DNA of 64,000 nucleotides from an uncultured Saprospiraceae bacterium. GTDB lineage: Bacteria; Bacteroidota; Bacteroidia; Chitinophagales; Saprospiraceae. Below are positions 1-64,000 of this stretch, piece after piece. A program made the translations under genes and the position numbers. Position 1 is the stretch's first letter. The number at the start of each line of letters is the position of its first letter. The stretch is from positions 1 to 64,000 of the forward strand of contig CALFDU010000028.1 of NCBI GenBank assembly GCA_937950315.1. The letters are read 5' to 3'. The notes beneath the pieces are model-generated. The model made no database searches, was not told the DNA's origin, and saw only the letters and a program-made list of their open reading frames with translations.

Positions 1-204
1 GAAATCTACGAACTTGCCCGTGAATCTTATTTTGCCGACGAGCAATTTGGGTTCACCTCAGACAAATCAGATTTTCTTCACACAGACAAATTTATTCTTG
101 TTGACAAAAAACGAAGAATACGAGGAATCTATACAGGGCTCTTAGAGAAAGACATGCAACGATTGATTGAAGACATCCATATTTTGTTGAAAGAAAAAAG
201 TTAA
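1..204 (+). CDS. SCO1/SenC family protein, C-terminal part (partial)
   Basis: The frame is open from base 1 to a TAA at 202-204, giving the last 67 residues of a protein whose start lies outside the window. It matches the end of SCO1/SenC thioredoxin-like proteins: the conserved His (F-L-H-T, about residue 27), the strand F-I-L-V-D, then R-I-R-G-I-Y, then an amphipathic C-terminal helix (L-I-E-D-I-H-I-L-L). In the family this His, with an upstream CxxxC outside the window, binds copper and helps assemble the CuA centre of cytochrome c oxidase on the periplasmic face. The copper cysteines cannot be checked here. A strong hairpin follows at 265-298. Confidence 0.8.
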   Translation, partial: EIYELARESYFADEQFGFTSDKSDFLHTDKFILVDKKRRIRGIYTGLLEKDMQRLIEDIHILLKEKS

Positions 205-264
205 GCACAATATTTACTTTATCTATTTATTGCAATTTCAAAAAGTAGAATAAGTAGGTATTTA

Positions 265-298
265 CTGTCTGCTAAATCAATATAGATTTAGCAGACAG
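265..298. terminator. Strong stem-loop, probable two-way terminator
   Basis: A perfect 14-bp inverted repeat (265-278 with 285-298) has a 6-nt loop. It lies 60 bp after the SCO1 stop and just beyond the stop of the possible gene remnant on the other strand. No U-tract follows on either strand, so it may be an RNA stabiliser or processing hairpin instead. Confidence 0.5.
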
Positions 299-323
299 CA
301 CATCTACTTTAATTGGCCAACTT

Positions 324-470
324 TCATTTAACCATAGAACCCATTTTAAAGTCCTCATGACTAGTGTTGTAAATTTGTAAAACTGAATCCGTAGCTAAAC
401 CAACCCACACAACATTTTCTCCAACAAAACAAGAACCTCATACAAATTGAGGTCTTACAATTGTACTTAC
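324..470 (-). pseudogene. Possible remnant of a decayed gene (3' end)
   Basis: On the minus strand, 49 codons end in a TGA at 326-324. They have protein-like composition (for example G-E-N-V-V-W-V-G-L-A, then S-V-L-Q-I-Y-N-T-S) but are broken by an in-frame TGA at 440-438, and another in-frame TGA (473-471) bounds them upstream. There is no usable start. A CGA-to-TGA change would explain the internal stop. The family is not recognisable; the composition suggests a beta-rich protein. The rest of 205-603 shows nothing else except the hairpin at 265-298. Confidence 0.3.
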
Positions 471-603
471 TCAAATCTCCTACCTAGAACTTACATAATC
501 ATGTATCAAAATGAAATGCTTCAATGGATAAATTTTTTCATTAAAATTTAAACTTGATTACCGCCAATTATATTTTAGTAGCTTGTAAGCGAATTTCAAT
601 TCA

Positions 604-3600
604 TCAATAACCCTCAATTTCAACCGGCTCAAAATCTTCAAAAATCTTCAACTCCAATTCATCAAATCTTGCTTTAAATTCAAGCCAGTCTGCTTGAAAA
701 AATTCATTACCACCTTTGATGATTTCTTTGGCTTGTTGCTTCACTTCGTTGATGATGATTAATCCATTTGGCGAAGGAGGTCCTTCCGTCGCTCTTAAAT
801 AAGATCTAGCTCCCCATAATTTACTGGTCAAAGTATTTGGGTTTCTTTGTATTCCTTTTAATCCTACTGGATCCATGTATAAATTCATCAGCGAATCGAT
901 CTCTGTCGATAAATCCCCTGTCAAGGTTTTAAATTCGGTTTTCACAGTATCTTCTTGGGTAGCAATCACTTTGTTTACCAATCCGATGGTTTTCTTTGCT
1001 TCTTTTAATTGATCAAAAGCCTCAGTGGCCTTATCAATCGTTTTATTAAAATCTTTGTAAGCAGCAATTCCTTTTCTAACCTCAGCTTGAGAAATCGCAA
1101 CTCTAGGGTCACGCAATACTTGAACCATACACATTGCTTTTTCATCTCCATTTTCTAGTACTATTTTATAATTTCCAGGAGAAACTGGCACATTTCCTGG
1201 CTCTCTGTCTTCACGCTCATCTCGTCGGCTTGGCGTGCTCACTCCCTTCTGATCCAATCTCCATCTGACAGTATGTAATCCTTCTTTCAATTTAGGCCTC
1301 AATGTTCTGATAGTATCACCTTGCTCATTCATGACGTACATGACGGGCTTTTCTTTCTTTTTACCACCTTTCCCTTTACTGTGACTTTTCCCTTCATCCA
1401 TCATCTCTTTTACTTCTTCTTTTCCCCTCTTGCCTTTCTTTTTATCCTTCTTTTTATCTGTCATCTCAGTGCCACTTTTTTCTTCTTCAACCTTAGGTTT
1501 CATCCAATACCTAATATCAGCACCATAAGGCTTACTCCTTCCTTGAAAAGTAGCTTGAGCATAAAAACGCACACCCTGGTAAGATCTACTATAAGACTTG
1601 TATGCAGCTGGAGGTTCAAACAATACGAGATTCTCTTCCAACACATTTTTACTTTTGGCAATAGCACGCAAAGGACTAAAGTCATCCAAAATCCAAAAAG
1701 CTCTTCCAAAAGTACCAAGTACCAAATCATCAAATTCTTCTTGAATTTTCATATCTCTGATTTGAACATTCGGCATATCTTTTTTCCAAGGTTGCCAGTT
1801 GCTTCCTTTATCAAATGAAACATATAGTCCACCATCTGTTCCTAAGAAAAGCAGATTTTCTTCCTTTGGGTCTTGTATTACGCTACACACGAAAGAACCC
1901 ACTTGATTGTCATTCACTATTCTTCTAAAAGTTGCACCGTGATCATTGGTGTGATACAAGTAGGCACTCCAGTCATCTTGTCTAAAGTTATTCACTACAA
2001 CAAATGCTTCTCCTTTGTTGATTTTTGAAACTTCTATTTGGGGTATCCAAGCATTTCTAGGAACACCTGGCAATCTGCTAGAAAGTTCAATCCAAGAATC
2101 GCCTCCATCTTTGGTTATATGCAATCTTCCATCGTCACTACCAACCCATACCACATCTTTGTCATGAGGACTAGGTGCAATTGAAAGGAGCGTACAATGG
2201 TTTTCCGCATTGGTGGCATCAATGGTAAGCCCCCCTGATTTATCCTGGTGCAATTTATCTGGATTATTGGTCGTCAAATCTCCTGAAAGTGTTTTCCATG
2301 ACTTCCCTTCATCAGGACTATAGTGTACATATTGACTTCCATAGTATAGTCCACTTTCGTTAAATGGATCAATCGCCAAAGGAGCATTCCAATTGAAACG
2401 TTGGTTCATGCTATCCGGTACATTGGGTTTGATAAACTCTGTATGGCCCGTTTCTTTGTCCCACTTTCCAATGTTTCCGCCTTGCGACATGGCGTAACCA
2501 TATCTATTGTTGTATGGTAATGCTGCTACATCAAATCCATCACCAAAATACAATTCTTGCCAATCGGCTTCCGTTACACCACCCGACTTCAAAGCAAATC
2601 CAGGACCAACCCAACTTCCATTGTCTTGCATCCCTCCATATACATTATACGGAAAGTCATTATCTACTGCTACATGATAAAATTGTCCTACTGGAATATT
2701 ATGCACAAATCGCCAATTGTCTCCTCCATCTCTTGAGATATTCAATCCACCATCGTTACCATTGATCATATAGGAAGGATCATTTGGATCAATCCAGAAT
2801 GCATGGTGATCTGGGTGAACAGAATTTCCATAATCCATAATCGTTTCAAAAGTCCTACCTCCATCTTCTGATTTAGATACATATGACCACAAATTGAAAA
2901 TTCGATTTTCATTGCTTGGATCCACATAGATTTCTGAATAATAGAATGGCCTGTTCCCAATATCCTCGGTGGATATCAACTTCCAGTTTTCACCTCCATC
3001 TGTAGATTTATAAAAACCATTTTCTTCAGCCTCAATCAAGGCATAAACAATATTCGGTTTAGAAGGAGCAATGGCTATTCCGATTCTACCCAATATGCCT
3101 TCAGGCATTCCTTCTTCTTCTGTCAGACGTTTCCAATTTTCTCCTCCATCATATGTTACATACATGCCTGATCCCTCTCCGCCAGAATTAAAGTCCCACG
3201 GGGTACGTCCATATTCCCACATAGCCACGATAATCTTATTTGGGTTGGTTGGGTCTTGCACCATGTCAGCCACACCAGTTCTTTCATTAACAAATAAAAC
3301 ATTCTTCCATGTCTTTCCACCGTCGATGGTTTTAAAAACACCTCTATCCTTACTTGGTCCCCAAGCAGATCCAGTCGCACCGACATAAACCTCTTTTGAA
3401 TTATGAGGATTTATGATAATCCTGTGAATCGTTCTTGTATTTTCCAGTCCCATATCAGTCCAAGTCTTACCGCCATCAATTGACCGAAACACACCTCTGC
3501 CACTATTGTGCGAATTCCTAGGATTTCCTTCACCCGTTCCTACCCATATCTCGTCTGGATTATTCTGATTTATCTTAACCGCTCCGATGGATAAGGTTTT

Positions 3601-3849
3601 CTGATCATCAAATATCGGATCCCATGTAGTACCACCATTTATTGACTTCCATACACCACCCGATGCAGAACCGATATAAATAATATTACTATTTCTTTCG
3701 ACGGCATCTATGGCAGTAATTCTTCCGCTCATTCCAGCTGGTCCAATACTCCTAAATTTTAATCCATCGAAATTTTCTAAATCAACTTGACCAGTAGCAT
3801 CAAATGCCCAAAAAGATAGAATAATTAGTAAGAATTTGAAATTTTTCAT
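604..3849 (-). CDS. Secreted VPS10/sortilin-like beta-propeller protein (BNR repeats)
   Basis: This encodes 1081 residues. I chose the ATG at 3849 because it gives a proper signal peptide (M-K-N-F-K-F-L-L-I-I-L, cleaved near A-T-G-Q); an upstream in-frame ATG at 3903 would put charged residues before it. The body is a long series of Asp-box/BNR motifs (S-x-D-G-G-x-T-W, at least ten), the signature of the sortilin/VPS10-type propeller proteins common in Bacteroidota and often labelled glycosyl hydrolase without demonstrated activity. An FN3-like segment follows at about 850-930 and a helical C-terminus after it. A lysine/glutamate-rich stretch at about 785-838 interrupts the usual fold. There is no T9SS sorting domain, so it is probably periplasmic or released by another route. 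Substrate unknown. Confidence 0.85.
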   Translation of the reverse strand: MKNFKFLLIILSFWAFDATGQVDLENFDGLKFRSIGPAGMSGRITAIDAVERNSNIIYIGSASGGVWKSINGGTTWDPIFDDQKTLSIGAVKINQNNPDEIWVGTGEGNPRNSHNSGRGVFRSIDGGKTWTDMGLENTRTIHRIIINPHNSKEVYVGATGSAWGPSKDRGVFKTIDGGKTWKNVLFVNERTGVADMVQDPTNPNKIIVAMWEYGRTPWDFNSGGEGSGMYVTYDGGENWKRLTEEEGMPEGILGRIGIAIAPSKPNIVYALIEAEENGFYKSTDGGENWKLISTEDIGNRPFYYSEIYVDPSNENRIFNLWSYVSKSEDGGRTFETIMDYGNSVHPDHHAFWIDPNDPSYMINGNDGGLNISRDGGDNWRFVHNIPVGQFYHVAVDNDFPYNVYGGMQDNGSWVGPGFALKSGGVTEADWQELYFGDGFDVAALPYNNRYGYAMSQGGNIGKWDKETGHTEFIKPNVPDSMNQRFNWNAPLAIDPFNESGLYYGSQYVHYSPDEGKSWKTLSGDLTTNNPDKLHQDKSGGLTIDATNAENHCTLLSIAPSPHDKDVVWVGSDDGRLHITKDGGDSWIELSSRLPGVPRNAWIPQIEVSKINKGEAFVVVNNFRQDDWSAYLYHTNDHGATFRRIVNDNQVGSFVCSVIQDPKEENLLFLGTDGGLYVSFDKGSNWQPWKKDMPNVQIRDMKIQEEFDDLVLGTFGRAFWILDDFSPLRAIAKSKNVLEENLVLFEPPAAYKSYSRSYQGVRFYAQATFQGRSKPYGADIRYWMKPKVEEEKSGTEMTDKKKDKKKGKRGKEEVKEMMDEGKSHSKGKGGKKKEKPVMYVMNEQGDTIRTLRPKLKEGLHTVRWRLDQKGVSTPSRRDEREDREPGNVPVSPGNYKIVLENGDEKAMCMVQVLRDPRVAISQAEVRKGIAAYKDFNKTIDKATEAFDQLKEAKKTIGLVNKVIATQEDTVKTEFKTLTGDLSTEIDSLMNLYMDPVGLKGIQRNPNTLTSKLWGARSYLRATEGPPSPNGLIIINEVKQQAKEIIKGGNEFFQADWLEFKARFDELELKIFEDFEPVEIEGY

Positions 3850-4104
3850 GTTTACCTTGTCTTTGTTACCTATTTCGTAAAAAATGTGCTTGAATTTAAA
3901 CAATCTTCCCTATTCGAAGGTACTTACACCCAGTAACTACTTTCTTTTGTATCTCATTCTCATCATTTACCCGACGAATATTCCCAATCATTCAGTTATT
4001 GTCGTATAAGAAGTAGATATTAAAGTAGATTTAGTGAATCCGAAGTTTATAAACTATGAATTAGAAACAATCTTCTTATTTTACCCTAGTAAACCGGAAC
4101 GACC

Positions 4105-7100
4105 TTGAAAAGACTCTTTTATTCTTTCATCATACTATTAATCTGGAGCCAATCTTCATTTGCTCAATGTGATGTAAGTGTAGAAGTACCAGATGATATT
4201 ATCCTCTGCACCGAAGATGAGGTCAATTTAGATGGGATCATATCAGGAACTGAATCATGCTTCAACTGGACTTCTGACCATGGGTATTTTAATGATAATG
4301 AAACTAGTCCATTCGTTTTTGTAGATCAAAATACAACATTTACATTTACGGCCTTTGGATCAATACCTGGACCCAACCTAATTACCAATGGCGATTTTGA
4401 ATCCGGTGACGATGGAAGTTTTACAACTGATTATGCTGTCGGATCAAGTGCTTGCCCAATCAATACCCTTGGATTTTTAGAATGCGAGGGAGTATACGAG
4501 ATAATTCCTAGCCCTTCTGATGGTCATACCAATTTTGATCCTTGTGACCCTTTAGGATCTCAACAAATGGTTGTCAATGGTGCAGAAAATCTGCAAGAAA
4601 TCTGGTGCCAAGAAATTGATGTAATAGAAGGCCTGAAATACGAATTCAGTGCATGGGCCCAATCGGTAAATCCAGTCTCTCCTGCCGAGCTTCAATTTGC
4701 GATAGATGGACAACAGATTGGATCCATCCTTAGCTTAAGCTCTTCTACATGCGATTGGACTCAAATTCAAGAACTTTGGCTTGCAACGAGTTCCACAACA
4801 GTAGAAATATGTGTTACCAACCAAAATACAGCTGAAGACGGCAATGACTTTGCTATTGACGATATTTTCTTTGGAGAATTATGCAGTGACCAAATGGAAA
4901 TAATTGTAACTGTTGGCGATCTCAGCATTGACCCGGATTTCCCTGACGAATTTAACTGTAGTATCGATGATATTGAACTAAATCTAAATCCATCTGGATC
5001 CAATGACCCCTTTACTTTTGAATGGACGAGTCCAGACTTCAATATTATAAATCCAGACTTAGATGGGAATGCCACTGTGTTTTTGCCAGGCACCTACATT
5101 GTAGAAGTAACAGATGCTCTTGGATGCACCATGGAACACTTTTTTGACGTGGAAGGAGATCTCGATGTACCAGAAATAGAATTAGAACCCAATGAACCTA
5201 TCCTTTTATGCGGTGATAACTTTGTAGAGATATTCAACAATGAAGATCAATCATCGTATGATTACTTTTGGGAATTTGACAGCGACTTCATCAGTAACGA
5301 AGAAGTTTTGGAAGCGACTGATCCTGGAGAATATTTTCTTACTGTAACTGACAGCGGCAATGGCTGTACCTCCACAGCTAGCATCGTGGTTTTGATTGAT
5401 GACAATGTTCCAACAATTGAAGCCGAATTCAGCAACGATATTGATTGTAACAATCCTACGTCTGAACTTATATTGAATACGTCCGATGTCTTGAGCTCCA
5501 TTGAATGGTATGACGAAAATGGAGATTTGGTCACAGACAATATTGTTACAGCAGGAGGGTTTTATAGTGTTACAGCGACAGGCGAAAATGGTTGCACGGC
5601 AGATGACTTTATCGTCATACCAGAAATTGATTTTAACCCTCAATTCACCATATCCACTTCCAATCCAATTAATTGTACCACTCCTACTGCAACGTTAACC
5701 GTAGACATAGTAGGTAGTTTTAATTTTGATTGGTCGGGGCCAAATGGTTTCACCGCCACTGGAAATGATCTTGAGGTATCTGAAGGCGGAACCTACAATC
5801 TTGTTATTTCTGATGACAACGATTGCTCCATCGACACCCAGATAACAATATCAAGCGACTTTACCGAACCAGAAATAGAACTTGCACCAATTTCAACTCT
5901 GGACTGCGATGTACCAAGTGTAAACATATTTGTATCTAATTTCCAATCTGGCAACCAATACAATTGGCTACTACCAAACTCCTCAACGGCAAATGGACAA
6001 TCAATCAGTGCATCAACCCCCGGGAACTATACCCTTACCGTAATAAGCCCAAATGGATGCTCAAATGATTCTATCATTACGGTATTAGCCGGTGGTAATC
6101 TACCCACACTAAACATATCCGCAGATCCTATCAATTGTATAAATACAACAACAGACTTAATAGCAACAGGTACATACGATGATCTAACATGGAGTGATAG
6201 TGAAGGGACTATTTCTGACCTGATAGTCGATGATGAAGGATGGTATTTCGCTTTTGCAGATAATGGAAATGGATGTAATATTTTAGATTCAATTTTTGTT
6301 AGCCTTGACACCCTTTCACCAGCACAAGATTTTAGTGATGCCATTTTAGACTGTGATAATCCAAATATTATTCTTAGCAACGGACTGGATGACAATTATA
6401 AATACGACTGGACACTGCCAGATGGAACCACAAGCAACGAAGTCGATCTATTTACGGATGAAGTAGGAACCTATTCCGTAATCGTAAGTTCAATCAATGG
6501 CTGTACTTCTATGAAAACAATTGAAGTTACTTCTGTGATAGATGAACCAACATTTGACGTAAGTGGAATAGAACCTTTGAATTGTCTAACGACCGAAGTC
6601 TTTATTGAAATCGACGCCATTTCTGATCTACAAGCGATCAGCTTAACAGGTGATCAAGGAGTCCAACAAGGATCCACCTTTACTTTGACAGAACCCGGTG
6701 ATTACCTTGTCGAGGTGATAGGCACCAATGGATGTCCTGGCGATTTTGCATTCACCATCCCGATTGATACAACTGTTATTGAAAGCATCGTTGATATTGA
6801 AAATATCAATTGTCTTTTCACTTCAGGCCAATTAAGCATAACAAATCAAACGCCAAATTATAATTATCAATGGAGGCAAGCAACTGATACATTGGTCGGA
6901 CTCAATTTTGAATCGGAATCAACAGAAGCAATACTTCTTACGACAACCAATGTAGAAAATGGATGTGATGACGAAGATGTTTTCATCTTTGAAATTGATA
7001 CCATTCCTCCTACCTTGACTTACCAAGTTTCGCCACTGACTTGCACCCAACAAGAACAAGAAATATTTCTATTCCCAGATGGTGATTACGAATACGGTTG

Positions 7101-8718
7101 GATTTTACCTGATGGCAGTATAACAATTACTGACAGTTTAATTGCACAAGACACAGGAGTGTATCAACTCATAGTCTCTGGTGAAAATTTCTGCACCAAC
7201 GATTATGACATTCAAGTATCTGGAACAATCGAGTTACCCGTATTTGAAGTCATACAACCAGCCCCAATTGATTGCAACAACGAAACAACCACCATTGCCG
7301 TATCCTCAATGCAACCACTCGCTGGTTTTACTGCAACGCTTGATGGCAATTCTTTAAACTTTGGAAATGGTGAATTGGTTACAGATCAACCAGGAGAATG
7401 GACACTGCAAGCCACTGCGGCAAATGGTTGTACCAACACCGTAGATTTCATCATAGAACTAGATACGTTTCCACCTAGCCCAACACTGGAAATTGAAAAC
7501 ATCGATTGTATAAATGACACAGGACTCATCACAATCACTAACCCGATGCCTGGAGATGTATTTACATGGGAAGATGCTACCAATGGAATTACCTCCAATG
7601 ATTTTAGCATTTCGATAAATCATGAGCAACCCATTTCGCTTTTGGCAATCGGTAGTAATGGATGTGACGCAACCCTCGAAGCATCCATAAGTATTGATAC
7701 GATTGCTCCTCCGTTAAATCTAACTGCTGGAGAATTGACATGTACACAACCAATTGCTGCCTTAGAAGTGATCGACCCACTCAACAATATTGCATACGAG
7801 TGGTTTTTTGACGAGGAGTTTATAGAAGAAAACACTAGCATAAACTCCAATCAAGCAGGACAATATACGGTTGATGCATTTAACCCGTCCAACAATTGCA
7901 CCACCACAAAAACAATCGAGTTATTGGCAGAACCAATGCCAGTTGATTTTGAATTTGATCTTATCGAACCGCCTTGTGGAGAGGAAGAATTCTTGGTAGA
8001 AAATATCTTTGTCATTGGTGGAACAGGGCCATATGAATACAACACAAATCCAAACAACCCCAACTGGATGGATGAAGATATAAGTAGCATTTTGTTTGAA
8101 GGTAACAACACAATACAAATCCAAGATGCCAATGGATGCATACTTGAAACAGACCTAACACTTTCCATTCCCGAACCTGTCGAAGCTGAATTGATTGAGG
8201 TAATTCTTTTAAACTGGGGCACAGACACGACTCTAAATTTATTGATCAATAAACCACTCGAAAATATTGAATCAATCTTATGGTCACCAGACACAGGATT
8301 AAGTTGCATTGATTGCACCAACCCTACTCTTACTGCTATAGAAAACCAGATCTACAGTGTGACAATTGTAGATACAAACGGGTGTGAAACTACCGTAGAA
8401 ATCAGAGTTGATGTGATAAGAAATTCTTCTATTTATGTCCCAAATGTTTTTACTCCTGAGAACCAAGACAACAACACCTTTTTCCCGTTTGCAACAGAGG
8501 ACCAAATAAAACGAGTAGATAACTTTTATATATTTGACAGATGGGGCAATCGAGTATTCGCCAACACAGAATTCTCTCCCAATGACCCTTCCGCTGGGTG
8601 GGATGGCAGTATGTTAGATGGGAATGCACAGGCTGGAGTGTACACCTACATCATGGAAATTGTTTACTTGGACGATAGCACAGAAACAATAGCTGGTGAC
8701 GTAACTTTACTCAGGTAA
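4105..8718 (+). CDS. Giant Ig-like-repeat adhesin with T9SS type B (gliding-motility) sorting domain
   Basis: This encodes 1537 residues and uses a TTG start at 4105, which directly opens a good signal peptide (M-K-R-L-F-Y-S-F-I-I-L-L, cleaved after S-F-A). Residues about 85-255 form a carbohydrate-binding/MAM-like domain (N-G-D-F-E-S-G, A-I-D-D-I-F-F-G). About 14 units of 75-80 residues follow; each starts near (I/L)-(D/N/T)-C and ends near N-G-C, so one disulfide per unit is likely. The last unit resembles SprB-type repeats. The end (about 1440-1537) is the CHU/gliding-motility C-terminal domain: N-V-F-T-P-E-N, F-D-R-W-G-N-R-V-F, G-W-D-G, A-G-V-Y-T-Y. In the family this directs T9SS export and surface attachment. 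The stop abuts the stop of the facing kinase gene. Ligand unknown. Confidence 0.9.
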   Translation: MKRLFYSFIILLIWSQSSFAQCDVSVEVPDDIILCTEDEVNLDGIISGTESCFNWTSDHGYFNDNETSPFVFVDQNTTFTFTAFGSIPGPNLITNGDFESGDDGSFTTDYAVGSSACPINTLGFLECEGVYEIIPSPSDGHTNFDPCDPLGSQQMVVNGAENLQEIWCQEIDVIEGLKYEFSAWAQSVNPVSPAELQFAIDGQQIGSILSLSSSTCDWTQIQELWLATSSTTVEICVTNQNTAEDGNDFAIDDIFFGELCSDQMEIIVTVGDLSIDPDFPDEFNCSIDDIELNLNPSGSNDPFTFEWTSPDFNIINPDLDGNATVFLPGTYIVEVTDALGCTMEHFFDVEGDLDVPEIELEPNEPILLCGDNFVEIFNNEDQSSYDYFWEFDSDFISNEEVLEATDPGEYFLTVTDSGNGCTSTASIVVLIDDNVPTIEAEFSNDIDCNNPTSELILNTSDVLSSIEWYDENGDLVTDNIVTAGGFYSVTATGENGCTADDFIVIPEIDFNPQFTISTSNPINCTTPTATLTVDIVGSFNFDWSGPNGFTATGNDLEVSEGGTYNLVISDDNDCSIDTQITISSDFTEPEIELAPISTLDCDVPSVNIFVSNFQSGNQYNWLLPNSSTANGQSISASTPGNYTLTVISPNGCSNDSIITVLAGGNLPTLNISADPINCINTTTDLIATGTYDDLTWSDSEGTISDLIVDDEGWYFAFADNGNGCNILDSIFVSLDTLSPAQDFSDAILDCDNPNIILSNGLDDNYKYDWTLPDGTTSNEVDLFTDEVGTYSVIVSSINGCTSMKTIEVTSVIDEPTFDVSGIEPLNCLTTEVFIEIDAISDLQAISLTGDQGVQQGSTFTLTEPGDYLVEVIGTNGCPGDFAFTIPIDTTVIESIVDIENINCLFTSGQLSITNQTPNYNYQWRQATDTLVGLNFESESTEAILLTTTNVENGCDDEDVFIFEIDTIPPTLTYQVSPLTCTQQEQEIFLFPDGDYEYGWILPDGSITITDSLIAQDTGVYQLIVSGENFCTNDYDIQVSGTIELPVFEVIQPAPIDCNNETTTIAVSSMQPLAGFTATLDGNSLNFGNGELVTDQPGEWTLQATAANGCTNTVDFIIELDTFPPSPTLEIENIDCINDTGLITITNPMPGDVFTWEDATNGITSNDFSISINHEQPISLLAIGSNGCDATLEASISIDTIAPPLNLTAGELTCTQPIAALEVIDPLNNIAYEWFFDEEFIEENTSINSNQAGQYTVDAFNPSNNCTTTKTIELLAEPMPVDFEFDLIEPPCGEEEFLVENIFVIGGTGPYEYNTNPNNPNWMDEDISSILFEGNNTIQIQDANGCILETDLTLSIPEPVEAELIEVILLNWGTDTTLNLLINKPLENIESILWSPDTGLSCIDCTNPTLTAIENQIYSVTIVDTNGCETTVEIRVDVIRNSSIYVPNVFTPENQDNNTFFPFATEDQIKRVDNFYIFDRWGNRVFANTEFSPNDPSAGWDGSMLDGNAQAGVYTYIMEIVYLDDSTETIAGDVTLLR

Positions 8719-10800
8719 TCATAAGTCAAAAGGAATTTCTATTTCATAACTGGTGCCTCTATTGGGACCCGTATCGACAACAAGTTCTCCATTCAAAAAT
8801 TCTACTCGAGATTTTATACTTTTCAAACCGACACTTTTCTCAACATCAATTGTGTCCAAATCAAACCCTATCCCATTGTCTTCTATGGTAAAATGATAAC
8901 GTCCATCTGTTGCAGAAGCTTGAATAAGAAATTGAGAAGCCTTAGAATATTTTATCGTATTGGTAACAGCTTCTTGGACAATACGATACAGCATAATCTG
9001 CGTTTGTTCTGACATATTTTCTTCTGAAGTAAACCACTGGGGTTTGATTATCAAATCTCCAGAAGTATTCACTTGGTCAGCAAGATCCTCGATTGCAGCA
9101 AACAAACCCAAATTCACCAATGCTCCCGGCATCATATCCTGTGAAATTCTTCTTACCTCGTCGTATGCAGAATTTACAAGGTCTTCCGTTTTGGCCAACA
9201 GATCTATATTCTCAAATTTTTTTATTTCGTCATGAACATTTTTCATCTGCAGCTTCACGGTGGATAGTATGCCACCCAACCCATCATGTAAATCTTGGGC
9301 AATTCTTTTTCTTTCAATTTCCTGACCTTCTATCATGGAAGACAATGCAAGAATTTTATTTTCATTCTTTAACTCATTGATCTTTTGATTTTTGATCTCA
9401 ATGTTTTTTATTGACAATATTTTGGTTCTTCTATTACGCTGAAATAAAATAAACAAACCTGAAACTCCCAAAAGTGCAACCAATCCCAAATATCTAGCTA
9501 ACACTTTTTCTTTACTTTTTTGATTCTGAATTATTAGTTTTTGTTTTTGTATCTCAACATCTTTAATTTTTGTTTCATACTTAACATCCAATGTTTTTAC
9601 TTCATTATTAAATTTTTCTTTACTCAGTGAATCCGTCAAAAAATGATATTGCTTTTGATATACAAACGCATTCTTCCAGTCAGCTTTACTCTCATACAAT
9701 TCTTTCAAAGCCCCATAGGATTCATTAACTCCAAAGTGATAATCTAGTTGTTCAAACAATTTCAATCCTTGTTTCATTGAATATTCCGCTTGCGCAAATT
9801 TAGATTGCTGAAGGTAGACCAGTCCTAGATTTTTGAATGCAGTTGCCTTCAATCGATCGTCGTTAATACCTTCTGCATGAGATAAAGCCTCTTTGTAATG
9901 TTTTATGCTTTGATCAAAATCTTCTTCTTTGTAGTACCAATCACCGATGGCAATCTCTGCTTCACTCGATCCTCTCACGTACCCAATCTTCTCGAATTGT
10001 TCTTTCGCAAATTGAAAATAATAGAATGAAGAATCCCTATCATCCTTTTCCAAATACCGTAAGCCGATATTTTTTGCGGTTACCCCCATGGCTTCCAAGT
10101 CATTAAACTCAATTGCTTTATTTAATAATTTCATTGAAATGGAAAAAGACTCTTCTTCTTTATCCAAATCTGAGTACAATCCTGCCAATCCACCTAACGC
10201 CCTCAAATAGGTTGATTTTTTACCAGAAGCTTCTCCAATTCTAACAGCTTCCATTTGGTAAGAAATTGCATCTTCAAATAAATAAAGAGCTCGAGAAATG
10301 GTCGCCAACGCATGTAAATTTCGCGAGAGATTAGATTGATCTGTGTCGTCGAGTTCTTTTTTTATCTGATAGGCAGTATCAAGATAATATTTTGCGCTAT
10401 CCAGATCATTGGTATAATACTTTAAGACCCCTATGTTTCCTAAGGTGGCAGAAGTAGACTCAGGATCATCCATCATTATGGAATATCTGACTGCTTTACT
10501 CATTGCTTCCTGCGCCTTGTCGTATCTTGAAGTACCCGTATAAAAAGAAGCCAAAGAAGTATACATTTGGTACCAAGCCAAATGATCATTTTGCTCAAAG
10601 GCTATTTCCTCCATCGCTTGAATGTGTGCCAGTACTTTAGAACTATCCGCACTTGCGTAATATGCAGCCAAACCTTGATGAGCATTTATCTTGTCCTTCC
10701 ATCCTTGAGCATTATTAAGTTGCTGTTGCAAACTATCCAATTGTGCTGCTGCATCAAGAGACAATAAAAAGAAGGAAATCAAAAAAAGACACTTGTACAT
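8719..10800 (-). CDS. TPR-containing sensor histidine kinase (HisKA_3 / NarL-partner type)
   Basis: This encodes 693 residues. The ATG at 10800 is chosen because it begins a signal peptide (M-Y-K-C-L-F-L-I-S-F-F, cleaved near A-A-A-Q); a longer reading starts at 10857. Residues about 25-390 are tetratricopeptide repeats facing the periplasm. A coiled coil and one transmembrane helix (about 437-453) follow. The dimerisation box E-R-K-R-I-A-Q-D-L-H-D-G-L-G-G carries the phospho-accepting His (about 505), and the ATPase domain has N-box (E-A-V-T-N-T-I-K-Y-S) and G1 (D-N-G-I-G-F-D) motifs. Such kinases normally phosphorylate a NarL/LuxR-type response regulator, but none is adjacent, so the partner must lie elsewhere. 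It converges on the adhesin gene with no spacer. Confidence 0.88.
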   Translation of the reverse strand: MYKCLFLISFFLLSLDAAAQLDSLQQQLNNAQGWKDKINAHQGLAAYYASADSSKVLAHIQAMEEIAFEQNDHLAWYQMYTSLASFYTGTSRYDKAQEAMSKAVRYSIMMDDPESTSATLGNIGVLKYYTNDLDSAKYYLDTAYQIKKELDDTDQSNLSRNLHALATISRALYLFEDAISYQMEAVRIGEASGKKSTYLRALGGLAGLYSDLDKEEESFSISMKLLNKAIEFNDLEAMGVTAKNIGLRYLEKDDRDSSFYYFQFAKEQFEKIGYVRGSSEAEIAIGDWYYKEEDFDQSIKHYKEALSHAEGINDDRLKATAFKNLGLVYLQQSKFAQAEYSMKQGLKLFEQLDYHFGVNESYGALKELYESKADWKNAFVYQKQYHFLTDSLSKEKFNNEVKTLDVKYETKIKDVEIQKQKLIIQNQKSKEKVLARYLGLVALLGVSGLFILFQRNRRTKILSIKNIEIKNQKINELKNENKILALSSMIEGQEIERKRIAQDLHDGLGGILSTVKLQMKNVHDEIKKFENIDLLAKTEDLVNSAYDEVRRISQDMMPGALVNLGLFAAIEDLADQVNTSGDLIIKPQWFTSEENMSEQTQIMLYRIVQEAVTNTIKYSKASQFLIQASATDGRYHFTIEDNGIGFDLDTIDVEKSVGLKSIKSRVEFLNGELVVDTGPNRGTSYEIEIPFDL

Positions 10801-11100
10801 ATCAATGCTTGCGTTAAGAATACAACTCATCAAGATAAGTTGGCCAAAATTAATCATTAGCGATACTTCTAATATCCCCTTTTTGAGGGAAACTCACTAT
10901 TTCCTTAGCCTAAAACCTAAGCCAATAATGCTTACTCAATCACCCAAAAAGTCTGGTTGACTGATCTTAAAATCTCCAATTTCACATTGAAGAAGAGCGA
11001 TTATCTCTTATTTCCACAGATGTGACGTCTATTAAGCTTGTTAATTCAATAATTAACCATAATAAACAGTCAAGAACCTATTACCATAAGTTAGACTTTA

Positions 11101-11108
11101 TATCTTTG
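11101..11108 (+). promoter_or_regulatory. Promoter -7 box (TAnnTTTG) for typA
   Basis: TATCTTTG matches the Bacteroidota sigma-70 -7 consensus and lies 17 bp before the typA start, implying a very short leader. No good TTG -33 element is seen at the usual distance. The rest of 10801-11125 is AT-rich and shows no gene. Confidence 0.55.
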
Positions 11109-11125
11109 CGCGCTTAATAAACACT

Positions 11126-12895
11126 ATGGAATCCATACGAAACATTGCGATTATTGCCCACGTAGATCACGGGAAAACAACACTGGTTGATAAAATCATT
11201 TATGAGTGTCAGACCTTGGAAAACAGGACTGAGTCAAAAGAACTTATACTTGACAACAACGACCTTGAAAGAGAAAGAGGAATTACCATTCTTTCCAAAA
11301 ACGTTTCTGTTAACTACCAAGGGGTCAAAATCAATATTTTAGACACACCTGGTCACGCAGATTTCGGTGGAGAAGTAGAGCGTGTTTTAAAAATGGCCGA
11401 TGGTGTATTATTATTGGTTGATGCTTTTGAAGGAGCTATGCCTCAGACTAGATTTGTACTTACCAAAGCGATCAACTTAGGTCTTAAGCCTATTGTTGTT
11501 GTCAATAAAGTAGACAAAGAAAACTGCAGACCTGAAGATGTTCAAGGAGAAGTATTTGACCTCATGTTCAATCTTGGTGCAACAGAAGACCAATTGGATT
11601 TTCAGACTCTTTTTGGTTCTTCCAAAGAAGGATGGATGAGTTTTGACCACAATCAAAGAACTCAAAATATCCAACCGCTTTTAAATGCAGTAATCGAGCA
11701 TATCCCAGAAGCACCTTACCACGAAGGTACTCCCCAAATGCAAATAACCTCATTAGACTTTTCAAAGTTTACAGGTAGAATTGCAATCGGTAGAGTTACG
11801 AGAGGTGATCTTCATGAAGGACAAGACTATATACTCTGCAAAGCGGATGATGTAATGAAGAAAGTAAGGATCAAAGAGCTTTTTGTTTTCGTAGGTCTAG
11901 GTAGAGAAAAAGTATCAACCGTAAGAAGTGGAGATTTGTGTGCTGTAATCGGATTGGATGATTTTGACATTGGTGACACCATCGCTGATCTTGAAAACCC
12001 AGAACCACTGCCTAGAATCTCAGTAGATGAACCTACCATGAGTATGTTGTTTACAATCAACACTTCACCGTTCTTTGGACAAGAAGGAAAGTTTGTCACA
12101 TCAAGACACTTAAGAGATAGACTCTATAAAGAAACTGAAAAAAATCTAGCCTTAAGAGTAGAGGATACTGCTACCGAAGACAAATTCAATGTTTTTGGGA
12201 GAGGGATACTTCACCTTTCTGTTCTTATTGAAACAATGAGAAGAGAAGGTTATGAATTACAGATTGGAAAACCAGAAGTAATCATCAAAGAAATTGATGG
12301 TGTAAAAAGTGAACCATTTGAACTTCTAGTCATTGATGTTCCAGAGCAATATGCAGGAAAAGCCATAGAGTTGGTAACACAAAAGAAAGGAATGTTGAGT
12401 GTAATGGAACCGAAAGGAGATGTTCAACACTTAGAATTTGACATTCCATCAAGAGGATTAATTGGACTAAGGAACAACATGCTTACTGCTACGGCAGGAG
12501 AAGCAGTCATGACACATAGATTCAAAGAGTACAGACCTTTTAGTGGAGAAATCAATGAAAGAGCAAAAGGATCATTTGTTTCAATGGAAGCTGGTCAAGC
12601 ATTGGCTTTCGCTTTGGATAGACTCCAGGACAGAGGAAGATTTTTCATCAAACCTGGAGACAAAGTGTACAAAGGTCAAGTTCTTGGTGAAAACTCAAGA
12701 GCCAACGACATGGACATCAATGTAATCAAAGGAAAAAAATTAACCAACATGAGATCTTCTGGTGCAGACGATGCTGCAAAGCTAGCTCCACCGATTATCT
12801 TTTCTCTAGAGGAAGCTATGGAGTATATCAAGAAAGATGAATACCTTGAGATCACCCCAGAGAGTATCAGAATGAGAAAAATCAACTGGCGTTAA
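11126..12895 (+). CDS. typA: Translational GTPase TypA/BipA
   Basis: This encodes 589 residues, near the usual 600. The translation-factor GTPase motifs are intact: G1 A-H-V-D-H-G-K-T-T (11-19), G2 E-R-G-I-T-I (about 50-55), G3 D-T-P-G-H (73-77) and G4 N-K-V-D (127-130). Domain II, EF-G-like domains and the TypA-specific C-terminal domain follow. TypA binds the ribosome and supports 50S assembly and growth under stress such as cold. It appears to be a single-gene unit; the gene after it starts 120 bp downstream. Confidence 0.97.
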   Translation: MESIRNIAIIAHVDHGKTTLVDKIIYECQTLENRTESKELILDNNDLERERGITILSKNVSVNYQGVKINILDTPGHADFGGEVERVLKMADGVLLLVDAFEGAMPQTRFVLTKAINLGLKPIVVVNKVDKENCRPEDVQGEVFDLMFNLGATEDQLDFQTLFGSSKEGWMSFDHNQRTQNIQPLLNAVIEHIPEAPYHEGTPQMQITSLDFSKFTGRIAIGRVTRGDLHEGQDYILCKADDVMKKVRIKELFVFVGLGREKVSTVRSGDLCAVIGLDDFDIGDTIADLENPEPLPRISVDEPTMSMLFTINTSPFFGQEGKFVTSRHLRDRLYKETEKNLALRVEDTATEDKFNVFGRGILHLSVLIETMRREGYELQIGKPEVIIKEIDGVKSEPFELLVIDVPEQYAGKAIELVTQKKGMLSVMEPKGDVQHLEFDIPSRGLIGLRNNMLTATAGEAVMTHRFKEYRPFSGEINERAKGSFVSMEAGQALAFALDRLQDRGRFFIKPGDKVYKGQVLGENSRANDMDINVIKGKKLTNMRSSGADDAAKLAPPIIFSLEEAMEYIKKDEYLEITPESIRMRKINWR

Positions 12896-13015
12896 TACCA
12901 TTTCTTAACAATTTTATTGTCTTTATTACTTTTAGTTGGTCTATAATCAACCAATTTGGCTATTGATTAAATTTAAATTGCTGTTTTTTCCGTAATTTGT
13001 AGTAAACAATACGAT

Positions 13016-15358
13016 ATGACATTATTCAGGTATATTACTACTCTCCTTACTATCATGCTTTTTATCGGTAGTATGTCAGCTCAATTGACATACGAAAACG
13101 TCAGCGACCAAGTAGGCTTTGGCCAATTTGGAGGCCTTACGGATTGTATTGTGGATATGAATGGAGATTATTTGGATGATATTGTGGTCGTCCAGTTTAA
13201 CTCAATGACAATCTTTTATCAACAAGAAGATGGCAGCTTCAGCGAAAGAGTATTCAATTGGAATTTCAATGCATTGCCTAGTTGGTCAATCACTGCCGGA
13301 GATATCAACGGTGATGGTTTCAATGATCTTGTATTAGGTGACGGCGAAAAAGTGGGTTTCTTCATGTCTGAAAACAATGGCAACTCATACTTTGAAGTGA
13401 CATTCCCTGAATTTATTTTTGCTCAGCGATCAACACTTTCTGACATCGATCAAGATGGTCACCTCGATGCATTTGTATGTAATGATGTTGCTATCAACCA
13501 TGTCTACAGGAACATGGGAGACGGTACATTACAACTGGATATTTCAATGTTACCGACAGCAGACATGGCAGGAAACTACGCCAATTTATGGACAGATTAT
13601 GACAATGATGGAGATCAAGATTTATTGATTACCAAATGTTTGGTTGGATCCAATAGTGCATCTGATCCAGAAAGGATCAATCTATTGTACAGAAACAACG
13701 GTGATGAAACATTTACTGAAGTTGGCGCTTCCGCAAATATGAACGACAATGCACAATCATGGGTTACCAATATGGAAGACTATGACAATGATGGAGATTT
13801 TGATGCCTTTATCGCAAACCATGATTTTGCTAACAGGTTTATGATCAACAATGGAGATGGCACATTTACTGATATTATTGACTCTACTGGAATAAATAAA
13901 TTTGATCTGGGCGCTTGGGGATCTAACGCTGCAGATTACAACAATGACGGATTTGTAGATATCATGTTGGACACCGAAAGAAAAATTTACTTAAACAATG
14001 GAGACTTGACATTTACAGAAGTAGAAGTACCTTTTGGTGATTTTAATAGAGGAGCTGTTGGAGATTTAAACAATGATGGAAGCCTTGATTTCATCATGAA
14101 CAACAAAGCATTTATAAGCACAACACAACAAGGAAACTGGCTTAAAGTAAATCTAAAAGGTTACAAAAGTAACAGCAATGGAATCGGAGCAAGACTAGAA
14201 TTACATGGTGAATGGGGAATGCAATCTAGAGAAATTAGATCAGGTGAAAGCTATGCCTCTATGAGTCATTTAAACGGTCATTTCGGTATCGGAGAAGCTA
14301 CTTCGATTGATAGCCTAGTTGTAAAATGGCCAAGTGGCATAAGAACTGTAGTTGTACAACCAGATGCAAACACGACACAATTTGTAGAAGAATTTGAATG
14401 CCTTATAGGAGATGTGCCTGTTACATATGTCGGCAGTTTAAGCCTGTGCCCTGGCGAAGAAATTTCACTTTCTGGACCAAATGATTTTGCGGAATACCTT
14501 TGGAGTAATGGCGAAACCACGCAATCAATCACAGTCAACGAAGCTGGCTCTTACAATTTACAAGTTACATCAGATGACGGTTGTGTAGGATTCAACAATG
14601 AAATTCAAGTAACTGCAATCGATGATTCTCCACCAACACTTTCTGAATCTGGTGAGTTTGAAATATGTGCTGGAGAGGAAATCAATGTATCTGTTATAAC
14701 CACACAATCGGGCATTACTTGGAGTAATGGCCTTACAGACAATCAAATTACAATCACTGAAACTGGAGAATACTTTGTCGAAACCACCAGTCAGTGCAAC
14801 AATGAAATACTTACATCAGAATCTGTATTTGTCAATGTAGTAACCCCTATCGACCCAATTGTAACCGACGTCGATGTTGCTGCAGGTGATTCCGCAACAT
14901 TGATGGCAGAAGGAGAAAATCTATTCTGGTATGCTTCGGAAACAGGAAGTACTCCGGTTTCCATTGGAAACACATTTACAACACCAGTGATCAATGAAAT
15001 AACCACTTACTATGTAGAAAGTATCATTGTAGGACCAAACGGGACACAATGCAGAAGTAATCGAGTTCCTGTTACTGTGGGTCTAACTAGCACAGAAGAG
15101 ATCATCCAAGAACTTGGAATTGATATTTATCCTAATCCTGCAACTGCCTTGATAAACATCGATATTGAACTTGCATCTGAAATTCATAAGATACAGTTAT
15201 TCAACAACCTAGGACAACTTGTTTCAAGTGTGCCAGCAGCCGAACTAGGTCAATCGACTATATCCATTGATTTATTGGATATGCCTACAGGAAACTATAC
15301 ACTAAAAATGAACACAAGCAAAGGTGTTGCATCTAAAAATATCATCGTAACTAAATAA
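13016..15358 (+). CDS. FG-GAP/VCBS and ASPIC/UnbV surface protein with T9SS type A sorting domain
   Basis: This encodes 780 residues with a signal peptide (cleaved near S-M-S-A-Q). Residues about 30-365 carry seven calcium-binding FG-GAP/VCBS motifs of the type D-x-N-x-D-G-x-x-D (for example D-I-N-G-D-G-F-N-D and D-Y-D-N-D-G-D-Q-D), predicting a beta-propeller. An ASPIC/UnbV domain follows (N-G-I-G-A-R through H-F-G-I-G and V-K-W-P-S-G), then two or three Ig-like domains and a type A sorting domain (D-I-Y-P-N-P-A-T ... G-N-Y-T-L-K). It should be exported through T9SS and anchored on the surface; the ligand is unknown. A strong hairpin terminator lies just after the stop. Confidence 0.9.
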   Translation: MTLFRYITTLLTIMLFIGSMSAQLTYENVSDQVGFGQFGGLTDCIVDMNGDYLDDIVVVQFNSMTIFYQQEDGSFSERVFNWNFNALPSWSITAGDINGDGFNDLVLGDGEKVGFFMSENNGNSYFEVTFPEFIFAQRSTLSDIDQDGHLDAFVCNDVAINHVYRNMGDGTLQLDISMLPTADMAGNYANLWTDYDNDGDQDLLITKCLVGSNSASDPERINLLYRNNGDETFTEVGASANMNDNAQSWVTNMEDYDNDGDFDAFIANHDFANRFMINNGDGTFTDIIDSTGINKFDLGAWGSNAADYNNDGFVDIMLDTERKIYLNNGDLTFTEVEVPFGDFNRGAVGDLNNDGSLDFIMNNKAFISTTQQGNWLKVNLKGYKSNSNGIGARLELHGEWGMQSREIRSGESYASMSHLNGHFGIGEATSIDSLVVKWPSGIRTVVVQPDANTTQFVEEFECLIGDVPVTYVGSLSLCPGEEISLSGPNDFAEYLWSNGETTQSITVNEAGSYNLQVTSDDGCVGFNNEIQVTAIDDSPPTLSESGEFEICAGEEINVSVITTQSGITWSNGLTDNQITITETGEYFVETTSQCNNEILTSESVFVNVVTPIDPIVTDVDVAAGDSATLMAEGENLFWYASETGSTPVSIGNTFTTPVINEITTYYVESIIVGPNGTQCRSNRVPVTVGLTSTEEIIQELGIDIYPNPATALINIDIELASEIHKIQLFNNLGQLVSSVPAAELGQSTISIDLLDMPTGNYTLKMNTSKGVASKNIIVTK

Positions 15359-15375
15359 AATTTATTGCGTAAACC

Positions 15376-15422
15376 AAAATAGAAAGAGCCCGCAACCAAT
15401 GGCTGCGGGCTCTTTCTATTTT
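15376..15422. terminator. Bidirectional rho-independent terminator
   Basis: A 19-bp perfect stem (15376-15394 with 15404-15422) and 9-nt loop have a GC-rich core and A/T-rich flanks on both sides. It sits between convergent genes (ASPIC/UnbV protein and yebC) and can serve both. Confidence 0.9.
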
Positions 15423-15490
15423 AATCTTTTACTTCTAAACAAAATCCTCAGAGACAAGAAGAATCAACTTTAAAAAATCAAATTCTTTTC

Positions 15491-16213
15491 CTACTTCAAG
15501 TTGTGAAAAACACGTTGTACATCTTCATCTTCTTCCAACTTGGCGACCATCTTCATAACATCCTCGACTTCACTCTCCCCCAGTTCCAACATATTTGAAG
15601 GAACCCATTCCGTTCCTGAACTCTTCACCTTCAATCCTTTTTCTTCCAAAGCCTTCTGCATTGTTCCAAATTCAGAAAAGCTTGCTCTGATGATGATTAC
15701 ATCCTCATCATTATCATTCTTCCCTTCTCCGACTTCTTCCAATCCATGATCAATCAATTCCAATTCCATCTCATCCATATCAAGACCTTCAGGATCCAAC
15801 TGAAATACAGCGTACTTGGTAAACTGAAAACTTACAGAACCTGTTGTACCCAATGAACCTTTCGCTTTGTTGAAGCAGGCTCTTACATTGGCCACCGTAC
15901 GGGTATTATTATCCGTTGCTGTTTCCACAATCACGGCTATTCCATGGGGTGCGTATCCTTCAAACATTACCTCATCGTAATTGGAAGTATCCTTACCCAT
16001 CGCACGCTTTATTGCCTGCTCAATTTTGTCTTTCGGCATGTTTACCGCACGCCCATTCTGGATAGCTCTTCTTAGGGTTGGATTATTTTCGGGATCAGGT
16101 CCACCCGCTTTTACTGCGATTACAATCTCCTTCCCAACACGACTGAATTGCTTTGCCATTCTATCATATCGAGCAAACATGCTGGATTTTCTAACTTCAA
16201 ATAATCTTCCCAT
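15491..16213 (-). CDS. YebC/PmpR family regulator (TACO1-like)
   Basis: This encodes 240 residues, the usual length. It starts M-G-R-L-F-E-V-R-K and keeps family signatures: G-P-D-P-E-N-N-P-x-L, A-x-x-x-N-M-P-K-D-x-I, the acidic strand around Y-E-G-Y-A-P-H-G, N-R/T-R-T-V-A-N-V-R and the turn G-S-L-G-x-T-G-S-V-x-F-x-F. Members of this family bind DNA or assist translation of proline-rich stretches; which applies here cannot be told from sequence. A TATATTTG -7 box lies 19 bp before the ATG. Confidence 0.95.
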   Translation of the reverse strand: MGRLFEVRKSSMFARYDRMAKQFSRVGKEIVIAVKAGGPDPENNPTLRRAIQNGRAVNMPKDKIEQAIKRAMGKDTSNYDEVMFEGYAPHGIAVIVETATDNNTRTVANVRACFNKAKGSLGTTGSVSFQFTKYAVFQLDPEGLDMDEMELELIDHGLEEVGEGKNDNDEDVIIIRASFSEFGTMQKALEEKGLKVKSSGTEWVPSNMLELGESEVEDVMKMVAKLEEDEDVQRVFHNLK

Positions 16214-16231
16214 TGCTTATTAATTTTGCTG

Positions 16232-16239
16232 CAAATATA
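16232..16239 (-). promoter_or_regulatory. Promoter -7 box (TAnnTTTG) for yebC
   Basis: On the minus strand TATATTTG fits the Bacteroidota -7 consensus, 19 bp before the yebC ATG. A TTG at the -33 position is not obvious. Confidence 0.45.
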
Positions 16240-16368
16240 TTTTATACACCCTTCTAATGGCGATGTTTTGATTAATTTTTTCTTAAAAGCCAGAATCCAA
16301 AGTGGATTCAAGCATTTTTTGTCGAAAAATTAATTCTAAAAAAAACAATTACTGTCTAAAAATGAGCG

Positions 16369-16402
16369 AAATACATATAATAAATTTATTTAATATGTAT
16401 TT
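16369..16402. repeat. Long AT-rich palindrome in the yebC-ctp intergenic region
   Basis: Perfect 10-bp arms (16369-16378 and 16393-16402) flank an inner ATAAATTTAT palindrome. It lies between the divergent yebC and ctp genes, 127 bp before the ctp ATG, and may be a protein-binding site. The rest of the 315-bp gap shows only the yebC -7 box. Confidence 0.4.
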
Positions 16403-16528
16403 TGTGTCGTTATTGACAAAACAATGACCTCCCCAACCTGCGTTAATGTTGTATTAAGGCCAAATTACTGAGGTTTAGAAGCTTAGAAATGCCTAATTTT
16501 AGAATATGTTAGAACTTTAAATAACAAA

Positions 16529-18622
16529 ATGAATATGAAGAGCTTAATATTGATTGGAATTTTTGCCATGAGCGGCTTTTTTGCGGCTTGGTACCCGAAA
16601 GTTGATTTTGCAGAAAAAGAAAGTATGATTTTGGATGCTGTGGTAAGATTCCTCGATGCATACCATTTCTCTCCTCAAGCTATTGATGATGAATTCTCTA
16701 GCAAAGCATATGACCTCTATTTGGATTACATCGATAATGGTAAAAGATTTTTGACGGAAGTCGAAGTAAATGAACTAAGCGCATTCAGAACTCAAATCGA
16801 TGATCAAGTAAATCTAAGAACTACTGGCTTCTTCGATTTGTCCATGGACAAATTAGAATTGGGCCACGAAAGAGCCAAAGGCATATTTGCAAAGTTAATC
16901 GATGGAGAGATTCCTATCAGCACTGACAGAACCATTGAAATGGATACTGAGAAAAGAAGCTTCTCAAAAGACGAGGCTGCTCTGGAAAATTTCTGGCTTG
17001 ATATGCTTTCATATGATTTAATAGACAGAATCAAAGACAAACAAGAAGAACAACAGGATAGCGTTACCAAACTCAGCCTTGAAGAAATCAAAGTGAAAGC
17101 TACTTCAGAAATGAAAGAATCATACGAAGACTGGTTTGAAAGAATAGAAAAAACAAGACGTTCTGATTATTTCGAAACGTTTGTAAATACGATTACGCAT
17201 GTATTTGACCCTCACTCAGATTATTTCAATCCTAAAGAAAAGGAAGATTTTGATATTAGAATGGGCGGTAAACTTCAAGGAATTGGGGCGAGATTGGTTG
17301 CCGATGGTGAATACACAAAAGTAACCGAAATCATACCTGGCGGACCTGCATGGAAAGGTAAAGACCTACAGGCTGATGAATTGATCATGAAAGTAAGGCA
17401 AAAAGGAGAAGAAGAAGCACTTAATATTCAAGGAATGAGAGTAGACGATGTCGTCACATTCATCAGAGGAGAACCGGGGACTGTCGTGTTCTTAACCGTC
17501 AAAGGTGTTGATGGTGCAGTAAGAGTGGTAGAGATCGAAAGAGATGAAGTCATCATTGATGAAGGTTTCGCTAAGTCACTCATCTTAAGTGACTCAGATG
17601 GCGTTGATAATATTGGATACATCAAATTACCAAGATTCTACGATAGCTTTGAAGGCAAAGTAGGAAACAGTTGTGCCAAAGACGTTGCTGCAGAAATTGA
17701 AAAATTAAAAGACAACAATGTAAATGGAATCATCCTTGACTTAAGAAACAACGGAGGAGGATCATTGAGAGATGTTGTTACAATGTCTGGTCTATTTATA
17801 GAAGACGGACCTATCGTACAAGTTAAACCAAGAGAAAAGAAAGCATTCTTGTATGAAGATCGTGACAAAGACGTACAATACGACGGACCAGTGATAGTAA
17901 TGGTCAATGAATTTTCTGCTTCAGCATCAGAAATTTTAGCTGCAGCTTTACAGGATTATAAAAGAGCAATCATTGTGGGTAGCAAGTCTACATTCGGAAA
18001 AGGTACGGTGCAAAGATTTGTGAATCTTGATGAAGCATTTAGAGGTGATGATAAATTCAAGCCTTTAGGTAATCTAAAAATCAGCATGCAGAAATTTTAC
18101 AGAATCAATGGAGGTTCTACTCAATTGAAAGGTGTAGTACCAGACATCATCTTACCAGATAACTATCACTACATTGAAACTGGAGAAAAAGATTACGATT
18201 ACGCAATGGAATGGACAGAAATAGATGACGTTGATTATAAGCAAGATGTATATGTCATTAATGACATGGACTATTTTGTAAACAATAGTGCAGCACGAGT
18301 GGCGAAAGATGAGAATTTCAAGTTGGTTTTAGAAAATGCAAAGAGGTTGAAGGACATGAGAGATGATAGTAATTATCCGCTTGACCTAGATCAGTTTTCT
18401 ACCAAAATGAACGAAAGAAAAGAAGCATCAGAAAAGTTTGACGATCTATATGAAGAAGATATTCAACAGTTGATGATTGCCAATCTTCCTCAAGATGCAG
18501 AAGCTATTGGATTTGACGAAAGTAAAGAAGCTAGAAATGAAGAATGGATTAAATCAGTTCAAAAAGATTTCTACTTGGAAGAAACGATGCATATCATGCA
18601 AGACATGATTAACAAAAAATAA
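16529..18622 (+). CDS. Carboxy-terminal processing protease (Prc/Tsp, S41)
   Basis: This encodes 697 residues, near the long Prc/Tsp type. It has an N-terminal signal/anchor (M-K-S-L-I-L-I-G-I-F-A), a helical N-terminal region, a PDZ domain at about 245-330 (G-G-K-L-Q-G-I-G-A, I-I-P-G-G-P-A) and the S41 core. The catalytic Ser is in F-S-A-S-A-S-E (about 465) and the general-base Lys in F-G-K-G-T-V-Q (about 491); the substrate-binding I-L-D-L-R-N-N-G-G-G-S-L is intact. The enzyme trims or degrades periplasmic and lipoprotein substrates from their C-termini. A strong terminator starts within the stop codon. Confidence 0.95.
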   Translation: MNMKSLILIGIFAMSGFFAAWYPKVDFAEKESMILDAVVRFLDAYHFSPQAIDDEFSSKAYDLYLDYIDNGKRFLTEVEVNELSAFRTQIDDQVNLRTTGFFDLSMDKLELGHERAKGIFAKLIDGEIPISTDRTIEMDTEKRSFSKDEAALENFWLDMLSYDLIDRIKDKQEEQQDSVTKLSLEEIKVKATSEMKESYEDWFERIEKTRRSDYFETFVNTITHVFDPHSDYFNPKEKEDFDIRMGGKLQGIGARLVADGEYTKVTEIIPGGPAWKGKDLQADELIMKVRQKGEEEALNIQGMRVDDVVTFIRGEPGTVVFLTVKGVDGAVRVVEIERDEVIIDEGFAKSLILSDSDGVDNIGYIKLPRFYDSFEGKVGNSCAKDVAAEIEKLKDNNVNGIILDLRNNGGGSLRDVVTMSGLFIEDGPIVQVKPREKKAFLYEDRDKDVQYDGPVIVMVNEFSASASEILAAALQDYKRAIIVGSKSTFGKGTVQRFVNLDEAFRGDDKFKPLGNLKISMQKFYRINGGSTQLKGVVPDIILPDNYHYIETGEKDYDYAMEWTEIDDVDYKQDVYVINDMDYFVNNSAARVAKDENFKLVLENAKRLKDMRDDSNYPLDLDQFSTKMNERKEASEKFDDLYEEDIQQLMIANLPQDAEAIGFDESKEARNEEWIKSVQKDFYLEETMHIMQDMINKK

Positions 18623-18659
18623 AAAAAATCCTTCCGCTACTGGCGGAAGGATTTTTTTT
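18621..18659 (+). terminator. Rho-independent terminator after ctp
   Basis: A C-C-T-T-C-C-G-C/G-C-G-G-A-A-G-G core (18630-18637 with 18643-18650) has a 5-nt loop. An A-run before and eight T after let the stem extend to 17 bp. It closes the ctp transcript and separates it from the exporter gene. Confidence 0.9.
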
Positions 18660-18729
18660 GCCCATATCTAAAGTACATATTGGTCAATATCGAAATGGGT
18701 TTTTTATATTGTGGTCACAGAAAGCAAAA

Positions 18730-19362
18730 ATGCAATATTTTCTAGAAGGATTAGGTTTTGGACTCCTATTGACAGTATCTATGGGGCCAATATTTGTAGC
18801 GCTTGTTCAGACATCTCTTGAGAAAGGATTGAAGCCTGGTATCACTGTTGGCATAGGTATATGGAGCAGTGATGTCATCATTATCGGCACCACTTTGTAT
18901 CTCGTATCATTGGTAAAAGAACTTGTGGCAAGCCCTACCTTTAATTTTTATATGGGATTGGCTGGCGGGTTGGTCATGATCGTTTTCGGATTGTCCATGA
19001 TCAAGCACAAAGCTTCAGTAAATTTCGAAGGACAAACCTATTCGGCAAAGAACTACGCAGGGTTTTGGATGAAAGGCTTTTTGGTTAACACACTCAATCC
19101 ATTTACCTACATCTTCTGGTTAGGCGTCATTGCAACACAAGTTTTTGCAAGAGGAGTATCTGTTCCCAATACCATTATATTTCTGTCATCCATTATGTTT
19201 GTTATCGTCGCTTCGGATCTCTTAAAAATAGCAGCTGCCAGCTTTATTAGAAAAGGACTCCAACTTAAACACATTGATTTTGCAACCAATGTTGCAGGCG
19301 TTTTCTTGATCGTATTTGGGATTGCATTGATGTACAATGCATTTTGGCCTACCGTCCAATAA
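18730..19362 (+). CDS. LysE/RhtB family amino-acid exporter
   Basis: This encodes 210 residues from the ATG at 18730 (M-Q-Y-F-L-E-G-L-G-F-G); the longer reading from a TTG at 18658 would begin inside the terminator and is unlikely. It shows about six hydrophobic helices and the family signature near the N-terminus (S-M-G-P-I-F-V-A-L-V-Q-T-S-L-x-x-G). LysE/RhtB proteins expel amino acids or related metabolites across the inner membrane; the substrate cannot be assigned. Its stop codon is directly followed by the stop of the opposing DUF2490 gene. Confidence 0.85.
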   Translation: MQYFLEGLGFGLLLTVSMGPIFVALVQTSLEKGLKPGITVGIGIWSSDVIIIGTTLYLVSLVKELVASPTFNFYMGLAGGLVMIVFGLSMIKHKASVNFEGQTYSAKNYAGFWMKGFLVNTLNPFTYIFWLGVIATQVFARGVSVPNTIIFLSSIMFVIVASDLLKIAAASFIRKGLQLKHIDFATNVAGVFLIVFGIALMYNAFWPTVQ

Positions 19363-20013
19363 TCAGATGGTTACAAACATATTTAATCCCAAGATATTTC
19401 TTCTCAATCCTGGACCATCATTTAAAAATCCTATCCGTCTATAATTTAACCTAAACTTCATTTTGTCCAATGGATATTCTAAGCCTCCTTCCAACCATAT
19501 TCTTTGAAACTGGTTTTGCTTATTGAAACGATACCATAGATCATAGCCAACATAAGGCGATAACTTTTTATTGCCAATATTATAGAAAAAATAATTTCGC
19601 CAACGCAAGAAATCCGCCTGTTCTTTCCCTACCCAATCCAAACCATTATGTAGCCGAAGCAGGTTCACCCATTTGGCATTTTCTATTTTACGCAAGTGTA
19701 CCAATTCCAACCAAAGGAAATAAATCGGTTTATCATCAACGAATGTCCAAGTACGAAATGAAAGCTGGAAATTAAATCCACTCGTCAAGCGCCTTACAAT
19801 TCTGTAATCTATCGAGACGTCATTAAAAGTAGTAGCATTCTGATCCAACCTACCGATGGTAGTCATTGAAGCAGTATAATTGGTATTGATTTTTTTTGTG
19901 AGTACAAACATGTTCCAAGACTGGAAATCTTCAGGATGTTGTGCATCTGTATTTGTGCGGAAAACAAATACGATGAATAATATCAAACCAAATTTCCAAT
20001 AATGCTGATACAT
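19363..20013 (-). CDS. DUF2490 outer-membrane beta-barrel protein
   Basis: This encodes 216 residues with a signal peptide (cleaved near T-D-A-Q). The rest is amphipathic beta strands rich in aromatic residues: W-x-x-x-x-x-x-x-K-I-N-T-N-Y-T near the start, R-L-H-N-G-L-D-W, Y-x-L-W-Y-R-F-N and a last strand ending in aromatic/hydrophobic residues. This pattern fits DUF2490, small barrels widespread in Bacteroidota with no assigned role. It lies 72 bp after yjbQ on the same strand, so it may be cotranscribed with DUF6089 and yjbQ. Confidence 0.8.
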   Translation of the reverse strand: MYQHYWKFGLILFIVFVFRTNTDAQHPEDFQSWNMFVLTKKINTNYTASMTTIGRLDQNATTFNDVSIDYRIVRRLTSGFNFQLSFRTWTFVDDKPIYFLWLELVHLRKIENAKWVNLLRLHNGLDWVGKEQADFLRWRNYFFYNIGNKKLSPYVGYDLWYRFNKQNQFQRIWLEGGLEYPLDKMKFRLNYRRIGFLNDGPGLRRNILGLNMFVTI

Positions 20014-20085
20014 AATAGAAATATAACTAAAAAATGTAGCATGGTTATCATTCTAAGTTAGAGATCCATTGTCAGCAAGAAGCAT

Positions 20086-20496
20086 CTACTCATAGATACT
20101 AGCCGTTAACTTCCGACTTCCTCCCCTATTTCTAAATTCGCACAAATAGATTCCTTGCCAAGTCCCCAAGGCAAGATTGCCATTAATAATTGGAATGTGG
20201 ACAGAATGACCAATCATTGCAGCCTTGATATGTGCAGGCATGTCATCAGGCCCTTCAATGGTATGCTTTAAAAAAGGCAAATTCTCAGGCACGACATAAT
20301 TGAATATCGATTCAAAATCTGTCAAGACATCTGGATCAGCGGCCTCATTGATTGTGATCGCAGCAGAGGTATGATGAATAAAAAGATTGAGAATCCCAGA
20401 TACCGGAAGCTCAGGTAAATGCTGCAATATTTCACTTGTAATAATATGATAACCACGAGATTGTGGTTCCAAAGAAATGCTGTAATGGGAGACCAT
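20086..20496 (-). CDS. YjbQ family protein (UPF0047)
   Basis: This encodes 136 residues, the normal length. Family hallmarks are present: the metal-site region F-I-H-H-T-S-A-A-I-T-I-N-E, the D-x-x-P-A-H-I-K motif and L-G-T-W-Q-G-I-Y-L-C-E-F. Some members have weak thiamine-phosphate synthase activity, but the physiological role is unsettled. The ATG overlaps the stop of the upstream DUF6089 gene by one base (TTA/CAT on the plus strand), which indicates coupled translation. Confidence 0.92.
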   Translation of the reverse strand: MVSHYSISLEPQSRGYHIITSEILQHLPELPVSGILNLFIHHTSAAITINEAADPDVLTDFESIFNYVVPENLPFLKHTIEGPDDMPAHIKAAMIGHSVHIPIINGNLALGTWQGIYLCEFRNRGGSRKLTASIYE

Positions 20497-21320
20497 TAGA
20501 ACCCTTGAATTTTTGAAACTTTAGGACATTCCAGTTGCGTAAAGAATCTTACCATACTGATATGTATGATTGCGTAAGTATCATTGTTTAAACTGTTTCC
20601 TCTTTGTCTTCCTGCCGTTGCAAAACCTTCAACACCACTTCTATCAGACAGTTGAGCGGATATCCCTGTAGGACCTCCCTGCAGAGAATTGAAGTCTGGA
20701 TAAACAGTACTGACATCATCAAGATAATCGGTCGTCAATCTCCTAGCCTGTAAGCCTACATTGAAACTCCATCTATAATTCAAATCCCATTTGAAACCTA
20801 CACCAAACGCAAGGCCCGGTGAAACTGTAGAGTACGCATTAGAAGTCTCTGTATTGAAATCTCGAAGATTGTACTTAGTACCATTGAGCTCAGCCGTAGG
20901 ATTAAACTTGGCTACCACAAGTCCTGCTGTTGCATAAGGAGTATAATAGTATTTTTTACTGCCATGTATATAGGTGAAGAAATTAAATTCAAGCCCAAGA
21001 TTGGCATCAAATACGTTGCTTTTAAAGGACAAATTTCTTGTTGCCTCAACGGTATTCTGAGAATCTTCATCGCGAGCGCCTACACGAGCATAGTTGATGC
21101 CGCCTACAAGACACAATCGTTCATTAAAATTCTGTCTAACCACCAAGCCAATGGCAGGTCCCGGATCATTTAAGCTATAATCCGTGTTTAGGTCGCCAAA
21201 ATAGTGTGATATACCTATCCAACCACCGACTTCTTGCCCTTTTTGAGCGTAAATATCAGAAGGTACGGTCATCAAAAGACCTAAAAGCGTGAAAATGTAG
21301 ATATATCTGTTTAAAACCAT
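20496..21320 (-). CDS. DUF6089 family outer-membrane protein
   Basis: This encodes 274 residues with a signal peptide (cleaved near D-I-Y-A-Q). It begins the mature part with E-V-G-G-W-I-G-I-S-H-Y-F-G-D-L-N, typical of DUF6089, and continues as an OmpA-like beta-barrel: alternating strands, Y-Y-Y-T-P-Y-A-T-A-G-L, P-G-L-A-F-G-V-G and a C-terminal M-V-R-F-F. The family is conserved in Bacteroidota without a proven role. It heads a likely operon with yjbQ (one-base overlap) and possibly DUF2490, and has a clear promoter at 21337-21369. Confidence 0.85.
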   Translation of the reverse strand: MVLNRYIYIFTLLGLLMTVPSDIYAQKGQEVGGWIGISHYFGDLNTDYSLNDPGPAIGLVVRQNFNERLCLVGGINYARVGARDEDSQNTVEATRNLSFKSNVFDANLGLEFNFFTYIHGSKKYYYTPYATAGLVVAKFNPTAELNGTKYNLRDFNTETSNAYSTVSPGLAFGVGFKWDLNYRWSFNVGLQARRLTTDYLDDVSTVYPDFNSLQGGPTGISAQLSDRSGVEGFATAGRQRGNSLNNDTYAIIHISMVRFFTQLECPKVSKIQGF

Positions 21321-21336
21321 GTGTGCTATTAACGCA

Positions 21337-21369
21337 CAAAGTTATTTCTTTCTTATTTATTTCATACAA
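21337..21369 (-). promoter_or_regulatory. Promoter for the DUF6089-yjbQ operon
   Basis: On the minus strand a TTG (21369-21367) and TAACTTTG (21344-21337) are separated by 22 bp, matching the Bacteroidota -33/-7 elements. The start codon is about 17 bp downstream of the -7 box. Confidence 0.6.
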
Positions 21370-21374
21370 ATAGG

Positions 21375-21410
21375 CAAAAAAATAGGGGCCATCACTTCAG
21401 AGGCCCCCAT
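21375..21410 (-). terminator. Rho-independent terminator after the 1394-residue T9SS protein
   Basis: A GC-rich stem (21382-21390 with 21401-21409, one mismatch) is followed on the minus strand by seven T. It lies 24 bp after the stop. Confidence 0.8.
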
Positions 21411-21433
21411 TTCATTCTATCTAAACTTCGTCT

Positions 21434-24400
21434 TTATTCAATTATGATCATTTTTCTGGTCGCAATAAAGCCTTCCGCCTCAAGTTGGTAGTAAATCACT
21501 CCAGAACTTTGCATGTCCTTTGCGCTTATTACCATCTGATTAATTCCAGCATTAAAGTCTCCATTGACCGTCTTAATCACTTTACCGCTTAGGTCATAAA
21601 ACTTCACATTTACATTACCTGCCTTGGCCAATGAAAATCCGATAATCGTAGATTCATTAAAAGGGTTAGGTGAGTTCTGATAAAGTTCGTTGACCAGTTT
21701 GCTGCTCGTCTGATTTAGACTTACGTCAAATGTTTGCAATTCCTCTCCGACATAAGCTTCAGCATGTAGCACATCATCCGTGATTGACAATGACCCTATT
21801 TGATCACCTTCAAACACCATGACAAACAACACTTCCTCTTTCGTCAAATCCAACTGCTTTCCGGTATTCCAACTAAATGTTGTTGTACCTGAATCTGTAA
21901 GTGCATAATTATCAGCTTGAACCCCTAGAGATCCACCTTCGATTCTTAGCAACTTAGAAGTTGGGTGATGGATGGTAAATTGCATACCATTCAATGAAAT
22001 ATCATTGTTCAATTTAACAGGCACTGAAATCGATTCGATATTGGAGATTACATCTTCATAATAAAGATCAACCAATCCAAGATTTCTTGATTCAGTATCG
22101 CCATCAGCTTGTAGACCGTGTACTGCAGATCCATTGACATCTCCGATTTTTACACCGATGAAATCATTGTCCATCATATCCGCATTCAGACCATCAATCT
22201 CTATCGTCTCGATAAATGGCCATGGATTTGTATTCGACATCCCTTGGTTCTTAATAGGGAATCTATAAGAGTCATTCTTAGGCAACTCAGCATTAACGCC
22301 TAGAATAAGTTTTCTCAATTCGATCAAATCAATTGCAGAAATCTTTTCATCATTATTCGCATCTGCTGCGATCATTTTGTAAGGACCATCCAATTCGTTC
22401 AACCCAAGAATGTGTTTTTGAATTAAAACCAAATCAAGTGTTGTTACTCCGTTTAAGTAATCATCATCTTTGGTAGAATTAATCTGATAATCGATAAACA
22501 TTGGAATGTCATAAAAAGCAAATTCACCATCGGAATCTGTATTGGCAAAAAGAGGATATTCAGGAATTGAGCTCATTAGCTCTACAGAAATTTGAGTTAG
22601 TTCTTCTCCAGACTCGGTTACAATTTGACCACCAATTCTTGAATTGGCTGTGACTCCGCCACAGGCTCCATTGTTGTCAACTAGGGTTAAATATACTGTA
22701 CAGAAATCAAAATTATCTTTTTCATCCCATACATATACTGTCACCTCGACGGGGGTAGCCTGGCCAGTTGCATCAATAGCTTCAGCACATGTAAATGTAC
22801 GTGAAGAACATTGACTAGATGTATTATAATTCGGGTCAAGAGATGGATTTACATCACTAAATGTAAATCTCAAATCACTATTAGCAGTGCAATTGTCAAA
22901 ACTTCCTAAGTCGAAGTCACAAGCCCACAACTCAATCTCCCCATCGTCCATCAATGCAGAACTTACATTGATACAATAAGGTGTTGGTGCTTTCTTATCA
23001 ACTACCATGAAATCTTGCGAACAGGATACTACGTTTCCACAACCATCGGTTGCTGTCCACTTCACTCTGTGATTGTGCATACTACCAGGTACTCCATCAG
23101 GTATTTCTACTCTGATTACTCCACCTGATAATGTTGGTGCTATGTATTCTGGATGATTTGGTGGCACAGTACTTCGGAATGTATATTCATAATTCCAATC
23201 ACTGTACAAATCAATCTGAACGGTCCAGTTGATCCTATTCGATCCGCAATCACCTACATCCTCTGCCGTTTGCGTAAGCATAACAGCATTGTTTTCACAA
23301 GTGACTCCGTCTCCATCAGCATCATTGAAATCGTTGGCCTCATACATTTCTAAATCACACGTCCCCATTATAGGAGCAGTGTTGTCTATCACTTTTATGA
23401 TTTGAGTATGCTCCCATATTCCCGTTGGTACTAGATCGTTTGGCTCATATTGACACCAATCTATAACAGTCCAAGCATTTCGGATTTTCAGACATGCTCC
23501 ATCTGTAAAGTAGAAGGTATCACTATCTACGCTGTATGCCAATAGGTTACATGATGGTGCATCCCAGAAAGGAGTTGGCATTGTATCAGTCATGCAATCA
23601 ATTTCATAATCTTCTGGGAAGTAAACCGTAATACCATCATCGGTATCAGGTCCCAATTGATTGATCACTTGGATACAGAATTGGTTTGGGTTATCAGTAA
23701 TAAACCACTTTCTGTGGATGATACCATATCCGCAACTAGATCCATCTTGGTGCTCATCAACATATTGTACATCTGTACTACCACAAGTACTATACCCTGA
23801 AGCTGAACCCACGATAGATAAATCGTGAATATCAGTTTCACAGTCCACAGTGATATTAGCTGGGCACAATAGTGAAGGTGGTACTTTGTTTTCAAGTCTG
23901 ATGTTGGCCCATGCTTCGTTGAAGTGATCCCCTTCAGAACCATATACTCCATCCATGTCACCATCATCCCATACTCTCAACCAAACCTTATATAATGAAT
24001 AATCATTTATTCCATCTCCATCTTCATCGACACCATTGACGTCAAGATCAGAACAACAGAACTTAACAAATTCACCATTGTCAAGATCATCCTCATCATC
24101 AAAGTCATGACCATCATTGTTGTAAGTTGTATTTCCTACAAAATCACAATTCTGATCATCTCTTCTTATTTCAAGTCTTACAGGACCACAACCATCGTGC
24201 GAACCTTTATCAACTGATTGAGCGAATACTTTTGCAATACCGGTTCCACCTACAGCAGTTGTCAATGAAACTACCAAAGTTTCAGTTGCAATGGCTACTG
24301 GAGGAGTAGCATCCAATACAGTAACTGTTACAGGAACACTATTACTGGTTCCACAACAATCATATGCATTGTAGTAAAAAGTATGAACTCCTTTAGGAAC

Positions 24401-25618
24401 GCCACTTACATGATAAAGACCATCTGGTGTTTCATTAATCAACACACCAAAAGGGCCTGTTATATCATAAGATACATTATCAGAACATGAGTCAGTAATG
24501 TGATCTGGTGGAGGCATAATGAAAGAACCTTCACAACCCCATGGATCAACTGATACCGTAACATTGTTGGCCGTAATATAAGGACCATCTGAACTACCGT
24601 TTTTAATCAACTGAGTAAATTCATGAGATTCAGCTGTACACCAATCAGTGTACTGCCATTTTCTGATTACTTTCTGTATATCAGGACAAGCATCACAAGC
24701 AGGAACTACAACATCAGTCTTAGTTACTACAATATTACAAAGTGTACTTGTTATAGGTTTACCATACAAAGTAGGATACGCATAACTATTTCCATATGCA
24801 GTTGCAAGGTGATAAGCTTCTTCTTCCTCATCTTCAGTTGTCGCTAATGCCAACAATTCATCAAGTTTTAATTGATAATAGTGTTGATAAATTTCAGTCA
24901 TTGAATGACCTGAAGTACAAGGTAGTTCAACGGGACTCATTGGGTCAGTGATATCATTATAAACATCAATCGGATCAACCGTATATTCCATTAGACATGA
25001 AGTAGACTTGTTGCCAAAGGCATCAGTCACAACATAAGATCTATGAATTTTGGTTGGATTACAAGGACCACTTTCCACGATCTCATCGTGATATCCTAAA
25101 TATGTAGTTGAACAATCAGTAAAAGTTGGAACAGGCACATTTTCATAGCCGTCTAACATTTCTTCCATCCCTGCGCATGTAACTTTTAAGTTACAATCAG
25201 GATCATTGTTTCCTACTGGACAAGGGCAATCTAAAATCTCTGGTGGTAGCTTGTCTTCTACTACTAGAGTACCCCAGCAATTATTGTCCCAACCTGAAAT
25301 CGTTTCAGTAATGGTAACATTGTAAATGCCAGGTTCTGTAATTATAAGTCCAGTTCCAGAGCCAGTCATGGTTGAAATTGAAATCTCATAATTAGATAAA
25401 TCATTGTAAGGTGGTGGATAATTCGACTCACCTTCCAAAATCATGTCGGGCGTCACATAGACAGTGCAGTCTGCATCCATTGAGATGTTGACTCCATTGT
25501 TACACGCAAGCCAACTGGTTGGAATCTGTGCTTTTGATTCCCCGACAATCAAAAGCAATAGGATTAAAGTAATACCCATAGGTATACAATAGTGCCTAGC
25601 CTTATCGGTTCTAAACAT
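21434..25618 (-). CDS. Cys-rich Ig-like surface protein with dockerin-, cohesin-like and T9SS type A domains
   Basis: This encodes 1394 residues. The signal peptide ends near E-S-K-A-Q; a second ATG 13 codons in is possible. Residues about 30-1000 are Cys-rich Ig/HYR-like modules with phrases such as D-G-C-G, V-D-C-E-T-D and C-G-N-V-V-S-C. A carboxypeptidase-regulatory-like strand set (about 1000-1045) precedes a dockerin-like double EF-hand (about 1050-1120, D-A-N-N-D-E-K-I-S-A-I-D-L). A cohesin-like beta domain (about 1190-1300) and a type A sorting domain (N-S-P-N-P-F-N-E-S ... G-V-I-Y-Y-Q-L) follow. It is likely a surface structural protein or adhesin. A GNRA-like hairpin sits in its leader. 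Confidence 0.88.
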   Translation of the reverse strand: MFRTDKARHYCIPMGITLILLLLIVGESKAQIPTSWLACNNGVNISMDADCTVYVTPDMILEGESNYPPPYNDLSNYEISISTMTGSGTGLIITEPGIYNVTITETISGWDNNCWGTLVVEDKLPPEILDCPCPVGNNDPDCNLKVTCAGMEEMLDGYENVPVPTFTDCSTTYLGYHDEIVESGPCNPTKIHRSYVVTDAFGNKSTSCLMEYTVDPIDVYNDITDPMSPVELPCTSGHSMTEIYQHYYQLKLDELLALATTEDEEEEAYHLATAYGNSYAYPTLYGKPITSTLCNIVVTKTDVVVPACDACPDIQKVIRKWQYTDWCTAESHEFTQLIKNGSSDGPYITANNVTVSVDPWGCEGSFIMPPPDHITDSCSDNVSYDITGPFGVLINETPDGLYHVSGVPKGVHTFYYNAYDCCGTSNSVPVTVTVLDATPPVAIATETLVVSLTTAVGGTGIAKVFAQSVDKGSHDGCGPVRLEIRRDDQNCDFVGNTTYNNDGHDFDDEDDLDNGEFVKFCCSDLDVNGVDEDGDGINDYSLYKVWLRVWDDGDMDGVYGSEGDHFNEAWANIRLENKVPPSLLCPANITVDCETDIHDLSIVGSASGYSTCGSTDVQYVDEHQDGSSCGYGIIHRKWFITDNPNQFCIQVINQLGPDTDDGITVYFPEDYEIDCMTDTMPTPFWDAPSCNLLAYSVDSDTFYFTDGACLKIRNAWTVIDWCQYEPNDLVPTGIWEHTQIIKVIDNTAPIMGTCDLEMYEANDFNDADGDGVTCENNAVMLTQTAEDVGDCGSNRINWTVQIDLYSDWNYEYTFRSTVPPNHPEYIAPTLSGGVIRVEIPDGVPGSMHNHRVKWTATDGCGNVVSCSQDFMVVDKKAPTPYCINVSSALMDDGEIELWACDFDLGSFDNCTANSDLRFTFSDVNPSLDPNYNTSSQCSSRTFTCAEAIDATGQATPVEVTVYVWDEKDNFDFCTVYLTLVDNNGACGGVTANSRIGGQIVTESGEELTQISVELMSSIPEYPLFANTDSDGEFAFYDIPMFIDYQINSTKDDDYLNGVTTLDLVLIQKHILGLNELDGPYKMIAADANNDEKISAIDLIELRKLILGVNAELPKNDSYRFPIKNQGMSNTNPWPFIETIEIDGLNADMMDNDFIGVKIGDVNGSAVHGLQADGDTESRNLGLVDLYYEDVISNIESISVPVKLNNDISLNGMQFTIHHPTSKLLRIEGGSLGVQADNYALTDSGTTTFSWNTGKQLDLTKEEVLFVMVFEGDQIGSLSITDDVLHAEAYVGEELQTFDVSLNQTSSKLVNELYQNSPNPFNESTIIGFSLAKAGNVNVKFYDLSGKVIKTVNGDFNAGINQMVISAKDMQSSGVIYYQLEAEGFIATRKMIIIE

Positions 25619-25660
25619 GGGAACGAGTTTTGGTTATTAAAAAAAGTAATAAATATGAGT

Positions 25661-25678
25661 GTCACCAGAAATGGTGAC
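25661..25678. repeat. Stem-loop in the leader of the 1394-residue protein gene
   Basis: G-T-C-A-C-C-A (25661-25667) pairs with 25672-25678 around a 4-nt loop, 43 bp before the start codon at 25618. It could be an operator or an mRNA leader hairpin. Confidence 0.35.
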
Positions 25679-25875
25679 GGTGTTCAGAAATGAGAAAGCG
25701 AGAACTTTTTCAGCGATCGGGTTCAACTGAATTCCTCTACAACAAATGTAAAACAAAGAATTGCTTCTTAGTCTCCCCCATAGATGGTAATTATTACATT
25801 TTAATTTTACCGATAAAACTTATTCATAATATGACCGAAAAACAGAAAATAATACCTCACCATTATTAAGAAATT

Positions 25876-26028
25876 ATGCAATTATCAATCATGATGAAAA
25901 ATAAAATTTCTAAGTCAACCGTCGTATCGTTTGCATTTCTATTTTTAACGACCTTCACATACTCCCCATCAATTGCTGGCCTCTTAGGCAAAAAGCTCTC
26001 GATCAATGCAGGAACCAGTTCTTATTAA
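25876..26028 (+). CDS. Candidate small secreted peptide (50 residues)
   Basis: This short frame encodes 50 residues. It begins with lysines, then a clear hydrophobic stretch (V-S-F-A-F-L-F-L-T-T-F), a cleavage-like site (S-I-A-G) and a short basic/polar tail (L-L-G-K-K-L-S-I-N-A-G-T-S-S-Y). It is the only plausible gene in the 636-bp gap between two T9SS genes that run the other way. It could be a genuine small exported peptide or the stump of a lost outer-membrane protein gene. A bulged hairpin at 26052-26072 follows. The rest of 25619-26254 shows only the leader hairpin and a terminator. Confidence 0.35.
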   Translation: MQLSIMMKNKISKSTVVSFAFLFLTTFTYSPSIAGLLGKKLSINAGTSSY

Positions 26029-26170
26029 ATTTTTCTATAATCTCAGGAGTGGCAGATTGACTACAAGTCTGCTCTACCCAGTCTTAAAAGCCATCTGATT
26101 GTACCGTTATTTCGATTTGTTTATACTTCACTAGGATTCTTTTCAAGTATACAACTTTGACTCGCTCAAT

Positions 26171-26209
26171 AAAAAAAATTAGGGGTCATCGCTTTTCGAC
26201 AACCCCTAA
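26171..26209 (-). terminator. Rho-independent terminator after the LTD surface protein
   Basis: T-T-A-G-G-G-G-T (26179-26186) pairs with 26202-26209. On the minus strand the stem is followed by eight T. It lies 46 bp past the stop at 26255. Confidence 0.85.
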
Positions 26210-26254
26210 AAAGATTCTATAAATTACTAATAATAAAATTCACATGTATCTTAC

Positions 26255-28339
26255 TTATTCAATAACAACAAAAGGTTTGAGTTTTACTTGCCCATTATTG
26301 ATAACCTTCAAATAATAAGTTCCATTCGCTAAATCATCAATTCTTAATCCCTTTGAATCTTGAACATTCATATTAAACTCTTTTTGGACATTTCCATCAA
26401 GGCTTAAAATCGTAATATTCATTTCCCCTATTACATCCACCTCAAATTCCAGATTGATTTCACCTACACTTGGATTAGGATAAATAGAGTATTCAAGCAA
26501 TTCAGGAGGTGATAAGTTTCCTACACAAGCACTTGGTACATCCTCACTCCAATCGGATGAACTGTTTCCAGAACCATCATACTCAATTACCGAGCCTGTC
26601 GAAAAGGAAGGAACAAAATCACCTGCTGTCCATATGCCAGCCGAAATTGCAACACTTGCTCTCGTGTGTCCTGAAGAACCCCATTCAACATAATCAAGTA
26701 TACTCCCTGAGTTACCAAATTGAGCATTTGAATAAAGTCCCATCTCTCCATCGTTTTCCGAAAGGTTGAACGTCGCAACTACTGTAACAAATTCTCCTGG
26801 ATCAAGAATTAAATCATCTCCACATAGTATGGTCAAATCTACAATTTGATCATATGCAGGGAAATCACAAATCCAATAAGAAGATATATCTACACTCGTA
26901 TTTCCAACATTTAAAAATTCGATTTCGTTGTCACTGCTAATTTCATTTATTACAATTGGGTTTCCAACTTCCTCCTCTCTAACCACAGTAATGAAGTTTG
27001 AAGAAATATCCTCACACGCATCATCTGTCAATGTAGATATGTTTTCTCCAACCACTGGATTAGGTAATCCTTGGTAACTCCATCCCCATACTCTGCATGT
27101 TCCTGCAGGGGCTCCACTTGCATCTATCGTGTTGCCATTGGCTGAATTTACCCAGTCTAATATAATGTCGTTGTCATCTGTAATAATGTACCAGTAACTC
27201 AAGAAGTTTGCAGTCGTCGTATGTGTTACATCAAACACGATATCTCCCGCTGTTCCTGTGTACGTAGTTCCGCCACCGGCCAATGCTACAGTTCCGCCAT
27301 CTGGTATTTCTCTATACACTGTAATTGAATTTGACAAATCAAAGTTGCCTGATAAATCTGTCAAGTTGTTACCTGCTACCAATCCTGTCAGACCTGCCTC
27401 GTAACTGATGTGATAAATCAAACATACTCCTGCTCCCGCTTCGTCAAAATCTACAACTTCAGGTGTCGGTGGTAGACCCAAGATATTTCCTTGGTTATCT
27501 GTCACTATGTACCCATTACTTGGACCTTCATTTCCTGACAATGTTATTCCTGACACATTATCTGTTACTCCATCTACACAGAATACAAATGGTCCTCCTT
27601 CTAATTGTCCTCCATTTACTACAACTGGATCCATAACTGTTCCTGCAACAACTGAAATATCTTCCAAGTCCCAAACACTTTGAGAAGCTCCATTTCCTAT
27701 TGGACAGTATGCATGTAATTCAAAATTAAAAATGGTAGTTTCGGAAACTACAAAGTCAGGATTTGAGGTAAAATCAAATTCCTGAATGCTCCATTCATTG
27801 GTAGCAGAAATCTGGCTTTGTTCATAAATGGTAATACCATTTTTTAGAATACGAACACCAAAGTAAAGTGGATAATTATTGTCTCCACTAATTCCATCTA
27901 TCCAATCAAATGTTTCAGGTGCTAACTCATAGAAGCTAAGCTGCTGTAATTGAGCCTCCTGATTAGCTAAAGGTTCTAATTGAATATCGAATCGTACTGC
28001 TCGATCATTGTTAGCAGTATAATTACAAGAAGGATCATAAGATACACACATTGCTTCTGTTCCATTTAAACCTGGTGTACATGAATGTCCATTAGTCGTT
28101 GGATTATTTCTATATAAATGATCTCCAACTAAAGATAAATTTACTTCTGTCCCATTAATGATACTTGCAGTAAATTCAGAAAAATCTTGATTTGTTCCAT
28201 TTGAAGTGTACGATGTGCACTCATCCAAATTAAAAATTAATGTCGAAGGGTTTCCTTCCTCCTGTGATGCAGTCAATTGATTAACTGAAAACAGCATTGA
28301 GAGAAAAAAAAGCATTCTATAAAATTTTACTTGACTCAT
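26255..28339 (-). CDS. Surface protein: lectin-like N-domain, two SNPI-type repeats, lamin-tail domain, T9SS type A domain
   Basis: This encodes 694 residues with a signal peptide (cleaved near L-T-A-S). Residues about 30-235 are clearly homologous to the same region of the giant protein at 47416-54147 (shared S-F-Y-E-L-A-P-E-T-F, H-S-C-x-P-G, W-D-x-D/E). Two copies of that protein's repeat follow (about 240-455; Y-I-V-T-D-N-Q-G-N-I-L-G-L-P, then F-D-L-S-N-S-I-T-V). A lamin-tail domain (about 458-600, I-V-I-N-E-I-S-S-D-N) and a type A sorting domain (S-I-Y-P-N-P-S-V-G) complete it. It is likely a surface-anchored adhesin. The two genes appear to be diverged duplicates differing in repeat number. 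Confidence 0.88.
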   Translation of the reverse strand: MSQVKFYRMLFFLSMLFSVNQLTASQEEGNPSTLIFNLDECTSYTSNGTNQDFSEFTASIINGTEVNLSLVGDHLYRNNPTTNGHSCTPGLNGTEAMCVSYDPSCNYTANNDRAVRFDIQLEPLANQEAQLQQLSFYELAPETFDWIDGISGDNNYPLYFGVRILKNGITIYEQSQISATNEWSIQEFDFTSNPDFVVSETTIFNFELHAYCPIGNGASQSVWDLEDISVVAGTVMDPVVVNGGQLEGGPFVFCVDGVTDNVSGITLSGNEGPSNGYIVTDNQGNILGLPPTPEVVDFDEAGAGVCLIYHISYEAGLTGLVAGNNLTDLSGNFDLSNSITVYREIPDGGTVALAGGGTTYTGTAGDIVFDVTHTTTANFLSYWYIITDDNDIILDWVNSANGNTIDASGAPAGTCRVWGWSYQGLPNPVVGENISTLTDDACEDISSNFITVVREEEVGNPIVINEISSDNEIEFLNVGNTSVDISSYWICDFPAYDQIVDLTILCGDDLILDPGEFVTVVATFNLSENDGEMGLYSNAQFGNSGSILDYVEWGSSGHTRASVAISAGIWTAGDFVPSFSTGSVIEYDGSGNSSSDWSEDVPSACVGNLSPPELLEYSIYPNPSVGEINLEFEVDVIGEMNITILSLDGNVQKEFNMNVQDSKGLRIDDLANGTYYLKVINNGQVKLKPFVVIE

Positions 28340-28947
28340 TAAACTATGTTTTTAATTTACTTTTTAATTGTATGCCCAGTTTATGTCATGATATGGATGG
28401 CGGTTGCCCAATTAAAAATATACTAAGAGCATTGTCGCTACTGAGATATGTATGTCAAATTAAAAACAGATTCCTCTAATAATTTACTACGCGAGGCTTG
28501 ACCATGATTCTTTGGTTTTTATTGGCTAGCATTTATTAGAAGTCATAGGCTTAATGGGCATCAATGCTATGTTTTAACTATTGCTTCCAAGTCATACTTT
28601 CAAGTCTCATTGAATTCAAGTTCACTATTGTGAAACAACTTTGAATGCTTTTCTTGAGGACTATCAATGTTTGGAAAAGAAAATTTTGGCTATATGCGGG
28701 AATTCATCGAGTTTTTAAAGTAACATTTTTTGAATAGCCCCTTTTTCTGATTCTACCGAAAGAAACTGGGTTTACTTTTACATTATTACTTTATCCTTGC
28801 ATTTCTAAGGACATGGTTTTCTACTTGGTATCCTTGATTGGATTGTAGTGAGAAATGAATTGCTATTTGGCGACTCATATTTTTTGTGAAAAAACACTTG
28901 GAATGGTTTTCAGATTGTGAGAAATCTTGAGAAGTGAAAAACTTTCA
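28340..28947. other. 608-bp gap without a recognisable gene
   Basis: This AT-rich stretch lies between two minus-strand genes and must hold the promoter of the LTD protein gene. I see no coding frame longer than about 20 plausible codons, no convincing terminator for the CAP gene and no tRNA-like fold. Confidence 0.5.
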
Positions 28948-29460
28948 TTAATTCCCTTCGGAATAACGTGAATTGGTTCTTTTGTAGTTTTTAGGAATTA
29001 GCGTTCCAAAATGTTGAACCCAATATTTACCTCTTTTGGCTAAGCCCATTTCGGTCATGTCTCCATTCATGATCATTCTACAATGGCTAGGACTTTCTAA
29101 CCAATCTTTTACAACTTCAGGAAATGACTCCTGTCCTTCTCCGAGATTTTCTCCAGCGTATTGCCACCTATATCCATGTTCATCAAATCGATCACCAACA
29201 TCTCTTCCATCCTTTGATATGTGGCCAAAGTAGTTGTTGCGCCGCATATCGTTGGCATGTGCACTGGCAGTATTGTACAAAAGATCATTCCATTTGACTG
29301 GACCCACAGGAGGCATCTTCTTTCTTCCACAGGTACAACCTTCCTCACGGATATCATTAATGGTTGTGATGATTTCATCAATAACTTCCGCAGGAGGCTG
29401 AGATTGCCCATAATACGGCAATAGAAGGAATACAAAGGAGAATATTGCGAATGACTTCAT
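28948..29460 (-). CDS. Secreted CAP-domain (SCP/PR-1-like) protein
   Basis: This encodes 170 residues from the ATG at 29460, which directly starts the signal peptide (M-K-S-F-A-I-F-S-F-V-F-L-L); an ATG five codons upstream is also in frame. The CAP domain is complete: W-N-D-L-L-Y-N-T-A-S-A-H-A-N-D-M, F-G-H-I-S-K-D-G, the G-E-N-L motif and a terminal Y-W-V-Q-H-F-G. The two His and the Glu that form the CAP cavity are present. An unusual C-T-C-G pair occurs near the N-terminus of the mature protein. It is probably extracytoplasmic; the role is unknown. Confidence 0.88.
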   Translation of the reverse strand: MKSFAIFSFVFLLLPYYGQSQPPAEVIDEIITTINDIREEGCTCGRKKMPPVGPVKWNDLLYNTASAHANDMRRNNYFGHISKDGRDVGDRFDEHGYRWQYAGENLGEGQESFPEVVKDWLESPSHCRMIMNGDMTEMGLAKRGKYWVQHFGTLIPKNYKRTNSRYSEGN

Positions 29461-29548
29461 ATGACTGATTAACAAGCATAGAACGTAAGTGGTTCTCGAT
29501 TTATGCTCTGAGGCAAGTTAAAGCAATGTTATAGCTCAAAATAGGGCA

Positions 29549-29580
29549 TAAAAAAAAGGCGACCAAAAAAATTGACCGCC
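29549..29580 (-). terminator. Rho-independent terminator after hppA
   Basis: On the minus strand a 9-bp stem with two G-U pairs (29580-29572 with 29566-29558) is followed by eight T. It lies about 196 bp past the hppA stop and before the CAP gene. The rest of 29461-29775 holds only the overlapping hairpins at 29701-29729. Confidence 0.7.
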
Positions 29581-29700
29581 CCCGTTGCTATACGTAATTG
29601 AGTTATCTACTACAAATATTATAAAAGTGAAGCAATTACCAAAGTAACACCGCCATTTATTTTCAAATTATTCAGAAAAAATTCTGAAACACCCGAAAAG

Positions 29701-29729
29701 ACTGGGCTACTGAGCTTACGCCCAGTAGC
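29701..29729. repeat. Two overlapping, mutually exclusive 7-bp inverted repeats
   Basis: A-C-T-G-G-G-C (29701-29707) pairs with 29720-29726, while G-C-T-A-C-T-G (29706-29712) pairs with 29723-29729. The arms share bases, so only one stem can form at a time. They sit 47 bp past the hppA stop. Confidence 0.4.
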
Positions 29730-29775
29730 TTCAAATCTATTGATATTGGCTCTTTTATAATACATTTTCTTATTT

Positions 29776-31983
29776 CTAGCTTATAAACGGCGCAATTACC
29801 AATGCCACCACTGACATAAGCTTCAAAAGGATGTTCAATGAGGGTCCAGAAGTGTCCTTAAATGGATCTCCAACTGTATCACCCACTACTGTTGCTTTGT
29901 GAGGATCAGAACCTTTGTAATACATCTTTCCTTTGATTTCAACACCTTCTTCAAACATCTTCTTAGCGTTATCCCATGCACCTCCAGCATTTGACTGGAA
30001 GATGGCCATTAATACACCGCAAACCGTTACTCCTGCCAACAATCCACCCAACATCTCTGCTCCACCACCAAATCCAACAAGTACTGGACTGATTACAGCT
30101 ATAAGACCTGGAACGATCATTTCTCTAATAGAAGCTTTTGTTGAGATTTCAACACATTTATCATACTCTGCTTTTCCGTCAGCTGCTTCAAATGTTGCTT
30201 TATCAGCATCACTCCAATCTGACATCTCTTTGCCATCATTCTTCTTCATTACAGCCAATGCTGCTTTCAATTCAGGAATACTGTTGAACTGTCTTCTTAC
30301 CTCAGTAATCATATCCATCGCCGCTTTTCCTACGGCATTCATAGACAAAGCAGAGAACAAGAATGGAAGCATTCCTCCTACTAGAAGACCCGCCATTACT
30401 TGAGGATTTGCAATATTGATCGTATTGATACCTGCTGTAGCCATAAATGCTGCAAACAATGCCAATGCTGTCAAAGCGGCAGATCCAATAGCAAAACCTT
30501 TTCCGATGGCTGCTGTGGTGTTTCCTACTGCATCTAACTTATCTGTTCTTTGTCTTACTTCTTTTGGAAGCTCCGCCATTTCTGCAATTCCTCCAGCGTT
30601 GTCTGAGATAGGTCCGTAAGCATCAACTGCCAACTGGATACCTGTATTAGACAACATACCTACTGCTGCGATTGCAATTCCATATAAACCAGCAAAGTGG
30701 TGTGCACCGATAATTGCTGCTGCCAAGATTAAGATTGGAATCGCAGTCGATTGCATCCCAACTCCTAGTCCAGCAATGATGTTTGTTGCTGCTCCTGTAA
30801 CTGATTGATCAACTATAGATTGTACTGGCTTAGTACCTGTACCCGTATAGTATTCAGTGATTTTACCAATCGCCAATCCTGAGAACAATCCGAAAAGGAT
30901 AGCGAAGAAAACACCCATTGATGAGTACTCTATAACAGACTTAGTACCATTGGTCATAGCCTCAACAGTCCAAGATTCAGGCAACATCCATTTTACAATG
31001 AAAAAAGTAAGCACCAACATCAGTCCAGCTGATACAAATTCTCCAATATTCAATGCGGTATGTGGACTTCCTCCATCTTTTACTTTCACAAGGAAAGTAC
31101 CGATGATAGAAGTTAAAATCCCTACTGCAGCCAATACCAATGGCAACAATACCGCATTCATTCCTCCAAAATCATTGGAAGTCATAAATCCAGCACCACC
31201 AATGAAGGTTGCACCCAGTACCATTGTACCTATGATAGATCCAACATATGATTCAAAAAGATCGGCTCCCATTCCTGCTACATCACCTACGTTGTCTCCA
31301 ACGTTATCGGCAATCGTTGCTGGGTTAAGTGGGTGATCCTCAGGAATACCTGCTTCTACCTTTCCTACTAAATCTGCTCCTACATCGGCAGCCTTGGTGT
31401 AAATACCTCCACCTACTCTTGCAAACAATGCAATCGAAGAAGCTCCAAAAGAAAATCCAGTAAGAACAGTAATTACTCTAGTAACTGCTGCTTGATCTCC
31501 GATTCCAAAAATCTGAGAGTAGATCAAGAATAGACCTCCTAATCCTAATACACCAAGTCCAACAACCCCAAGACCCATTACAGACCCTCCAGCAAAAGCT
31601 ACTTCTAGTGCTTTTCCTAAGCTGGTTCTTGCCGCATTGGTTGTTCTTACGTTGGCTTTTGTAGCTACTTTCATTCCTAAGTATCCCGCCAATGCAGAAC
31701 AAATTGCTCCTAGAATAAATGATAGTGCCACCAATCCTGATGAAGTTGCTCCACCTGATTTTCCACTAAAAAACATCAATACAGCTACTACAGCTACAAA
31801 AATTGATAATACTTTATACTCAGCTTTAAGAAATGCCATCGCTCCATCTGCAATGTTTTCAGCTATTCTTGCCATTTTAGCACCACCAACTTCTTGTTTT
31901 CCAACCCATGCTGATTTCCAAAAAGTAAAAAGTAGTGCAATGACTCCCATCACGGGAATTCCATACATTAAGGTTTGACTCAT
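29776..31983 (-). CDS. hppA: Ion-translocating membrane pyrophosphatase, K+-dependent type
   Basis: This encodes 735 residues with about 16 transmembrane helices. The catalytic signatures are intact: [25 protein letters not shown], and D-N-V-G-D-N-V-G-D. The enzyme couples pyrophosphate hydrolysis to pumping H+ or Na+ across the inner membrane. The Ala in [10 protein letters not shown] marks the K+-dependent class (K+-independent enzymes have Lys there). H+ versus Na+ cannot be decided from reading alone. It has a good promoter at 32036-32064 and is divergent from the mntR operon. Confidence 0.96.
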
Positions 31984-32035
31984 CTAAAACGTCGTTTTTT
32001 GTTTGGTTTGATAATCTTTTCTTTTTAAAGTGTAC

Positions 32036-32064
32036 CAAAGATAAAACTTCAGACCATTTTACAA
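32036..32064 (-). promoter_or_regulatory. Promoter for hppA
   Basis: On the minus strand TTG (32064-32062) and TATCTTTG (32043-32036) are 18 bp apart, a full match to the Bacteroidota consensus, 52 bp before the hppA ATG. Confidence 0.7.
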
Positions 32065-32109
32065 GCCAAATCGTTAGATATTGTTAATTCAGTAATACAT
32101 CATTAGATT

Positions 32110-32139
32110 TTGAAGGCGTAGAAATTATATTTAGATTTG
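32110..32139 (+). promoter_or_regulatory. Promoter for the mntR-troA-ATPase operon
   Basis: TTG (32110-32112) and TAGATTTG (32132-32139) are 19 bp apart, matching the Bacteroidota -33/-7 elements. The -7 box is embedded in the palindrome at 32130-32145. Confidence 0.75.
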
Positions 32140-32145
32140 TCTAAA
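32130..32145. promoter_or_regulatory. DtxR/MntR-type operator palindrome over the -7 box
   Basis: T-T-T-A-G-A (32130-32135) and T-C-T-A-A-A (32140-32145) form a perfect inverted repeat with a 4-bp centre. It covers the -7 element of the regulator's own promoter, so binding would block transcription. Autoregulation by the adjacent DtxR-family protein is inferred. Confidence 0.6.
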
Positions 32146-32155
32146 AATAAAGTTT

Positions 32156-32821
32156 ATGATAACTTCAACTGAAGAGGATTACATAAAAGCTATATTCAAT
32201 ATTTCCCAAAGAGGTAAAAAAGAACTGGTGGGAACCAATCAAATTGCTTCCCAAATGTCCACTTCTGCTGCCTCTGTCACAGATATGCTCAGAAAGCTCG
32301 ATAAAAAGGAAATGATCATCTACGAAAAGTACAAAGGAGTTAAACTTTCTCCTTTGGGGACCATTAAGGCCATGACACTTCTAAGAAAACACCGTTTATG
32401 GGAAAGCTTTTTGGTTGAAAAACTAGGATTCGCTTGGGATGAAGTACATGATATTGCAGAACAGATGGAGCATATTCAATCCACTGAGCTGGTCAACCGA
32501 TTAGATAAGTATTTGGGTTACCCCAAATTTGACCCTCATGGTGACCCAATACCTGATGCCCAAGGGACCATAACCATTAGAAATCAAGTAAGCCTTTCAT
32601 CACTACAAACAGGTGATAAAGGAATGGTTGTAGGGGTTAAAAAACACGACAAGGATTTCCTCAACCATTTAAACCAGGTCGGCATTAATATCGGAACGGA
32701 ACTAGAAATCATCCTGAAGTATGATTACGATCAATCCATCAAATTAAACATTAACAACTCAAACGAGGCATTATTGACTGCTGCCGTTTGCGAAAATATT
32801 TTCCTTAAAAAGTTTTCATGA
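32156..32821 (+). CDS. DtxR/MntR-family metal-dependent transcriptional repressor
   Basis: This encodes 221 residues. The N-terminus is the family's winged helix (E-E-D-Y-I-K-A-I-F, then T-N-Q-I-A-S-Q-M-S-T-S-A-A-S-V-T-D-M-L-R-K-L). The middle carries the metal-binding/dimerisation domain (H-R-L-W-E-S-F-L, W-D-E-V-H-D-I-A-E-Q-M-E-H-I), with the His and Glu residues expected for Mn or Fe sensing. The C-terminus is a FeoA/SH3-like domain (about 145-221). Its stop overlaps the next ATG by 4 bp. It probably represses this operon when metal is sufficient, through the palindrome at 32130-32145. Confidence 0.92.
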   Translation: MITSTEEDYIKAIFNISQRGKKELVGTNQIASQMSTSAASVTDMLRKLDKKEMIIYEKYKGVKLSPLGTIKAMTLLRKHRLWESFLVEKLGFAWDEVHDIAEQMEHIQSTELVNRLDKYLGYPKFDPHGDPIPDAQGTITIRNQVSLSSLQTGDKGMVVGVKKHDKDFLNHLNQVGINIGTELEIILKYDYDQSIKLNINNSNEALLTAAVCENIFLKKFS

Positions 32822-33810
32822 GAATTTTAATTCTACTTATTTTTCTAATTGCCCAAGTTCAAACATTTGCGCAAGCGAAAAAAATAAAGGTAATCAGTAC
32901 GGTATCCATCATCTCAGACATCGCCAGTAACATTGTCGGTGAAACGGCTGATATTGAAACGATAGTGCCCGTAGGAGGCGACCCACATATTTATGAAGCC
33001 ACACCAAGAGATGCACGCTTGGTTCAGTCGGGAGACATATTCTTCATCAACGGATTGACCTTTGAAGGATGGATCGAAGAGTTGATTGCCAATTCAGGGT
33101 CTTCTGCCCCATCCTATATCATCACCGAAGGCGTTAATGCAATCGGATCGAGTAAATACGAAAACTCATATGATCCGCATGCATGGATGGATGTAACCAA
33201 TGTATTTATTTATGCAAAAAACATCAGGGACGCGATGGTTAAAAATTTCCCTGAGCACGCTGCCATATACGAAAAGGAATATGAAAAATATTTGGCTGAA
33301 CTAAAAACATTGCATGCGTATGTTCAAACTCAAATAAACTTGATTCCGAAGCAGCAAAGAATTTTGGTTACTTCACATGATGCCTTTGCATATTATGGCA
33401 AACAATACGGCATTGACGTGGAAGCTATTTTAGGAATTTCAACTGAGGCAGAAGCTCGATCATCAGATGTAGTGAGAGTTGCGAAGGTAATTAAGGACAG
33501 AAATGTTCCTGCAATTTTTATTGAAAGTACCGTCAATCCAAAAATGATCAAGAGACTAGCAGATGACAATGGTGTTCCTGTGGGCGGAGAATTGTATGCT
33601 GACTCATTGAGTGAACCCGACGGAGAGGCAGGTACTTACATAGGCATGATCAAGAGTAATACAGATGTAATTGTTGATGCCTTGTCGAAGAACAAGTTCT
33701 CTAGTACGAAAATAGATGACGACAAAGGTGATAGTAAAGTTGGACTGATTGTTATTGGTGGATTGTTCATACTTCTACTTTTATTTGGTATCATGAAAAT
33801 GAAAAACTAA
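32818..33810 (+). CDS. TroA/ZnuA-family metal-binding protein with C-terminal membrane anchor
   Basis: This encodes 330 residues. A signal peptide ends near T-F-A-Q. Cluster A-I binding residues are visible: His57 in G-G-D-P-H, His121 in Y-D-P-H-A-W, His187 in S-H-D-A-F-A-Y-Y and Asp262 in G-E-L-Y-A-D-S-L-S. The His3-Asp set allows Zn or Mn. After the domain there is a short linker and a strongly hydrophobic helix (I-V-I-G-G-L-F-I-L-L-L-L-F-G-I-M) with a positive tail, so the protein should be tethered to the inner membrane, which is unusual for the family. It overlaps both neighbours (ATGA before, TAATG after). Confidence 0.9.
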   Translation: MRILILLIFLIAQVQTFAQAKKIKVISTVSIISDIASNIVGETADIETIVPVGGDPHIYEATPRDARLVQSGDIFFINGLTFEGWIEELIANSGSSAPSYIITEGVNAIGSSKYENSYDPHAWMDVTNVFIYAKNIRDAMVKNFPEHAAIYEKEYEKYLAELKTLHAYVQTQINLIPKQQRILVTSHDAFAYYGKQYGIDVEAILGISTEAEARSSDVVRVAKVIKDRNVPAIFIESTVNPKMIKRLADDNGVPVGGELYADSLSEPDGEAGTYIGMIKSNTDVIVDALSKNKFSSTKIDDDKGDSKVGLIVIGGLFILLLLFGIMKMKN

Positions 33811-34547
33811 TGGCTGAAAACCATGTCATAACGATCGATGGATTGTCCGTCAATTACGGCAATAAACGGGTCCTTACCAACATCCATATGGATATTGCAG
33901 CTGGACATATTTATGGAGTCGTAGGACCAAACGGAGCAGGAAAGTCTACCCTTTTTAAATCAATTTTAGGATTGATCGAATACAATTCGGGTAAGATAAA
34001 ACTGTTTGACCAAGACATAAAAGCGGTTAGAAAACGAATTGCATATGTGCCGCAAAAAGATGAGATAGATTGGAGATTTCCAGCAACAGTAAATGACATT
34101 GTCCTAATGGGAAGATATCCATTCAAGGGGCTTCTTCAACGCATCAATGATGAAGATCGAAAGATTGCTATTAATGCATTAAAAGAAATGGGAATTGAAG
34201 AGTTAAAGGACCGACAAATCGGGGCACTATCCGGTGGACAGCAGCAAAGGGTTTTTATTGCCCGTGCATTGACTCAGCAAGCAGAATTATTCTTTTTTGA
34301 TGAGCCATTTGTTGGCATTGACATTACGACAGAAAATAAGATCATCGAGATCATGAGAAAACTGGCCAATGAGGGCAAAACGCTGCTTGTCGTACACCAT
34401 GACTTATCTACCATAGAAGAATATTTTGACAAAGTCATTTTATTAAATCAGCGCCTCATCACATACGGAGATACCGACAAAGTTTTCAACAATCAAACAG
34501 TCGCTGAAACTTACAGATCGCAACTCACAATCCTGCAACAGATTTGA
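33810..34547 (+). CDS. Metal ABC transporter ATP-binding protein (ZnuC/TroB type)
   Basis: This encodes 245 residues. It has Walker A G-P-N-G-A-G-K-S-T (39-47), the Q-loop V-P-Q-K-D-E-I-D-W-R-F-P typical of the Mn/Zn-type ATPases, signature L-S-G-G-Q-Q-Q-R, Walker B L-F-F-F-D-E-P-F-V-G-I-D and the switch His in V-V-H-H-D-L. It should energise metal import with a TroC/ZnuB-type permease. No permease gene follows; the next gene, 214 bp on, is an unrelated secreted enzyme. The ATG overlaps the troA-like stop by one base. Confidence 0.93.
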   Translation: MAENHVITIDGLSVNYGNKRVLTNIHMDIAAGHIYGVVGPNGAGKSTLFKSILGLIEYNSGKIKLFDQDIKAVRKRIAYVPQKDEIDWRFPATVNDIVLMGRYPFKGLLQRINDEDRKIAINALKEMGIEELKDRQIGALSGGQQQRVFIARALTQQAELFFFDEPFVGIDITTENKIIEIMRKLANEGKTLLVVHHDLSTIEEYFDKVILLNQRLITYGDTDKVFNNQTVAETYRSQLTILQQI

Positions 34548-34584
34548 TACCATATATCAACATTTTTAAGTTTTAATTACCTGC

Positions 34585-34611
34585 CAATTGCGCACAATTG
34601 CTAAGGTTTTT
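34585..34611 (+). terminator. Weak terminator after the metal-transport operon
   Basis: Two C-A-A-T-T-G arms (34585-34590 and 34595-34600) pair around a 4-nt loop and are followed by C-T-A-A-G-G and five T. The stem is short and AT-rich. Confidence 0.35.
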
Positions 34612-34761
34612 CCTTCAAGGCATTGTCGCCTATCTGACGTCAACGACTCCTTTTAATACTACCCTCAGTTTTGTAAAACATCTTGCCAAACACCCTGCTT
34701 TCTAGCCTCAGATTTGCATTAAAAATAGCATTGACAGTATATTATAAAAAATTACAATTCA

Positions 34762-37152
34762 ATGTACAAAACAGTAATATTTACTGCCTTTCTGGTGGTA
34801 ATGGGTGTTTACAATCCCAGCTTTTCTCAATGTTCAGGAAATGAATCTTCTGTGACATTTGAGCTTCAGACAGATTTTTACGGATATGAAACTTCATGGG
34901 CGCTGATTACGTCGCAAGGAGATTCTTTGTTCTCATCTGCAGGAATCGTTTATGAAAATGAAACTTTATACACAGAGACTTTTTGTGTTCCTTCAAATGT
35001 ATGTGTGCAATTTGTCATTGCAGATAGTTATGGAGATGGATTCACTGGACCTGGTTATGCAAATTTAACCGTGGATGGCGAAGAGATTTTTCATGTTGAT
35101 GATTTTGATTTTGACTTTAAAAAATATTTTAATTGCGCTCCAGGCTTTTCGTGTGATGATGCATTCACAATTGACGATTACGACTTCACATTGGATACAG
35201 AAGAAAGATGGTATATCTTAACTGTTCCTGAAGTAGGTCAATACGAAATATCAACTTGCAATAATGCAGCTGACTGCAATACAACCATTTTTGTGTATGC
35301 AGAATGTCCAATCGCATCGGAAGAAACCGTTGAGGGAACTTTGTTTTACAATGATGTAAATGAAGAATGTGGGGAACGAGCACTTGCAGTAAGCGCTTTG
35401 GATGTTGACAGAGATTATGTCTTAAGAATCAAGAGTCAATGCGTGGGTGACATCAATATTTCAATTTCTTATTTAGGCCCAATTGAAGGATGTACTGATC
35501 CGACAGCTTGTAACTACAATCCGTTGGCAACAGTTGAAGATGGCTCATGTGTTCCTTTTGGAGATGTGGATTGTCCTGAAGGACCAGACTTAAGATTGAA
35601 TCCTTTTGTTCTATCCAGCTCAATGTATGTAACCGTACTTGACACAGAAAACGAATGCTTGATCAATGAAGGTTGTCTTCAAGGTGTAGGAAGAAGAGAC
35701 ATTGTTAGATTTACAACGAGAATAGAAAACATAGGTACGCAAGATTACTTTATTGGTGATCCGCAAAACCAACCAGGACAGTTTACTTATGACAATTGTC
35801 ATAATCACTTCCATTATGATGGTTATGCACAATATAGCTTGTATGATGTGTGGGGTCAATATATTCCAATTGGATACAAAAATGGCTTCTGTGTACTAGA
35901 TTTAGATTGCCCAAATCCTCAAATGTCTCAATTTGGTTGTGACAACATGGGTATCACAGCAGGATGTTCGGACACCTATGATGCGGGTATTGATTGCCAA
36001 TGGTTGGACATTACAGATGTACCTGATGGTGATTATGTATTTGTTGCTGTTGTAAATGTTGATTTGGCAAGAGATGCCCTGGGCAGAGCTGAGATGGATA
36101 CGCTAAACAACTTTGCACAGGTATGCATTAATTTAGATAGATCTTCTGGTAGTATCGAAATGACAATCCAGGACGACTGTGACGTATACACAGATTGTAA
36201 TGGAGATATTTATGGAAATGCCTTAAAAGATTGTGAAGGCAATTGCGGAGGGACTAGACTAAGAGGAGATAGAAACTTAGACCAACAACATGATCTTTCA
36301 GATGTCTTCGTTTATACTGAAGAAATATTAAGTCAACAAGGTGCTACAACGTGTAGTGATCTTTATCAAGATGGCAAGATCGACGTTTATGATGCTGCAG
36401 TATTACACAACTGCGTAACCTACGGAATGCTACACGAGCACGAAGGTGGTTCAGCAGCCCACGATCACTGCTACTTCCCTACCGGTGTTTACAACTTTGT
36501 GGACACAATGGATTTTAACTTGAAATACGACAAGGATTTGGATCCTGAATTTGTATACATTGATATCACAAATCCATCAGATGGATTGATGGCTTTCCAA
36601 TTTCAAATAGAAGGAGCAGACATTGAAGATGTGTACCAAAACACGATCATCTCAGATCAAATATTTGATATTCAATACAACAATGCTACGGGAATTATTG
36701 TAGGAACTCCAATCCAAGATTTCTATCTGGAAAGGTCAAACCAAGAGCAAGGATTGCTTAAGATTAAGATAGATCCAAACGCAACAGACCTTTGTGTTGT
36801 TGGAGATGCTATTATGGTGGGAAGCAATGTTCAAAAAACAGCCGTTAAAATGGTGAATAGTTGTGCCTCAACCTTGTTTTCTTCTGTAGAAAAGTTGGTC
36901 AATGATCCAAGAATGGAGGTATTTCCAATACCAACAAGTTCAAGATTGAATGTGATCATCAACAATGATTCATTTAACACGCAAAACATCAGTTGTTATG
37001 CCGCAAACGGCAAACTTGTATATAATGAGAACACAAACACAAAAAATGCTTCAATAAATGTAGAAGAATGGGAAGAAGGGATGTATTTTGTTATCGTATC
37101 AGGAAACGACCAACAATTTATTAAGAAGTTTATTATAAATGGCAAAGAATAA
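34762..37152 (+). CDS. Secreted lysyl-oxidase-like copper enzyme with dockerin-like, cohesin-like and T9SS type A domains
   Basis: This encodes 796 residues with a signal peptide (cleaved near S-F-S-Q). Two Cys-rich beta domains (about 22-240) and a G-C-T-D-P-T-A-C-N-Y motif lead into a lysyl oxidase domain (about 270-475). The copper site C-H-N-H-F-H (His347, 349, 351), G-Y-K-N-G-F-C (Lys373), M-G-I-T-A-G-C (396-402) with Tyr406, and D-C-Q-W-L-D-I-T-D-V-P match animal LOX closely. Lys373 and Tyr406 would form the lysyl-tyrosyl quinone. LOX enzymes oxidise lysine side chains to aldehydes, releasing H2O2 and cross-linking proteins. A dockerin-like EF-hand pair (about 500-555), a cohesin-like domain and a type A sorting domain follow. 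It overlaps the next gene by 14 bp. Confidence 0.9.
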   Translation: MYKTVIFTAFLVVMGVYNPSFSQCSGNESSVTFELQTDFYGYETSWALITSQGDSLFSSAGIVYENETLYTETFCVPSNVCVQFVIADSYGDGFTGPGYANLTVDGEEIFHVDDFDFDFKKYFNCAPGFSCDDAFTIDDYDFTLDTEERWYILTVPEVGQYEISTCNNAADCNTTIFVYAECPIASEETVEGTLFYNDVNEECGERALAVSALDVDRDYVLRIKSQCVGDINISISYLGPIEGCTDPTACNYNPLATVEDGSCVPFGDVDCPEGPDLRLNPFVLSSSMYVTVLDTENECLINEGCLQGVGRRDIVRFTTRIENIGTQDYFIGDPQNQPGQFTYDNCHNHFHYDGYAQYSLYDVWGQYIPIGYKNGFCVLDLDCPNPQMSQFGCDNMGITAGCSDTYDAGIDCQWLDITDVPDGDYVFVAVVNVDLARDALGRAEMDTLNNFAQVCINLDRSSGSIEMTIQDDCDVYTDCNGDIYGNALKDCEGNCGGTRLRGDRNLDQQHDLSDVFVYTEEILSQQGATTCSDLYQDGKIDVYDAAVLHNCVTYGMLHEHEGGSAAHDHCYFPTGVYNFVDTMDFNLKYDKDLDPEFVYIDITNPSDGLMAFQFQIEGADIEDVYQNTIISDQIFDIQYNNATGIIVGTPIQDFYLERSNQEQGLLKIKIDPNATDLCVVGDAIMVGSNVQKTAVKMVNSCASTLFSSVEKLVNDPRMEVFPIPTSSRLNVIINNDSFNTQNISCYAANGKLVYNENTNTKNASINVEEWEEGMYFVIVSGNDQQFIKKFIINGKE

Positions 37153-38557
37153 AATCATACTGCTAATAGGAATGCTGACAATAACAGTCAGCATTCTTAC
37201 AGCACAAAACACCCTTACACTAGAAACCACAACCCTCACAAAAAAAGAACTCGTTACAGGCCTTCTCATTCCCTGGGAAATGTCTTGGGGTCCAGATGAT
37301 CACATCTGGCTAACACAACGAAATGGACTCATCCTCAGAGTCGATCCTCAAACTGGAAATACTACAGAAATACTCGATTGGAGATCCAATGTCATCAATG
37401 AAGATGACTCAGGATTTGGAAGTGAATACGGCATGTTGGGTATGGCTTTTCACCCAGACTTTGAAAACAACCAAAAGATTTTTGTCGTATACAATTACGG
37501 TCCGCCTATCAAAGAGCGGCTGGTCACTTTTACATGGGACGGCACACAACTTGGTAATGAAGAAATCATTTTGGACAATATCGACGGTGCCGCATTTCAC
37601 AATGGCTCTCGTCTCTTAATTACCAAAGACAATAAAATATTGATGTCTACCGGAGACATAAAAGATGCCGCAAGAAGTCAGGATGTGGATGACCTACTTG
37701 GGAAATACCTAAGAATAAATCTTGATGGGACGGTTCCCGATGACAATCCAATCCCTGGAAATTATATGTATGCATTGGGTCTTAGAAACTCTCAAGGAAT
37801 TACTTACGGACCTAACGACAGCATTTTCATTTCAGAACATGGAGAAATGTTGTTTGACGAAATCAATATTTTACAAGCTGGAAGAAATTATGGATGGGCC
37901 AATGTTGAAGGTTCATGTAACACCAGTCTTGAGATTGACTTTTGCAATGCCAACAATGTGGTAGAACCGATTTTTGAGTGGACACCATGTATTGGCGTGA
38001 GCGACATAGAATACTATGACCACCCAGCTATCCCAGAATGGCAAGGAAAAATGTTGGTGAGTGTTCTAGGTGGAGCAGGATTTACTCGTGTACCTAGAAT
38101 CTCAGTGTTAACCTTCAATGAAGATGGTACTGATTTAGGGGATGAGGAGGTATACTTTGAGGACTTTGGAAGAATCAGAGATGTATGTGTCAATCCTCAT
38201 ACAGGTGCCATATACTTTGCAACCAATGGCCAAGCGTACCCTGGATCAGGACCAAATCAAATCGTAGAATATACAAACTTGGACTTCATCAGTAACACAG
38301 AAGAAACTGGATTGAATTCTCAAAGTATCAAACTACATCCTAATCCAGCGTCTGAGCTAATCAATCTTAGTTCAACGCAAGAATTAATCGGGACCAAATA
38401 TGAAATATATTCTTTTGCTGGGGAAAAAGTTAAAGACGGGTTAATAGAAACTTTAAATCAGGAATTAAACATTGCGGACCTAGGACAAGGACAATATTTT
38501 ATTCGTTGTCAAAATGAACATGGACAATTGTCTAGGAGTTTTTCGATTATTAAATAA
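37139..38557 (+). CDS. PQQ-dependent sugar dehydrogenase-like enzyme with T9SS type A domain
   Basis: This encodes 472 residues with a signal peptide (cleaved near I-L-T-A-Q). The propeller matches the soluble glucose/sorbosone dehydrogenase family: L-I-P-W-E-M-S-W-G-P-D, G-M-L-G-M-A-F-H-P-D-F, the active-site region F-H-N-G-S-R, S-T-G-D, L-G-L-R-N-S-Q-G and I-S-E-H-G. These enzymes oxidise sugars with PQQ and Ca2+; the actual substrate is unknown. A type A sorting domain (L-H-P-N-P-A-S-E-L) ends the protein, so it should act on the cell surface. Its ATG lies inside the end of the lysyl-oxidase-like gene, so the two are cotranscribed. Confidence 0.88.
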   Translation: MAKNKIILLIGMLTITVSILTAQNTLTLETTTLTKKELVTGLLIPWEMSWGPDDHIWLTQRNGLILRVDPQTGNTTEILDWRSNVINEDDSGFGSEYGMLGMAFHPDFENNQKIFVVYNYGPPIKERLVTFTWDGTQLGNEEIILDNIDGAAFHNGSRLLITKDNKILMSTGDIKDAARSQDVDDLLGKYLRINLDGTVPDDNPIPGNYMYALGLRNSQGITYGPNDSIFISEHGEMLFDEINILQAGRNYGWANVEGSCNTSLEIDFCNANNVVEPIFEWTPCIGVSDIEYYDHPAIPEWQGKMLVSVLGGAGFTRVPRISVLTFNEDGTDLGDEEVYFEDFGRIRDVCVNPHTGAIYFATNGQAYPGSGPNQIVEYTNLDFISNTEETGLNSQSIKLHPNPASELINLSSTQELIGTKYEIYSFAGEKVKDGLIETLNQELNIADLGQGQYFIRCQNEHGQLSRSFSIIK

Positions 38558-38570
38558 AAATCATTTTCTG

Positions 38571-39731
38571 ATGAAATTCATTTTCACATTAGCATTCATG
38601 CTTAGCTTCCTTTTGAATGACCTCTCAGCAACCCACATAGTTGCAGGATTTTCAACATACAAACACCTTTCAGATAATCGCTACGAAATTAAATTCACAT
38701 TGGTGAGAGATCAATTGTCAGGTGGTGCATTAAGTGATAATGAAATCGTAGTACAGGTATACACTTTTAATGGCGCTGCTTATACATTTCAAAACAACAT
38801 TATCACGCCGAGATCCAATATTTTTGAAGTTGAATTCGGAAGTCAAGCATCTATCGCCACACAAACTAATATATCATTAGAAGCAGCTGAATATACTTTT
38901 GATTTTGGATTAAGCGATCCAGAAGTGGATTATTTATTTGTGTTCCAAAGATGTTGTCGTACGCCTACATTATTAAACATTGCTGATCCGAACGAAAACG
39001 GAATTACTTTGATTTCAACAATTTCCAAAGAGGCTCAAGCCATTCAAAATAGTAGTATTGAATTTGATATATTACCAAGTTTTCTTGCAATTGTCAATCA
39101 AGAACAAACTACAGCTATCAATGCCTTAAGCATCGACGGAGATACTCTTTCTTATCAATTCTCTCCAAGTTATAACGGTGGTGGTGACGATGGTGCTACT
39201 GGAATTGGAGATCCTACTTCTTGTACGGGAGTCACTCCTCATGGTCCTTGTCCTCCTCCATACCAGCAAGTCGAGTATTCCTTTGATGAGACAAGTTTCA
39301 TTACTCCGTTTCCTGAATGGGCTGACCAAGGAATGAATGCTACCAATGGAACATTAGAAGGAATTCCAAGCTTATTAGGACATTATGCCTATGGGTTTTC
39401 AATTCATGAGTCTCGAAATGGACAGATCATAAATACGACTTCATTTGATTATGCAATTTATGTTTTACCTTTTACTTCTTCTACTGAAAATCTACACGAG
39501 AACAAGTTAAAGGTTCATGGTAATCCTAGCAACGATGGATTCATCGTAGAAAGCGATACAGACAAAAAGCTCAATTATGAAGTATACAATCTTGAAGGGA
39601 AAAAAATAAATACGACCATTGGCTACGAAGGAAATACTGTCAAAATTGATTTTGAAGGTCATGCAGGTATGTATATTCTTAAAGCATTCAACGAGACTAC
39701 CAATCAAAGCATTAGATTGATCAAACTATAG
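38571..39731 (+). CDS. Surface protein of the HIVGG type with T9SS type A domain
   Basis: This encodes 386 residues. The ATG at 38571, 13 bp after the previous stop, directly opens the signal peptide ([11 protein letters not shown]); a longer frame from 38514 overlaps the previous gene and is unlikely. The mature start [11 protein letters not shown], the C-C-R-T-P-T motif and the following beta domains resemble the N-terminal region found in many Bacteroidota gliding or adhesin proteins. A type A sorting domain ends it. It is the third gene of the lysyl oxidase/PQQ operon; its role, perhaps substrate or scaffold, is inference. Its TAG shares the palindrome CTATAG with the opposing yidD stop. 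Confidence 0.8.
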
Positions 39732-40001
39732 GCTTTTCTTTTTAGGATTTTTAGGAACAGGATCTTCACCCATGCCTCCCCATGGGTGGCAACTTCCTAT
39801 CCGCTTTAAACCTAAGAAAACTCCTTTGATTACACCCCATTCTCTGATGGCTCCAATCATATAATGAGAACAAGTTGGCGTATATCTACAGCTAGGCCCC
39901 AACAAAGGAGAGATTAATTTTTGGTAGACTCTAATGGGGAAAATAAATATAGACTGGATGAAATTACTCACAACTGAAGGTTTTTTCTTTGTCTCCAGCA
40001 T
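39726..40001 (-). CDS. yidD: Membrane protein insertion efficiency factor YidD
   Basis: This encodes 91 residues from the ATG at 40001; that start overlaps the DUF6702 end by 38 bp. A GTG at 39971 (81 residues) would fit the usual family length better and overlap by only 8 bp, so the start is unsettled. The core is unmistakable: [34 protein letters not shown], and D-P-V-P. YidD is a small amphipathic membrane protein that helps insertion with YidC. Here it is not beside rnpA/yidC but last in an unrelated operon. Confidence 0.93.
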
Positions 40002-40479
40002 CGAAGGTAAAGTATGACCTATTCCCTGATTCAGTGGTGAAAGAAAGAATGTTTTTTTGATCATCAAACATTTCTGTCAACAGTGTATTGCTCACTTTAA
40101 TTTCAGAACAACCGTCATAAATAGGAAACTTAACATAACACCACAATGCGGCAAGATCTTCTGATAATTCGGTGCCTAGAATTTCAGCTTCCAACAATTC
40201 TGCTCCTGCCATAATTTGAAACACATCGCTAATATATTCGCCCACGTACTGCACTGAATTTTCACTTTCTTTTTCAGTTCCTATAAACAATCCTTCTACA
40301 CCTCGTTTTGCTAGTGCAGATTCCAAATCGTCAATAAATATTTTGATGCTTAATTGAATTACATCTTTAGATTCCTTGTACTTTAATTCACTATTGGACA
40401 AATGAAATTCGTGCGCATTATCGTTTGATAAAGTCGAACTGAAAACGAAAAGAAAAAATGTGATTAGTATCTTAAACAT
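39964..40479 (-). CDS. DUF6702 family protein
   Basis: This encodes 171 residues with a signal peptide ([12 protein letters not shown]). The mature start [12 protein letters not shown] and [10 protein letters not shown] match DUF6702, small exported Bacteroidota proteins of unknown role. The C-terminal half is beta-rich with three cysteines. It begins 5 bp after the stop of the propeller gene and overlaps yidD, so the three are cotranscribed. Confidence 0.8.
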
Positions 40480-40484
40480 AAGGT

Positions 40485-42467
40485 TTACACCTCATCTCTT
40501 TTAGTAAAGATGAATTTCAACAAAAGTAAACCAATTAGTGCGATAGAAGCAAATAAAATAAGTTTAGGATAGTCGAGATCGGTTAAAGTTTGAGGAATAT
40601 TGTTGGAATTTGATTTAGTTTCAGCCACCGTTACTGGTTCCTCGTCCTCTTCTACCTTCAAAATATTGCATATTTTATCATGATTCCTGTTGATATTGGC
40701 CAATCCCGAACCATTCTGAAGCCAAATCTTTTCTTGATCATCAACAAACAATCTTGAGTTTTCATCTGCATTAACTGGAATCGCACAATATGCATCGTAA
40801 GGATCCTTAAGGTAGTTATCGCGCTTGTACATCATGAGTCGATCAGAATGAAGTATGTATATGTTGTCCTGGTGCACATGAAAATCTAGTATATTTTCTA
40901 GCGAAGGCAAAAATTCAAAAGCAATGTCATCTTTGGTACAGACGACTTTGATGATGGCACGTTGAGCTGGAATCAATAATGATTCATCGTCGATAAAGAA
41001 TTGCTTATTTGACTTAAGCATTTTTTCGTTCCCTTCTATTTCACTCTGGTGGTGCAAAACATTATCACCAATCAGATAAATCCCTTGTTCGCTTACCGCA
41101 TACTTCTTATCCTGGCAACTCAATACATTGTAAAATGCTTCATCTCCTGAAACCAAAACATGGGTTCTACCATTTTTATGAATAGAAATCCCATTATCAT
41201 GACAGAAATAAATACTGTCATCAATCTCTGTAATTTGATTTAACTTCTTGGCTGGCTTACGAATTGTTTTACTCACTTTTTGTTGTTGCTTATCAAGCAA
41301 CAGCACATTCCTTTTGTCAGCAATCCAAAAATCTCCGTTCTTTGTTGGGAATGATTGCATCACAGGGCGGTATTCTGATTTTTCAAAAACGCCTTTGGTA
41401 GGGTTAAAGCTTTTGACTTCTGAGGTACCCGATAAAAGTAGGTCATCTCCAAAGTAATACATACTCCCTTTAGAATATGTTTTGGAACCATGAAAGTAAG
41501 AACCTTCCGTACTTGAAATATAGAGACCTTTAGAAGTCCCAATTAGCATCAGGTCCTTATTGGAATTGTACTCTATCGTGTGGATAATAAAATCCTCTTG
41601 CTCATTGGTCGGAATAATGGAAACTGCTTTTGATTCCAGATGAAATCTCCCTAATTTTTTATCCGTCAAGAACCAGATAAATCCATGATCATCCGTTTCA
41701 AGTTCCTTGATAGGTTCATTTCCAATATGGTTTCTGAGGTTAAAAGTTTCGATGCGATTTGATTCTTGTACGATGGCAAATCCTCCTTTGTATCCTAGAT
41801 AGACATCATTGTCCTTGGATATATGAATCGATGTAAGATCATTGGTAGGAAGACCATTCAAGGTTGACAACCTTCGCATTTTGTCTTGTTGATCAATTAT
41901 ATAAGCTCCTACCCCGTGGTTTACAAACCAAAGGTCGCCATTACCGTGCTTGCGAATATCCCAGAAAGGAATCTTGCTATTCATGATGATCGGAATCGTA
42001 TCGATGTTTCCTTCAGAGTACTTATATATGTGGTGACCTGCTATCCATAGATTATTTCCATCTTGGTAGCTCGCAGCATTGGGGTACTTTTCGTCTATCC
42101 CATTTGACTTGATCGTCCTATTTTTGATCTCGTAAAAGCCGCCATAATTCCCTAGAAAAATTGGATGTTTTGTGAAGCGATCATAGGTCTGATTATGAAA
42201 CAGCATGTTTTTACCGATGCCTAGGTTTCGACATGCAAGATCGCCAGGTTCTAAAATACAAAGTCGATCGACCGTAATGAGGTATGACGTATTGTTCTCC
42301 GCATCATGCCATATTTCTTTCAGCTCTTCCTGAATGTCCGTGTAGCTCACTATATATGGAAGTTGTCCATTTACGCTTGCGCAAAAGCTTATAAACAACA
42401 TGATGACCCATAAGTATTTTAACACTTTAATCGATTTTTGGCTTGTGCAGGGGAATACACAATACAT
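40485..42467 (-). CDS. Membrane-anchored two-component-regulator-type propeller protein without a kinase domain
   Basis: This encodes 660 residues from the ATG at 42467; the frame is open to 42524, and the true start is uncertain. A signal sequence ends near A-S-V-N-G-Q. The body has Reg_prop-type propeller blades (for example L-S-T-L-N-G-L-P-T-N-D-L-T-S-I, D-D-H-G-F-I-W-F-L-T-D). Near the C-terminus is a short acidic linker, then one transmembrane helix (L-I-L-F-A-S-I-A-L-I-G-L-L-L-L-K-F-I-F) and only a few cytoplasmic residues. Hybrid sensors of this family continue into Y_Y_Y and histidine kinase domains, absent here. It may sense a ligand and act through another membrane protein. It heads an operon with DUF6702 and yidD. 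Confidence 0.75.
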   Translation of the reverse strand: MYCVFPCTSQKSIKVLKYLWVIMLFISFCASVNGQLPYIVSYTDIQEELKEIWHDAENNTSYLITVDRLCILEPGDLACRNLGIGKNMLFHNQTYDRFTKHPIFLGNYGGFYEIKNRTIKSNGIDEKYPNAASYQDGNNLWIAGHHIYKYSEGNIDTIPIIMNSKIPFWDIRKHGNGDLWFVNHGVGAYIIDQQDKMRRLSTLNGLPTNDLTSIHISKDNDVYLGYKGGFAIVQESNRIETFNLRNHIGNEPIKELETDDHGFIWFLTDKKLGRFHLESKAVSIIPTNEQEDFIIHTIEYNSNKDLMLIGTSKGLYISSTEGSYFHGSKTYSKGSMYYFGDDLLLSGTSEVKSFNPTKGVFEKSEYRPVMQSFPTKNGDFWIADKRNVLLLDKQQQKVSKTIRKPAKKLNQITEIDDSIYFCHDNGISIHKNGRTHVLVSGDEAFYNVLSCQDKKYAVSEQGIYLIGDNVLHHQSEIEGNEKMLKSNKQFFIDDESLLIPAQRAIIKVVCTKDDIAFEFLPSLENILDFHVHQDNIYILHSDRLMMYKRDNYLKDPYDAYCAIPVNADENSRLFVDDQEKIWLQNGSGLANINRNHDKICNILKVEEDEEPVTVAETKSNSNNIPQTLTDLDYPKLILFASIALIGLLLLKFIFTKRDEV

Positions 42468-42798
42468 GAAACATATTACAAAAATATGTAATATATAATT
42501 AACAAAAGCAAATAAGCCTGACAATTATGTGTTTTTAAGGACGTATTAACATCTTATCATTTGAGCATTACTCTATGTAATTTGATAGATTGAAATGGGA
42601 GGCACAACAACAGTAAACATAGTACTTCCAATTGCGTTTAGACAAGATGGTTATTTGAAAACCGTACACATACTTTTACAAGTAAGTAGATGACCTAAAT
42701 CAATACAATAATTCTTGATGATAAAGAAGAGGGATAAAAAATATTGGTGTAATTTGTTTGTCGCAATCATATAGCTAGAACAAACACTTCATCTCTCT
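42468..42798. other. 331-bp divergent intergenic region
   Basis: This lies between the propeller gene and the barrel gene. It should contain both promoters, but no full consensus pair is clear. A 32-codon frame at 42595-42693 looks faintly coding but has no supporting feature. Confidence 0.4.
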
Positions 42799-43353
42799 AT
42801 GAAAAATATCATACTTCCAATCCTAATTTGTATCACCTCCATCTCTCATGTATTTTCTCAAAATTATATGTTCCTTGAATGGGAGATTGTTGGTGTTTCA
42901 TTCATCGCACCTACAGATGAAAAGAATATCAATACGCTTGGATTTCACTCTGAACTTAGATTAAACTTGAGTGATAAATTTTCATTAGGCTTTAAAACTG
43001 AAAATCATATTTTCAATCCATATAAAATGTTTGGTGAACCAATAAGAAGTTTTGGAATTACTACTTCCTTGTCTGTTACCTCTGATTACTATTTCCATAA
43101 CAATATAAATAAGCGAGGATATTTTGGCGTTACCGTAGGCTCTTTTGATAATATGGCTACGACAGAATCAGGGATTGATGTTGGAGGAAGAGGATTTGGG
43201 ATAACGCCGAGAGTGGGTTATGAATTTTCAATCTTTAGACTTACAGGAGAATACAACTTTGTCTTTCTTGAAGACTTCCCCAACTACTTTGGATTAAGAC
43301 TGGGCATAAATATCGGAGGAAGGTATAAGAAAAACAAGGATGCTAAAACATAA
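42799..43353 (+). CDS. Small outer-membrane beta-barrel protein, unknown family
   Basis: This encodes 184 residues with a signal peptide (cleaved near H-V-F-S-Q). The rest is alternating polar/hydrophobic strands with Gly and aromatic residues (L-G-F-H-S-E-L-R-L-N-L-S, S-F-G-I-T-T-S-L-S-V, R-V-G-Y-E-F, F-G-L-R-L-G-I-N-I-G-G-R-Y), consistent with an 8-strand barrel. The end is lysine-rich (K-K-N-K-D-A-K-T). I do not recognise a named family. It lies 29 bp before the PH-like gene and probably shares its transcript. Confidence 0.7.
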   Translation: MKNIILPILICITSISHVFSQNYMFLEWEIVGVSFIAPTDEKNINTLGFHSELRLNLSDKFSLGFKTENHIFNPYKMFGEPIRSFGITTSLSVTSDYYFHNNINKRGYFGVTVGSFDNMATTESGIDVGGRGFGITPRVGYEFSIFRLTGEYNFVFLEDFPNYFGLRLGINIGGRYKKNKDAKT

Positions 43354-43382
43354 GTACCTACAAGAACAAAAATTAAAAACGA

Positions 43383-43850
43383 ATGAGCGAATCACTAAAA
43401 TTCGACTATCAATCTAAGAGAGATCGAGATCCACAAAGTAAACAAACAATGCTATTCCTAAGACTCGGTGGTCTAGTTTTTGTTTTAACTGGAGGCGTCT
43501 CTATGTGGCTTACTTGGGATAACCTATTCACCTATAAGTTATTCCTCTACCCTCTTCAAATTGCATTCGGACTATTCCAATTCATATATCCTCAACTGTC
43601 TGCAAGAGGATTTTCACTCACCAACAAAACAGTAAGTATAGACGACCAATCCATTTCTTGGAAACTAAGTGCTAGAAAACCGATGCAAAGCATCAAAATA
43701 TCTTCCATCAATAAAATCAATGTCTACTTTGGAGAAGTGCACTTTGAAATGAACTCAGGAGAAAACCTCATCCTAAAGAAGCATGAGATCAGGAACAAAA
43801 CTAAGTTTGAAAAATTCAATCAGCTCATCGAAGAAATGCAAAAAGACTAA
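43383..43850 (+). CDS. Membrane protein with two helices and a PH-like domain
   Basis: This encodes 155 residues. A charged N-terminus precedes two transmembrane helices (about 24-45 and 52-70). A C-terminal beta-rich region (L-T-N-K-T-V-S-I-D-D-Q-S-I-S-W-K-L, then I-N-K-I-N-V-Y, then a final helix F-N-Q-L-I-E-E-M) is reminiscent of bacterial PH-like (bPH) domains. Function unknown. Its stop codon is inside the stem of the terminator at 43842-43898. Confidence 0.65.
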   Translation: MSESLKFDYQSKRDRDPQSKQTMLFLRLGGLVFVLTGGVSMWLTWDNLFTYKLFLYPLQIAFGLFQFIYPQLSARGFSLTNKTVSIDDQSISWKLSARKPMQSIKISSINKINVYFGEVHFEMNSGENLILKKHEIRNKTKFEKFNQLIEEMQKD

Positions 43851-43898
43851 ACGCTGCTTAGATCCTGTAAACCAAAACGTTTAGTCTTTCTTCTTTTT
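43842..43898 (+). terminator. Long-stem terminator overlapping the stop codon
   Basis: A 12-bp perfect stem (43842-43853 with 43878-43889) has a 24-nt loop and is followed by T-rich sequence. The stop codon of the PH-like gene (43848-43850) lies in the left arm, so ribosomes would compete with folding. Confidence 0.7.
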
Positions 43899-44017
43899 AT
43901 ATTTCTAGTAGGTACAATCAGAAAAGCAATCATTGAAAATCCCTAAAACAAAAACTAAATCAATAGATTGCTTGTCAAAAATTCATTGAAAAATGAATCA
44001 CAATCAAGGAAGAGATT

Positions 44018-44713
44018 CTACTTCCCGAGTAAAAACACAGTAGGGATCTTATTGAAATTAGGCTTACTACCCTTCCAATCTTTGATTTTTTTTGTCTGTA
44101 TCGATTGTTGTTCGCCAGATATATCTATGGCAATACACAAGCTCAGGTTGGAATCTAAAAACTTACAGATGTGGTCGAGCATCCGTTGGTTTCTAAAAGG
44201 CGTTTCTATAAAAATCTGGGTTTGCCCTTTTTGTGCAGCTTTTTGCAGACCAGCCAGTTTGGATTTTAATTCGCCATCTTTAATAGGCAAGTAGCCGTGG
44301 AAGGTGAAGTTTTGGCCATTAAGTCCAGATCCACTCAATGCGAGCAAAATTGAAGAAGGGCCTGGCAAAGGAATTACCTCAAAGTTATTGCGATGAGCTA
44401 ATGCGGCAAATTCTTTTCCTGGGTCGGCAACTCCAGGCATACCAGACTCACTGATTACTCCGACATCGTGGCCAGCTTTCAACCATGCCAATACTTGGCT
44501 CTGTCCTACTTGTAGATCACGCTTGTCCATTTCCACCAACTCTATTTCTTGAATTGAGAATGGTGGATTGCAGAGCTTGATAAACCTTCTTGCGGTCCTT
44601 GCTCTTTCTGCCACGTAGAATTTCAAACTTTGGATTATTCGGAGACTAGCTTCTGGGATAGAATCAACTTGGCCTTCAGAAATTACGGAAGGCACCATAT
44701 ACAATTTTGCCAT
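44018..44713 (-). CDS. RsmI-like SAM-dependent methyltransferase (tetrapyrrole methylase fold)
   Basis: This encodes 231 residues. It keeps the fold's signatures: S-E-S-G-M-P-G-V-A-D-P-G (SAM site), V-I-P-L-P-G-P-S-S-I-L-L-A-L, and F-T-F-H-G-Y-L-P and the E-T-P-F-R-N loop near the substrate pocket. RsmI methylates the 2'-OH of C1402 in 16S rRNA; Bacteroidota also carry a shorter relative annotated only as SAM-dependent methyltransferase, and this protein looks like that one. No partner gene adjoins it. Confidence 0.88.
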   Translation of the reverse strand: MAKLYMVPSVISEGQVDSIPEASLRIIQSLKFYVAERARTARRFIKLCNPPFSIQEIELVEMDKRDLQVGQSQVLAWLKAGHDVGVISESGMPGVADPGKEFAALAHRNNFEVIPLPGPSSILLALSGSGLNGQNFTFHGYLPIKDGELKSKLAGLQKAAQKGQTQIFIETPFRNQRMLDHICKFLDSNLSLCIAIDISGEQQSIQTKKIKDWKGSKPNFNKIPTVFLLGK

Positions 44714-44814
44714 GGCTGAAAATTAGATAGTAAATCGGAGAATGGGAAATTTAGTGGAGAATAAATTAATTTATCAAATCCAAAATCATCCATTTACTGG
44801 CTTGGATAATTTTT

Positions 44815-44851
44815 ATCAAAAACGAAAGGCCCAGTTCTTCAACTGGGCCTT
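44815..44851 (-). terminator. Rho-independent terminator after the radical SAM-like gene
   Basis: An 11-bp perfect stem (44826-44836 with 44841-44851) with a CTTC loop is followed on the minus strand by T-rich sequence. It is 69 bp past the stop. Confidence 0.75.
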
Positions 44852-44919
44852 CTACTAAAAAGTGAGGACGACAAATTTTCTTCACCTGATCATCAGAAAT
44901 ATTTTCTAGTGCAATCTTA

Positions 44920-45951
44920 TTATCCGAACAAAGTCAATTGCGGATTTTTCATGGACTCAAATAAATCTGTGTCTAATTCGATCTTCCTTATTTCGTTGAA
45001 ATAAACTTTTTTAGCCAAACGTAACTGTTCCTTTATGGAATCAGCAAAGCTACCAGTACCTATCATTCGCTGACCAAGGCGATTACCTGTCTCTTTGCTT
45101 GTGTGTAAGTTGGCTATCTGATCCATTATTTTGTCGTACTTACTTGGGTAAGATTTCTGTAACCAATCTCTAAAATCATCTTCCGTTTCATCATTCAGAC
45201 GAATGACAATGTGGTTGATGTCATTTGCACCATGGCTAGCAACGGTACGAACGAGTGGCATAATTTCGTGATCGTTGAGGCCAGGGATTATCGGAGCTGC
45301 AAGCACTGATACTGGAATCCCTTCGGTGGATAAATGTTTGATGGTTCTTAATCTTGCGAAAGTGGAAGAAGTTCTAGGATTCATTTTTTGTCTTAAGCGA
45401 TCATCTAGGGTGTTAAGTGAGATGGTCACTTTTACCAAATTGTGTGAAGCCAATTTTTTCAATACATCAAGATCTCTAATGATCAATGCATTTTTGGTTG
45501 TAATCTGAACTGGGTGTTTGAATTCCCAAAGAACTTCAAGAATTGCGCGAGTCAATTCTAATTTATCTTCTATTGGAAGATAGCAATCAGTGTTTCCTGA
45601 AAGTATGATTGGTGATACTTTCCAGGAAGCACTTGAAAGCTTCTTACGCAATAGTTCGGGAGCATTCTCATTGATAATGACTTTTGTCTCAGTATCTAAG
45701 CTAGGACCAAAGCCCCAAAAAGGATTGCTTTGTTTTTCTCCTAGCGTTTCATACGGATTCATCAAATAGTCCTCAAGAATATCGGAATGGGTCACTGATG
45801 CTAAAATCGAATGGGATCCCGAAGGCTTGCAAGCTGCTTTTGGATTGGGACCCGATTCTAGTTCTACAATAGTATCATTCAGTAGGTTGTCAAATCTTCC
45901 TGAAGGTTGAAATTGTGACCTTCTTCCTTTAATGGTTTTTAGATTATTCAT
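44920..45951 (-). CDS. PA0069-family radical SAM homologue lacking the cluster cysteines
   Basis: This encodes 343 residues. Nearly every landmark of the PA0069/SplB-like family is present: K-G-R-x-x-Q-F at 8-14, M-N-P-Y at 64-67, L-D-T-E-T-K-V, N-A-P-E-L-L-R-K, L-S-G-N-T-D-C-Y-L-P-I-E, I-T-T-K-N-A-L-I-I-R-D-L-D, P-I-I-P-G-L-N-D-H-E-I and the C-terminal Q-L-T-L-F. But where relatives have N-P-Y-x-G-C-E-H-G-C-x-Y-C-Y, this one reads N-P-Y-E-T-L-G-E-K-Q-S-N-P (residues 65-77): the C-x3-C-x2-C motif is replaced and shortened by about 7 residues in frame. Only two Cys remain. It should not hold a [4Fe-4S] cluster or do radical chemistry. A consensus promoter precedes it. Confidence 0.85.
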   Translation of the reverse strand: MNNLKTIKGRRSQFQPSGRFDNLLNDTIVELESGPNPKAACKPSGSHSILASVTHSDILEDYLMNPYETLGEKQSNPFWGFGPSLDTETKVIINENAPELLRKKLSSASWKVSPIILSGNTDCYLPIEDKLELTRAILEVLWEFKHPVQITTKNALIIRDLDVLKKLASHNLVKVTISLNTLDDRLRQKMNPRTSSTFARLRTIKHLSTEGIPVSVLAAPIIPGLNDHEIMPLVRTVASHGANDINHIVIRLNDETEDDFRDWLQKSYPSKYDKIMDQIANLHTSKETGNRLGQRMIGTGSFADSIKEQLRLAKKVYFNEIRKIELDTDLFESMKNPQLTLFG

Positions 45952-45988
45952 GTTAGGTGCTATTATTATCTAATGTCGAATTACTCGT

Positions 45989-46019
45989 CAAATATATGGC
46001 GAGATTTTCGCATTGTCAA
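45989..46019 (-). promoter_or_regulatory. Promoter for the radical SAM-like gene
   Basis: On the minus strand TTG (46019-46017) and TATATTTG (45996-45989) are 20 bp apart, a full match to the Bacteroidota consensus, 37 bp before the ATG. Confidence 0.7.
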
Positions 46020-46131
46020 ATTTTCCGACATTTTTCGTCGAATAATTTAGCTGTCTTACATAAATAATCGAATTACACAGAATGCGTATTTGCCCGAAAG
46101 GGCCCAAAACATTAAAGAAAAGGTATTAAAT

Positions 46132-46800
46132 CTACTTCAAGTCGTCCTTGAAAATTTTGGCGACTTTTTCGACTTTTGGTCTACTGACTGCTCTTACATA
46201 TCCTTGATTGGGATTGTTCCAATAGAAATCTTGGTGGTATTCTTCTGCTACCCAAAAGACATCGTAGGCAGCAACCTCTGTGACGATTCCTCCATCAAAG
46301 GCATGCTCGTTGTACTCAGCAATCTTTTTATCAATGATTGCCTTTTGTGATTCTGATTGGTAATACAGACCTGAACGATAAGATTCCCCTACATCAGGAC
46401 CTTGCCGGTTTAAAGTTGTCGGGTCATGCGCAACAAAAAACACGTCTAGGATCTTTTCAAAACTGATGATTTTAGGATCGTACACCAGATACACCGCTTC
46501 CGTGTGACCTGTCGTGTGTGTACAAACTTCTTTATAGGTTGGATTTTGTGTATGTCCGGCAGTATATCCACTGATGGACTCCACGACTCCATTTATTTGC
46601 TGAAAAGCTGCCTCAACGCACCAGAAACATCCGCCGGCGACGACGGCTGTTTCGTATGCATCAAGGTCTTTTCCATTGAGATAAGTGTCAATATCTACAA
46701 TGTCATTACTTGGCTTCTGTGGCTTGGTCTGCTCAGTGGTATTGCAAGCTTCAGTGGCAAAAAAGAAAAGAACTAAGATTGATGATATTAACATTTTCAT
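46132..46800 (-). CDS. msrA: Peptide-methionine (S)-S-oxide reductase MsrA, probable lipoprotein
   Basis: This encodes 222 residues. A short hydrophobic N-terminus ends in A-T-E-A-C, a weak lipobox, so it may be a lipoprotein in the periplasm or outer membrane. The catalytic G-C-F-W-C-V-E opens the domain; G-Y-T-A-G-H, Y-K-E-V-C-T-H-T-T-G-H-T-E-A-V and Y-H-Q-D-F-Y complete it. MsrA reduces methionine-S-sulfoxide in oxidised proteins, with the first Cys as nucleophile. It starts 6 bp after the FKBP stop, so both envelope-quality proteins are cotranscribed. Confidence 0.94.
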   Translation of the reverse strand: MKMLISSILVLFFFATEACNTTEQTKPQKPSNDIVDIDTYLNGKDLDAYETAVVAGGCFWCVEAAFQQINGVVESISGYTAGHTQNPTYKEVCTHTTGHTEAVYLVYDPKIISFEKILDVFFVAHDPTTLNRQGPDVGESYRSGLYYQSESQKAIIDKKIAEYNEHAFDGGIVTEVAAYDVFWVAEEYHQDFYWNNPNQGYVRAVSRPKVEKVAKIFKDDLK

Positions 46801-46806
46801 TGTGTA

Positions 46807-47262
46807 TTAATTAAAACTATTAAGTTTCACATTAAAGGTAATTACCCCTCCTGCTTCAATGGCCGAACCTGCCGGTGGATTCTGTCCATACCCCAATCTT
46901 GCTGGAATATATAAGTCTACCTCGCCGCCCTCTCCAATCAGTTGAAGACCTTCTCCCCAACCTATAATCACTTGATTTAATGGAAAACTGATATCTTCAT
47001 TGGCGTCGAATAAAGTTCCACCCAACGTCCGTCCTACATAATCAACGTTTACTGTGCTTGAAATGTTCGGCTTATCTTCACCTCCTGGTTCGATGATGGT
47101 ATAAAAAAGTCCTGTTTCCGTCATTTCCGCTTCCAAGCTATTGTCGACCAAATATTGCTCAATCTCCATGATATTTCTATCAAAAGTCTCAGCTTGCGTC
47201 TCATCTTGTTCACATCCTGCGAATAAAAACCCAACGAATAATAGTATTGTTAATTTTTTCAT
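46807..47262 (-). CDS. FKBP-type peptidyl-prolyl isomerase lipoprotein
   Basis: This encodes 151 residues. The signal ends in a good lipobox (L-F-A-G-C), so the mature protein should be lipid-anchored. After a short linker (E-Q-D-E-T-Q-A-E) comes the FKBP fold: V-N-V-D-Y-V-G-R-T-L-G-G-T-L-F-D-A, V-I-I-G-W-G-E-G-L-Q-L-I, and L-G-Y-G-Q-N-P-P-A-G. It speeds proline isomerisation in envelope proteins. It forms a two-gene operon with msrA. Confidence 0.92.
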   Translation of the reverse strand: MKKLTILLFVGFLFAGCEQDETQAETFDRNIMEIEQYLVDNSLEAEMTETGLFYTIIEPGGEDKPNISSTVNVDYVGRTLGGTLFDANEDISFPLNQVIIGWGEGLQLIGEGGEVDLYIPARLGYGQNPPAGSAIEAGGVITFNVKLNSFN

Positions 47263-47360
47263 AATTATAATTTGTAAGTGTCAAAAGTCGCAAATCAATT
47301 GGTTAAAGGCAATTTTTAGGGGATTATTATTTAGGGTTGGTTCGCTAGGAGTCAAGGCAT

Positions 47361-47392
47361 AAAAAAAGGCTTGCCATAAATGACAAGCCTTT
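47361..47392 (-). terminator. Rho-independent terminator after the giant repeat protein
   Basis: A 9-bp stem (47365-47373 with 47384-47392) is followed on the minus strand by seven T. It lies 24 bp beyond the stop at 47416. Confidence 0.88.
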
Positions 47393-47415
47393 AAAAGTGG
47401 TTTCGTTATGTATTC

Positions 47416-50400
47416 TTAATTAACTTTTATGAATCTTTCTAATTTTTCTGATTTGTAAGAGCCCATCAACAATAGATAAGCACCTGAATCATATTGCGAA
47501 ATATCGACACTTATTACTTTATCATCTGGATTAACATCCATACGCTCGACCATTCGTCCATTCATATCTCTGATCATAATAAATCCACCCTTTCCTTCTG
47601 GAATCGCATTGATGTTGATATTCAAAACATCTGTTGCCGGATTAGGATACATATAGAAACTTACTGGCGCATTTGCAACTACACAACCATCTGTAACGCT
47701 TACAGGATTAGATAAAGCAAAACAAGTTGACCATTTATTGATATTAAATCCAACTGCGTAGTTATTAATTGGTTCGTTGTAACAAACACTGTATACCAAC
47801 ATATTGCCTGATCCATCTCCTATGTTATCAAGATCAACCAAAGTATCTGATTCAATCGCAAGTATATCTCCGTTCAATCCAGTAAATACCAGATCGCAGC
47901 TTGATCCAACATTATTGGTCACAACAAATTCTGTAAGATCGGATATTCCATCAAAGCTACAGATATCCATTGAGGTACCTGAACCTGTGAAAGTTAGATT
48001 TCCTCCTGAGACAAAGTTTTTGAATACCTCAATCGGTGTAGATAATCCGAAGCATCCGGTAAGATTTACTTTATTCAATCCAACTTCCAATCCTTCCAAT
48101 CCTGGGGCATAAGTAATATGATACAGATGACAAGTGCTTGGACCAAAACCTTCCAAATCAAAATCAGGACCTGTAGGTAAATCCAAAATCACTCCTGCTT
48201 CATCTGTCAACAACCATCCTTCAAGATATCCTGAAGAGTTGTCAGACAATATCGTTGTGAATGGATCCGGCGCGCCATCTCCACTACAAATTGTAAACGA
48301 GCTAAGACCATCTTCCGTAGTAAGGTTACCACCAAGAATGGCTTCTCTATTTACTTCAATTGAATTGGAAATATTAAAACAACCTGAAAGTGCATCTAGA
48401 TTTGATCCAACAAAATCTCCATCAAGAGGACCGTGCCATGCAACAAAATAAATATAACATACGCCCAATGGTGCTCCTTCAAAATTAAAGACATTGCTGT
48501 CTTGGACAGCTAAAATATTTCCAAGTGCGTCAGTCAAAATGTACTCTGTAAATTGACCATATGAAGTTGAATTAATTACAACTACTTCATCTTGAAGGCC
48601 ATCGCTAGAACATACCGTTATTATGCTTCCAATGTCTGTAGTAATTGTTCCTGCATCAGAAACATTTGCATTCACCTCAATTGGATTAGACAAATCAAAA
48701 CAACCTGACAAAGATGTAAGTGGCCAATCAACAGCAAGACCCGCAAGACCATCTCCGTAGCAAATATTATAAATGTAGCTCGTAGAAGATGTGCCCGACC
48801 CTGTCAAAGCAAATGGAGGACCCGAAGGCAAACTTGTAATCAAGCCATCTTCATCTGTTATAACCCATGCACAATTGTCACCACTGTTGCCAGTCAATGT
48901 TACATCTACTGTAAAAGTATTTCCACTATCTAAACAAACATCAACTACTGTAGCACCATCAGAAGAAATCATTCCTCCTTCTGAGCTTGATCTTATGATT
49001 GTAATAATATTAGAAAGACTGTGGCATCCGATAAGGTCAGCAACATTCAATCCAACCACGACACCGGCCAAGCCTGACTGGTATGTGATACATTGAATAT
49101 AACATACTCCAACATCGGCTCCTTCAAAATCAAAGGTGTTGTCTGACATGATTGCTAAGATTATACCGTTGTCATCTGTTACTACACATTGTGTGAACGG
49201 TCCAACAAAATCTGTATGCTCTACTGTAATTAAATCTGGTTCGCCATCGCCAACACAAGCAAGGAATGTTGTTCCTTGATCCGAAGTAATCATTCCTCCT
49301 TCTGTTCCATTTTTGGTAATTGTGATAGGGTTTGATAAATCAAAACATCCTGTCACGCCAGATACATTTGCCCCTATGGTAGCTCCATTGATTGATCCAG
49401 AGTATGAAAGATTCCAAACCTGACATACACCCGTTGTTCCTTCAAAATCAAAAACATTGGTAGCTGGTAAATCAAGTATGTTCCCATCGGTATCGGTTAC
49501 AACCCAAACTGATGTCCCAATATTTCCCGTAAGGTTAACAGTAAACGCATCTGACTCTCCGTCACTTGTACAAAATGTAGCCTCGGTTGTACCGTCGGTC
49601 AAACTGATTGTTCCACCTTCAGATTCTGTTCTTATGACAGTAATCCAATTGGACAAATCATGGCAACCTTGTAGTGATAGTGCGTTCTCTCCTACTCCCA
49701 ATCCTATTAAACCATCTTCGTATGAAAGATGCCAAATAAGACAAGTTCCAATTCCTACATTTTCAAAATTAAATGAGTTGGATGTTGCTAATTCAAGAAT
49801 AACTCCATCGGCGTCTGTTACCAACCATTGTGAATTTGTACCATCGTTTCCGGTAAGGGTAACATCTATTACGTCATCTATCCCATCGTTTACACAAATG
49901 GATATATCAGATCCTAACGGTGTAGATATGTTTCCACCGTTGGCACTTTGCTTCGTTACAATTATTTGATTTGAAAGATCATGACATCCACTGATGTCTG
50001 CTGTATTTGAACCCACTGAAACGCCTGATACTGTTCCTGAATATGCAAGGAAAAATATTTGACAAGTGCCAGTTGGGTAATTATTAAAGTTAAATGGTGG
50101 ACTTCCCGGAGTATCTATGATATTTCCTGCGGTATCTGTGATCAACCATGCTCCAGCAGTACTTGCGTTGCCTTGAACATTTACATTTACGAAATCGCTA
50201 TTGCTATCTCCAACACAAAGGCTGGTTTCAAACGTGCCGTCATCCAATGAGATGAGGCCTGCATCCGCTTGATTTCTCACAACAGTAATCGGATTAGATA
50301 AACCAAAGCATCCATCAAGATTTGCTGCATTGGCACCCATCGAAGCTCCTGTCAAAGTTCCTTCATAGCTTACATGCCATATCTGACATATTCCAGCTGG

Positions 50401-53400
50401 TGCTGCTTCAAAACTAAATGGTGGTGCTGCTGGTAATTCCAAGATATTTCCTTGATCATCTGTAATGATCCATTGGTTGCTTGAACCTGTATTTCCTGTG
50501 ACGACTGCATCAACAGCCATTGAGTTTCCATTTCCTACGCACACCTCAACAGTCGAACCTAAGGTTGAAGAAATTGAACCTGCTGTGACTGAGGTCAAAG
50601 TCAAAGGCACCCCATTGGAAAGCCCAATACATCCTGACAACCCAGCAATTGGTGCTCCAGTCGACAATCCATCGACAGGACCGCTAGAAGCAAGGTGATA
50701 AATGGTATATTCTCCCTCATTGACATTTGTAAAATCAAAAGTCGGAGAACTTGAAATATTTTCTATTCTATTTGATGCAGCATTAACCAAAAGGAATTGT
50801 GAATCTGCTCCTACATTTCCAGTAATGGTATAACTAACAATACCAGATTGAGCTGGTATACATAATACATTTAGTGGCGCAGTTAATGTACCAGCAATTA
50901 CTTCTGACCTTACAACTGAGATTGGATTTGAAAGTCCAAAACAGCCAGAAAGAGCAGATACATTGTCACCGACTTGTCCACCCACAAGACCTGCCTCATA
51001 GGTTAAGTGATAAAGATTACAAGTCCCTGCTCCCGTTCCTTCAAAGTCAAATGGAAGCGTTGCATTTGCGTTTAATATGTTGCCATTGGCATCAGTCACC
51101 AACCAAACGTTGTTGGCTCCTGTGTTTCCTGTTACTACTGCATCTACTAAATCTGGAACTCCATCTCCAACACAAGCGCTGATTGTACTTCCTTGTGTTG
51201 AACTGATTGAACCAGCGGTGATATCAGCTGTTGAAACCGTGACTGGATTTGAAAGCGCAAAACATCCGCTTACTTCGCTGAAATCTTGTCCATTGGCAAG
51301 ACCTCCTAAACCTCCATTGGAAGATACATGGTATACCGTATATGTTCCTGCAGCAAAAAAGCTAAAATCAAATGTTGGAGAAGTTGAAACTGAAACGATA
51401 CTTCCGCTATTATTTACCAATACGTATTCTGATAGTGGTGATGTTATTCCTGTCGTATTAAAACTCAAAGCAGTTTGTCCACCCGCCAAACAAATAGATT
51501 GAGAAGGCGTTGTAATGGTTGCTGCATCAAAACTCTGTCTTACAATGGTCACTGGATTAGACAAATCAAAACAACCAGAAATATTTGCTGCATTCTGTCC
51601 AACCACATCTCCGGTTACTCCACCGGTAGAAACCAATTGCCACACAAGGCAAGTACCAGATCCAGCCGCATTGAAGTCAATGGTTGTTCCTGTTTGTGTT
51701 TCTAATATATTTCCTGCTTCATCGGTAATAAGATAGTTGACCGTAGTTCCAAACTGTTCGCCAGTTAAATTTAATTCGTAAACAGCATTTGTGTTGTTCA
51801 GACAGACAGAAATACTTGTCTGGCCATTGATATCTATGTTGGAAGCTTGCACGCTTGTTTTATCCACCAATATTGCATTGGACAATCCAATACATCCTTC
51901 AATATCATCTACATTTTGTCCTATTGCTAAATTGGTCTGACCTACTGATGATAGGTGATAAACAAAACATAAGGGCTGATCTACTCCTGCGAAAGTCAGA
52001 GGTAAGTCGTTCTGCACGGTTAACACATTATTATTTGCGTCAGCGATAATCCACTGAGAGCTTCCAGAATTTCCTGTAATTGATGGTGTTAATGACTCAC
52101 TTGATCCTTCACAAATTGTGAAAGTTCCAGTTCCATCAGGCGTAGAAATTGTTCCTGCAAAAGCTTGGTCTCTTCTAACTGTAATCCCATTGGATCTCAC
52201 ATAACAACCTGTAATATCGGTCAAGTTATTACCTACAACTGCTCCGTCTAAATTATCTTCAAAATGATACTCATAAAGAAGACACACTCCTGCTCCAGCT
52301 CCAGCAAAATCGAATGGTGGATCACCCGCCGGTACATCCAATATATTGCCAAATTCATCTGTAATAACATATGTTGAGTTTGGCGCATCGCCACCTACAG
52401 ACTCAACGTCTACCATAGCAGGTTGGTCTGAATTTATACAAAGAGTAATAGAAGTACTTCCATTTACCGTCAAAGAAGATGGTGATATCTCTGCTTTTGT
52501 AACGTTGATAGGATTGGACAAAGAAAAACATCCAATGATATCAAAAATTGATTGCCCAATGGCAAAATTCTGCAAGTTACCAGCAGTCATGATTACATAA
52601 ATCTGACATTCATCAAATTGTATGCTGTTTAAATCTATCGTGTTAGATGGTTGTGATTCAAGGATTACACCTGTGGTATCAGTAACAAGATACACTGCTC
52701 CACCTTGACCTCCTACTACATTCAGCGTTACGATTCCATTCACACCTGCACCGCATAATTCAAGTGAAGTTTCGCCATCGATATCGATGACTGAAGGGCT
52801 TGTGTTGAATACATTCACTGTGATAGGATTAGACAATCCATAACAACCATTGATACTTGAAATGTTGTCACCAACTGAAGGTACTATACTGGCATCATCA
52901 GCGGTCAAGTGATATATGAAATTGGTAGAAGTTGAACCTGTAAAATCATATGGAAGTGGAGCATTGATACTGATGACACCGCCTGATGCGTCAGTAAGAA
53001 TCCAATAATTAAACGCTCCTTGGTTGCCTACGACTGTAGGGTTTACCGTAAAATTGGTATCATCTCCACAAAATTGAATATCTGTACTTCCATTGACTGA
53101 TATAGAACCAGGCATGGCCAATTGTCTGTTTACAGTTACTGGATTAGAAATATCAAAACATCCTTCAATTCCTGAAATATTGGCGCCAACTTCTGCTCCT
53201 ATTAATGAACCTTCATGTGCTATTAAATACACCTGGCACACACCTGCACCCGCGTTTGTAAAGTCGAATGTTGGACCTGCTCCTGGTAAAGCAAGTATAC
53301 TGCCTGCATCATCAGTGATAACATAGGTTTGCAATTGAGAAACCGTACCAGTACTTAGGAAAGAAACTGAGTTTGAAGCAGTTCCATTGATACAAAGATT

Positions 53401-54147
53401 TGTTTCTACTGCACCACCATAGGTTGTTAGATCACCAGCGATGAATACTCCATCACCACACTCAGAAACAATTTTTAGTTCGTCAATATCCCAAGCTTGA
53501 ACACCGTAACCATTACCGACAAAACAGTATGGAAGGATTTCAAAGCTAAAATTGGTAGGAGTATTTACTAAGAATGCTGGATTATTAGAAAAATCAAATT
53601 CTTCTAAAGTCCATTCTTGAGTTGTACCTATATTATCTTGATGAAAAACTTGTATACCATTGGCAAAAACAGTCACAGCGTATCTTGTAGGATGGTTGTT
53701 TGGGCCAGAGATACCATCCACATACTGGAAAGTCTCTGGAGCTAGTTCGTAAAATGATAATGATGACAATCTACCTACGCCTGTTGCGTCTGGCGTTACT
53801 GTAACATCAAACTTCAATGCCTGAGACTGGCCAGGTTGGTAAAAACATCCTGCGTACGAGTTAATACACATTGCAATACCACCATCTACACCGGGTGCAC
53901 AAGAATGTGTATTCTCTGTAGGAACATCTCTATACAGAGTCGGATTGATCATTGATAAAGTTGAACATCCATCAGAATTGAAAATTGAAGGAACAAACTC
54001 TTCATAACTTTGATGGGTGCCAAAATTAAAATTTGAAACACATTGTTCAAAATCCCAATGGATTGTGGATGGATTTCCTGCCATCAAGGCATTTGTGCAT
54101 AAGAGAAAAAATAATGCAAATAATGATTGTTGTAATCGTAGCGTCAT
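47416..54147 (-). CDS. Giant T9SS surface protein with 18 tandem SNPI-type repeats
   Basis: This encodes 2243 residues. I chose the ATG at 54147 because it opens a clean signal peptide (L-F-A-L-F-F-L-L-C-T-N-A-L-M-A); an upstream ATG at 54201 adds a second hydrophobic stretch. Residues about 25-232 are a lectin-like domain shared with the 26255-28339 protein. Eighteen tandem units of 104-109 residues follow (about 235-2150). Each has an early Cys, then (W/Y)-x-(I/V/L)-T-D-x-x-G-x-I-L, a C-x-I-Y-H-like strand and G-C-F-D-L-S-N-P-I-x-V. I do not recognise this repeat in a named family. A type A sorting domain ends the protein (M-Y-P-N-P-A-T-D-V). Likely an adhesin or surface-layer protein. Confidence 0.88.
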   Translation of the reverse strand: MTLRLQQSLFALFFLLCTNALMAGNPSTIHWDFEQCVSNFNFGTHQSYEEFVPSIFNSDGCSTLSMINPTLYRDVPTENTHSCAPGVDGGIAMCINSYAGCFYQPGQSQALKFDVTVTPDATGVGRLSSLSFYELAPETFQYVDGISGPNNHPTRYAVTVFANGIQVFHQDNIGTTQEWTLEEFDFSNNPAFLVNTPTNFSFEILPYCFVGNGYGVQAWDIDELKIVSECGDGVFIAGDLTTYGGAVETNLCINGTASNSVSFLSTGTVSQLQTYVITDDAGSILALPGAGPTFDFTNAGAGVCQVYLIAHEGSLIGAEVGANISGIEGCFDISNPVTVNRQLAMPGSISVNGSTDIQFCGDDTNFTVNPTVVGNQGAFNYWILTDASGGVISINAPLPYDFTGSTSTNFIYHLTADDASIVPSVGDNISSINGCYGLSNPITVNVFNTSPSVIDIDGETSLELCGAGVNGIVTLNVVGGQGGAVYLVTDTTGVILESQPSNTIDLNSIQFDECQIYVIMTAGNLQNFAIGQSIFDIIGCFSLSNPINVTKAEISPSSLTVNGSTSITLCINSDQPAMVDVESVGGDAPNSTYVITDEFGNILDVPAGDPPFDFAGAGAGVCLLYEYHFEDNLDGAVVGNNLTDITGCYVRSNGITVRRDQAFAGTISTPDGTGTFTICEGSSESLTPSITGNSGSSQWIIADANNNVLTVQNDLPLTFAGVDQPLCFVYHLSSVGQTNLAIGQNVDDIEGCIGLSNAILVDKTSVQASNIDINGQTSISVCLNNTNAVYELNLTGEQFGTTVNYLITDEAGNILETQTGTTIDFNAAGSGTCLVWQLVSTGGVTGDVVGQNAANISGCFDLSNPVTIVRQSFDAATITTPSQSICLAGGQTALSFNTTGITSPLSEYVLVNNSGSIVSVSTSPTFDFSFFAAGTYTVYHVSSNGGLGGLANGQDFSEVSGCFALSNPVTVSTADITAGSISSTQGSTISACVGDGVPDLVDAVVTGNTGANNVWLVTDANGNILNANATLPFDFEGTGAGTCNLYHLTYEAGLVGGQVGDNVSALSGCFGLSNPISVVRSEVIAGTLTAPLNVLCIPAQSGIVSYTITGNVGADSQFLLVNAASNRIENISSSPTFDFTNVNEGEYTIYHLASSGPVDGLSTGAPIAGLSGCIGLSNGVPLTLTSVTAGSISSTLGSTVEVCVGNGNSMAVDAVVTGNTGSSNQWIITDDQGNILELPAAPPFSFEAAPAGICQIWHVSYEGTLTGASMGANAANLDGCFGLSNPITVVRNQADAGLISLDDGTFETSLCVGDSNSDFVNVNVQGNASTAGAWLITDTAGNIIDTPGSPPFNFNNYPTGTCQIFFLAYSGTVSGVSVGSNTADISGCHDLSNQIIVTKQSANGGNISTPLGSDISICVNDGIDDVIDVTLTGNDGTNSQWLVTDADGVILELATSNSFNFENVGIGTCLIWHLSYEDGLIGLGVGENALSLQGCHDLSNWITVIRTESEGGTISLTDGTTEATFCTSDGESDAFTVNLTGNIGTSVWVVTDTDGNILDLPATNVFDFEGTTGVCQVWNLSYSGSINGATIGANVSGVTGCFDLSNPITITKNGTEGGMITSDQGTTFLACVGDGEPDLITVEHTDFVGPFTQCVVTDDNGIILAIMSDNTFDFEGADVGVCYIQCITYQSGLAGVVVGLNVADLIGCHSLSNIITIIRSSSEGGMISSDGATVVDVCLDSGNTFTVDVTLTGNSGDNCAWVITDEDGLITSLPSGPPFALTGSGTSSTSYIYNICYGDGLAGLAVDWPLTSLSGCFDLSNPIEVNANVSDAGTITTDIGSIITVCSSDGLQDEVVVINSTSYGQFTEYILTDALGNILAVQDSNVFNFEGAPLGVCYIYFVAWHGPLDGDFVGSNLDALSGCFNISNSIEVNREAILGGNLTTEDGLSSFTICSGDGAPDPFTTILSDNSSGYLEGWLLTDEAGVILDLPTGPDFDLEGFGPSTCHLYHITYAPGLEGLEVGLNKVNLTGCFGLSTPIEVFKNFVSGGNLTFTGSGTSMDICSFDGISDLTEFVVTNNVGSSCDLVFTGLNGDILAIESDTLVDLDNIGDGSGNMLVYSVCYNEPINNYAVGFNINKWSTCFALSNPVSVTDGCVVANAPVSFYMYPNPATDVLNININAIPEGKGGFIMIRDMNGRMVERMDVNPDDKVISVDISQYDSGAYLLLMGSYKSEKLERFIKVN
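47690..53450 (-). repeat. 18-unit tandem array of about 320 bp per unit
   Basis: The DNA behind the G-C-F-D-L-S-N-P box recurs every 305-335 bp, near 47700, 48030, 48365, 48685, 49010, 49333, 49650, 49968, 50292, 50613, 50930, 51247, 51553, 51878, 52203, 52515, 52835 and 53142. Units are diverged at the base level, so the array is old rather than newly expanded. Confidence 0.85.
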
Positions 54148-54189
54148 ACTTTTTGGTATCTCGATATTAATCAAAAAATAAATAGTCAA

Positions 54190-54239
54190 GTTGAATTTCA
54201 ACGTAAGTTAAAGCGCGTGTTAAAAGTTAATTTAACACG
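54190..54239. promoter_or_regulatory. Two palindromes upstream of the giant repeat protein
   Basis: G-T-T-G-A-A/T-T-C-A-A-C (54190-54202, 1-bp centre) and C-G-T-G-T-T-A-A-A/T-T-T-A-A-C-A-C-G (54216-54239, 6-bp centre) are perfect inverted repeats 43-92 bp before the start. They look like operator sites; the regulator is unknown. Confidence 0.4.
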
Positions 54240-54365
54240 ATTTCTTTTACCGTTTTGGATAGTGTGATAGCATTAAAAATGCCGCTTGTGAAGCATAGCC
54301 ATCGGTTTAACTAATTGGGATTAGGTAAATTACGCATAAAGATAATATTTAATATGTTATTACCA

Positions 54366-54400
54366 AAACAAAAAGGCGCTCCCCGACCAAAGGGAACGCC
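54366..54400 (-). terminator. Rho-independent terminator after the unknown lipoprotein gene
   Basis: G-G-C-G-C-T-C-C-C (54375-54383) pairs with 54392-54400 with one mismatch. The minus strand then runs into T-rich sequence. It lies 29 bp past the stop. Confidence 0.75.
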
Positions 54401-54428
54401 ATACTTTCCAAACTGCTATGAATCTCTT

Positions 54429-55601
54429 TTAGATTACAAATCTTTTTATCTCGTTTAGCATGATACTTTTCAGCTTGTTGGCAGCTTTCAGAGCGATGCT
54501 TTCATCCGTTGGAAATGGTTTAGGGTAATTGTTTAAGCGACCTCTTGTGTGAGTGCTCAATGCCCTCTTATCTCCTTTGAATGTGCATGTGTAATCGTTG
54601 AAATCCGAAGTTACATTAAAGCTGTTGCTGTTCACCAACTCGGTTGTTCCTGCGTCGTAAAACTTAATCAGACCACCTACGTTTGCCGACTTCGTTCTAT
54701 TTATTTCTAGTACGTCTGCGTGTATCCAAACCATTTTAGGTTTCTTGATATCGTTACCCAAAGTATCTTTCATTACGTTTCCATTTTTATCGAATACATA
54801 CTTCCATCCATCCTGTATCTCTTTTCGGTCTCTGTATTCCTTCACAAATTCTCTTTCAGGGCTTATATGCAAATCTGTAATTTCCATTTCGGCAACCATA
54901 TCGATCTCTGCAAATGAAGGCTCAATGGTAAAATACTCTGTCCACTGGTCGTTTAAAGATTTCACGTTCAAGGCCAACATTGCTTCTTCAAGGTTTATCG
55001 GCATTGCAACCAATGATCTATTTTCTGTTCTTACCAAGATCCGCGTTGTCCCCAAGAACAATGCCTTTTCTTTAAGGCTTTCGACATCATTGTAATGTCT
55101 GTAATGTCTGTTGACTTTATTCAATTCCGTGTATGCTTTTCTTGCAGCCCATTTGTTTCCTGTCTCGGCTTTCGCCAAATGTTCATTCGCCAATTTATAG
55201 TGATAGGCTGCTGCTTGTTTGGCCGTTTCCCTGATCAATCCATCTACTTTGATAAACTTAAATTCAGCTCTATATCCATCTTTGCCTACCAATGGCAACA
55301 ATGGTAATAAGGCATTTTGTCTATTTTTCACATCTGCATAGATGTCTAAAATATGATCATAGTTTTCTGGACGATTTTCATCACTCAGGAATTTAACTCG
55401 ATCTAAATCTCTCTTTAATGCTTTGTGATAAGCTTCTTCAAGCAGCATTATCTTTTTGGTTGATTTGTTCTTATCACCTTCAATCTGTCTTTTTGCAATT
55501 ACAATTGCTCTTTCGTAATCACCGCTCTCAACTGCTTTGTTGATTGACTGGCAGCTGCTAAGTAAGATGATCGTGGTCAGTGTGTATAGAATCCGTTTCA
55601 T
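54429..55601 (-). CDS. Lipoprotein of unknown function, helical N-half and beta C-half
   Basis: This encodes 390 residues. The N-terminus ends in a good lipobox (L-L-S-S-C). Residues about 20-200 are helical and TPR-like (E-S-G-D-Y-E-R-A-I-V-I-A-K-R-Q; L-A-N-E-H-L-A-K-A-E). The C-terminal half alternates strands and charged loops (V-W-I-H-A-D-V-L-E-I-N-R-T-K-S; G-L-I-K-F-Y-D-A-G-T). No catalytic motif is visible and I do not recognise the family. It stands alone with its own terminator, and three phased TTAACT boxes lie upstream. Confidence 0.75.
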   Translation of the reverse strand: MKRILYTLTTIILLSSCQSINKAVESGDYERAIVIAKRQIEGDKNKSTKKIMLLEEAYHKALKRDLDRVKFLSDENRPENYDHILDIYADVKNRQNALLPLLPLVGKDGYRAEFKFIKVDGLIRETAKQAAAYHYKLANEHLAKAETGNKWAARKAYTELNKVNRHYRHYNDVESLKEKALFLGTTRILVRTENRSLVAMPINLEEAMLALNVKSLNDQWTEYFTIEPSFAEIDMVAEMEITDLHISPEREFVKEYRDRKEIQDGWKYVFDKNGNVMKDTLGNDIKKPKMVWIHADVLEINRTKSANVGGLIKFYDAGTTELVNSNSFNVTSDFNDYTCTFKGDKRALSTHTRGRLNNYPKPFPTDESIALKAANKLKSIMLNEIKRFVI

Positions 55602-55660
55602 AGCTGATGATTTAAAAGTGAATAATGTTTTCTTTTAAGTCTACGAGAACGGGCCAAAGG

Positions 55661-55728
55661 TTAACTGGCGATGCCTGATTTAGGGTTTTATTAACTAGAA
55701 AGAAGGGTTTTTAGGGCTTTGTTAACTA
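55661..55728. promoter_or_regulatory. Three phased TTAACT boxes upstream of the unknown lipoprotein
   Basis: TTAACT occurs at 55661-55666, 55691-55696 and 55722-55727, 30 and 31 bp apart, about three helical turns. The last two belong to 19-bp direct repeats (55679-55697 and 55710-55728) that match at 17 of 19 positions. This suggests a regulator binding one face of the DNA. Confidence 0.45.
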
Positions 55729-55875
55729 TGCAATAGGCAAATTCATGGGTATCAGTTCACTTATATAGCCACCAATGGATTGGTTGTATTTTGAATTAAG
55801 AAATAAAGAATGGATTGGAACCAATGATCTGGAAATACTGCAGTTAATGAGAGTGTATTGGATTTTATCTAAAAT

Positions 55876-55907
55876 AAAAGGGACCCATTCTTTAATGAAT
55901 CCCTTTT
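55876..55907. terminator. Hairpin terminator in the glycosyltransferase-lipoprotein gap
   Basis: A-A-A-A-G-G-G-A (55876-55883) pairs with 55900-55907, with A/T-rich flanks on both strands and an inner A-T-T-C/G-A-A-T. It probably ends the glycosyltransferase transcript, 347 bp after its stop. The rest of 55602-56253 shows no convincing gene apart from the boxes at 55661-55728. Confidence 0.5.
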
Positions 55908-56253
55908 AATTTAAATAAATCAGGTTTAATCTTTGTTCATGATTTTGGTAAAAGTTCTTTGTTTGGTTGACTGTCAAATCTCCTTATCGTTTACAACCAA
56001 AGAGAACTTAAAATCAAGGAAGCACCGCTGGGGTTATACGGCGTATTCTAATGATATTGCTAATATATGGTAGAAAACCATGAGAAACTTGAGTATTAGA
56101 CTAAAGGCAAAGCCAATTAGAGGAACGGCAATTTCTTGTAATGAGGGCCAAGAATTGGGTATGACTTAGTGTATATATAACACTTGATGGATGTAAGAAT
56201 AAATGTAAAAAATAGGTGCTTGTGCTTGTGCCATTTCAGGAAGTCCCAAAAGA

Positions 56254-57504
56254 CTATGCTGTAATTGTTGCGCACAACTGATTTGCAAAATCCTCACGCT
56301 GCATCTCGACACTTAATTGCTGAGCCATGTCTTTATAGGCTTGATTATTAATGAGATCTAATATGTTTGCTGTAAGATTATCAACAGTGATTTTGCTTAT
56401 ATCCATTCCCAAAGGACCCAAACCCTTTTTGTACACCAATTTATTCCATACATATTGATCCACAATATGTGGGATTACCAAACTAGGACATCCGTATTTG
56501 ATTGCAGTGTGGGTAGTTCCTGATCCTCCGTGATGAACTACAGCATGTAGTTTTGGAAATGCCCAGTCATATGGAATACGATCTACAAAGTACAATAATT
56601 CATTGTCATATGATGGTGGCTTGATGAGCCCACCAGCTGCTGTATTAATAATGGCAGGAATCTTATTCTTTTGAAGAACCTTAAGTACGATATTGGTTTT
56701 CTCAACTGGGTCCATGTTGATCATACTACCAAACGTAACCATGATCACTTTATCATGGTTATTTAAAAAAGCATTGAGGTTTTCATCTGGATTCCAATTA
56801 TTGGTTTTGCTTCTTTCATGGTAGCCCAATACGGATAAGTTCTCATCCCAATATTCAGGTCGAGGAAACAGACTTGGAGAAACTGTATAAATTGTTTTGT
56901 TAGAAAACATCGCCTGTTGGATTTGTTTCTGTTTGACATTTTTTGTTTCGTCCAGGTATTTTAATGAACCCATGATGGTTTTCACCAGACCATAGTTGGC
57001 TAGTTTGTAACTCAGTTTATTTAAAAATGGCCCAAGGTTTCTATTAAACATAATATGCGCATGGTCTTTCACATAATGTAGAAAGGGAATAGGGCTTACC
57101 AATATTACTTTGCCTTTATTTTTGATTCCCCATATGACAGGATATATTGCCTTGCTATGATGCACAACCCTATCGGGATCCTCACGATTAATTACTTGAG
57201 ATTGTAATCGAATCATCTCAGCATTGGCGACAGACTGTTTGGCTATCAGGGTTTTGTATGCTTTTATTTTGGTCCAACCAAAACGACCTCCTCCCATAGC
57301 AATGCGTCCTGCAGGGCTATCTAGCATTTCGATAAATTTGGTACCCAATGACTCAAATTCTAAACCTGAATCTTCAGCGAGACTTCTAAATTGTTCTGGA
57401 AACATGCAGACTACTTGGTGTCCTTGGGATTTGAGTAATTCCGCGATCGCCAAGAATGGCTCCATGTCTCCCCTTGAACCAATAGATGTGAGAATGATCT
57501 TCAT
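56254..57504 (-). CDS. GT1-family glycosyltransferase (sterol/macrolide-type, YjiC-like)
   Basis: This encodes 416 residues with a GT-B fold. The N-terminus is typical (I-L-T-S-I-G-S-R-G-D-M-E-P-F-L-A-I-A), and the donor-binding motif H-H-G-G-S-G-T-T-H-T-A-I-K-Y-G-C-P-S-L-V-I-P-H is intact, with D-Q-Y-V-W-N-K-L after it. T-F-G-S-M starts the C-terminal domain. Relatives transfer a sugar from a nucleotide sugar to sterols, carotenoids, macrolides or other lipophilic acceptors; the acceptor here is unknown. It has no signal peptide. No partner gene adjoins it. Confidence 0.88.
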   Translation of the reverse strand: MKIILTSIGSRGDMEPFLAIAELLKSQGHQVVCMFPEQFRSLAEDSGLEFESLGTKFIEMLDSPAGRIAMGGGRFGWTKIKAYKTLIAKQSVANAEMIRLQSQVINREDPDRVVHHSKAIYPVIWGIKNKGKVILVSPIPFLHYVKDHAHIMFNRNLGPFLNKLSYKLANYGLVKTIMGSLKYLDETKNVKQKQIQQAMFSNKTIYTVSPSLFPRPEYWDENLSVLGYHERSKTNNWNPDENLNAFLNNHDKVIMVTFGSMINMDPVEKTNIVLKVLQKNKIPAIINTAAGGLIKPPSYDNELLYFVDRIPYDWAFPKLHAVVHHGGSGTTHTAIKYGCPSLVIPHIVDQYVWNKLVYKKGLGPLGMDISKITVDNLTANILDLINNQAYKDMAQQLSVEMQREDFANQLCATITA

Positions 57505-57514
57505 GTTTTAAGTT

Positions 57515-57524
57515 AAGTTAACTT
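57515..57524. promoter_or_regulatory. Small palindrome before the glycosyltransferase gene
   Basis: AAGTTAACTT is a perfect 10-bp palindrome 11-20 bp before the ATG, preceded by a further AGTTA. It could be an operator, but it is short. Confidence 0.25.
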
Positions 57525-57667
57525 CAAGACTAAGGTACGCTATAAGAATCGTTTACATCGATTTTGAAAAGGACGTTATTTGTTCTACAATCCAAACTAC
57601 TCTGATGTATATCAAACTTCCTGTATCTATAAAGGCATCTTATATTCTGGTTCATTCACAAATGGAC

Positions 57668-57703
57668 ATAAAAAAAGTAGGCTACAAAAACTGCAACCTA
57701 CTT
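57668..57703 (-). terminator. Rho-independent terminator after the M12B-like protease gene
   Basis: On the minus strand a 12-bp stem with two G-U pairs (57703-57692 with 57686-57675) is followed by T-rich sequence. It is 21 bp past the stop. Confidence 0.8.
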
Positions 57704-57723
57704 ATAAAGTCATTTAGTCATTT

Positions 57724-60700
57724 TCACTTCACTCGTTGTAACTTTCCAATGGCATTGTTTTCACCATCGGTAAGCCAAGCAATGTACACTGTCTCCTCTT
57801 TGAACCATTTACCTAACTCTTCTTTATCCTTCTTCAACAGTACTTCTAGGTCATCGTGGAAGATCACAACTTGATGTAAGTTTACTATTTTAATTGTCTG
57901 TTGCTTTGATTCATCCAAACTTTTCTTCAGATCATCTATTAAGATCATAAGCTTATCTGTCACTTCGGCATCATTTACAAAGTTAACCGTGCCGCCTGAA
58001 GCAAAAGTAGTTGTCACACAATCTTCGATTTCAGCAACAAAATCTTGATTTGCTACAACTTCAAAACCATTATCTAGTTCGATTTCATCTCCGGCAAAAA
58101 AGACTACTTGAGATGGTTCATCCACTAAGGCTGTTGACAAAATTGTCTCTTCTGCAGAGGTTGTATTTTGTGTAATTGAATTTATGACAATATTGACTCC
58201 ATCACAAGGTTGGCAACCTTCATCAATGAGACCATCACAATCGTTGTCTTGGTTATCACAAATTTCGGTATTGCCTGGATAGTTTTGGTTGTTTGCATCG
58301 TCACAATCATTACCACCGACGACGGTCGGGTCACCTACCCAAGTGGCATTATTGAAATTACATTCTACATATCCATCATTGTCGTTGTCTACTTCATTGG
58401 CAGGAATTCCTGATAGGTTACAATTATTACGCTGACCATCACAAATTTCTGGTGCTCCTGGATAAACAGAACCATCTGAGTCATTGCAATCATTCCCTCC
58501 TATTACAGAGGAGCTTCCTACCCAAGTGGCTACATTGAAGTTACATTCTACGTAACCATCATTATCGTTGTCTACTTCGTCTGTAGGAATTCCTGATAGG
58601 TTACAATTGTTTCTTTGACCATCACATAATTCACTTGCACCTGGATATACTGTATTGTCAGAATCATTACAATCATTACCTCCGATCACAGAACCACTTC
58701 CAACCCATATTGCTGCATTGAAATTACATTCCACATAACCGTCATTGTCGTTGTCCACTTCATTGGCCGGAATTCCGGACAAATTACAATTATTACGTTG
58801 TCCATCGCAAAGTTCAGGTGCTCCGGGGAAAACAGTATCGTCAGTATCATTACAATCATCACCACCAATCACTGATCCACTTCCAACCCATATTGTTATG
58901 TCAAATTCACATTCCACATATCCATCATTGTCGTTGTCAATTTCATTCGCAGGGATTCCTGAAAAGTTACAATCATTTCGTTGTCCGTCACAACGTTCTG
59001 GTGCTCCGGGGAACACGGTACCATCGGTATCATCACAATCGTTTCCTCCGATGACCGAAGGGCTACCAGCCCAAGTGGCAGCATTGAAATTACATTCAAC
59101 ATATCCATCACCATCGTTATCCACTTCATTCAATGCCAATGTGCCTATCAAACAATTATTAATCTGCCCATCACATACCTCAATCGCACCAGGGAAAACA
59201 GTATCATCCGCATCATTGCAATCATCATCATTGCCTACATATCCATTAGGCGCAGTGGTGGCATCCAATGTATTGTTAGGATCACCGAATAAATCACCAT
59301 CAAAATCTCGATACCAAGTGATAAGAGGCGTTGAACAAGATCCATCGTCAATGTTTGCATTTGGATCAAAATTCCCTGCTCCAGGATCTGTACATCCAAA
59401 GATAGGTTCAAAATCAGATAAAAATACAACACCATAATCTTCCACTTGGCTATATGATGGATTTTCACAAGGTCCTGAAACTCCTATATCGTGTATAATT
59501 CTGAACCTAAGTATTTCATCTTCTAATGGACTTGAAGCCGTAGTAAATGGCAACGCATAATTTGCTCCACCACTATTCAAATTAAAGTTGGCTTCCAACT
59601 CTCCTCCATCATTAAAATCACCATCACCATTGTTGTCTATATAAATTCTAACACTTGTGTTGCTGTTCCCTTGGGTACCTACAATGATATCATAATCGGT
59701 ATCGACTTCTAAATTAAATATTTGCTCACAAGCGAAATCTTCATATCTACCAGCAGCAGCGGCATCGTCTGACGGATTAGAAACATTTTCTAAGCTTACC
59801 AAAACAATCCCTCCCGCTCCACCAGAGCCAGAAGGCGTACAAGGATTGGATGGTTCATCTTTTACATCAACATATGAAAAGAATTCACCAGATCCTGCAC
59901 CATTGGTTGAAGTAATTTTTACAAAATGTTGTCCTAACGTATTAAAAGTTACAGTCTCTTTTTCTTCTATAGAAGTAGCGGGAGTACCATTATCAAACTC
60001 CCAATCCCTTGTCGCACCATATTGAGATTGATCTTCAAATTCAACCTCTCCGCCTACACAAGTGATTATGGTTGACTGAAAGAAATTTCCTTCTGGTATT
60101 CCATTATCACTACACGGATCCAAATATCCTATTGAGTTTATTCTTGCATCTATATCATTCATAGAAGCAGATGACCAATTGGAAGTTCCAACAACCGAAG
60201 GAGCCATAATAGCAACTGTTCCTGATGCATCATGATTTGCATCCCAGTTGTGACCTATTTCATGAGACACCATCACTTGCAATAACAATCCATTGCCAGA
60301 AAAATTTTCCAATAAATGGTGCCATCCAGGCGTATAAGCAACTCCTATCACACCAAAATTTCCATTTGCTTGGATATTTCGATCAGTCCAGAGTCCTGCC
60401 ATTTGATAGTTGATACCAAAACCACCACTTGCACCCCCGGAAGAGTTTCCACCTCCGTTGCCCCAATCATCAAAATCATTCAGTAAATCTTCCGCATCAT
60501 TGGTAGAAGGAAAAGGGTCTGCCCCAGCTGTAGCAGGAATAAAGTTTGCTACCACATCGTATTCAACATTTGTGTCAAACTCAGATCTATAATTTTCTTG
60601 TACCGTGTTTAAAACAGCTAAGTTGAAATCCTCTACATCTCCAACACTTCCAAATTCTGTTACCATGTCAAAGGTGTTGGCAATAGCGTAATCTACAAGC

Positions 60701-61242
60701 ACACATTCATCGGTTATAAATTTTGAAGGATTTAATTCTCTTGTTTTTCTTTCTACCGTTTCAACTCCACAGACATGCTCATCATTTTCAATCACGTCGA
60801 AATCATAATAGGAGACAAACAAATTTCTAGGGGCAGATTTATCATAATACCTTACTGGTTCGATAAACAATTTACTGTTCCCCTTTCTCACATATCCAAA
60901 AATAAAATCATCGCTGATTGTGAGCGCAATTATTTCACCTCGATCAGAGTGCCCTCCAATCAAATGAGGAAGATTTTTTTCTCTATAGCTTACGGCTAAA
61001 TTGTTGGGGAAAGCCGAAAATTCAAAATCTCTGATTCCTGTGTTTAAGGTAAATGCCTGAACATTTTCAAAATCCAAAGAAGATTTTTGAATATCCATTT
61101 CAAAGACATGATATCTTTCTAAAGTAGAGTTTAAAATTTGATCATAACCATGATCAGTAATTGTGGTTCCAGTAAGGTTATTTTGAGCAAATAATCCTAA
61201 AAAGGTCAATAAATTCAGACAAACTAGTAAAATTAATCTCAT
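57724..61242 (-). CDS. Secreted reprolysin-like (M12B) zinc metalloprotease with PKD, GEVED and repeated metal-binding motifs
   Basis: This encodes 1172 residues from the ATG at 61242, which starts the signal peptide; an ATG at 61257 is also in frame. After a propeptide region the protease carries H-E-I-G-H-N-W-D-A-N-H-D (His327, Glu328, His331, His337) and an I-M-A-P Met-turn. A PKD domain (about 387-465), a GEVED domain (about 494-604), a G-C-T-D-P-G-A motif and six tandem 60-residue putative metal-binding units (about 640-1014, G-G-N-D-C-x-D-x-D-x-x-x-x-P-G-A) follow. Then comes a three-coathanger-like segment (about 1016-1075) and an atypical lysine-rich tail. No standard T9SS type A domain is visible, so its export route is unclear. 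Confidence 0.85.
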   Translation of the reverse strand: MRLILLVCLNLLTFLGLFAQNNLTGTTITDHGYDQILNSTLERYHVFEMDIQKSSLDFENVQAFTLNTGIRDFEFSAFPNNLAVSYREKNLPHLIGGHSDRGEIIALTISDDFIFGYVRKGNSKLFIEPVRYYDKSAPRNLFVSYYDFDVIENDEHVCGVETVERKTRELNPSKFITDECVLVDYAIANTFDMVTEFGSVGDVEDFNLAVLNTVQENYRSEFDTNVEYDVVANFIPATAGADPFPSTNDAEDLLNDFDDWGNGGGNSSGGASGGFGINYQMAGLWTDRNIQANGNFGVIGVAYTPGWHHLLENFSGNGLLLQVMVSHEIGHNWDANHDASGTVAIMAPSVVGTSNWSSASMNDIDARINSIGYLDPCSDNGIPEGNFFQSTIITCVGGEVEFEDQSQYGATRDWEFDNGTPATSIEEKETVTFNTLGQHFVKITSTNGAGSGEFFSYVDVKDEPSNPCTPSGSGGAGGIVLVSLENVSNPSDDAAAAGRYEDFACEQIFNLEVDTDYDIIVGTQGNSNTSVRIYIDNNGDGDFNDGGELEANFNLNSGGANYALPFTTASSPLEDEILRFRIIHDIGVSGPCENPSYSQVEDYGVVFLSDFEPIFGCTDPGAGNFDPNANIDDGSCSTPLITWYRDFDGDLFGDPNNTLDATTAPNGYVGNDDDCNDADDTVFPGAIEVCDGQINNCLIGTLALNEVDNDGDGYVECNFNAATWAGSPSVIGGNDCDDTDGTVFPGAPERCDGQRNDCNFSGIPANEIDNDNDGYVECEFDITIWVGSGSVIGGDDCNDTDDTVFPGAPELCDGQRNNCNLSGIPANEVDNDNDGYVECNFNAAIWVGSGSVIGGNDCNDSDNTVYPGASELCDGQRNNCNLSGIPTDEVDNDNDGYVECNFNVATWVGSSSVIGGNDCNDSDGSVYPGAPEICDGQRNNCNLSGIPANEVDNDNDGYVECNFNNATWVGDPTVVGGNDCDDANNQNYPGNTEICDNQDNDCDGLIDEGCQPCDGVNIVINSITQNTTSAEETILSTALVDEPSQVVFFAGDEIELDNGFEVVANQDFVAEIEDCVTTTFASGGTVNFVNDAEVTDKLMILIDDLKKSLDESKQQTIKIVNLHQVVIFHDDLEVLLKKDKEELGKWFKEETVYIAWLTDGENNAIGKLQRVK
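58230..59270 (-). repeat. Tandem 183-bp repeats in the protease gene
   Basis: The phrase encoding D-N-D-N-D-G-Y-V-E-C recurs at about 58371, 58554, 58737, 58920 and 59103, exactly 183 bp apart, with high base identity. The units are one uninterrupted reading frame. Recent expansion or homogenisation is likely. Confidence 0.85.
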
Positions 61243-61267
61243 ATTGAATGTTAACATAATGAAGAAA

Positions 61268-61291
61268 CATATGATAATTAATCATCATATG
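61268..61291. promoter_or_regulatory. Palindrome upstream of the protease gene
   Basis: C-A-T-A-T-G-A-T (61268-61275) and A-T-C-A-T-A-T-G (61284-61291) form perfect 8-bp arms around 8 bp, 26-49 bp before the start. It may be an operator or leader hairpin. Confidence 0.35.
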
Positions 61292-61433
61292 TCAAAAATT
61301 ATACCTAAAAGGAAGTGTTGTTGTGTGAAAAGCTAGAGATTACTGCAAATGTAACGCTACAATTTCGAAAAAGATTAGGTGAAAACCCTATATATTTAAA
61401 AAAATATATGTGTTTTACCAAACAGCGGACATA

Positions 61434-61463
61434 GAGAAGGCCTGCTCCTTGAGCAGACCTCTC
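61434..61463 (-). terminator. Hairpin after the M56 gene
   Basis: A-G-G-C-C-T-G-C-T-C (61438-61447) pairs with 61451-61460 (one mismatch) around 3 nt, with flanking G-A-G-A/T-C-T-C. No T-run follows, so termination efficiency is uncertain. Confidence 0.5.
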
Positions 61464-61516
61464 ATCCTCGTCTAATTGTTTATTTTGATACTATATATTC
61501 TAGTAAGGTGTGGCGA

Positions 61517-63883
61517 TTATGCTTCGATGCTTGTCTTATTTATACCTGGCTTAACGGTACGGGAATACTTTACTTGTTTAAACTGCGAATAACCCATGAT
61601 TTTCTGGAGAATATTTAAGTATTTACCCTTCAGATTTGCATCAACTTTTCGTCCGTTCACCTTAAAAGTTTTGTTACTGAGTGAATATTTGTAGTTCTCT
61701 ACATCAGAGATTAAACCATCTTTTAATAGCTCCATCAAGAACTTTTCATTCAACTTCTTATGAATATCTCCTTGTCCATGCACAATCGCATAATCACCAT
61801 ACACAGATACATCTTGGTTAAAAATTCCATCTCCATCAAAAAATTCTATTGCCAAAATATCATCTTCAAAATCATCAAAGTCAAAAGACATATCAAACAA
61901 ACCTTCTTCAATTAGTTGATGCTTGCCTTTATTATTCTTTTCCCATTTAATTTTATTCTTTTCAAGATTTTTTTCCCACTCAGCTTTTCCTTTTTCCAAT
62001 TTACGTTTCATCTTGGCACCTTCTCTCCCCAAGGTTCTCTCCCACTTCATTGTTTCTTTTTCTAAATTCCGCATTTGCCTTTCGAGTATCAAACTCAATT
62101 CATGTTGATCAAAAATATCATCGGCAGAACCAAGAATAATTGTGGTCTCATCATTGTCCATTTCTGAAAATTTCAAGGTAGGGTACAAACTGTCAATGTA
62201 GGCAATTTCACCAAGCGCAGCCAATTCTTGTTCGATGGCTTTTTGCTTAAGCTTCAACAATTGGACTTGATCATCTGTTGACCAATCTTCATTGCTTCTT
62301 TCGATCCACCTGGCAATTTCATCATTGTAGTCTTCTTCGACGATAATGTCATACCGATCACTGTCATCCATCCATAGGTATACATCGCCGTCTTTCTTCA
62401 ATTGAAAGACTTTATCGTTTCCATTTCCCAAATTCTTTGGGTACACTGGAGGTGCAGGCGGAGCAGGTGGTGCAGGCGGTGCCAGTTTACCTGGGCCAGC
62501 TGGAGGAGACGGAGGTGCAGGTAGCGCACTATCTGGAGAAGGAGGCGGAGGGGGAGGCATAGGTGCGCCATCAATGTAAGCCTGATATTTTTTGTAATCG
62601 GCTTCATCGATACGTTTTCCATCGACCCATAACTTTACAATTTCTCCATCTTCTTTCCAGATATCGACCCTTACATCATCGTTGTAATACATCATCTGGC
62701 ATGAGCCTTTATCCATATTTGGAAGGGTATCAATTTCAATAAAATGGTGTTCGCTTTTTGGCCTTTCGGCAAATGTAGTCTCGAGAGGGGACTCCACTCT
62801 GTCGGAAGGAACGCTTCCATTTTCAATGAATAGGTGTTCTGGAACATCAGTTGTATTAGCACCCAACGATATCCCAACAATTAGAACGAAGAGTAGCGTA
62901 CTTGTGATTATTTTTTCCATTACACGTGGTTTATATTGCGATTGATTTAAAATACGCTGTACTCTTTGGAGCAATTTTTTCTGCTTGCCTCCAAAGGTCA
63001 TTGCCAAGTGATTGGCTTTATTTGTATGTTGTCCAATATGCAGTAAAGCTTTTGCATAAGTCAAATTGGATTTGGTCATATTGACAGCCATATCATCACA
63101 CGAATTTTCTCTTTCGGTTCTGACTATGGAAGACAACCACCAAACAGCAGGGTGGTAATAGAACAATACCTCCACCAAGGACTGTATAATATTTATCAAG
63201 TAATCGTTTCTCAAAACATGACACAATTCATGCGCAATGATTGCTTCCACTTCTTTTGAATCCATGGCATTGATCACTCCTACTGGAAATAGAATCATTG
63301 GCTTGAAATAGCCGATCATCATAGGCATTTTCACAAGTGCAGATTGAACAATCTCGACTGACTTACTACTTCCTATATTGATCAAAAATTTATCAACGGC
63401 ATGTTGCCATTTTTTATCCTTTAAATTTGAAGCACTTAATCTCAACTTTTTAATGAAATAAAATCCATAAAACATTCTTCCTGCAAACAATATCAAACCG
63501 AGAAACCAAATAAACACAATCAAGGAAGAATTGGTATCCAAGTAATTTATTGCGACTTCGTACCAATCAAGTGATTGTTCGCTCGCAACTCCTGTTATGT
63601 GATTGACATCGGAAATGGTATGCGTCGGAACCAAAAATATTTCTTTGGAAGCGCTAGCGGACGATTCTAATAATGTAGAAAATGTAAATACTGCTGCGAT
63701 AGCAATTGAAAACAATGCAGCCAGAGAAAAATAATATTTAAATCTAGCAGATCGATTCTTCATATTGGAATAACACAAAGAAAAGATCAATGCGATCAGG
63801 ACACCTTGCCACAAACTGTGAATAACAGTCCATGATAAAGCATGTAGTGTTTCGTCCGAAATGAATTGATTGATGGAAGTCAT
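61517..63883 (-). CDS. M56 family (BlaR1-like) membrane metallopeptidase
   Basis: This encodes 788 residues. Four or five transmembrane helices in the first 340 residues enclose the zinc site H-E-L-C-H (218-222), followed by E-x-x-C-D-D (E-R-E-N-S-C-D-D). A long extracytoplasmic part follows: a proline-rich stretch (about 438-484, runs of P and A-P-P), a helical charged coiled coil (about 591-654, repeated W-E-K-N) and a C-terminal globular region. BlaR1-type proteins sense a ligand outside and cleave a BlaI-type repressor inside. There is no penicillin-binding domain here, so beta-lactam sensing is not implied. Its ATG overlaps the blaI-like stop (ATGA). Confidence 0.88.
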   Translation of the reverse strand: MTSINQFISDETLHALSWTVIHSLWQGVLIALIFSLCYSNMKNRSARFKYYFSLAALFSIAIAAVFTFSTLLESSASASKEIFLVPTHTISDVNHITGVASEQSLDWYEVAINYLDTNSSLIVFIWFLGLILFAGRMFYGFYFIKKLRLSASNLKDKKWQHAVDKFLINIGSSKSVEIVQSALVKMPMMIGYFKPMILFPVGVINAMDSKEVEAIIAHELCHVLRNDYLINIIQSLVEVLFYYHPAVWWLSSIVRTERENSCDDMAVNMTKSNLTYAKALLHIGQHTNKANHLAMTFGGKQKKLLQRVQRILNQSQYKPRVMEKIITSTLLFVLIVGISLGANTTDVPEHLFIENGSVPSDRVESPLETTFAERPKSEHHFIEIDTLPNMDKGSCQMMYYNDDVRVDIWKEDGEIVKLWVDGKRIDEADYKKYQAYIDGAPMPPPPPPSPDSALPAPPSPPAGPGKLAPPAPPAPPAPPVYPKNLGNGNDKVFQLKKDGDVYLWMDDSDRYDIIVEEDYNDEIARWIERSNEDWSTDDQVQLLKLKQKAIEQELAALGEIAYIDSLYPTLKFSEMDNDETTIILGSADDIFDQHELSLILERQMRNLEKETMKWERTLGREGAKMKRKLEKGKAEWEKNLEKNKIKWEKNNKGKHQLIEEGLFDMSFDFDDFEDDILAIEFFDGDGIFNQDVSVYGDYAIVHGQGDIHKKLNEKFLMELLKDGLISDVENYKYSLSNKTFKVNGRKVDANLKGKYLNILQKIMGYSQFKQVKYSRTVKPGINKTSIEA

Positions 63884-64000
63884 TTTTTCTTATTTTCGAT
63901 TTGCTTGATCAAATCTTTTATCTCTTCTAGTTCTTCTTGCGTTGTATCATGATTCCCCAATGCCTGCATTACCAATTTCAAAGACGATCCTCTAAACGTA
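63880..64000 (-). CDS. BlaI/MecI/CopY family repressor, C-terminal part (partial)
   Basis: The minus-strand frame enters at the window edge and ends in TGA at 63882-63880, giving the last 39 residues. F-R-G-S-S-L-K-L-V-M-Q-A-L-G followed by a charged helix (E-E-L-E-E-I-K-D-L-I-K-Q-I-E) fits the C-terminal dimerisation part of BlaI/MecI repressors. The DNA-binding domain lies outside. The four-base overlap with the M56 gene and the classic BlaI-BlaR1 order support the call. Confidence 0.85.
   Translation of the reverse strand, partial: TFRGSSLKLVMQALGNHDTTQEELEEIKDLIKQIENKKK

Follow-up and report, generated by a model that had tools for sequence, protein, structure and literature searches.

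The question raised by this locus is what kind of protein is built from a long tandem array of an unnamed repeat, and how the successive repeats are held together. Many bacteria carry long Ig-like stalks; Ca2+ at the linkers is a known stiffener of such stalks, and isopeptide or thioester bonds inside the domains are others. The array lies in a window (the whole stretch of 64,000 nucleotides that was analysed) from a marine-type bacterium of the Saprospiraceae, a family noted for predation, for forming flocs and for attaching to surfaces. It is contained in an ORF of 2261 aa, read from a TTG, at 47416..54201 on the minus strand, the strand on which all features given below are located; the ATG at residue 19 (54147) is likely to be the true start. 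From N- to C-terminus the protein comprises a signal peptide (residues ~19-42, recognised by inspection), an N-terminal domain of about 215 residues (residues 40-254, 53440..54084, delimited from its domain family, AF2 model and fold matches), 18 tandem Ig-like units (residues 252-2172, 47686..53448, from the profile search and AF2 on units 12 and 13) and a type A T9SS C-terminal sorting domain (residues 2184-2257, 47431..47652). The sorting domain matches PF18962 (E 8.5e-10, 39.2 bits, cut-off 27) and TIGR04183 (5.7e-6, 26.2 bits, cut-off 23), and the translocon component SprA is present in the genome (491.6 bits, cut-off 200), where the contig is broken. Having a sorting domain, a signal-like N-terminus and the translocon in the same genome, the protein is predicted to be a type A T9SS cargo; the tail, which would export it and anchor it to the outer membrane, agrees with the cell-surface location suggested in a preliminary description of the locus. 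The coordinates in that description are those of the repeats, so that the signal peptide and N-terminal domain on one side, the T9SS tail on the other, and the flanking Cys248 and Cys2173 fall outside them.

The repeat region had been described as 18 tandem units of 104-109 residues at 47690-53450. This was confirmed: 18 terminal boxes of the form [GT]CxxLS[NT] were found at residues 347-2159, spaced 103-110 residues apart, and the units span 47686-53448, from unit 1 (residues 252-360, 53122..53448, bounded by the unit profile) to unit 18 (residues 2063-2172, 47686..48015). In a search of the genome the unit profile recovered 18/18 units with per-unit E-values down to 6e-42, which rules out a chance repeat. 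The units are 103-110 residues long and share a mean pairwise identity of 33% (range 21-57%). Because identity is this low and TRF did not call the array as a repeat at the DNA level, the copies are considered to be old. The two outer Cys occur in all 18 units and a third (column 70) in 13, in line with the up to three conserved Cys per unit reported before; the C-x-I-Y-H strand exists as the strand of the third Cys, but its sequence varies among units.

Searches of Pfam and NCBIfam with the whole protein and with each of the 18 units gave nothing above the curated cut-offs in the repeat region; at these profile cut-offs the units matched none of SprB (PF13573), PKD, HYR, cadherin, Big, DUF11 (PF01345) and fn3. 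PDB sequences yielded no significant match that explains the conserved positions of the unit, and no one known family was prominent in the match list. The earlier failure to place the unit in a named family was thus upheld. Weak matches of the unit profile to the mistletoe lectin B chain (E 0.002-0.007) cover only 60-70 columns near the W-x-I-T-D-x-x-G strand pair and were judged to be due to chance, since the span is short and conflicts with the predicted Ig-like fold. Profile matches to ScfRs, RamB and Y_Y_Y were below cut-off and were likewise rejected.

Units 12 and 13 (49309..49947) were used as a pair for structure prediction. The AF2 model is confident and all beta (pLDDT 97.5, pTM 0.85), as the preliminary prediction of a beta-domain had it. 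Its fold matches were mostly tandem Ig and FnIII domains (Z up to 8.3 over 163-170 residues, rmsd 4-5 A); the biofilm scaffold RbmA and the S-layer protein Sap are also among them. On the model, we assign the unit to the Ig-like beta-sandwiches as a fold class, the Z-scores being near the usual beta-sandwich level and homology not being claimed. Direct couplings between columns 3-98, 9-103 and 17-106 indicate that strand A runs parallel to strand G, and this arrangement brings Cys19 to the C-terminal pole of the domain and Cys96 to the opposite, N-terminal one.

Relatives of the unit family were found in 170/248 genomes of the window's own family, in which the named records are Saprospiraceae, and in 68/397 of the Flavobacteriaceae; viral contigs contained none. 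Proteins carry 1-31 units, and a T9SS tail closes 73/78 array C-termini. Apart from that tail, profile searches of the Flavobacteriaceae members gave scattered, incoherent matches in which no single stretch passed by itself; a sub-cut-off Lamin-Tail-like stretch in these members is located outside the units.

The relatives made it possible to ask which Cys are gained and lost together. In the following, Cys19 is the first Cys of the unit (column 19) and Cys96 the last (column 96). In the discovery set, Cys19 of unit i and Cys96 of unit i+1 were both present at 660 junctions, both absent at 28 and discordant at 11 (Fisher 6e-40; this and the other Fisher p-values for Cys co-occurrence are inflated by kinship of the sequences). 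Cys19 and Cys96 inside one unit were not associated (p 0.37), and the opposite register, Cys96(i)-Cys19(i+1), gave 38 discordant junctions, worse than 11. Direct coupling analysis of 705 tandem pairs ranked Cys19(i)-Cys96(i+1) 1 of 20,525 column pairs. The Flavobacteriaceae held-out genomes were obtained only after the rule had been fixed, and 132/133 of their junctions were concordant (88 with both Cys, 44 with neither and 1 discordant; p 1e-34), against a mean of 40 and a minimum of 25 discordant junctions under within-protein permutation; the same pair again ranked first, of 18,571. A small held-out set of Saprospiraceae had 5 joint losses and 4 discordant junctions, and over all data the states were concordant at 982/1003 junctions. 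An earlier held-out set (L146-L165) contained very few Cys losses.

The ends of the arrays were analysed in the same way. The last unit's Cys19 and a Cys following it were both present in 70 arrays and both absent in 13, with 2 exceptions (p 2.6e-13). A corresponding N-terminal cap fits 61/66 discovery arrays (exceptions include L079, L009, L123 and L142), variants being few (p 0.17). A second protein in the window, a 694-aa paralogue (26255..28339) with the same N-terminal domain, two units and a T9SS tail, lacks Cys96 in its first unit and Cys19 in its last; it also has a weak Lamin-Tail-like stretch. The opposite pairing looked plausible from the alternation of Cys along some arrays and is disfavoured by the discordant junctions and the end rules.

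In classic Ig domains the disulfide is internal to the domain, and a Cys19-Cys96 bond within each unit was also our initial assumption. The three conserved Cys per unit and the Ig-like fold would suit ordinary Ig-like repeats of this kind, bonded by Cys19-Cys96 or by one of them with Cys70, and genuine intra-unit pairs do exist: Cys in columns 40 and 76 co-occur in 10/10 units having Cys40. Unit 18 is among the units with an extra Cys pair (2102/2140). The assumption was dropped. Against internal bonds, losses of Cys19 and Cys96 are not associated within the unit over all units (957/114/111/34), and the intra-unit pair ranks only about 19,000 of 20,525 in direct coupling. Internal bonds would also leave the alternating arrays and the end rules unexplained, and we regard them as very unlikely. 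For Cys70, no coupling partner was detectable. Bonds between parallel molecules, staggered by one unit in a bundle or filament, would give the same i to i+1 register, and Ig-like filaments exported by the T9SS in Saprospiraceae can be oligomeric, as is the heptamer formed by the Aureispira grappling-hook protein GhpA (PMC11205867, PMC13319060). Yet short lipoprotein-like relatives (XBA, XXBA) that hold a single coupled pair require no filament, the coupled contacts place both Cys on the facing poles of consecutive domains, and the two-unit model reaches its high pTM without a partner chain; interchain bonding therefore seems improbable, if a little less so than internal bonds. The coupled pair is presumably an intrachain disulfide, the coupling taken alone being compatible with an intrachain or interchain pair and with a disulfide or a shared metal site.

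We thus consider it highly probable that the protein is a T9SS-exported rod of Ig-like domains, successive domains being stapled by disulfides, with a jelly-roll tip and putative glycan binding. Cys19, where the first strand of domain i ends, would bond with the Cys96 that immediately precedes the last strand of domain i+1. The array would be closed by Cys248, the seventh Cys of the N-terminal domain (53458..53460; partner Cys348 of unit 1, proposed from its position), and by Cys2173 after unit 18 (47683..47685; partner Cys2081 of unit 18, proposed from the cap rule in relatives). This predicts 19 interleaved bonds (248-348 and 270-453 through to 1972-2160 and 2081-2173) that bridge every junction. 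Of the disulfide-linked rod foreseen in the preliminary description, the linkage stands as a predicted bond between neighbouring units, but the third Cys is not involved. The staples may stiffen the rod, and a single backbone cut would leave it covalently continuous. Relatives appear to obey the same grammar, with stapling continuous (oooo), pairwise (BABABA) or absent (XXXX). That this is an undescribed grammar, in which Cys19(i)-Cys96(i+1) bonds run to closed or capped ends and lineages switch among the three patterns, presumably setting stiffness and protease resistance, is probable in our judgement. As a point against this reading, the 96%-complete assembly contains only one DsbA-like domain, and neither VKOR nor DsbB was found in it.

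The N-terminal domain, for which Pfam and PDB gave no profile or sequence match, is the best-conserved part of the protein family and has six conserved Cys of its own. Its AF2 model (pLDDT 94.2, pTM 0.89) resembles the jelly rolls of CBM4/CBM22, MAM and gingipain cleaved-adhesin domains, with Z-scores of 9.3-10.8 for alignments of about 137-153 residues (best match Z 10.8, 152 residues, 3.3 A). From the fold similarity, the domain is likely to be a ligand-binding tip for carbohydrate or glycan, perched on the stalk, and it may serve adhesion. The stapled stalk could instead belong to a passive surface coat, a spacer or a matrix component of biofilm or floc, as the fold matches to RbmA and Sap would allow. 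The conservation of this domain and its similarity to binding modules speak against such a role, as do paralogues that put the same domain on different stalks; a passive role is less likely, though possible. In relatives the domain also recurs as a C-terminal 'bookend'.

The stapled rod can be compared with several known systems. GhpA and GhlA of Litorilinea are likewise giant surface proteins of tandem Ig-like domains, and GhpA, like the window protein, is exported by the T9SS and belongs to the same order. GhpA cryo-EM fragments match the two-unit model across both units (TM up to 0.45), whereas no GhpA chain matched the units at E <= 10 and the DUF11 profile is absent from them. The DUF11 domains of GhlA are described as a string of beads that may flex between domains, in a report that mentions no disulfide (PMC13319060). 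The RTX extenders of MpAFP (RII, 104 residues) and MhLap are reported to be stiffened at their junctions and to hold a binding tip off the cell (PMC4083281, PMC7493085); these same-size tandem beta-sandwiches would work alike, by analogy, but with Ca2+ at the junctions and type I export, where the window protein has a predicted disulfide and type IX export. RTX profiles did not match the 2261-aa protein, which has a T9SS tail instead. No report of inter-domain disulfides in such arrays was found in the full-text literature outside subscription journals. If the model is true, a disulfide at every junction would be a further solution for stiffening, comparable to the Ca2+ that stiffens RTX rods and the isopeptide bonds that lock pilins, and a simple sequence rule would tell which junctions are locked. 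Stapling would supply a mechanism, open to test, for a domain family that has no name, and would offer a rule by which protein rods with an uninterrupted covalent link could be designed, and two new domain models, for the repeat and the N-terminal domain, would annotate proteins in about two thirds of the Saprospiraceae genomes sampled. The Flavobacterium mobile adhesins SprB and RemA are also large, repeat-bearing T9SS surface cargo of Bacteroidota; the SprB repeat is unmatched by the units. In one relative (L123), 18 SprB repeats sit between units of the same family as those of the window protein.

The repeat protein is encoded by an ORF at positions 47416-54201 (reverse strand) and consists of 2261 residues, in the order signal peptide, N-terminal domain of about 215 residues, repeat array and type A T9SS sorting domain. 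The array contains 18 terminal boxes with a period of 103-110 residues, and its units, which align end to end with a mean identity of 33%, were all retrieved by the unit profile. The outer two Cys are present in every one of the 18 units and the third in 13; units 14, 15 and 18 each have one additional Cys pair. Neither the unit nor the N-terminal domain is described by a model in Pfam or NCBIfam, and no credible relative of either was found among PDB sequences. Tandem Ig-like surface rods are an already known kind of structure; this repeat domain family has no name in the libraries searched.

Units 12-13 were modelled with AlphaFold2 from an alignment of 90 tandem pairs (pLDDT 97.5, pTM 0.85). 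By Foldseek and VIA-align, the model matched tandem Ig and FnIII domains, cadherins, S-layer Sap domains and fragments of GhpA, the grappling-hook protein of Aureispira; with Z of 7-8, the matches support an Ig-like sandwich for the predicted unit and do not establish homology with any particular family. The N-terminal domain model (pLDDT 94.2) matched CBM4-2, CBM22, MAM and gingipain adhesin domains, as well as the receptor-binding domains of iota-toxin and CDTb, with Z of 9.3-10.8, and is thus a predicted jelly roll, a fold often serving binding.

Among 850 distinct units, Cys19 and Cys96 of the unit profile were never lost together from the same unit, which argues against a simple bond between them inside the unit. 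The neighbour test showed instead that absence of Cys19 from unit i goes with absence of Cys96 from unit i+1. When units lacking Cys19 are written A and those lacking Cys96 B, the arrays alternate in exactly this register, and in many the first unit lacks Cys96 and the last lacks Cys19. In the non-redundant discovery set, 660 junctions had both Cys, 28 neither and 11 were discordant (660/9/2/28), the within-unit table being 774/48/50/5. Under this rule, where the last unit keeps Cys19, the bonding partner would have to lie beyond the array; a Cys, mostly inside a TGDDC-like motif, followed within about 22 residues in 70 of 71 such arrays, and none followed in 13 of the 14 arrays whose last unit lacks Cys19. 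Of 20,525 column pairs scored by mean-field direct coupling across 705 tandem pairs, Cys19(i)-Cys96(i+1) ranked highest. Further strong couplings (3-98, 9-103 and 17-106) indicate that strand A runs parallel to G, which would put the two Cys at opposite poles of the domain (Cys19 C-terminal, Cys96 N-terminal), where consecutive domains are predicted to meet.

Flavobacteriaceae genomes fetched once the rule had been fixed represent new sequence, not a wholly new clade, as a few arrays of this family were already in the discovery set. Their junctions had both Cys in 88 cases, neither in 44 and were discordant in 1; shuffling Cys96 states within proteins 2,000 times gave a mean of 40 discordant junctions and a minimum of 25. 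Within units, the two Cys were unassociated (48/48/48/27), and direct coupling on these sequences only ranked the pair first of 18,571. With o for both Cys and X for neither, patterns such as BABABABABA, BooooA, XXBA and XXXXX were seen, which read as pairwise, continuous, partial or absent predicted stapling. A smaller further Saprospiraceae set gave 83/1/3/5 (p 7e-6), an earlier set of records (L146-L165) showed very few losses of these Cys, and in all pooled data 982 of 1003 junctions were concordant. The sequences being related, the p-values serve as a guide only, and the diversity of array patterns is the stronger argument for the rule. A search of the literature readable without subscription found no account of domains stapled to their neighbours by disulfides under a closed sequence grammar.

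All 18 units of the window protein have both Cys19 and Cys96. Two more, Cys248 where the N-terminal domain ends and Cys2173 immediately behind unit 18, bring the total to 38 Cys, and the rule leaves none of these unpaired, the predicted bonds being 248-348, 270-453, 378-558 and so on to 1972-2160 and 2081-2173. The other six Cys of the N-terminal domain (54, 79, 101, 112, 119 and 226) can pair with one another. Since successive bonds would span overlapping stretches of the chain, cutting the backbone once within the array would not break the covalent continuity of the rod. No coupled Cys partner was detected for the column-70 Cys of 13 window units; Tyr, Ser, Leu or Phe replaces it in other units, as expected of a packing position. 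A free buried thiol would be unusual for an extracellular protein.

The most likely mechanism is export through the T9SS and anchoring by the tail, with a stiff stalk of units keeping the jelly-roll domain, a putative ligand binder, at a distance from the cell. RTX adhesins likewise hold their binding part away from the cell on a stiffened stalk, the stiffener there being Ca2+ (PMC4083281, PMC7493085); here intrachain disulfides would probably take that role. In the 96%-complete assembly of this genome, whose proteins are Cys-rich, one DsbA-like domain and no match to VKOR or DsbB were found; VKOR is rare among relatives (4 of 40).

The genome has 54 unit matches, which fall in this protein, in a two-unit paralogue in the same window (26255-28339) and in further proteins on contigs C104 (14 units found) and C129 (7 units). 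The paralogue adjoins a 1394-aa protein (21434-25618, reverse strand) that matches dockerin type I and whose C-terminus resembles a T9SS tail. Among genomes of the window's own family, the unit occurs in 170 of 248, compared with 68 of 397 genomes of Flavobacteriaceae type and only 9 of 395 in a phylum-wide draw; named records include Saprospiraceae, Lewinella-type bacteria and Flavobacteriaceae such as Dokdonia, Aureisphaera, Tamlana and Gaetbulibacter. Arrays of relatives contain 1 to 31 units, with SprB repeats, CHRD, DUF11, CARDB and weak Lamin-Tail-like stretches as partner segments, and 73 of 78 array C-termini have a T9SS tail. The N-terminal domain is single at the front or stands at each array end (L077, L086, L092, L100, L120, L121 and L123). 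Some short Flavobacteriaceae members have, by inspection, a lipobox-like Cys close to the N-terminus in place of the tail. Among such lipoprotein-like members (L240, L241 and L243; L236, L237 and L251), some have 3-5 units with Cys70 and no staple Cys, and others one BA pair, predicted to be stapled, at the array end. L011 (contig C21 of the same genome, 3678-8075) joins the same N-terminal domain to a PKD-like stalk, bears a type B T9SS signal (CHU_C) and lacks the repeat unit, which suggests that different stalks and sorting types share this tip.

A 390-aa putative lipoprotein (54429-55601, reverse strand) with no Pfam match is encoded upstream of the repeat gene, and directly after the repeat gene lie an FKBP-type prolyl isomerase and the methionine sulfoxide reductase MsrA (46132-47262, reverse strand), both with lipoprotein-like N-termini. 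This order is kept in L071, a near relative's record, where a neighbour of equal size (2219-3388) occupies the lipoprotein's position; the folding and repair enzymes may therefore be co-expressed with the repeat gene as one unit. An ORF at 57724-61257 (reverse strand) encodes a reprolysin-like metalloprotease; it carries a GEVED domain and, at 58337-59130, a 61-residue (183-bp) tandem repeat that matches the MopE putative metal-binding motif.
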